Source of the DNA: a virus
Direction: 5' to 3' (one strand)
DNA length: 26,718 bases
Virus record (IMG/VR): IMGVR_UViG_3300025151_000246
Location: 1 to 26,718 of that record
Shown here: piece by piece, positions 1 through 26,718 of the stretch
Layout: each line of letters begins with the position of its first letter
Position numbering within the stretch: position 1 is the stretch's first letter
Notes under the pieces: model-generated
The model's input: the letters and a program-made list of their open reading frames with translations, nothing else
Told to the model about the DNA's origin: nothing
The model's database searches: none
Made by a program: the position numbers and the translations under genes

Positions 1-462
1 TACAATACTCAAGGACAGTGGTTCCAAACTTTAGGAACTAAAATCCAAAAAGTATCTAACAAGATTCACCAAAAAACTCTTAGAGGTGGTGCTAACTTCT
101 TAGTATGTTCTCCAACAGTTGCAACTATCCTAGAATCTATTCCTGGATATGCTGCTAATACTGACGGTGACAAAATGGACTTTGCATTTGGTGTACAAAA
201 AGTAGGACAATTAAATGGTCGTTATAAAGTATACAAAAACCCTTACATGACTGAAAACACAATCCTATTAGGATATAGAGGTTCTCAGTTCTTGGAAACT
301 GGTGCTGTATATGCTCCTTATGTACCATTAATGATGACTCCTCTAGTATACGATCCAGTAACCTTTACACCACGTAAAGGAATTATGACTCGTTATGCTA
401 AGAAGATGATTCGTCCAGAATTCTACGGTAAGATTTTCGTTAGCGATTTAGCTACAGTATAG
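1..462 (+). CDS. Major capsid protein, gp23-like (C-terminal part, 5' end outside window)
   Basis: The frame is open from base 1 and ends with TAG at 460-462, giving about 153 C-terminal residues. It resembles the T4 gp23 major capsid protein, which forms the hexameric lattice of the phage head. Visible similarities are the GGANFLV segment followed by a helix, GRYKVYKNPY (T4 gp23 has GGKYRVYIDQY), the TILLGYRG strand, GAVYAPYVPL (T4: GIYYAPYVAL), then a DP..F.P..G..TRY segment near the end. An internal ATG at 175 is not the start, because gp23-like sequence continues upstream of it to the window edge. The gene is followed at once by a strong terminator, as expected for a very highly expressed gene. 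The family call is confident; the missing N-terminus prevents comment on prohead cleavage. Confidence 0.9.
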   Translation, partial: YNTQGQWFQTLGTKIQKVSNKIHQKTLRGGANFLVCSPTVATILESIPGYAANTDGDKMDFAFGVQKVGQLNGRYKVYKNPYMTENTILLGYRGSQFLETGAVYAPYVPLMMTPLVYDPVTFTPRKGIMTRYAKKMIRPEFYGKIFVSDLATV

Positions 463-486
463 TCTAATCTAGATTTCAAATAAATT

Positions 487-515
487 AAGAGAGGCCTTCG
501 GGCCTCTTTTTTTTT
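487..515 (+). terminator. Rho-independent terminator after the capsid gene
   Basis: GAGGCC and GGCCTC form a perfect 6 bp stem around a TTCG tetraloop. The stem can be extended by A-T and G-T pairs and is followed by an uninterrupted run of nine T. It lies 25 bases after the capsid stop codon and isolates that gene from phoH. Confidence 0.92.
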
Positions 516-538
516 GTTTCTTAAGTATATTTTTCTGA

Positions 539-550
539 TATTTATATATA
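539..550 (+). promoter_or_regulatory. T4-late-like promoter upstream of phoH
   Basis: TATTTATATATA lies between the terminator and the phoH-like gene. It shares the octamer TATTTATA with seven other intergenic sites in the window and resembles the T4 late core TATAAATA. No TTTG box lies 20 bases upstream. Assignment is by repeated occurrence and position only. Confidence 0.55.
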
Positions 551-571
551 AGAACAATAACGTTATTATAT

Positions 572-1258
572 ATGCCTTCAAACCACCATACCGACGATGT
601 ATTCGTCCAAAAAAGAAGACCAAAGAGACCAATTAAATTTAACGTACAACTTAACGAAGAACAAAAACAAGCAAAAGCTAAGATATTAGAAGCACCTATA
701 ACCGTTCTTAAAGGAATGGCCGGGAGCGGAAAAACTCTAGTAGCTACACAAGTAGCATTAGATATGTTATTTACCAAACAGGTAGAAAAGGTTATTATAA
801 CTAGGCCAACTGTAGCTAAGGAAGATATAGGCTTTCTACCAGGTGATATAAGGGAGAAAATGGACCCTTGGTTAGCACCAATCTATCACAATCTATTCAT
901 GCTATATAATGAAGCTAAAGTACGAAAGGAAATGGAAAATGGTAATATAGAAATAGTGCCATTCGCCTTTATGAGAGGAAGAACATTTTTAAATTCTTTT
1001 GTTATAGTAGATGAAGCACAGAATGTAACTCACTCACAAATGGAAACTGTAATAGGTAGACTAGGACAGGGTTCTAAAATGGTAATTTGCGGTGATTTAG
1101 CTCAAATTGATCTCAAAAATAAAAGAGATACAGGATTTTCTTTTCTTGCTAGATTAGAAGAACATGTAGAGGGATTTAAAACAGCTTCTTTAGAATATAA
1201 CCACAGACATCAAATAGTTGCACCGATATTAGAAGTATATAAAACCTTCAGGGATTAA
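572..1258 (+). CDS. phoH: PhoH-like P-loop ATPase
   Basis: This 228-residue protein is a phage-type PhoH family ATPase. It shows a Walker A motif GMAGSGKT at residues 48-55 and a Walker B/DEAQ-type motif VIVDEAQN at about 144-151 (D147, E148). The segments TRPTVAKEDIGFLPGD and MVICGDLAQID are also typical of the family, which is related to superfamily 1 helicase cores. The N-terminal 30 residues are basic and polar and may be an extension. PhoH-like genes are common in marine phages; their role is not settled, and nucleotide-dependent RNA or phosphate-stress functions have been proposed. The gene stands alone between a terminator and the next promoter. The ATG at 572 is chosen because it starts just after the promoter; no Shine-Dalgarno sequence is visible. 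The family call is confident, the biological role is not. Confidence 0.9.
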   Translation: MPSNHHTDDVFVQKRRPKRPIKFNVQLNEEQKQAKAKILEAPITVLKGMAGSGKTLVATQVALDMLFTKQVEKVIITRPTVAKEDIGFLPGDIREKMDPWLAPIYHNLFMLYNEAKVRKEMENGNIEIVPFAFMRGRTFLNSFVIVDEAQNVTHSQMETVIGRLGQGSKMVICGDLAQIDLKNKRDTGFSFLARLEEHVEGFKTASLEYNHRHQIVAPILEVYKTFRD

Positions 1259-1262
1259 TTGC

Positions 1263-1274
1263 TATTTATAAATA
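1263..1274 (+). promoter_or_regulatory. T4-late-like promoter with exact TATAAATA core
   Basis: TATTTATAAATA contains the exact T4 late core TATAAATA at 1267-1274, in the 28 bases between the phoH stop and the next ATG at 1287. With T4-like geometry transcription would start about 13 bases after the first T of the core, near 1280, leaving a leader of only a few bases. Confidence 0.65.
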
Positions 1275-1286
1275 AACTATACTAAG

Positions 1287-1739
1287 ATGCCTAAATACGC
1301 TAACTTCACATACTTTATAAGAGAAAGGGTTAAACTCGAAGGAGTTGAAAGGGGTACTAATGTTGAAATTAGAATTCCTAGCATCAGCTATGCTGATAAT
1401 AGAATAATGAATATTCCTGCCGGTCGTGATACTGAAGTAATTAATGTTGATAATCTACCAGGAGCAGGTACTTTTGTATCCAGTAGCATAAAATACGCAA
1501 GAATTACTAACCTATCAGATGATAATATTGATCTGCAAGTATCAGGCTCTACATCAACTCAACACTACCTACTATCACCAAGCGGTAGCTTTATGTTTAG
1601 TTCAGAATATGTAAATGAAGACTTTAATAGTTTTCAGTATGGGGATCTAAGGTCAATAAAAGCTAGATCGATAGGATCGGGAGATGATGGATTTAGTTCC
1701 ACATTAGGTTATTTTATAGCATTAACAGAAGAAGGATAA
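1287..1739 (+). CDS. Unknown beta-rich protein, probably virion-associated
   Basis: I do not recognise this 150-residue protein. It has no cysteine, no signal peptide and no membrane segment. Alternating hydrophobic and polar residues suggest an all-beta fold, for example AGRDTEVINVDNLPG, then YARITNLSDDNIDLQVSGS, then HYLLSPSGSFMFSSEYV. The C-terminal part is serine- and glycine-rich. It begins directly behind an exact T4-late-type promoter and ends six bases before the neck gene at 1746, so it is probably the first gene of the late neck/tail operon and may be a head or neck decoration protein. That role is inferred from position only. Confidence 0.7.
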   Translation: MPKYANFTYFIRERVKLEGVERGTNVEIRIPSISYADNRIMNIPAGRDTEVINVDNLPGAGTFVSSSIKYARITNLSDDNIDLQVSGSTSTQHYLLSPSGSFMFSSEYVNEDFNSFQYGDLRSIKARSIGSGDDGFSSTLGYFIALTEEG

Positions 1740-1745
1740 TAGAAT

Positions 1746-2960
1746 ATGTCACACCCTACCACAGATATAGAAATTTGGGACGGTTCAACCAACTTTATAG
1801 CTGGTGAATCTACTCCTTTTGGATTTTTTGATGACGATTTAGCATTCCAAGAAGATGCTCCTAAGGTCGCAAGGTATTGTGCTGAAAAACTAGGGTGGCC
1901 TGTATTAGATATAGAATTAAACGAAAGACAATTTTATACTGCTTTTGAAGAAGCGGTAGCAGCATACAGTAAAGAAGTTCTCGAATTTATTGCTGCTGAA
2001 AATATGTCTAATCAACAAATTGGAGGAAGTGCTGGAGGGAATTCCGTTAACCAGACTCTCTATAAACCAAGTTTACAAAGTGTTATTTCATTTAGTAAAC
2101 AGTACGGCATGGAAGCAGGAGTGGGAGGAGATGTTGATATGCTTAGCGCTCTTATAGATTTAGTACCTGGAGAACAGGATTACGATTTAGAATCACTAAT
2201 AGGAACAGGAATAGAAATAAGAAAAGTATTTTACGAAGCACCACCTGCAATTTTAAGATACTTTGATCCATATGCAGGTACAGGTACAGGCATACAATCT
2301 TTAATGGATGCATTTGACTTTGGTTCATTCTCTCCAGGAGTAAATTTCCTACTAATGCCTGCATCTTACGATATGATGAAAATACAGGCTATAGAATTTA
2401 ATGATCAAATAAGAAGATCTGCTTATACTTTTGAAATAAATAATAATAAACTAAGAATATTTCCAGTTCCAAAATCAGCAGGAAAACTAAAAATACAGTA
2501 TTATAGTTTAGAAGATAAAAGTGATGCATATGTAAACGATGCAGTTAGCTTTGCAGCAACTGCTAATAACAGTGGTACAGTCAATGGATCAGGTGGAGGG
2601 ACTTCTACAACAGGTATAACTACAAATATATCGAACGCAAACGCACCATTCTTAGAATACTCAGCAATAAACGATATAGGTAGACAGTGGATTTTTAAGT
2701 ATGCTGTCGCTACTTGTAAAGAAATGCTAGCTTATGTAAGAGGTAAGTACCAAACAGTACCAGTTCCTGGCTCGGAAGTAACTATGAACGCTGCTGATTT
2801 ATTAGCTGATGCAAGAGATGAAAAAGTATTTTTAGTAGAGGATATGAAAGCAACGATGCAGACAGCTTCTTTAACTAATCAATTAGAATTAGCAGCAACA
2901 CAAACAAAATATATTAATGATGCAATGCAAGGGGTGCCAATGCATGTTTACGTAGGATAA
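1746..2960 (+). CDS. Neck protein, gp13-like (head completion)
   Basis: This 404-residue protein probably corresponds to T4 gp13, a neck protein that closes the portal after DNA packaging and prepares the head for the tail. Supporting features are its place at the head of a gp14-like/gp15-like series, an N-terminal segment about a helix that inserts into the particle (YCAEKLGWPVLDIELNERQF followed by a long acidic helix), and a middle portion with the pattern seen in marine T4-like neck proteins: YDLESLIGTGIEIRKVFYE, a loop with FDPYAG, and RSAYTFEINNNKLRIFPVP. A glycine/serine/threonine-rich linker sits at about residues 275-297. The protein is longer than T4 gp13 (about 309 residues). Its stop codon shares a base with the next start (TAATG). 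Family similarity is moderate; the order of genes is the main support. Confidence 0.65.
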   Translation: MSHPTTDIEIWDGSTNFIAGESTPFGFFDDDLAFQEDAPKVARYCAEKLGWPVLDIELNERQFYTAFEEAVAAYSKEVLEFIAAENMSNQQIGGSAGGNSVNQTLYKPSLQSVISFSKQYGMEAGVGGDVDMLSALIDLVPGEQDYDLESLIGTGIEIRKVFYEAPPAILRYFDPYAGTGTGIQSLMDAFDFGSFSPGVNFLLMPASYDMMKIQAIEFNDQIRRSAYTFEINNNKLRIFPVPKSAGKLKIQYYSLEDKSDAYVNDAVSFAATANNSGTVNGSGGGTSTTGITTNISNANAPFLEYSAINDIGRQWIFKYAVATCKEMLAYVRGKYQTVPVPGSEVTMNAADLLADARDEKVFLVEDMKATMQTASLTNQLELAATQTKYINDAMQGVPMHVYVG

Positions 2961-3265
2961 TGAAAATATTTGACTTAATATCAGAAATACAATTCTCAGT
3001 TTACCAAGCAATGGTAAGAATAGGACACAGTGAAGACGTAACCGTTCAGGACATTGGAGAAATGTTAAGGGCAATGCCTGGGGTGTTAACTGTAGGACAG
3101 GTTTCTCATAATAGCGATAACAATACTGCTATAATGAAAGTAAAGTTATTAACAACAAAACCCGCTAGTGAAGCCTTTGCATCATTTAAGAATACTTCTA
3201 TACAAAGAATACCAGAAGTAAAAAAGGTAGAAGTTGCAGATAAAACAATTGAAAAGAAAAAATAA
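2960..3265 (+). CDS. Small alpha/beta protein of unknown function
   Basis: This 101-residue protein is translationally coupled to the neck gene through TAATG. The order of predicted elements (N-terminal helix, TVQDIGEMLRAMPGVLTVGQ as helix then strand, AIMKVKLLTTKP strand, a second amphipathic helix, then PEVKKVEVADK strand) suggests a ferredoxin-like or ACT-like fold, and the C-terminus is lysine-rich. I cannot name a family. It lies between gp13-like and gp14-like genes, where T4 has none, so it may be a neck-assembly partner; this is inference from position. Confidence 0.7.
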   Translation: MKIFDLISEIQFSVYQAMVRIGHSEDVTVQDIGEMLRAMPGVLTVGQVSHNSDNNTAIMKVKLLTTKPASEAFASFKNTSIQRIPEVKKVEVADKTIEKKK

Positions 3266-3268
3266 CAT

Positions 3269-3757
3269 ATGCTATTCGGCAGCCAAAAAGATTTTAATGT
3301 TCTCTCAACTCACATTAGTAGAGAAATACTTCAACATATAGTAGAGCAAGAAATTGGCTACTACAAACTATCTTTAACCGATACTCAAGCAAATTTATAC
3401 GGAGAAGCCACCGATAAAGTATACCTAGACCCAGTAAAACTAAATTGTCTTATTACAAGAGGAGATCAAGTAATAAATGTTGATGAATTTGGTCCTGATT
3501 TAGGTAGAGATGCTTCTTTTGCTTTTACTAGACAAGATTTAGTAGATGCAAATACTGTACCTGAAGTAGGGGATATAGTACTATGGCATGAAGATTATTA
3601 CGAAGTAGATACAGTTAGAGAGAACCAATTATTTGTAGGTAGAGACAGTAGCTACAATCTAACTGATTACGGTCATAGATTCGGTTCTTCCGTATCTATT
3701 ATAGTAGATTGTCACTTAACAAGAACAGATAAAGTAGGAATAACAAGAGCACGTTAA
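3269..3757 (+). CDS. Neck protein, gp14-like
   Basis: This 162-residue protein resembles T4 gp14, which with gp13 forms the neck joining head and tail. The matching region runs from about residue 58 onward. VYLDPVKLNCLI and the acidic DEFGPDLGRD segment correspond to the gp14 region that describes a dimer interface, and PEVGDIVLWHEDYYEVDTV parallels the gp14 segment PKEGDLIYFPMDNSLFEIN. It is shorter than T4 gp14 (256 residues) and lacks the T4 C-terminal extension. It lies three bases after the preceding gene and three bases before the gp15-like gene, in the same order as T4 genes 13-14-15. Confidence 0.75.
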   Translation: MLFGSQKDFNVLSTHISREILQHIVEQEIGYYKLSLTDTQANLYGEATDKVYLDPVKLNCLITRGDQVINVDEFGPDLGRDASFAFTRQDLVDANTVPEVGDIVLWHEDYYEVDTVRENQLFVGRDSSYNLTDYGHRFGSSVSIIVDCHLTRTDKVGITRAR

Positions 3758-3760
3758 TAA

Positions 3761-5020
3761 ATGGCTAAGAAAACTAAAATACTACCTAAAAGACAGTCAC
3801 AATTATCACAAGCTGCTATTGATACATATAATAATGCTCAAAAGCAACCTACTCCTGATGTAATTCGTAAAAATAGAGGGTATCAACGCTCGGTTAAAAA
3901 CGATGATGTTAAGCAATTTAGTATCGGTCTTAGAGATATAGATGAAACAATCATATATTACTTTAACAACGTAATTAAACCATCAGTCTTACAGAACGGC
4001 AAGCGAATAAATGTACCAGTCTTATACGGATCTCCAGAAAGATGGAAAGCAGTACAGGCAGATGGATTCTACCGTGATAAAAACGGTAAGATACAGACAC
4101 CTCTCATTATGTTTAAAAGAGATTCTATTGAAAAAAACAGGTCTTTAGGTAATAAAATGGATGCTAACAATCCAAATAACTTTGCTATCTTTCAAAAACG
4201 TTACTCTAAGAAGAATGTGTACGATAGATTCTCTACTTTAAATAATAGAGACGAAGTAAAAGAGTTATACGGGGTTATCATACCTGATTATGTTAATATT
4301 ACCTATTCTTGCATTATATTTACAGAATATGTAGAACAGATGAATAAAATAGTAGAATCTATTAACTTTGCATCAGATGCTTACTGGGGAGACCCAGAAA
4401 AATTTAACTTCAGAGCAATGATAGACAGTTATACTACTACAACTGAGGTAAATCAAGGTCAAGATCGTACAGTTAAGACTAATTTTAGTATAAATATGAT
4501 GGGACATATAGTTCCCGATAGTATTAACACCTCTATAGCTAATATGAATAAGTTTTACAGTAAATCTGCTGTCAAATTTGGCTTAGAAGTTGCAGGAACA
4601 GAAGAAATATTTACAAGAAAAGCAGGAACACCAGCAAAAGCTTCCTCAGCAGGTAGATTTTACGATTCCATCACTGGGAAAATACAGACTACGATACAAT
4701 CTAGCGGAATGACTGATGAAGAAAGAACTTATCTTGCATTATCTACTATTATAGATACAAATAACCAGAGCTTTAGTGTAAATACCGGAGACAATAGTAT
4801 TACATTTGAAAATGTTACTATAGCTACACCACCACCCAACTTCCCAGCCTTACAAGTAGATGATTTCCAAGTATTTATTAATGGACTTGTAGTTGAACCA
4901 TCAGCTATTACGTCGATTTCACAAGTTGGCAGTAATGTAGTGATAGATTTTGGAACTGGATTAGACTATACTATAACAGATCAGATGGAAATAACAGCTG
5001 TAGGTAAATTTGAAGTATAA
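3761..5020 (+). CDS. Tail completion / sheath stabiliser, gp15-like, with C-terminal beta domain
   Basis: This 419-residue protein resembles T4 gp15, the hexameric ring that caps the contractile tail and joins it to the neck. The matching core spans about residues 50-275: RINVPVLYGSPERW (T4: RVPITYAS), YVNITYSCIIFTEYVEQMNK (T4: YELSIFTRYEDDMFQ), FRAMIDSYTTTTEV (T4: FKRDIKIVLMSA) and VKTNFSINMMGHIVPD (T4: IEWSLTFEVNGWMYPP). T4 gp15 has 272 residues; the extra length here is a polar N-terminal tail of about 45 residues and a C-terminal beta domain at about 365-419 (VFINGLVVEP ... VVIDFGTGLDY ... GKFEV). Such short beta domains look like add-on virion modules. The gene overlaps the next one by TAATG. 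Confidence 0.8.
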   Translation: MAKKTKILPKRQSQLSQAAIDTYNNAQKQPTPDVIRKNRGYQRSVKNDDVKQFSIGLRDIDETIIYYFNNVIKPSVLQNGKRINVPVLYGSPERWKAVQADGFYRDKNGKIQTPLIMFKRDSIEKNRSLGNKMDANNPNNFAIFQKRYSKKNVYDRFSTLNNRDEVKELYGVIIPDYVNITYSCIIFTEYVEQMNKIVESINFASDAYWGDPEKFNFRAMIDSYTTTTEVNQGQDRTVKTNFSINMMGHIVPDSINTSIANMNKFYSKSAVKFGLEVAGTEEIFTRKAGTPAKASSAGRFYDSITGKIQTTIQSSGMTDEERTYLALSTIIDTNNQSFSVNTGDNSITFENVTIATPPPNFPALQVDDFQVFINGLVVEPSAITSISQVGSNVVIDFGTGLDYTITDQMEITAVGKFEV

Positions 5021-5304
5021 TGGCACAGATATTTTGGGAGCAAATACGAAATGAATTACCAGATGCAGGAGAATTTTTAACCGGCTCTTTAAGTGTGTCT
5101 GGTTCTTTTTCAACTACGGGTTCTTTAACTGTAGATTTAAACGGAGCAGATAACGTATTTAGTATATCAGTAGCAGGTGAAGAGAAAGTAAAAGTCAACA
5201 CAGCAGGTACATTACAATTAGTATCTCAATCTTCAACTCCTACTGCAACTCAAGGAGGAATGTTCTACAGTTCAAGCAACGAATTTTATTTAGGTTTTTC
5301 TTAA
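5020..5304 (+). CDS. Small beta-rich virion or fibre-associated protein
   Basis: This 94-residue protein is coupled to the gp15-like gene by TAATG. After a short helix (FWEQIRNELPDAGEFL) it has strand-forming GSLSVSGSFSTTGSLTVDL and a Ser/Thr-rich C-terminus ending in FYSSSNEFYLGFS. The style matches the N-terminal and shaft segments of the larger fibre-type proteins downstream, so it is probably a small fibre or baseplate-attached component. No family is recognised and no enzyme motif is present. Confidence 0.7.
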   Translation: MAQIFWEQIRNELPDAGEFLTGSLSVSGSFSTTGSLTVDLNGADNVFSISVAGEEKVKVNTAGTLQLVSQSSTPTATQGGMFYSSSNEFYLGFS

Positions 5305-5312
5305 ATTAAACA

Positions 5313-5353
5313 TATTTATTAACATATACGAAAGAATTTATAAATTTATAAAG
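5313..5353 (+). promoter_or_regulatory. Late-type promoter region upstream of first fibre gene
   Basis: The 61-base gap holds TATTTATT at 5313-5320 and two further cores, TATAAATT at 5339-5346 and TATAAAG at 5347-5353. The second pair lies 13-27 bases before the ATG at 5366, the same spacing as at the exact TATAAATA site at 1267. Which core is used cannot be told by eye. Confidence 0.45.
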
Positions 5354-5365
5354 TAATCAACAAAC

Positions 5366-6442
5366 ATGGCAACTTGGAAAAAACTACTGGTATCCGGATC
5401 AGCGATATCACAACTTAATAACGACGCTGGATATTTAACTTCAGCAACAGCATTTAACGCATTTGTTACAGCTTCTGTAAATGGAGTACCATTAATTGCA
5501 GATAGTACAACAGATACATTAAGTTTTGTGACTGGATCAGCAGGAGCTGGTTTGACAATCGTCGGAACATCAGGTACAGACACCATCACTTTTGATTTAT
5601 CTTCAATTCCTAACACTTCATTAGCAAATGATGGAATTACTATTGCAGGAAATGATATTTCTTTAGGTGGTTCTATTTCAGCAGCAACAATCTTTACAGG
5701 TACTAACGTAGTATCGATGTCTTTAGATGCAGATTTAGCTACATTTAGTTTACCTGCTAGCACAACTATCTCATCTTTTGGTGCCAGTTTGATAGACGAT
5801 GCAGATGCTGCAGCAGCAAGAACTACTTTAGGAGTGGATGCAGCAGGCACTGATAATTCAACTGATGTTACTTTAGATACATCATCTCATAATTATTTAT
5901 CACTATCTGGTCAAGAAATCACCTTAGGTCAAATCGATATTTCTGATGACACTAACTTTGCCGTTTCAGATACTTCTGGTCAGACCGGTATTGATTTAAC
6001 ACTAACTGGCGATACTCTATCTGGTACATTAGTAGGTTTAGGAACAGGAGCTTCTCCTCAGTTTACAAACTTAACTCTTTCTGGTAACTTAACCGTACAG
6101 GGAGATACTATAAACGCTAATGTAACTAATTTAGATATTGAAGATCGTTACATTCTTCTTAACTCTGGTTCTTCTACTATTGGAGATTCAGGTATTGTAT
6201 TTGGAGGTTCTAATGGAGTTGCACAATCAGGAGCTGCATTAATATGGGATGCTAGTCACAACGGTAATGACGGACGAGCTGCTGTTGTAAATAACATGGC
6301 ATCAAATGCGACTGGAGACCAAACTCCTAACTACCACCTAGTAGGTGCTTTTTCAGGATCGGCAGCAAATGCAGCAACAGCACAAGCAGATCACCTAGGA
6401 AACATCAGAGTGTTGGGTGGAGAGATATTTATTTACGTATAG
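5366..6442 (+). CDS. Tail-fibre-type structural protein
   Basis: This 358-residue protein begins MATWKKLLVSGSAISQL, the same N-terminal plan as the collagen-like fibre at 6771 (MPNWKKLITSGS). The shared N-terminus may attach both to a common virion site. The rest is almost cysteine-free, rich in Thr, Ser, Gly, Ala and Asp, and built from short strands, for example LSGNLTVQGDTINANVTNLD at about 234-253, followed by IEDRYILLNSGSSTIGDSG and a compact C-terminal segment ending in LGGEIFIYV. The pattern is typical of trimeric phage fibre shafts. There is no catalytic motif, signal peptide or chaperone domain. It follows a late-type promoter region. Fibre type is a moderate call; the receptor is unknown. 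Confidence 0.7.
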   Translation: MATWKKLLVSGSAISQLNNDAGYLTSATAFNAFVTASVNGVPLIADSTTDTLSFVTGSAGAGLTIVGTSGTDTITFDLSSIPNTSLANDGITIAGNDISLGGSISAATIFTGTNVVSMSLDADLATFSLPASTTISSFGASLIDDADAAAARTTLGVDAAGTDNSTDVTLDTSSHNYLSLSGQEITLGQIDISDDTNFAVSDTSGQTGIDLTLTGDTLSGTLVGLGTGASPQFTNLTLSGNLTVQGDTINANVTNLDIEDRYILLNSGSSTIGDSGIVFGGSNGVAQSGAALIWDASHNGNDGRAAVVNNMASNATGDQTPNYHLVGAFSGSAANAATAQADHLGNIRVLGGEIFIYV

Positions 6443-6473
6443 AATTTAATAACAATAAGTTATAGTGTTTTTT

Positions 6474-6647
6474 ATGGGATTAATTGATAAAGTAAGTCCG
6501 AAGCCTAAAAAGGCAGAAGGATTAACTAAAGAAGAATCAGAATTTATATTAGCTAAATTAAGAACAGCTACTTATAAAGGAGAAGAATTCGAAATGTTTT
6601 ATACAATTTTTCGCAAAATTGGACAGCATATAAAAACTCTTAAATAA
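6474..6647 (+). CDS. Small helical protein of unknown function
   Basis: I chose the ATG at 6474, giving 57 residues (MGLIDKVSPKPKKAEGLT...). An in-frame GTG at 6465 would add only MFF before it and is less likely. The protein is a basic linker followed by two amphipathic helices (TKEESEFILAKLRTATYKG and EEFEMFYTIFRKIGQHIKTL). A terminator-like hairpin follows four bases after the stop. Small helical genes of this kind sit beside fibre genes in marine T4-like phages; the function is not known to me. Confidence 0.7.
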   Translation: MGLIDKVSPKPKKAEGLTKEESEFILAKLRTATYKGEEFEMFYTIFRKIGQHIKTLK

Positions 6648-6651
6648 ACAG

Positions 6652-6671
6652 AAAGTCCTTCGGGACTTTTT
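6652..6671 (+). terminator. Terminator-like hairpin with TTCG loop
   Basis: AAAGTCC and GGACTTT pair perfectly over 7 bp around a TTCG tetraloop, the same loop as the terminator after the capsid gene. The T tract is short (five T, partly within the stem), so termination may be partial. A late-type promoter box starts three bases later. Confidence 0.7.
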
Positions 6672-6673
6672 GC

Positions 6674-6685
6674 TATTTATAATTA
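6674..6685 (+). promoter_or_regulatory. T4-late-like promoter for the collagen-like fibre gene
   Basis: TATTTATAATTA directly follows the hairpin terminator. It would produce a leader of roughly 80 bases before the ATG at 6771, much longer than at the other late-type promoters, and that leader contains a foldable RNA element. Confidence 0.5.
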
Positions 6686-6706
6686 TATTTCGTATTATAT
6701 ACGTTT

Positions 6707-6760
6707 ATTATTGGCCCGAAAGGGAAGTGGGCTAGAGTATTTCTAGTTACCAACCGTAAT
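6707..6760 (+). other. Possible structured RNA leader (three-way junction)
   Basis: In the leader of the fibre gene, ATTA+TTGG (6707-6714) can pair with CCAA (6750-6753) and TAAT (6757-6760) across a CCG bulge. This closes a junction holding CCC-GAAA-GGG (6715-6724, a GNRA tetraloop) and CTAGA-GTATT-TCTAG (6732-6746). An alternative GCCC (6714-6717) with GGGC (6729-6732) pairing excludes both outer helices, so two states are possible. A further small hairpin CGTAT-TAT-ATACG lies at 6691-6703. I do not recognise a known riboswitch or ribozyme core. Evidence is base pairing seen in a single sequence only. Confidence 0.35.
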
Positions 6761-6770
6761 ATAAAATGAT

Positions 6771-9260
6771 ATGCCAAATTGGAAAAAACTAATAACTAGC
6801 GGTTCAGACGCTACGTTAAACTCATTGAATGTAACATCCGCACTTACTGCAAGCGGATTAATATACCCTACCACAGACGGGGATAATGGTGATTTTCTAC
6901 TTACGGATGGTGCAGGTAATTTAAGCTTTGCAAGATCAACAGTATTTGCAAATGTAAAAAACGTATCAGGTGGTACACTTCAAAAAGGAACACCAGTACA
7001 TGCTACAGGTACAGCAGGAAATGCTTCTGAAATTATAGCAGCTTCAGCTTCCGTTGCCTCCACAATGCCTGCAACTTATGTACTAAATGAAACTCTGGCT
7101 GATGATGCTGAAGGTTTAGCACTAATTACTGGTTATATAAATGGTGTAGATACGTCTGCTTTTGGAGAAGGCGATATAATATATGTAGGAGAAAGTGGAG
7201 GCTATACTAACGTTAAACCGCAAGGAAGCGGTAATTTAATTCAAAACCTAGGTATAGTAAATAAGGTAGATGGGTCTAATGGTTCAGGATATGTGTATGG
7301 AGCAGGTAGATCAAACGATATACCAAACCTACCAGAAGGAAAAATATGGGTAGGTTCTACAACCTACTCAGTTACTTCATCAATCGTTACTTTAGATGAA
7401 AATAACGACCAGGCACAAATTACAGGTTCTTTAACTGTAACAACTTCTATAACAGGTTCTTCAGCAAAATTAACTTCAGTACCAACAGGTACTTCAGAAA
7501 ATAAAATACTATTAACAGATGCTTCTGGTAATTTAGTTACTAGAACAGATCTATCTCTTCAAGGAACAACCGGATCTCAAGGTGCAACCGGATCTCAAGG
7601 AACTACAGGAAGTCAAGGTACAACAGGTCCACAAGGAGCTACCGGCACACAAGGAACTACAGGAGATACTGGACCTCAAGGGGCAACTGGATCTCAAGGA
7701 ACAACAGGCGCTCAAGGTTCAACTGGTTCGCAAGGGACAGAAGGAGCTCAAGGAATAACAGGTTCTCAAGGAACAACAGGTAGTCAAGGAACTACAGGTT
7801 CTCAAGGAATAACAGGTAGCCAAGGTACAACAGGTACCCAAGGAACTACTGGAGAAACTGGTGCACAAGGTACAACAGGTTCACAAGGTACAACTGGAGC
7901 TCAAGGAGCCGAAGGTAACTTTGGAGGAGCTTCTTTTTCTTATAACTTTAAAACAGCAACAAGTAATGCAGACCCTGGAGCAGGAAACTTAAGATTAGAT
8001 AACACTACTCAAAATTCTGCTACTGGAATTTATATAGACGATCAGGATAACGAAAGCAGTGATATACAGTCTTTTATGCGTACTATAGATGATTCTACAT
8101 CTACGATTAAAGGACATGTTAAAGTATCTAACAAACTAGACCCAGGTCAGTTTATAATATTTACTATTTCTTCTTTAACAGAAAATACAGGTTATTTTGA
8201 TATTACAGTTTCTGCTATAGACTCAAGTGCCACCAGTCCTTTTAGTAATGACGAAGAAATTATAGTCACTTTTGCTAGAACCGGTGACAAAGGGGATACA
8301 GGAAGTCAAGGTACTACTGGTAGCCAAGGAACAACCGGATCTCAAGGTACTACCGGTAGCCAAGGATCAACAGGTTCACAAGGTGCTATTGGTTCACAAG
8401 GAATAACTGGGTCTCAAGGTGCTACCGGATCTCAAGGAACAACTGGCACCCAGGGTACAACAGGAAGTCAAGGCACAACAGGTGCACAAGGGACTACTGG
8501 GGAGACAGGTTCTCAAGGCACAACAGGTGCACAAGGAATTACAGGGACTCAAGGAACAACTGGTAGCCAAGGTACAACAGGGACTCAAGGAATAACTGGA
8601 GCACAAGGAATTACAGGAAGTCAAGGTATAACAGGTAGTCAAGGCTCTACCGGACCTCAAGGAGGTACTGGAAGTCAAGGCACAACAGGTTCTCAAGGAT
8701 CCACTGGTTCTCAAGGTAGTACTGGTCCACAAGGAACAACAGGTTCCCAAGGAACTACAGGAAGTCAAGGCACAACAGGTAGTCAAGGAACTACTGGACC
8801 GCAAGGTACTAATGCTACTACTTCTATTTCTAATAATACAAATAACTTCGTAGTAACCGCTACAGGAGGAGCTACACCATTTAACGGAGAAGCTAATTTG
8901 ACCTTTAACGGTTCAGTTTTAGATATTACCGGTGATGTAACTATAGATGATAGTATTCTAACATATCAGGCAAATACAGACGTAGATACAGGAACTGAAA
9001 CAGTAGCTACAATAACTCATGCAAGTTACGATGGAGCTTTCTTTGATTTTGTAATCAAAAATGGAACAAATTTAAGAGCTGGAACGGTCTATGCAACACA
9101 CGACGGTACTAATGTAGAGTTTACAGAAACATCTACAAATGATTTAGGAGATACTTCTGACGTAACTCTATCAGTTGATATTTCAGGTGCTGATTTAAGA
9201 TTAAGAGCAACAACAACTTCTGATAACTGGACGGTTAAAACCCTGGTTAGAGGATTATAA
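6771..9260 (+). CDS. Collagen-like tail fibre protein (829 aa)
   Basis: Domain order: a WKKL..SGS N-terminus (1-30); a beta-rich region (about 55-200) with VKNVSGGTLQKGTPVHATG and a repeated IIYVGESGG-type fold; a short strand region; collagen-like block 1 (about 265-382, 39 Gly-X-Y triplets); a beta insert (about 381-504) containing ATGIYIDDQDNESSDIQSF and FDITVSAIDSSA; collagen-like block 2 (about 505-680, 58 triplets); and a C-terminal beta head (about 685-829) with FFDFVIKNG and SVDISGADLRLRATTTSDNW. Gly-X-Y blocks in phage fibres form trimeric stalks. Proline is rare and Y alternates Gln and Thr, so stability may come from something other than hydroxyproline. The beta insert is paralogous to one in the 1344-residue fibre. 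The nine-base gap to the next gene suggests one late operon. Confidence 0.85.
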   Translation: MPNWKKLITSGSDATLNSLNVTSALTASGLIYPTTDGDNGDFLLTDGAGNLSFARSTVFANVKNVSGGTLQKGTPVHATGTAGNASEIIAASASVASTMPATYVLNETLADDAEGLALITGYINGVDTSAFGEGDIIYVGESGGYTNVKPQGSGNLIQNLGIVNKVDGSNGSGYVYGAGRSNDIPNLPEGKIWVGSTTYSVTSSIVTLDENNDQAQITGSLTVTTSITGSSAKLTSVPTGTSENKILLTDASGNLVTRTDLSLQGTTGSQGATGSQGTTGSQGTTGPQGATGTQGTTGDTGPQGATGSQGTTGAQGSTGSQGTEGAQGITGSQGTTGSQGTTGSQGITGSQGTTGTQGTTGETGAQGTTGSQGTTGAQGAEGNFGGASFSYNFKTATSNADPGAGNLRLDNTTQNSATGIYIDDQDNESSDIQSFMRTIDDSTSTIKGHVKVSNKLDPGQFIIFTISSLTENTGYFDITVSAIDSSATSPFSNDEEIIVTFARTGDKGDTGSQGTTGSQGTTGSQGTTGSQGSTGSQGAIGSQGITGSQGATGSQGTTGTQGTTGSQGTTGAQGTTGETGSQGTTGAQGITGTQGTTGSQGTTGTQGITGAQGITGSQGITGSQGSTGPQGGTGSQGTTGSQGSTGSQGSTGPQGTTGSQGTTGSQGTTGSQGTTGPQGTNATTSISNNTNNFVVTATGGATPFNGEANLTFNGSVLDITGDVTIDDSILTYQANTDVDTGTETVATITHASYDGAFFDFVIKNGTNLRAGTVYATHDGTNVEFTETSTNDLGDTSDVTLSVDISGADLRLRATTTSDNWTVKTLVRGL
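7563..7917 (+). repeat. Collagen-like Gly-X-Y coding repeat, block 1 of 829-aa fibre
   Basis: About 39 uninterrupted triplets. The dominant unit is 18 bases long (GGn-TCT/AGT-CAA-GGn-ACA-ACn), coding GSQGTT. Synonymous third positions vary from unit to unit, so the repeat is stricter in protein than in DNA. Confidence 0.9.
8283..8814 (+). repeat. Collagen-like Gly-X-Y coding repeat, block 2 of 829-aa fibre
   Basis: About 58 triplets starting GDKGDTGSQ and ending GPQGTN, with the same 18-base period as block 1. Codon choice differs between adjacent units. Confidence 0.9.
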
Positions 9261-9268
9261 TATAAAAA

Positions 9269-9970
9269 ATGGCGTTTTCAAGAGGACCTAGCATAGCAAC
9301 AGACGGATTAGTGCTTGCCTTAGATGCGGCAAATCATAAGTCGTATCCTGGGTCTGGAACTACTTGGTATGATTTGTCTGGGAATGGCAATAATGGTACT
9401 TTGACTAATGGTCCAACTTTTAGCACCGATGGAATAGGTAGCTTTTTCTTTGATCAAACTAATGATAAAGTAGAGATTGACAAAAATGGTGCTGAACTAG
9501 GAATAGCAGATACAGCTATTAGCGGTGAGTTGATTATTAAAAAAGATTCTGGTTTTCCTTCTAATAATCTTCAAGGGCATATGGGATTTGGAGGTTCTGG
9601 TGAAGGTTTAAGTATTAAAAATACTAGTCCTAGGTATTTTTTAGATGGATATAATGCATCAGATACCCGTGTGACTACTGATTTCCACTCTACAACATTT
9701 GCAAACACGTACCAATACACTTGGCTAATTTTATGTTTTACTTTTGCAGGAGAAACCTTAAAAACCTATACAAACGGTGAATATTACACTACTGGTACTT
9801 TTACAGGTGGAATACAGACTATTCAAGACAAGGATTTCAATGTAGCTTCAGGATTTGGATATTATAGAACATATGGTAACATAGCCTCAACCAAGTTATA
9901 TAATAGAGAATTATCAGCCGAAGAAGTCGCCCAAAATTATAACGCACAAAAATCAAGATTTGGATTATAA
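9269..9970 (+). CDS. LamG/concanavalin-like adhesin module, copy 1
   Basis: This 233-residue protein has a LamG-like (concanavalin A-like jelly-roll) plan common in phage tail adhesins. It shows the family N-terminus GPSIATDGLVLALDAAN, then SYPGSGTTWYDLSGNGNNG, central strands (IGSFFFDQTNDKVEIDKNG; LILCFTFAGETLKTYTNGE) and the family C-terminus LYNRELSAEEVAQNYNA ending KSRFGL. The fold in this family usually binds sugars or other surface ligands; the ligand here is unknown. Six copies occur in this window, and this one shares a nearly identical DNA stretch with copy 3. It lies nine bases after the collagen-like fibre and three bases before copy 2. Confidence 0.8.
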   Translation: MAFSRGPSIATDGLVLALDAANHKSYPGSGTTWYDLSGNGNNGTLTNGPTFSTDGIGSFFFDQTNDKVEIDKNGAELGIADTAISGELIIKKDSGFPSNNLQGHMGFGGSGEGLSIKNTSPRYFLDGYNASDTRVTTDFHSTTFANTYQYTWLILCFTFAGETLKTYTNGEYYTTGTFTGGIQTIQDKDFNVASGFGYYRTYGNIASTKLYNRELSAEEVAQNYNAQKSRFGL

Positions 9971-9973
9971 AAT

Positions 9974-10732
9974 ATGTTTACAGGACCTAACATAGTAGAT
10001 AGTGACTCAATTATTATAGCAACCGATAGATACAACCCAAAGTATAGATCGGATAGCCACAATGCTCTAAATATAATTGGGAAAAATAGAAGTAAGACAA
10101 GAGTAAATAACTCTTCTTTTTCAGTTCCGGATTTAAACGCAACTGATGCTAATAATACCCAAAAATTATCTTTAGCCTGCTGGGTAGAAATAAACGCATA
10201 CAATACAGGATATGCATGGCACCCGGTAAATAAATGGAATAGTGGATCTACAAATTCTGCTACAATAGTTTTGTATGCTTTTCAAGATTATAGAGAAGGA
10301 GGAGGAGGAACAGTAGGGGATGGATTGGGTAATAATGATTACGGTAATTACGGATTTTACTACCACAGGTACAATAGCGGAGGATGGACAGGTATTACTT
10401 CGGGAACATCTACTGCATTACTAGGAGGGTCAGAAAATAGAACTAACTTTCCTAGAAAAAACTTTTTTGTATTTACATACGATGTAACTTTAAATAATGC
10501 ACAACCTATCTTTTATATTAACGGAGAATACCGAAGCCAAGGTAATAGTGCTCCAAATGGTATTGGTAATTATGAATACACTCAAGGAAACCTCCACTTC
10601 TGGAATAACTACCCAAACGATTCTAGTGAAAATATAAACGGAGTTACTTGGCTTCAAATTTACGATAAAATGATTACAGCTGAAGAAGTATCTAAATTAT
10701 ACAATCACACAAAACTCAAACACGGCTATTAA
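9974..10732 (+). CDS. LamG-like adhesin module, copy 2 (divergent)
   Basis: This 252-residue protein keeps the family ends in weakened form: FTGPNIVDSDSIIIATDRYN at the N-terminus and YDKMITAEEVSKLYNH...KHGY at the C-terminus. The LDAAN..SYPGSGTTWYDL signature is lost. The middle has typical jelly-roll strands (LSLACWVEINAY; FFVFTYDVTLNNAQPIFYINGEY) and a glycine- and tyrosine-rich loop around residues 105-135. Its stop overlaps the start of the 42-residue ORF (TAATG). A virion adhesin role is inferred from the family. Confidence 0.7.
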   Translation: MFTGPNIVDSDSIIIATDRYNPKYRSDSHNALNIIGKNRSKTRVNNSSFSVPDLNATDANNTQKLSLACWVEINAYNTGYAWHPVNKWNSGSTNSATIVLYAFQDYREGGGGTVGDGLGNNDYGNYGFYYHRYNSGGWTGITSGTSTALLGGSENRTNFPRKNFFVFTYDVTLNNAQPIFYINGEYRSQGNSAPNGIGNYEYTQGNLHFWNNYPNDSSENINGVTWLQIYDKMITAEEVSKLYNHTKLKHGY

Positions 10733-10860
10733 TGACTATAAGAGAAAATGATTCGACTAGAACAGATATACCTCCATTTGAAGTATTAGGTGAAAATGAA
10801 TATGTTGTAGCGTATTTTATGACATATGATGAATGTCAAGAATTTATAAATAATCTATAA
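10732..10860 (+). CDS. Small 42-residue protein coupled between two adhesin genes
   Basis: A 43-codon frame starts at the ATG of a TAATG junction with the upstream adhesin and ends in TAA, whose last base is the first base of the ATG of the next adhesin. Coupling at both ends in an otherwise gapless operon is good evidence that it is translated. The product starts MTIRENDSTRTDIPPFEVLG and ends YDECQEFINNL; it is acidic, with one predicted C-terminal helix. I do not recognise it. It may be a small adhesin-associated or chaperone-like protein, as short genes often accompany phage fibre genes. Confidence 0.6.
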   Translation: MTIRENDSTRTDIPPFEVLGENEYVVAYFMTYDECQEFINNL

Positions 10861-11498
10861 TGGCAACAACAGGAGGAGCAAATATAGTAACAGACGGATT
10901 AGTATTAAATCTAGATGCGGCAAATCATAAGTCATATCCTGGTTCTGGAACTACTTGGCATGATTTATCTGGACAAGAAGCTCATGCTGAAGCTGTTAAT
11001 ATGCCAACATGGAATTCAAGTGGATATTTTGAATTTGATGGCACAAATGATGAACTTCATAGTGTAGATATGACCCAAGAATACAGGGATTTATTTTTTG
11101 TATGTGAAACAGATAAAAGTTCAGGCCTCCATATGTTATTTGGAAAACATAATGACCAAGATGATTCTTTAAGATTTGAAGGAAATTCTTTAAGAACTAC
11201 AGCAAATATAGACGCTAATGACTGGCAATACAACTCAGTATCTGATGTCTTTATCAATGGACAAGCAGATGCTTTAGCTGGTGGAAACTATGATATGAGT
11301 GTAAAAATGAATTTTGTTAGAACTTATAGAAGTAATAACTCTGGGTTTGGTACTTCATTTAGGTATGAAATATCTACTTCTTTCTTGAGTAGAAGATTCA
11401 CAGGTAAATTAGCATTAATACTCTGTTATAATAGAAAATTAACAGATACTGAAGTTCTCCAAAACTATAACGCTCTAAAAGAACGATTTAGTTTATAA
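10860..11498 (+). CDS. LamG/concanavalin-like adhesin module, copy 3
   Basis: This 212-residue protein has the family N-terminus GGANIVTDGLVLNLDAAN with SYPGSGTTWHDLSG, the strand YFEFDGTNDELHSVDM and the family C-terminus CYNRKLTDTEVLQNYNA...ERFSL. It is the closest relative of copy 1 in the N-terminal region even at the DNA level, although the central strands are unrelated by eye. It is coupled by TAATG to the 42-residue ORF. It ends the first adhesin series; the next promoter begins six bases after its stop. Ligand unknown. Confidence 0.8.
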   Translation: MATTGGANIVTDGLVLNLDAANHKSYPGSGTTWHDLSGQEAHAEAVNMPTWNSSGYFEFDGTNDELHSVDMTQEYRDLFFVCETDKSSGLHMLFGKHNDQDDSLRFEGNSLRTTANIDANDWQYNSVSDVFINGQADALAGGNYDMSVKMNFVRTYRSNNSGFGTSFRYEISTSFLSRRFTGKLALILCYNRKLTDTEVLQNYNALKERFSL

Positions 11499-11503
11499 GT
11501 ACA

Positions 11504-11515
11504 TATTTATAATAG
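11504..11515 (+). promoter_or_regulatory. T4-late-like promoter upstream of the 1344-aa fibre
   Basis: TATTTATAATAG sits between the copy-3 stop and the ATG at 11548. The start also has AAAAAGGATAAAATT upstream, one of the few purine-rich, Shine-Dalgarno-like leaders in the window. Confidence 0.55.
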
Positions 11516-11547
11516 ACCCTTTTGGAAAATGAAAAAAGGATAAAATT

Positions 11548-14500
11548 ATGGCCAACGAATTTAAAATTAAAAAAGGCCTGATCGTCAATGGATCAGGTTC
11601 TACTATACTAGATATACAAGGATCACAAGGTCAGCTATTCTCAGTGACCGATTCACTCTCTGGTTCCTTATTTGCAGTAAACGATATTTCAGGTATTCCT
11701 ATTTTAAAAGTATTCTCTGATGATACAGTTAATATGGGTACCTTTGGAGCAGAAGCCATAATAGCCTCAGGGTCAGACGTAAAATTACCAAATGTACCAG
11801 CCGGTTCAAGCGAAACTAAAATATTATTAGCTGACTCAGACGGTAAGGTAGTAACTAGAACAGATTTATCTCTTCAAGGAGCTACAGGTACCCAAGGGGC
11901 AACAGGTCCGCAAGGAGGTACTGGAAGTCAAGGTACTAACGGTACCCAAGGTACAACAGGTCCGCAAGGAGGTACTGGGAGTCAAGGAACGACAGGATCC
12001 CAAGGTACTACTGGTACGCAAGGTATAACAGGAACTCAAGGTACAAATGGTACACAAGGAATAACAGGACCTCAAGGAGGCACTGGAAGTCAAGGAACAA
12101 CAGGTAGCCAAGGTGTAACCGGAACTCAAGGTATAACAGGAACTCAAGGTACTAACGGAACTCAAGGCTCAACAGGTCCTCAAGGAGGAACAGGAAGTCA
12201 AGGAGGTACCGGAAGTCAAGGGACAACTGGTACTCAAGGTATAACTGGTACTCAAGGAACTAATGGTACTCAAGGTACAAACGGTACTCAAGGAACTACT
12301 GGTCCTCAAGGAGGAACAGGTAGCCAAGGTGCAACCGGGTCTCAAGGAGGAACAGGAAGTCAAGGTGCAACCGGGTCTCAAGGTATAACTGGTACTCAAG
12401 GTACAAACGGTACTCAAGGAACAACAGGCCCTCAAGGAACAAATGGTACTCAAGGTACAACAGGGTTACAAGGTACAACAGGTGCACCAGGCACTCAAGG
12501 AACTACTGGAGAAACCGGTGCCCAAGGAACAACTGGAAATGATGGTAACTTTGGAGGAGCTTCTTTTTCATACAATTTTGATACATCAGTAACTAATTCA
12601 GATCCAGGTTCGGGTGACTTACGGTTAGATAATCCTACTCAAAATGGAGCAACTGGAATTTATATAGATGATCAAGATAGTGAAGGTACGGATATTCAAT
12701 CTTTCATGAGAACGATTGATGATTCTACTTCAACAATAAAAGGTCATGTTAAAATATCTAATAAATTTGATGCTAGTCAATTCATAATATTTACAATATC
12801 TTCATTAGTAGAAAATTCAGGTTATTTTGATATAACTGTTTCTGCAATAGATTCAAGTGCATCAAGCCCATTTTCTAATGGTGAAGAAATAATAGTTACC
12901 TTTGCTAGAACAGGTGATAAAGGGGATACAGGTTCTCAAGGTTCAACTGGACCTCAAGGAGGTACTGGAAGTCAAGGTACTAATGGTACCCAAGGTACAA
13001 ATGGTACTCAAGGTACTAACGGAACTCAAGGAACTAATGGTACTCAAGGAACTACAGGTCCTCAAGGAGCAACAGGAAGTCAAGGTACAAACGGTACTCA
13101 AGGTACTAATGGTACCCAAGGTACAAATGGTACACAAGGTACTAATGGTACTCAAGGAACTACAGGAGACGACGGACCGCAAGGTACAACAGGTTCACAA
13201 GGAACAACCGGTTCCCAAGGTATTACCGGTACGCAAGGTATTACCGGTACGCAAGGTACAAACGGTACCCAAGGTTCAACAGGTCCTCAAGGAGGAACAG
13301 GAAGTCAAGGTACAACTGGAAGTCAAGGTGTAACCGGAACTCAAGGTGTAACCGGAACCCAAGGAACTAATGGTACGCAAGGTACTAATGGAACCCAAGG
13401 AACAACTGGACCTCAAGGAGGTACTGGAAGTCAAGGAACAACCGGTACTCAAGGGATAACTGGTACTCAAGGTACTAATGGAACCCAAGGAACAACCGGT
13501 ACTCAAGGTACTAATGGAACCCAAGGAACAACAGGTCCTCAAGGTATAACTGGTACTCAAGGTATAACTGGTACTCAAGGTACTACCGGTACCCAAGGTA
13601 CTAATGGTACTCAAGGTACTACCGGTACCCAAGGTACTACCGGAGCTTTAGGTATAACAGGAGATGTAAATAATAGAGTAATAACCGCTGACGGTGATGG
13701 AACAGTAACAGGAGAAGGAAATTTAACTTTCGATGGAGGTACTTTAATGATATCAGGTTCAGGTTCAACTGTAGTAGATGTACAAGGATCCCAAGGTCAA
13801 TTGTTCTCAGTAACAGATGATTTAACAGGTACTTTATTCACCGTTTCAGATATATCAGGTATACCTATTTTATCAGTTTCATCATCTGCTACTACTATTA
13901 TAGACAATAATATTATTATAGGTGAAAATAGCAGTATGGAATGCTTTTCTCCATCAGTAGCGTCCTCTATATTAGGAGGTTCTTCACACTGTATTAAAGA
14001 CGATTATTCTACAATAGCAGGTGGCTGTGATAACTGTATAGAAGGATGTTTAGGTTCAATAGTAGGAGGAAGCGGAAACCATATTTGTCATAGTAACACT
14101 GGTGTATTTATTGGTGGAGGATGTAGTAATAATGCTGGATTCTGCTCTACAATGAATGCAATTGTTGGAGGATGCGGTAATACAGTAAACGGACCACAGG
14201 CAAGCCCTCAACCGGGAAGATACAATATAATTGGAGCAGGAAAAGGTAATAGTAATTCAGGAGGAACCTCTGGTATATTAGCCGGTGACTTTAATTTGAT
14301 TACTAGTGAAGGAACAGGCGGCAGCAACGTTAACTCTTCAGGAAGTTTTATCGGAGCAGGAGCACGAAATATCATAACTGCTGCAGACAATACAGCAATC
14401 GTAGCAGGATGTTTAAACTCATCCTCAGCCGACTATTCGTTTATAGGAGGTGGTGCTAAAAACTCTATTACAAGTAATAGCGGATTCATTGGAGGTGGTT

Positions 14501-15582
14501 GCCTGAACGAAGTAGGACTTTCTACAGGAACAATGGGGGTAATCGTAGGTGGGTTAAGTAACTCTAATGCATCAGCTTATGGGTTTATAGGTGGTGGTAG
14601 AACTAATACAATAGATGCTTATAATACTGATAGCTTGATCGTAGGAGGGTCCGGTAACACAATACATGCAAATGGTTTTAGTTTCGACACTTCTAGGGCT
14701 TCTATAGTTGGAGGTTGCAACAATACAATACAATGTATCTCAGATTGTAGTTTCCTTGGAGGTGGATGCGGTAACACAATAAACTGTAATTCTGTTACTA
14801 GCTTTATAGGAGGTGGATGCGGTAACACAATTGGCGCTACTACCTGTGCAGGAACAGTAGTAGGTGGTATAAGCAATTCCGCATCCGGAGCACAAGCCTT
14901 TATTGGAGGAGGAAGAGCTAATGCTACTAATAGTACGGTCGCAACAATAGTGGGAGGATGTAGCAACACTGTATCAGGTGGATGTAGTTTTATAGGTGGC
15001 GGTTGTGCCAACACAATCTCAGGTCAATGCAGCGGTATACTTGGGGGTGTTAGTAATAGTACACAAACCAAGTCTAATGCATTTATTATAGGTTCAGGAA
15101 TTATTGCACTAGGTTCAAATACAACCTTTGTTAATAATTTAGGATTTTACGGTTCATGTAACCAAAGTGCTTTAACTGGTACTGATAAAACCTCAGGTGA
15201 ATTAATATACACAGGAAATACCTCAGTAACTAAAGGATACCTATACTACTTAACAGAACCTACCTCAGGGAATTCCGGCTGGGCATTAGCTGATGCAGAT
15301 GCAGTATCAACAGGAACGAATATGCTTGCGATAGCTGCAGATACTGGAAATTCTTACGAAGTAGGTATGCTTGTGAGAGGATTTGCTAGATTTGCTTCTC
15401 GGTTTAATCTTACAGGCGGAACTATAGGATCTCCTCTTTATATGTCAACAACTGCAGGAGATATTACTTTAACTGCTCCTTCAGGAACAGGAGATATTGT
15501 AAGAGTAGTAGGACATTTAATAGACGATGCTCTTGAATTAATATACTTTAACCCAGATGGAGCTTGGGTAGAAATAGCATAA
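11548..15582 (+). CDS. Large collagen-like fibre with cysteine-rich beta-helix head (1344 aa)
   Basis: Domain order: N-terminal module (1-110) with GSGSTILDIQGSQGQLFSV and LFAVNDISGIPIL; collagen-like block 1 (about 111-332); beta insert (about 331-455) paralogous to that in the 829-residue fibre; collagen-like block 2 (about 456-705); a second copy of the N-terminal module (about 735-780: GSGSTVVDVQGSQGQLFSV, LFTVSDISGIPIL); a beta-helix-like repeat region (about 795-1180) with units of the form SFIGGGCGNTI; and a C-terminal beta head (about 1200-1344) with KGYLYYLTEPTSGNSGWALA and VRVVGHLIDDALELIYF. I count 22 cysteines in the repeat region, one just after it and none elsewhere. No self-cleaving chaperone motif is seen. 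It is probably a main receptor-binding or long side fibre; the receptor is unknown. Confidence 0.85.
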   Translation: MANEFKIKKGLIVNGSGSTILDIQGSQGQLFSVTDSLSGSLFAVNDISGIPILKVFSDDTVNMGTFGAEAIIASGSDVKLPNVPAGSSETKILLADSDGKVVTRTDLSLQGATGTQGATGPQGGTGSQGTNGTQGTTGPQGGTGSQGTTGSQGTTGTQGITGTQGTNGTQGITGPQGGTGSQGTTGSQGVTGTQGITGTQGTNGTQGSTGPQGGTGSQGGTGSQGTTGTQGITGTQGTNGTQGTNGTQGTTGPQGGTGSQGATGSQGGTGSQGATGSQGITGTQGTNGTQGTTGPQGTNGTQGTTGLQGTTGAPGTQGTTGETGAQGTTGNDGNFGGASFSYNFDTSVTNSDPGSGDLRLDNPTQNGATGIYIDDQDSEGTDIQSFMRTIDDSTSTIKGHVKISNKFDASQFIIFTISSLVENSGYFDITVSAIDSSASSPFSNGEEIIVTFARTGDKGDTGSQGSTGPQGGTGSQGTNGTQGTNGTQGTNGTQGTNGTQGTTGPQGATGSQGTNGTQGTNGTQGTNGTQGTNGTQGTTGDDGPQGTTGSQGTTGSQGITGTQGITGTQGTNGTQGSTGPQGGTGSQGTTGSQGVTGTQGVTGTQGTNGTQGTNGTQGTTGPQGGTGSQGTTGTQGITGTQGTNGTQGTTGTQGTNGTQGTTGPQGITGTQGITGTQGTTGTQGTNGTQGTTGTQGTTGALGITGDVNNRVITADGDGTVTGEGNLTFDGGTLMISGSGSTVVDVQGSQGQLFSVTDDLTGTLFTVSDISGIPILSVSSSATTIIDNNIIIGENSSMECFSPSVASSILGGSSHCIKDDYSTIAGGCDNCIEGCLGSIVGGSGNHICHSNTGVFIGGGCSNNAGFCSTMNAIVGGCGNTVNGPQASPQPGRYNIIGAGKGNSNSGGTSGILAGDFNLITSEGTGGSNVNSSGSFIGAGARNIITAADNTAIVAGCLNSSSADYSFIGGGAKNSITSNSGFIGGGCLNEVGLSTGTMGVIVGGLSNSNASAYGFIGGGRTNTIDAYNTDSLIVGGSGNTIHANGFSFDTSRASIVGGCNNTIQCISDCSFLGGGCGNTINCNSVTSFIGGGCGNTIGATTCAGTVVGGISNSASGAQAFIGGGRANATNSTVATIVGGCSNTVSGGCSFIGGGCANTISGQCSGILGGVSNSTQTKSNAFIIGSGIIALGSNTTFVNNLGFYGSCNQSALTGTDKTSGELIYTGNTSVTKGYLYYLTEPTSGNSGWALADADAVSTGTNMLAIAADTGNSYEVGMLVRGFARFASRFNLTGGTIGSPLYMSTTAGDITLTAPSGTGDIVRVVGHLIDDALELIYFNPDGAWVEIA
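11878..12543 (+). repeat. Collagen-like Gly-X-Y coding repeat, block 1 of 1344-aa fibre
   Basis: About 74 triplets mixing GPQGGTGSQ, GTQGIT and GTNGTQ units. The alternation of Gln and Thr (or Asn and Gln) in Y continues through the block. Confidence 0.9.
12913..13665 (+). repeat. Collagen-like Gly-X-Y coding repeat, block 2 of 1344-aa fibre
   Basis: About 83 triplets, with long runs of GTNGTQ (12980-13060 and 13080-13160) and GTTGTQ. This is the most DNA-repetitive stretch in the window and is likely to be prone to assembly collapse and to recombination with block 1. Confidence 0.9.
13930..15090 (+). repeat. Coding repeat for cysteine-rich beta-helix-like units
   Basis: About twenty units of roughly 14-20 codons, each with a core like (I/V)-(V/I/G)-GG-(C/G/S)-x-N-(T/S)-(I/V). 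The GGC codon context (GGAGGATGC/GGTGGATGC GGTAACACAATA) repeats nearly exactly at 14758-14772 and 14810-14832. The pattern resembles a right-handed beta-helix or YadA-head-like coil, but no exact family is recognised. Confidence 0.75.
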
Positions 15583-15591
15583 AAATAAAAA

Positions 15592-16272
15592 ATGGCTACA
15601 AAAAAAGATTTCGAATACGACTCAGGATTTAAAGAGAGAACTCTTAGTTTTGAAAAGGATAAAATAGTTTTTTCTAAAGATGGAGAAACTTATCAGGTAA
15701 TGATGAATTGGGAAAGGCCAATCATGAAAAGATCGGCTGAATGGGTTACTAACGGAGGAAAAGCAGAAAGCGTATTAGAGATAGGTTACGGCATGGGTAT
15801 AGCAGCATCATTTATTCAAGCATACCAACCAGACCAACATACAATAATGGAATTACATCCAAATATAGTAGAACGAGCAGAAGGATATGCTACCCAAAGA
15901 AATAAGTATTATAGTAGTTCCAAAGCAACAGCTCATAAAAGAGTAACTATATTGGGAGGTAAAGACTGGTATACTGAATTTCAAAAAGAATTTGGCAAAT
16001 CAGGACTACAACAATTTGATGCTATTTTCATAGATACTTATAATGATAATAATTTATATAAGTTAAAAGAGTATATTACTAAAATGCTTAAAGAAGGAGG
16101 TAGAATGACTTGGTGGAACCCCATGGAGGATAGACTACCAGACCCTGATATAAGAAAAGCAAGAAAAATAGAGTATGAAATTATTAAGATGAGCGACCAT
16201 AAAATTACAATCCCTACTAATAATTACCACAATACAAATGTATATTACATGCCAATGTATATAAGACAGTAA
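15592..16272 (+). CDS. SAM-dependent methyltransferase, GAMT/RMT2-like
   Basis: This 226-residue protein matches the plan of the guanidinoacetate N-methyltransferase / arginine N-methyltransferase 2 group. It has the MMNWERPIM segment (37-45; GAMT has VMERWETPYM), SAM-binding motif I VLEIGYGMGIAASFIQ (61-76), an acidic motif HTIMELHPNIVERA (83-96), and DAIFIDTYND (143-152), which matches the GAMT DGILYDTYP segment. MLKEGGRMTWWNP follows as the usual post-core strand. These enzymes methylate guanidino or arginine nitrogens. The substrate here is unknown: it could be virion protein, host protein or a small guanidino compound. The C-terminal 50 residues differ from GAMT. It lies nine bases after the large fibre in the same unit, suggesting a link to fibres. 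The fold is confident, the subfamily fairly so, the substrate not. Confidence 0.75.
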   Translation: MATKKDFEYDSGFKERTLSFEKDKIVFSKDGETYQVMMNWERPIMKRSAEWVTNGGKAESVLEIGYGMGIAASFIQAYQPDQHTIMELHPNIVERAEGYATQRNKYYSSSKATAHKRVTILGGKDWYTEFQKEFGKSGLQQFDAIFIDTYNDNNLYKLKEYITKMLKEGGRMTWWNPMEDRLPDPDIRKARKIEYEIIKMSDHKITIPTNNYHNTNVYYMPMYIRQ

Positions 16273-16276
16273 AGTT

Positions 16277-16978
16277 ATGCCAACAATTCCTACATCTAGG
16301 CAAAGCGATGTTGCCACTCTAGTAAATCAGCTTGATTCTACAGGATATACCTGGGCTGATACCAGAAATGCTGCAACTGCAACAGGCCCAAGCTCCTTAA
16401 TACCACAGACGACAGCCGCTAGAGCTTATAAAATAACAGGTGGTAGAGGAAACTACTGGGTTATTCAAAGACCAGCATTCGGATTCGACTTTTCAGGAGT
16501 TTCTGGGACTATTACCTCTATGACTTTAGGGTTATACAAAGGCACCACCGCATCAATTATGTCTAATATAATTGTAGTAAAAAATTCAAATACATGGTCA
16601 ACTGCTCCTGCAAATGATGATTATGATGTAGACCTTAGCACACCATATTCTAGTGCTTTTACTTTAAATTCATCAGGTGGATTAGGTGATCTTAAATCTG
16701 TGACTCTTAATTCAACAGCAATGTCAGATGCTGTAGGGAATAGTGACTTTAATATATCAGTTGTTGATAAAAATAACGATTATGATAACGTAGCTCCAAC
16801 AGGAATAACTTTAGGACAGTCTACATTTTATTTATATGATGTAAATTACTATCCAAGAATAGAGTATACTGCAGTAACGGGGTATGGGAATACTGTAGCA
16901 GGTGTAGTATCTGCTAATATAGGAAAAGTAACAGGTGTAGCTACGGCAAATGTTGATAAAGTAATAGGAGTACAGTAA
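16277..16978 (+). CDS. Beta-rich virion protein with C-terminal repeat
   Basis: This 233-residue protein starts four bases after the methyltransferase. Its core (about 30-200) has jelly-roll-like strands: YWVIQRPAFGFDFSGVSGTI, SMTLGLYKGTT and FNISVVDKNNDYD. The C-terminus has a short repeat, VAGVVSANIGKVTGVATANVDKVIGV, in which I.KV.GV units recur. Such tails occur on phage structural proteins and may anchor them. It is probably a minor fibre or adhesin with a carbohydrate-binding-like fold; no catalytic motif is seen. The late unit ends here, and a host-type promoter begins at the stop codon. Confidence 0.7.
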   Translation: MPTIPTSRQSDVATLVNQLDSTGYTWADTRNAATATGPSSLIPQTTAARAYKITGGRGNYWVIQRPAFGFDFSGVSGTITSMTLGLYKGTTASIMSNIIVVKNSNTWSTAPANDDYDVDLSTPYSSAFTLNSSGGLGDLKSVTLNSTAMSDAVGNSDFNISVVDKNNDYDNVAPTGITLGQSTFYLYDVNYYPRIEYTAVTGYGNTVAGVVSANIGKVTGVATANVDKVIGVQ

Positions 16979-17010
16979 TTTGGATTTTAGTAAATAAGTT
17001 CGTATATTAC
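16979..17010 (+). promoter_or_regulatory. Bacteroidetes-type promoter for enzyme unit 1
   Basis: TTTG at 16979-16982, 20 bases, then TATATTAC at 17003-17010, inside AATAAGTTCGTATATTA. It matches the known Bacteroidetes form TTTG-N(19-20)-TAnnTTTG except at the last bases. The same arrangement with the same 20-base spacer recurs at 22106 and 24444. Confidence 0.65.
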
Positions 17011-17031
17011 CTGTACTAGAAATAGGTTTTA

Positions 17032-18261
17032 ATGAAAAATAAAATTAGTTGTACTATTGTATCTATTATTATAGGTAGAGAGTTTTCTATAGATAAACTC
17101 CTAGACTATTTCTGTAATTTAAATAAACCTAATCAAATAAATCAGCTTAATTTAAACTTAGTTATAGGATGTGGTAATAATTTTACAAAACAGCTTAAAA
17201 ATAAAATTAAAGAATTAAAACTATCTGACAAATATGATAAAATATCTTTTATAGAAGGTAATAGAAGGTGTCATCCTGATTTAAACTGGGAAGAATGGGA
17301 ACAATATACTCGCAAAAAAGACATGCTTGTTAAACATGATTCTGCATTACAAAATATTAATATAGGATTACAATCAGTTAAAGAAGGAGGTTTTATTCAT
17401 TTTGTAGATGACGATACTATTCCCCCTTATTTTGCTTTACAAGATTTATACAATGCTTATAATAAAATAGAAAATTGCGGGATAGCAAGCGGAATTTACT
17501 TTAATAAAGAATGGTTAGGACCAACAGTAGTTACAGAAAAATACGAAACAAAAAGACGCATAGTAGCAAGTATAAGAAAAGATAAGTGGATAGAAACATC
17601 TATAGATGATCTTACAATCATAGATTATACTGATATAGGCTTTGTAGGAAACGGATGTATGCTTATCTCAGTTAAGGACATAGAAGAAGTTTTACCTTTG
17701 ACTGAAAATAGAGACTACTTTGATACTGATGCTCCTCCAGATTCTAAAATATGCCATAGAGTAAGACTATTAGGAAAAAAGATTAGTATAGTTCCGTCTA
17801 TAGTATGTAAACACTTAGATGATAAAGGAGAACCAGTAGGTCTATCTGAACATTACTTAGAAAAAATAAAGTATTCTAAAACTGCTAAAAAAATACTTTT
17901 TAGCAATTTTGATTCTAATATAGATTATAATAAGTTAACCTTAAGTTACGACAAAATTGTTATCTTAATATACGAAGAAACCATAAGAAATAAATATAAG
18001 AATAAACTAAAATACTTAGAACAAAATAAAGATATTAAATTAGTAAATAAAAGTATAAAACAAGTTGTAAGTCATTATGAACTAGATTTCAAAATTCAAC
18101 ATAATTTACTTAATTTACTAACTTTACAAGAGATGTACTTATATATCAGTGATAAAAGTGAATATAAAGTATATGCTCACAGATCTCAAGAAAATGATAT
18201 AAACTTAGTAGCTACATTAGATAGTTCTAACTTAAAAAATTTACTAAATACAAAATTATAA
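17032..18261 (+). CDS. Glycosyltransferase-like protein, GT-A fold
   Basis: This 409-residue protein looks like a GT-A (family 2-like) glycosyltransferase. The N-terminal strand KISCTIVSIIIGREFSIDKL is followed by a nucleotide-binding-like half. A FVDDDTIPP motif at 124-132 supplies the DxD (D126-D128) that binds metal and nucleotide sugar. GIASGIYFNK and FVGNGCMLIS are the usual acceptor-side strands. An acidic-then-PPDSKICHRVR segment with SIVCKHLDD (His) completes the catalytic half. About 130 C-terminal residues are Lys/Asn/Ile-rich and helical, with no recognised domain. No membrane segment or signal peptide is seen, so it acts in the cytoplasm. It is the first gene of a unit with a host-type promoter. 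Acceptors could be fibre Thr/Ser or host glycans; this is not shown. Confidence 0.75.
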   Translation: MKNKISCTIVSIIIGREFSIDKLLDYFCNLNKPNQINQLNLNLVIGCGNNFTKQLKNKIKELKLSDKYDKISFIEGNRRCHPDLNWEEWEQYTRKKDMLVKHDSALQNINIGLQSVKEGGFIHFVDDDTIPPYFALQDLYNAYNKIENCGIASGIYFNKEWLGPTVVTEKYETKRRIVASIRKDKWIETSIDDLTIIDYTDIGFVGNGCMLISVKDIEEVLPLTENRDYFDTDAPPDSKICHRVRLLGKKISIVPSIVCKHLDDKGEPVGLSEHYLEKIKYSKTAKKILFSNFDSNIDYNKLTLSYDKIVILIYEETIRNKYKNKLKYLEQNKDIKLVNKSIKQVVSHYELDFKIQHNLLNLLTLQEMYLYISDKSEYKVYAHRSQENDINLVATLDSSNLKNLLNTKL

Positions 18262-18519
18262 ATGATATCAAATAACAGAGAATTAACCGATGAGGAACTA
18301 AATATAGGTTCTTCACTACATAACAAGAGAATAGAATACTTAATTCAATTAGGAGAAATTAAGCTTTCAGAATTGGAAAATGAGAGAAGATTGGAAGAAG
18401 TATATACTAATATAGTAGAATTAAATACAAAAGAAAACTTATTTAAACAAGATATGTTTTCTAAATACGGTGAAGGACAGGTAGATTTAATAAATAAAAT
18501 ATATGTTAGAAACGTTTAA
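18262..18519 (+). CDS. Small coiled-coil protein, paralogue of 24509-24796
   Basis: This 85-residue protein starts directly after the glycosyltransferase stop. It is two helices with heptad-like spacing (EELNIGSSLHNKRIEYLIQ; ELENERRLEEVYTNIVELN) and ends FSKYGEGQVDLINKIYV. The helical plan and the tail align with the 95-residue protein at 24509 (ELTDEEL with KLSKEEL; KYGEGQVDL with KYGQGSIDL). Two-helix coiled coils of this size recall prefoldin-like or gp57A-like fibre chaperones, but no sequence identity to those is claimed. Its last 17 bases overlap the start of the dioxygenase gene. Confidence 0.75.
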   Translation: MISNNRELTDEELNIGSSLHNKRIEYLIQLGEIKLSELENERRLEEVYTNIVELNTKENLFKQDMFSKYGEGQVDLINKIYVRNV

Positions 18520-19168
18520 ATCAAAAGGGTTTATTCATCTACGTTCTGTATTAGATAAAGATCTTTTAAAATATACAAGAGACCTTGCTGTAGAGATGAA
18601 GTATAAGTATGCTTCATCTGTAGGGCAGTTAAGAGAATGGGGGACTGGTGTGTTTTGGTCAGGGTACGAAATGGCAAGTAAGCTAGATAAGAGGCTATAC
18701 GATTCCTATACTAGTCCTCTAATGTATGAACTATCTTCTTTACTATTAGAAACTGAACAACCATACTTATTTAATGATCAAGTAGTAGTTAAACTACCGG
18801 GAGAAGGCTTTGCTTTTGAAGCACATTACGATAATCAATACGGCCCTGACCCAGACGCTGCTTCTGAAGGAAAATATAAAACAGTAAATATATCTTGGAT
18901 ATTAGATGATATGCCATCTGAAACTGGACCTCTTATTTGTAGAAATAATCAAACAGGTGAATATGAAGAGTTAGTTGCAAAAGCAGGAGATGTAGTAGCT
19001 ATAGAAGGAAATACTTTACATGGATCTAATTTAAATATATCTAATAATATAAGAGGATTATATGCTTGTGTATACTCAACTCATCCAATAGGAGATTTTC
19101 ATAATAACACTAATTACCCATATCCACATTTTAAAGGTTTTTACAATGAAAAATTCCCTAAGATTTAA
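18503..19168 (+). CDS. 2-oxoglutarate/Fe(II) dioxygenase, PhyH-like
   Basis: This 221-residue protein has the double-stranded beta-helix iron site: HxD at H108 and D110 (EAHYDNQYG), distal His at H173 (NTLHGSN), and R184 eleven residues later (NNIRGLYA), which would bind 2-oxoglutarate. The overall plan, with an N-terminal FKSKGFIHLRSVLDKDLLKY helix-strand, matches the phytanoyl-CoA dioxygenase family, whose phage and bacterial members hydroxylate varied small molecules or side chains. The substrate is unknown. It overlaps its neighbours by 17 and 23 bases, which suggests tight coupled expression with the coiled-coil and methyltransferase genes. Its active-site residues look intact. Confidence 0.8.
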   Translation: MLETFKSKGFIHLRSVLDKDLLKYTRDLAVEMKYKYASSVGQLREWGTGVFWSGYEMASKLDKRLYDSYTSPLMYELSSLLLETEQPYLFNDQVVVKLPGEGFAFEAHYDNQYGPDPDAASEGKYKTVNISWILDDMPSETGPLICRNNQTGEYEELVAKAGDVVAIEGNTLHGSNLNISNNIRGLYACVYSTHPIGDFHNNTNYPYPHFKGFYNEKFPKI

Positions 19169-19718
19169 CCCACCTGAAAAGTGGAACCTAATGACCTCAG
19201 GTAACCGGTATTATATAGGGCTTAATTTACTTATAATTGATGTTCTTAATACCCTCAGTAATAAAACTAATTTGAAAATGTTGGAAATTGGTTCTTATAA
19301 AGGAGAATCTACTTTAATGTTTGCTTCATCTGGTATATTTGATGAAATACATTGTATAGATCCTCATCAAGGAAATGAAGAAGCAAATGACATATTTAAT
19401 GATAGCTGGCAAGAAATACAAAAAGAATTCAAATTAAATACAAGATATTTTGATAATATAATCTTACATCAAGATTATAGCTATAATATAGTTGATAAAT
19501 TTGAAGATGGTTATTTTGATTTCATTTATATAGATGGTTCTCATGAATATAAAGATGTAAGAAAAGACTTAGAGCTATATCTTCCTAAAACAAATCATCT
19601 CATAGGAGGACATGATTACCAAAAAGAATGGCCCGGAGTAATTAAGGCAGTAGAAGAAGTAATAGGAACACCGCATAAAACCTATATAGATGAAAGCTGG
19701 GCTTACTCTATAATTTAA
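19146..19718 (+). CDS. Class I SAM methyltransferase (TylF/CmcI-like)
   Basis: This 190-residue protein has motif I MLEIGSYKGESTLMFA (45-60), an acidic loop IHCIDPHQGNEE, and DFIYIDGSHEYKDVRKDLEL (125-144). The last motif is typical of the Methyltransf_24 / TylF-CmcI group that methylates sugar or small-molecule hydroxyls using a metal. LIGGHDY follows, with WPGVIKAVEEV as the usual C-terminal helix. It starts inside the 3' end of the dioxygenase gene. Its placement after a glycosyltransferase suggests sugar O-methylation; this is inferred. It is the last gene of enzyme unit 1; a late-type promoter follows. Confidence 0.8.
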   Translation: MKNSLRFNPPEKWNLMTSGNRYYIGLNLLIIDVLNTLSNKTNLKMLEIGSYKGESTLMFASSGIFDEIHCIDPHQGNEEANDIFNDSWQEIQKEFKLNTRYFDNIILHQDYSYNIVDKFEDGYFDFIYIDGSHEYKDVRKDLELYLPKTNHLIGGHDYQKEWPGVIKAVEEVIGTPHKTYIDESWAYSII

Positions 19719-19730
19719 ATGTATAAACGC

Positions 19731-19742
19731 TATTTATATAAA
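19731..19742 (+). promoter_or_regulatory. T4-late-like promoter for the second adhesin series
   Basis: TATTTATATAAA lies 11-22 bases before the ATG at 19753. Its spacing implies an extremely short leader. It is preceded by GC, as at the sites at 1263 and 6674. Confidence 0.55.
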
Positions 19743-19752
19743 AAGAAGTAAA

Positions 19753-20376
19753 ATGGGATTTCACAGAGGACCAAATATTGTTAGAGATGGATTAGTATTG
19801 TTATTAGATGCAGCATCATCAAGATCCTATCCCGGTAGTGGAACTACATGGTATGATTTGAGTGGAAATAATTTCGATTTTACATTAGATGGAAGTGGAA
19901 TAACTTATGACCAATCTGGGGCTGCACCCAATTTTTCATTAGCAGACGGAGGAGCTTCCTACTCAGGTACAATTACATCTAATACAAACTGCACTCTAGT
20001 ATTTTGGATTAAATCAAACGATATACAGGCATTATTTTGGCAAGGACAAAGCGGTAGTTACTATTTAGGTGCATTTAGATCCGGTAATAAAGAATATCAC
20101 TCTAATTTTGGAACACCCGATTATTATCAGAATACTGTAGAAAAATCAAATATTTACGATAATTTAAGAAACGGGCAGTTTAATATGGTTGAATTTAAAA
20201 ATGTTAATATGTCTTCTGTTACTGCTAATCATTTTAATCAATATGGTAGCTATACGTTTGGAACAGGTAACATAGCAGCAATTTACATGTATAATAGAAA
20301 CTTAACTAGCGATGAATCTACTCAAAACTATAATGCGTTAAAATCTAGATTTGTAAGAGATTCTGCAGAACCATAA
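19753..20376 (+). CDS. LamG/concanavalin-like adhesin module, copy 4
   Basis: This 207-residue protein has the full N-terminal family signature GFHRGPNIVRDGLVLLLDAA with SYPGSGTTWYDLSGNN, and the C-terminal MYNRNLTSDESTQNYNA...SRFVRDSAEP. The central strand TNCTLVFWIKSNDIQALFWQ is characteristic of these jelly-rolls. It is a divergent sibling of copies 1 and 3. The first gene of the second adhesin series, it has a late-type promoter just upstream, whereas the enzyme gene before it belongs to a host-type unit. An AAAAGAAG stretch before the ATG is the only possible ribosome-binding sequence. Confidence 0.8.
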   Translation: MGFHRGPNIVRDGLVLLLDAASSRSYPGSGTTWYDLSGNNFDFTLDGSGITYDQSGAAPNFSLADGGASYSGTITSNTNCTLVFWIKSNDIQALFWQGQSGSYYLGAFRSGNKEYHSNFGTPDYYQNTVEKSNIYDNLRNGQFNMVEFKNVNMSSVTANHFNQYGSYTFGTGNIAAIYMYNRNLTSDESTQNYNALKSRFVRDSAEP

Positions 20377-20388
20377 AAATAGTAAATT

Positions 20389-20721
20389 ATGTTTGAAAAC
20401 AGAAGATGGTTGGTCATACCAACAAGCCTAACAAGCTCGATTGATTTTAATCAAGTATTAGAATCATCAATAGATACTTTACGTCTATCTATAGACGGTA
20501 CACAGACCTTTGTTAAATACGAAGTAAATGAGATAACAGCATCATATGAAGAATACTATGAAGATGTTGATAACCCAGGTTCGTTTTTAACTTCGTCGAT
20601 AGAAGCAGGAGTATATGGAAGACCTTCAATCTACGATACCCAGTACGTAGAGTATAATCATTCAGATATTTTAGAATTGCTTTCTGGAGAAGAATGGGTA
20701 ATACAAGATGAATTAGCGTAA
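20389..20721 (+). CDS. Small unknown protein, possibly widespread in marine phages
   Basis: This 110-residue protein begins with strand-like RRWLVIPTSLTSSIDFNQVL and continues SSIDTLRLSIDGTQTFVKYE. From memory, this "WLVIP..SIDF..V...S.DTLR.S.DGT.TF.KY" pattern recurs in small proteins of marine T4-like phages next to fibre genes; I cannot confirm this here. It ends with an acidic helix (LELLSGEEWVIQDELA). It has no transmembrane segment. It joins copy 4 and copy 5 of the adhesin series; its stop overlaps the next start (TAATG). Function unknown. Confidence 0.75.
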   Translation: MFENRRWLVIPTSLTSSIDFNQVLESSIDTLRLSIDGTQTFVKYEVNEITASYEEYYEDVDNPGSFLTSSIEAGVYGRPSIYDTQYVEYNHSDILELLSGEEWVIQDELA

Positions 20722-21425
20722 TGTATACAGGGCCGGATATAGTAAGAAAAGGATTAATAAATAGCTGGAATCTAGCTTCAAATAGAAGTTATACTTCTGG
20801 TACAACTATTTACGATTTAGTAGGAACTGCTAATCTAACAGTTTATGGCTCACCAACATATAGCGATGAACAAATAAACGACGGGTATGGATTTATTACC
20901 ATGACCGATAACCAAATAACTAAGTACCTACAAGTAAGCAGTTTTTCATTTCCAACTACTGCTGTTTCAATAGAAATATGGTGTAGAACTGCAGATGCAA
21001 CTCAAAACCAGTCTTTAATAAGTTATGCTGTATCTGGGGATTCTAACGAGTCCTTACTTTTTTATGCAGGTTCCAGTTCTCAAAAAATGAATATATTTGG
21101 ACCTGTAGGAAGTCATTCATCCTATCAAGCCCTTACAGAAGATGCTTGGACTCAAGTTACATATACTAGACTAAGCTCATCAGGACTTACTAAACTATAC
21201 TACAACGGAGCACAAGTTAGATCAACTACTATGGCGGCCGGTACTAATTTTACTTCTGGCGGTACTTTAAATTTTGGACAGGAACAAGACTCAGAAGGAG
21301 GAGGATTTGACAGTAGCCAATGCTGGATTGGCGATTATTCTATTATAAGAATATATAATAGAGTTTTAGAATTAGAAGAAGTGCAGTTAAACTATAATGC
21401 ACATAAAAATAGATTTGGAATATAA
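20721..21425 (+). CDS. LamG-like adhesin module, copy 5
   Basis: This 234-residue protein begins YTGPDIVRKGLINSWNLASN with RSYTSGTTIYDLVG, a variant of the family N-terminus, and ends IYNRVLELEEVQLNYNA...NRFGI. The core strand AVSIEIWCRTADATQNQSL is a typical LamG strand, with TKLYYNGAQVRSTTM near residue 160. It is coupled to the genes on both sides by TAATG. The ligand is unknown. Confidence 0.8.
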   Translation: MYTGPDIVRKGLINSWNLASNRSYTSGTTIYDLVGTANLTVYGSPTYSDEQINDGYGFITMTDNQITKYLQVSSFSFPTTAVSIEIWCRTADATQNQSLISYAVSGDSNESLLFYAGSSSQKMNIFGPVGSHSSYQALTEDAWTQVTYTRLSSSGLTKLYYNGAQVRSTTMAAGTNFTSGGTLNFGQEQDSEGGGFDSSQCWIGDYSIIRIYNRVLELEEVQLNYNAHKNRFGI

Positions 21426-22117
21426 TGGCAACAGCTGGAGGACCTAAAATAACAAAAGATGGATTAGTATTAGCTCTAGATGCTACAAGCACAAGATCTT
21501 GGACTCCAGGAGCGTCTACTTGGTATGATTTAACAGATAATGGAAATAATGCAACAGTTTCTGGTGCTCCTTCTACAGATGACACAAGCACTCCTATTCG
21601 TAGTATTGCTTTTGATGGTACAAATGATTATTTTACAGTTACTGCAAATGAAACATCTCTCAGTTTTAAAGGAGGTCAAACAGTATGTGTACTTGCTTAC
21701 CATACATTTACTTCAGGTAGAAGAGTAATATGGGATCAAGCATATGGCGGATACGGAACTTGGACTCATGAATCTGGAAACAGTATAAATTATTACCACG
21801 GTTCAAACGGTGGAAATGCATCATCATATGTAAGTAGAAATTCAAGTACAACAACTAGAAGTAGTTGGAATTATTTAGTTTGTTCAAGAGATACTTCTAA
21901 TGTAAAGTGGTATATAAACGGATCATTGACTTCCCAAGGTACTGCTCCTTATGGAACCTTAACAAATACTACAACTAATGATATAAGAATAGGATTAGGC
22001 TATACAGGAACCTATTGGATAGGTAATATGGTATTTGTTCATGCATATAATAGAGGACTTACAGCCGATGAGATATCGCAGAACTATAATGCTATGAAAG
22101 GCAGGTTTGGAGGTTAG
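21425..22117 (+). CDS. LamG/concanavalin-like adhesin module, copy 6
   Basis: This 230-residue protein has the N-terminus GGPKITKDGLVLALDATS with TPGASTWYDLTDNGNN, strands IAFDGTNDYFTVTAN and YLVCSRDTSNVKWYINGS, and the C-terminus AYNRGLTADEISQNYNA...RFGG. It closely follows copies 1, 3 and 4 in plan. It ends the second adhesin series; the -33 box of the next promoter lies inside its last codons. No catalytic motif is visible. Confidence 0.8.
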   Translation: MATAGGPKITKDGLVLALDATSTRSWTPGASTWYDLTDNGNNATVSGAPSTDDTSTPIRSIAFDGTNDYFTVTANETSLSFKGGQTVCVLAYHTFTSGRRVIWDQAYGGYGTWTHESGNSINYYHGSNGGNASSYVSRNSSTTTRSSWNYLVCSRDTSNVKWYINGSLTSQGTAPYGTLTNTTTNDIRIGLGYTGTYWIGNMVFVHAYNRGLTADEISQNYNAMKGRFGG

Positions 22118-22137
22118 AAAATAAATTCGTATATTAG
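22106..22137 (+). promoter_or_regulatory. Bacteroidetes-type promoter for enzyme unit 2
   Basis: TTTG at 22106-22109 (inside the end of copy 6), 20 bases, then TATATTAG at 22130-22137, within AATAAATTCGTATATTA. It differs from the site at 16979 in only one base over the AATAARTTCGTATATTA stretch. Confidence 0.65.
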
Positions 22138-22157
22138 TTATATAATAAAAGTTATCA

Positions 22158-23201
22158 ATGGTTAATAATTTAGCTAAATTATCAATAGAGAATGGAGGTA
22201 GTATATCTCCTTCTGTAATTCCGGGAGACTTGACAGAAGGTACTGGTTTATGCAATTCATCTATTTTTATAGACAGTAACGGAGATATTCTACTAAATTT
22301 AAGACATGTACATTACTCCTTATATCATAGTGAATTTGAACAAAAATATTATAGCGGTTGGGGATGTTTAGCATACCTTAACCCTGAAGATGATATAACT
22401 CTTAAAACAGGAAACTACCTCTGTAAACTAGACCCAGATACTTTTTACATTAAAGAGTATATAAAAGTAGATACTTCTAAAAATGATATTAAACCTATAT
22501 GGGAATTTATAGGATTAGAGGATGCTCGTATTTTTAGGTGGAACAAGAAACTATATATAAGCGGGGTAAGGCGAGATATAAAAGACAATGGAGAAGGTAG
22601 AATGGAGTTATGCGAACTTCATTATACTAAGAATAAGTGTGTAGAAAAATCTCGTTTAAGAATTGAAGTTGAACCTCATACATACTTGGAAAAAAACTGG
22701 ATGCCTATTTTAGATATGCCTTACCATTTTGTAAGGTGGTCAAATCCTTTAGAGATAGTTAAAGTAGATCCAACAAAAAAAACAAAAGTAAAAGTACAAG
22801 AAGGTAAAATTACAACGATACCCTGTAAAACAGTAATCACCAATGACTTTGAATTTCCAGATATAAGAAGCCAAAGAGGAGGCTCTCAAGTCATACCTTA
22901 TAAAGGGAATAGAATTGCAATACTACATGAATGTGATTATTGGATTAATGAAGGAGATACTAAGGATGCAAAGTATTACCATAGATTTATAATATGGGAT
23001 GAAAACTGGAATACTATAAAATTATCTAAACCATTTAAATTTATGGATGCTCAAATAGAGTTCTGTGTTGGTTTAGCCCAAAAAGGAAACGATTTATTAA
23101 TTACATATGGATATCAAGACAATGCAGCTTATGTATTAAGAATGCCTGATAAAGTATTAGATTATTTAGAATATGAAGAACTTACAACAGCAACTACATA
23201 A
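22158..23201 (+). CDS. GH130-like five-bladed beta-propeller protein (possible glycosidase/phosphorylase)
   Basis: This 347-residue protein has beta-propeller features of the glycoside hydrolase 130-like group. GLEDARIFRWNKKLYISGVR (about 119-138) corresponds to the GxEDPR blade, EKNWMPI (178-184) to the central acidic-aromatic segment, RGGSQVIP to the following strand, and IEFCVGLAQKGNDLLITYGY (about 301-320) to the last blade. The first blade is SSIFIDSNGDILLNLRHVHY. GH130 enzymes phosphorolyse mannosides; the expected acid residue in the final blade is not clearly identifiable, so activity is uncertain and it could be a binding or inactive form. It has no signal peptide. It starts a unit with a host-type promoter and overlaps the FkbM gene by 29 bases. 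Confidence 0.6.
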   Translation: MVNNLAKLSIENGGSISPSVIPGDLTEGTGLCNSSIFIDSNGDILLNLRHVHYSLYHSEFEQKYYSGWGCLAYLNPEDDITLKTGNYLCKLDPDTFYIKEYIKVDTSKNDIKPIWEFIGLEDARIFRWNKKLYISGVRRDIKDNGEGRMELCELHYTKNKCVEKSRLRIEVEPHTYLEKNWMPILDMPYHFVRWSNPLEIVKVDPTKKTKVKVQEGKITTIPCKTVITNDFEFPDIRSQRGGSQVIPYKGNRIAILHECDYWINEGDTKDAKYYHRFIIWDENWNTIKLSKPFKFMDAQIEFCVGLAQKGNDLLITYGYQDNAAYVLRMPDKVLDYLEYEELTTATT

Positions 23202-24462
23202 GTATATTCAAGAACCTCTTAATCCAGAATATAATTTTGGGTTAGGTTATGAATATGAAAAAATAGGTCAAAACGCTTCTGCATTATCCTATTATTTAAG
23301 ATGTGCTGAATTATCTGAAGATAGAGACTTAGTTTACGAATGTCTTCTTAAATCATGGTACATGCTTAATAAGACCGGTAGAAGAGAATGGTACGAGCAT
23401 CAACAGTTACTTACTGCTATAACCCAGCATCCTAAGAGGCCGGAAGCTTATTTTCTTTTGAGTAGATTACACGAAGCAAAAAGAGAGTGGAAAGAATGCT
23501 ACTACTATGCTAGTGTTGGATTAGAATTATGTGATTTTAGTTTACCCGATCTGAGAACAGATGTAGATTACCCTGGAGAATTTGCTCTTAAATTTCAAAA
23601 AGCATTTGCAAGCTGGTATGTAGGTCAAAGAGAGTTAAGTAAAGAATTGTGGATAGAGTTATCTTATAGAAACGATTTACACGGTATATATGAAGAAGTC
23701 CTTTATAATAATTTAATTAATTTCAATCTATTAGATAAAAGAGATAAAAAAGTAACTTGGCATGAACCTCTAGAATACTTACAAAAAGATCACAATAGAT
23801 TAAAACTTAAATTTAAAGATTCAGATAAGATAGAGAAAAACTATTCTCAATGCTACCAGGATTTATTTGTACTATTCTGTACTGAAGGTAAAAAAGATGG
23901 AAAATACTTAGAAGTTGGAGCAGGTAGGCCTTTTTACGGTAATAATACTGCTTTACTTTCTAAGTTAGGTTGGAAAGGAGTTTCTATAGATTTAGATAAG
24001 AGTTTAGTAGATTTATGGCATAAAGAAAGACCTAATGATAAGTGTATTTTAGAAGATGCTACTAAACTTGATTACAGTAAGTTAGTAAAAGACAGTAATT
24101 TAGATAACTATATCGATTACTTGCAACTGGATATTGACCCAGCAGGTAATACCTTCAAAGTATTAGAAAAAATTCCATTCGATAATATAGAGTTTGGTGT
24201 AATTACGTACGAACATGATTTTTACGATGATAAAAATCCTAAATGGAGAAATAAATCAAGACAAGTACTTAAAGAGAAAGGATATACTCTTATAGCTGCT
24301 AACATATCCCCGGACGAAAACAGTCCATATGAGGATTGGTGGGTAAATACAAAGTATATCAATGATAAAGTATTAAAAAATATAGTTAATACTAGTTCAA
24401 ATGTACTTTATGCAAAAAACTATATAATTAACAGTAATAATTTGTTGTATAGTAAAAAATAA
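23173..24462 (+). CDS. TPR-like / FkbM-type methyltransferase fusion
   Basis: This 429-residue protein has an N-terminal helical region (about 1-190) with TPR-like repeats, e.g. NPEYNFGLGYEYEKIGQNAS and RPEAYFLLSRLHEAKREWKE. The C-terminal half (about 222-400) is an FkbM-like SAM methyltransferase: CYQDLFVLF (227-235), SAM motif YLEVGAGRP (245-253) followed by GNNTALLSKLGWKGVSIDLD, then DYLQLDIDP and FGVITYEHDFY. FkbM methylates sugar hydroxyls in polyketide and other glycan pathways. The protein is cytoplasmic; the helical domain may bind a protein partner. The start at 23173 is the first ATG of the open frame and overlaps the propeller gene by 29 bases. The substrate is unknown. Confidence 0.8.
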   Translation: MKNLQQQLHKYIQEPLNPEYNFGLGYEYEKIGQNASALSYYLRCAELSEDRDLVYECLLKSWYMLNKTGRREWYEHQQLLTAITQHPKRPEAYFLLSRLHEAKREWKECYYYASVGLELCDFSLPDLRTDVDYPGEFALKFQKAFASWYVGQRELSKELWIELSYRNDLHGIYEEVLYNNLINFNLLDKRDKKVTWHEPLEYLQKDHNRLKLKFKDSDKIEKNYSQCYQDLFVLFCTEGKKDGKYLEVGAGRPFYGNNTALLSKLGWKGVSIDLDKSLVDLWHKERPNDKCILEDATKLDYSKLVKDSNLDNYIDYLQLDIDPAGNTFKVLEKIPFDNIEFGVITYEHDFYDDKNPKWRNKSRQVLKEKGYTLIAANISPDENSPYEDWWVNTKYINDKVLKNIVNTSSNVLYAKNYIINSNNLLYSKK

Positions 24463-24477
24463 GTTCTTATATTTATA
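24444..24477 (+). promoter_or_regulatory. Composite promoter: Bacteroidetes-type box merged with late-type octamer
   Basis: GTTG at 24444-24447, 20 bases, then TATATTTA at 24468-24475, in AATAAGTTCTTATATT. The late-type TATTTATA (24470-24477) is embedded in the same sequence, so this site could be read by both the host polymerase and the late apparatus. It is followed 32 bases later by the ATG at 24509. Confidence 0.5.
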
Positions 24478-24508
24478 AATGTATACATAATTAAATTAAT
24501 ATATTAAA

Positions 24509-24796
24509 ATGGCAAATCAAAAGTTATCGAAAGAAGAATTAGCACAAATTGAAGAAATTCAAAAAAGAACACAAGCAGTTAAGACTGAGTTAGGTCAATT
24601 AGGGTTAGCTGAAATAGACCTCAAAAACCGTAAAAGTAATGTTGAAGATTATTTAATAGAAACTCAAGAAATTGAAAGTACATTAGTAAAGAGTCTTGAA
24701 GACAAATATGGACAAGGTTCTATAGATTTACAAAATGGTGAGTTTATTCCTAGAGAGTCAAAAGACACTAAAGAAGTACTACCTACAGTAGAATAG
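24509..24796 (+). CDS. Small coiled-coil protein, paralogue of 18262-18519
   Basis: This 95-residue protein is a two-helix coiled coil: KLSKEELAQIEEIQKRTQAV, then LAEIDLKNRKSNVEDYLIET, ending LEDKYGQGSIDLQNGEFIP and an acidic tail. It aligns along its length with the 85-residue protein of enzyme unit 1, sharing KYG(E/Q)G. Both sit next to enzyme genes and fibre or sheath genes. It has its own composite promoter and a hairpin terminator after it, so it is likely expressed as a single gene. A chaperone role in fibre or sheath assembly is a guess; only the coiled coil is seen. Confidence 0.75.
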   Translation: MANQKLSKEELAQIEEIQKRTQAVKTELGQLGLAEIDLKNRKSNVEDYLIETQEIESTLVKSLEDKYGQGSIDLQNGEFIPRESKDTKEVLPTVE

Positions 24797-24822
24797 TTTA
24801 ATAGTATTTTAATGTTTTAAGC

Positions 24823-24846
24823 AGGGGAGGGTTTTACACCTTCCCT
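24823..24846 (+). terminator. Terminator-like hairpin before the sheath gene
   Basis: An 8 bp stem, AGGGGAGG with CCTTCCCT (one G-T pair), around an 8-base GTTTTACA loop. No clear T tract follows, so it may be a weak terminator or a processing or attenuation element. Confidence 0.55.
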
Positions 24847-24849
24847 TAC

Positions 24850-24857
24850 TATTTATA
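24850..24857 (+). promoter_or_regulatory. T4-late-like promoter box, distal, for sheath gene
   Basis: TATTTATA begins four bases after the hairpin, in the same terminator-then-promoter order as at 6652-6685. The sheath gene ATG is 86 bases downstream of it. A small hairpin TACCTA-TAATCAG-TAGGTA (24868-24886) lies between this box and the next. Confidence 0.45.
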
Positions 24858-24906
24858 TACAGATAACTACCTATAATCAGTAGGTACGGTTTACAAAATA
24901 AGCTGA

Positions 24907-24918
24907 TATTTATAAAAG
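24907..24918 (+). promoter_or_regulatory. T4-late-like promoter box, proximal, for sheath gene
   Basis: TATTTATAAAAG with core TATAAAAG at 24911-24918, 25 bases before the ATG at 24943. It is the most likely start site for the highly expressed sheath gene. Confidence 0.55.
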
Positions 24919-24942
24919 ACATTTAAATAAACTTCATTAAAC

Positions 24943-26718
24943 ATGGCAGAAACAATTATCTCTCCAGGTGTATTCACAAGAGAAAATGATATTTCATTTA
25001 TTCAACCAGCCCCTGTAGCAGCAGGAGCAGCAATCATTGGCCCAACAGTAAAAGGACCGGTAGAAGTACCAACATTGGTTACTTCTTACAATGATTATGT
25101 AAGAAAATTCGGAACTACATTTGCTTCTGGATCTTCCTCTTATGAATTCTTAACTTCATTAGCAGTAAAAAACTACTTTCAACAAGGAGGTAACTCAGTA
25201 CTAGTATCTAGAGTTGTATCAGGCTCAGGCAATTGGACTAGAGCTATATCTACAGATATTAACAACACTACTACAACTACTGGAGATGCAACCGCATCAG
25301 GACAGGGAACTTTGGCAGTTACTGCTGTACCCGGTCAGGAATTTAACGTTGTAGATTCTTTAAATAATGTAACTTACAATTTTACAGGTATTACTAATGG
25401 AGCTACCCTACCAGATAACGATACAAGTGCAAACTTATACTTTTTTGACGTAGGTACTTCTGTAGCAGAATCAATCGATAATTTAGGAAGCGTAATTAAC
25501 TCAATCGCCTTACCTTTCGATGCTGATTTAACTTCAGCTCCAGCAACTGCTATTGCTTTATCTGCCTCAAACGCAGGTACTCCAGGTAATTCTTTTAGTT
25601 TTATTACTGGATCAATTGCAGGAGGAGATCCTGATTTTACGTTATTTAGTTTAGCAAACGGTACCGATACAACTACAGCTACTACTAATTCATTTTTGTT
25701 AGAAACATTAGGTAGAGGAGAAATATACAATAATGCAACAGGATCAGCAGACACTGGAGGTCAAAACAGTGATAGCTCTCTAGTATCAGGTTCTGCAGAT
25801 AATCTTAGATGGGAAATTTCTAATGTAAATAATGATTTAGGTACTTTTACTGTTGCAGTAAGAAGAGGAGACGATAACTTTAAAAATAAAGTAGTTCTAG
25901 AAACATTTAATGACTGTTCTTTAGACCCTAACTCTCCTAACTATATAGAAAAAGTAATAGGGAACCAGTACCAAGTACTTAACCCATCAGAAAACTACAT
26001 TCAAACAGTAGGAGAATTTGTAAATAATTCAAACTACGTAAGAGTTTCTCAAGTAAATACAGCAACTATAGACTACTTAGGTACTGACGGACTTACTGTT
26101 AATACAGATAACGAGAATGTATCGTATTCTGCTTCTTTACCAGTAGCTTCATCAGGGTCTTTCCACAGTGCAGTAGGTAGTTTATACCACTTTACTGAAG
26201 ATAATTTATTTTTTGATAATATAACAACAGGTCAAAACACACAAGGGCTTGAAGCTGGAGATTATGCTAATACAATTGCTGTATTAGAAAACACTGAAGA
26301 ATATTCATTTAATATAATCTCAGCACCTGGTTTAGTATACAGTTTTGCAGATCACGGTACTCAGTTGGATGGTATTATTTCATTAGCTGAAACAAGAGGT
26401 GACTGTATTGCAGTAGTTGATTTAGTTGATTACGGTTCAACTGTTAGTAGTACAACAGGCCAAGCAGGTTTATTAAATTCATCTTATGCAGCTTCATACT
26501 GGCCATGGTTGCAAATGCAATCAGCTACAGGTAAAAACGAATGGGTACCAGCATCAGTTGCTATTCCAGGAGTATATGCCTTTACAGATAATAGTTCAGC
26601 ACCATGGTTTGCACCAGCCGGACTTGTAAGAGGAGGAATTACAGGAGTAATTCAAGCAGAAAGAAGATTAACAAGAACTCAAAGAGATACTTTATACTCT
26701 AAGAAAGTTAATCCAATC
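24943..26718 (+). CDS. Tail sheath protein, gp18-like (3' end outside window)
   Basis: The frame from the ATG at 24943 is open to the window end, giving 592 residues. It begins ETIISPGVFTRENDISFIQP, typical of contractile tail sheath N-termini (PGV...E.D.S), and continues AGAAIIGPTVKGPVEVPTLV. It later shows VKNYFQQGGNSVLVSRVVSG, the usual sheath strand for the helical lattice. Near the window edge SSAPWFAPAGLVRGGITGVI is the C-terminal sheath domain signature of gp18 homologues. A large Thr/Ser/Asn-rich insert (about residues 100-320) would be an exposed domain. It is expected to form the contractile outer tube around the tail tube. The C-terminus, at least the last part of the fold, is missing. 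Two late-type boxes and a hairpin precede it. Confidence 0.9.
   Translation, partial: MAETIISPGVFTRENDISFIQPAPVAAGAAIIGPTVKGPVEVPTLVTSYNDYVRKFGTTFASGSSSYEFLTSLAVKNYFQQGGNSVLVSRVVSGSGNWTRAISTDINNTTTTTGDATASGQGTLAVTAVPGQEFNVVDSLNNVTYNFTGITNGATLPDNDTSANLYFFDVGTSVAESIDNLGSVINSIALPFDADLTSAPATAIALSASNAGTPGNSFSFITGSIAGGDPDFTLFSLANGTDTTTATTNSFLLETLGRGEIYNNATGSADTGGQNSDSSLVSGSADNLRWEISNVNNDLGTFTVAVRRGDDNFKNKVVLETFNDCSLDPNSPNYIEKVIGNQYQVLNPSENYIQTVGEFVNNSNYVRVSQVNTATIDYLGTDGLTVNTDNENVSYSASLPVASSGSFHSAVGSLYHFTEDNLFFDNITTGQNTQGLEAGDYANTIAVLENTEEYSFNIISAPGLVYSFADHGTQLDGIISLAETRGDCIAVVDLVDYGSTVSSTTGQAGLLNSSYAASYWPWLQMQSATGKNEWVPASVAIPGVYAFTDNSSAPWFAPAGLVRGGITGVIQAERRLTRTQRDTLYSKKVNPI

Follow-up and report, generated by a model that had tools for sequence, protein, structure and literature searches.

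Collagen-like fibre stalks and candidate stalk-modifying genes in an aquatic T4-like phage and its relatives

The two fibre proteins of an aquatic T4-like phage have collagen-like shafts, and the genes behind these stalks, to judge from several hundred loci compared across related phages, probably form a modular fibre-linked cassette that modifies the collagen stalk (a probability of about 0.6). The window, as we call the whole stretch of DNA that was analysed, is a fragment of a virus, 26.7 kb long, whose genes are arranged as in T4-like phages, from the C-terminus of gp23 through PhoH, the neck and the fibre region to the tail sheath. Some of its genes were named by eye and others after Flavobacterium phage immuto, its nearest cultured relative (57% in the sheath). 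The region that holds the fibre and cargo genes is known to be hypervariable (PMC7029224), and as both lie in it some of their linkage could be a by-product.

Collagen-like stalks of the two fibre proteins

Fibre protein 1 (829 aa; 6771–9260, plus strand) and fibre protein 2 (1344 aa; 11548–15582, plus strand) each contain two collagen-like blocks and match tail fibre families in PHROGs. Both score above the curated Pfam cut-off for Collagen (PF01391; E = 2.2e-43 and 1.1e-60, respectively) and may form a triple helix. Fibre protein 2 also shows YadA-like head repeats, recognized by eye, and ends in a C-terminal domain common to many phage fibres, which was found in 382 IMG/VR stretches. The blocks, all on the plus strand, are uninterrupted Gly-X-Y runs of 41 triplets with Gln and Thr alternating at Y (block 1, 7563–7931), 59 triplets (block 2, 8283–8813), 76 triplets with Gln alternating with Thr or Asn (block 3, 11878–12561) and 84 triplets (block 4, 12913–13668). 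The original prediction, made from the sequence of the window, had counted four such blocks with about 255 triplets and little proline; we count 260 triplets and 18 prolines in total, in agreement with both statements. Proline thus stands at 7%, and the stalk has almost no lysine.

The alternation of Gln and Thr at Y, which had also been pointed out, is far beyond chance: neighbouring Y positions form Gln/Thr pairs in 33/40, 53/58, 55/75 and 49/83 cases in blocks 1–4, values that none of 2000 shuffles reached in any block. The partner of Gln is nevertheless sometimes Asn, since the remaining pairs are mostly Gln/Asn, and two Gln are never neighbours at Y. Underlying the blocks is a tandem unit of 18 bases. 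Most copies differ in DNA, and in the first two blocks all do (20/20 in block 1 and 29/29 in block 2), while the peptide pattern is kept; the alternation is therefore not the result of a recent expansion. All 22 Asn residues at Y in the window belong to N-x-T sequons, the next residues being Gly-Thr and, once, Ala-Thr. For comparison, Thr at Y amounts to 31.6% on average in bacterial collagens (PMC8968730).

The glycosyltransferase and the genes around it

A gene with a DDD motif had been proposed to encode a glycosyltransferase (GT) 3.4 kb downstream of the stalks. This distance applies from the last collagen block, whereas the second fibre gene ends just 1.45 kb before the GT, a space occupied by two small genes, one methyltransferase-like and one fibre-associated. 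The GT gene (17032–18261, plus strand; motif HFVDDDTIPP) has no family in Pfam, PHROGs or NCBIfam, and its product has no match to any glycosyltransferase among PDB sequences. An earlier model of the protein (pLDDT 54.7, no Foldseek match below 1e-3) was superseded by one based on an alignment of 13 sequences (pLDDT 72.5), which displays a GT-A fold with the DDD motif, invariant in the 13 relatives, at a strand end. Its best Foldseek match is chondroitin polymerase (E = 7e-11), the hyaluronan synthase of a Chlorella virus is also among the best, and human LH3/ColGalT1 and COLGALT1 are matched with E of about 1e-8 to 3e-8. Judging from this predicted structure, the gene product is a real GT-A-fold glycosyltransferase, as had been proposed, and the matches point to a GT-A enzyme rather than to a collagen-specific one. 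We rejected its assignment as a GT25 procollagen galactosyltransferase, as there is no Pfam or PDB sequence match and the likeness is in fold only. Relatives of the GT were found neither among 50,697 phage records nor in genome contigs. Four IMG/VR loci were found at first and again when close relatives were used for a second scan, and a broader alignment gave 17 IMG/VR loci, several of which are contigs already in the comparison set and one of which (L272) is remote, at 25%.

Wherever the GT locus is full-length, the GT is followed by a small coiled-coil-like ORF, which abuts it in the window (85 aa; 18262–18519, plus strand) and is a distant relative of the ORF that precedes the sheath gene. 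Next comes a PhyH-type 2OG-Fe(II) oxygenase (18503–19168, plus strand; PF05721, E = 2e-12), with conserved H108-x-D110, H173 and R184, which the original prediction had overlooked. It is overlapped over about 20 bases by a methyltransferase gene (19146–19718, plus strand). This is the gene that had been described as a TylF-like methyltransferase following the GT: TylF is not matched, the best family being Methyltransf_24 (MT24; PF13578, E = 5.6e-16), and the coiled-coil ORF and the oxygenase stand between it and the GT. It is a companion of PhyH (in the window and in the related loci L001, L002 and L009) and not strictly of the GT. Further 3′ are LamG-domain proteins, then the ‘GHlike’ gene (22158–23201, plus strand), which belongs to no family and looks like a glycoside-hydrolase propeller by eye, and then its partner, encoding a TPR and methyltransferase-like protein (23173–24462, plus strand). 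Among relatives, the GHlike gene comes after a stalk-linked oxygenase.

The two small genes upstream of the GT encode a methyltransferase-like protein that weakly resembles the O-methyltransferase and polyamine aminopropyltransferase families (15592–16272, plus strand) and a fibre-associated protein without assigned function, which occurs with and without stalks (16277–16978, plus strand). Both were rejected as members of the modification set because they also accompany fibres without a stalk, and they served as internal negative controls for stalk association. We also considered whether PhyH acts as a prolyl hydroxylase in the window; this is unlikely to be general, as the PhyH of L002 is 95% identical and the stalk there is without proline.

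Stalks and candidate modification genes occur together

Glycine-triplet stalks accompany the GT in 9/10 informative loci, meaning those in which the fibre stalk is readable (it is out of sight in L257, L263 and L267), and Thr and Ser together occupy 40–97% of Y in all nine. Among 50 non-redundant background loci, which were found solely through the shared, unrelated C-terminal domain of the fibre, 11 carry at least 30 triplets (Fisher p = 9e-5; this and the following p-values are optimistic, as the loci share ancestry and their independence is overstated). The co-occurrence of the GT with Thr-rich collagen blocks, on which the original prediction had staked its case, is thus found. The single informative exception, L266, has a non-collagen fibre. 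The stalks themselves are of several types: GTQ/GTT in the window and L002, GPT/GPP in L001, GSS/GTS in L003 and L004, GAT/GVQ-like with a hydrophobic X in L046 and L258, GVT/GAT in L259 and GSS with GTP in L189. The X position varies completely among them (T, S, P or A/V/I/L). As GT-bearing stalks can also read GSSGTS, GPTGPT or GATGVQ, the Gln/Thr super-period put forward initially is not needed, and we discarded it as a target signature of the GT because it is absent from these relatives.

The GT follows the fibre sequence directly in L046, L257, L258, the L259 group and L263, and is preceded by the fibre and by genes of the 15592 and 16277 types in the window and L001–L004. In L189 these genes, small genes and an oxygenase are interposed, and in L266 a small ORF; L267 shows just an 80-aa fragment and one ORF on its 5′ side. 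The coiled-coil ORF is found 3′ of the GT in all loci with a readable 5′ side, and also in L267.

The association extends to other modifiers. A GT, PF13640 oxygenase, GHlike, TPR-methyltransferase or GT9- or GT4-type gene is detected by BLAST in 9/11 stalked background loci versus 0/39 with unstalked fibres (p = 2e-8); L254, where the fibre is truncated with 12 triplets visible and a GT lies on the opposite strand, was counted by its main strand as being without modifier. A sample of ten unannotated neighbours of unstalked fibres gave no GT or 2OG family in Pfam, and no window-type GT was found when 36 mostly unstalked records were searched over their whole length. GT4 genes turned up in five of these 36: four records have them at a great distance from the fibre, and in L237 a GT4 gene lies upstream of the fibre on the same 23 kb contig. 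Whole-record searches of mostly unstalked records also yielded one distant PF13640 gene. Generic GT4/GT9 genes are loosely tied to stalks: in sheath-anchored loci they are present in 5/7 stalked versus 9/37 unstalked cases (p = 0.025), and with the latter figure the idea that all fibre-region GTs track stalks is too broad. Conversely, some stalked fibres have no cassette in their contig, namely L127 (Y = Gln/Ile), L199, L210 and L156 (a short stalk).

Shared descent is partly answered by the way in which stalk and cassette appear and disappear as a unit relative to the backbone. The gp23 fragment of L022 is 95% identical to that of the window, and this locus has neither stalk nor cassette; L002 has both, with a sheath only 52% identical overall to that of the window and a GT, PhyH and MT24 that are 80, 95 and 88% identical, respectively. 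From these sequence comparisons, cassette and stalk have been exchanged horizontally.

The fibre-linked cassettes of relatives also include a PF13640/PKHD-type 2OG oxygenase family, the stalk-linked members of which have invariant metal/2OG ligands and match PKHD hydroxylases in the PDB (E = 6e-8). A collagen-like ORF of at least 15 triplets is present in 31/34 non-redundant loci with this enzyme versus 5/31 sheath-anchored loci without it; L308, scored as stalkless, is the L001 contig and has an interrupted GPT/GPP stalk under the run-length filter. Proline occurs in all 30 scorable stalks that have the oxygenase (0.04 to 0.73 per triplet), compared with four of the 14 stalks that lack it (p = 4e-7; rank test p = 3e-5), this lack having been checked over whole records, many of which are fragments. 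Those four stalks with proline but no such oxygenase belong to the window (7% Pro, with PhyH instead), L199, L259 and L156. Within the Ser-rich GSS/GTS stalks alone, by our own grouping, proline is found in 9/9 with the oxygenase and in 0/7 without. With their conserved ligands and the neighbouring proline, the stalk-linked PF13640 genes are candidate collagen prolyl hydroxylases. A third oxygenase in L001 matches the prolyl 4-hydroxylase (P4H) of anthrax (E = 1e-6).

In five relatives (L174, L338, L344, L350 and L351), fibre-region proteins fuse a GT4, a procollagen-galactosyltransferase-like GT25 and a 2OG domain. The best PDB matches of the L174 fusion are human LH3 (3e-24), Mimivirus L230 (2e-20) and ColGalT1 (3e-11), and its alignment to LH3 reveals conservation of the HxD, H and R ligands. 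A collagen-like ORF lies directly upstream of the fusion gene in L174, L344 and L350. On the other hand, L009/L010 pair PhyH–MT24 and a GT25-containing protein with a non-collagen Thr/Ser-rich ‘TTTTFNTS’ repeat.

A possible collagen-maturation system and its alternatives

The scheme that follows is inferred as regards the substrate (the fibre), the residue that accepts the sugar, the sugar donated, the sequence of steps and the benefit. In the host cytoplasm during infection, the GT-A enzyme would most likely add a sugar to hydroxyl side chains of the Gly-triplet stalk, before or during trimerisation, with Thr at Y as the best candidate acceptor. The PhyH oxygenase and Methyltransf_24, as well as the GHlike and TPR-methyltransferase proteins, could then further alter the residue or the glycan. 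Across relatives, the cassette would follow the chemistry of the stalk, with PKHD-type 2OG oxygenases beside proline-bearing stalks and, in some cases, lysyl-hydroxylase/procollagen-galactosyltransferase-like fusions as a part of it. The phage might gain stability or hydration of the stalk, or masking. That the GT of the window modifies the fibre is probable, and the stalk is likely to be glycosylated; it is plausible, at slightly below even odds, that Thr at Y serves as the main acceptor, and methylation of the sugar by MT24, suggested by gene order, is possible. We consider it an even bet that many aquatic T4-like phages carry such a modular collagen-maturation system beside their fibres, working in the bacterial cytoplasm, with hydroxylases fitted to stalk proline (perhaps lysine), GTs fitted to hydroxyl residues and parts homologous to animal LH3/ColGalT1, the window being a Thr-glycosylation version with a PhyH oxygenase.

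The non-collagen fibre of L266, the stalked fibres without cassette and the loose tie of GT4/GT9 genes all speak against modification of the stalk, and Thr at Y is frequent in bacterial collagens without known glycosylation (PMC8968730). The GT and its neighbours might instead alter the O-chain/LPS of the host envelope and block superinfection, their position next to the fibre reflecting a shared hypervariable region for host recognition. For pelagimyophages, whose host recognition cluster contains GTs, LPS change is the published reading of these genes (PMC7029224), and GT4/GT9 genes do turn up in loci without a visible stalk (L043, L053, L073, L075, L099, L101, L103, L115 and L171). We regard this as rather unlikely, since the window-type GT keeps company with Gly-triplet stalks in nine of ten cases, the same region of unstalked relatives holds no modifier detectable by BLAST, and neither homologues of collagen hydroxylases and galactosyltransferases nor the tracking of stalk proline is expected of LPS enzymes.

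It is less likely still that the cassette modifies the fibre at a site other than the stalk Thr, either in another fibre domain or at stalk Asn. L266 combines the GT with a non-collagen fibre, L009 combines PhyH/MT24 genes with its Thr/Ser-rich non-collagen repeat, and the sequons around every one of the 22 Asn at Y would suit an Asn acceptor. Yet Asn is not common at Y in the GT-bearing stalks of L001, L046, L258 and L259, and the window GT has no match in any known GT family, those of N-glycosyltransferases among them. A complete lack of functional link, with ordinary collagen-like fibres beside unrelated metabolic cargo, seems very improbable. It is true that collagen-like fibres are common in phages, that bacterial collagens normally have Thr at Y (PMC8968730) and that the cargo sits in a region already known as hypervariable (PMC7029224), but stalks are associated with GT, oxygenase and LH/ColGalT-like genes from several unrelated families.

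Taken singly, the elements are already known: collagen-like fibres in phages, phage GTs that glycosylate virions, the glycosylation of BclA and collagen hydroxylation in viruses. In the literature that we searched, which excluded most subscription journals and preprints, no paper was found that ties fibre-adjacent oxygenases or LH/ColGalT-like fusions of phages to collagen-like stalks. Phage 2OG-Fe(II) oxygenases and fibre-region GTs are common and unexplained; DNA repair, host metabolism and LPS change have been proposed as their roles (PMC9146016, PMC7029224), and according to a Baltic survey the viral use of prolyl 4-hydroxylase ‘remains cryptic’ (PMC9301287). The link to stalk composition offers a specific, testable substrate. 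If stalk modification by the cassette is confirmed, viruses of bacteria make collagen that they themselves hydroxylate and glycosylate, much as animals do, which would be relevant to where lysyl hydroxylase/galactosyltransferase enzymes come from and provide a possible enzyme source for modified collagen made in bacteria.

The closest bacterial parallel to the window may be SgtA of C. difficile, encoded beside bclA3, which transfers GlcNAc onto collagen-repeat peptides at Thr and also at Ser (PMC7157674). Both systems have a Thr-rich collagen-like repeat and a GT gene near the fibre gene, with two small genes between them in the window. They differ in the surface concerned, virion versus spore, and in the oxygenase and methyltransferases that the window adds. 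In both giant viruses and animals, collagen is modified by a combination of hydroxylases and GTs (PMC9546862, PMC8968730). As in Mimivirus L230 and animal LH3/ColGalT1, a virus collagen would here have its own hydroxylase and GT, and the L174 fusion is homologous to these enzymes in sequence. Unlike them, the window GT is similar in fold only, the substrate would be the fibre of a phage that infects bacteria, and the stalk is nearly free of Lys.

Mycobacteriophages of the Che8/Corndog type encode GTs that are proposed or shown to glycosylate virion proteins. These are capsid and tail proteins, as opposed to the collagen stalks considered here, and we know of no hydroxylases in that system. The stalk-linked oxygenases of relatives resemble the PKHD hydroxylases PiuC and YbiX, and the third oxygenase of L001 the Bacillus anthracis P4H; in contrast to these, the phage subfamily is distinct and lies beside proline-bearing stalks, and the window has the PhyH type instead. 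Cyanophage 2OG oxygenases match at 30–37% identity.

Oxygenases and fused transferases in fibre regions

The PKHD/PF13640 oxygenases of two IMG/VR contigs from related phages, L182 (11733-12326) and L186 (5077-5670), and about 80 relatives of these enzymes adjoin collagen-like stalks. Presence of the enzyme tracks stalk proline, which occurs in 30/30 stalks with the enzyme versus 4/14 without it. Phage fibre-region proteins of five loci fuse GT4, procollagen-galactosyltransferase-like and lysyl-hydroxylase-like domains (L174, 694-3069; L344, 7599-9986; L351, 7637-9997; L350, 252-2612; L338, 359-2851), with the L174 protein matching LH3 (E=3e-24) and Mimivirus L230 (E=2e-20). At L009 and L010, a Thr/Ser-rich non-collagen repeat protein (TTTTFNTS...; 3-1229 and 3-857, respectively) is followed by a GT25-containing protein and then by PhyH oxygenase and MT24 methyltransferase genes, which are 71 and 68% identical, respectively, to those of the window.

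Residues in the Y position

All 21 Y-position Asn residues (21/21) of window fibre 2 (11878-13668) are followed by Gly-Thr, forming N-G-T sequons; the same holds for 19/19 in L002 versus 0/33 in L182. The 96-triplet stalk of L127 (3-1505) carries Gln and Ile rather than Thr in Y (GTIGSQ), and no modification genes were found in this contig.

Joining domain and small flanking ORFs

Within each window fibre, a conserved domain (NFGGASFSYNF...TFARTGDKGDTG; 7932-8282 in fibre 1 and 12562-12912 in fibre 2) links the two collagen blocks; further phages carry it too, among them Pelagibacter phage HTVC010P. Two small coiled-coil-like ORFs are related (26% identity, E=3e-7), one (18262-18519) locked to the glycosyltransferase gene and the other (24509-24796) preceding the sheath gene; at a guess, both might serve as chaperones of fibre assembly, in the manner of T4 gp57A. 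Six small LamG/concanavalin-like proteins form two clusters (9269-11498 and 19753-22117) on either side of the fibre 2 gene and the proposed stalk-modification cassette.
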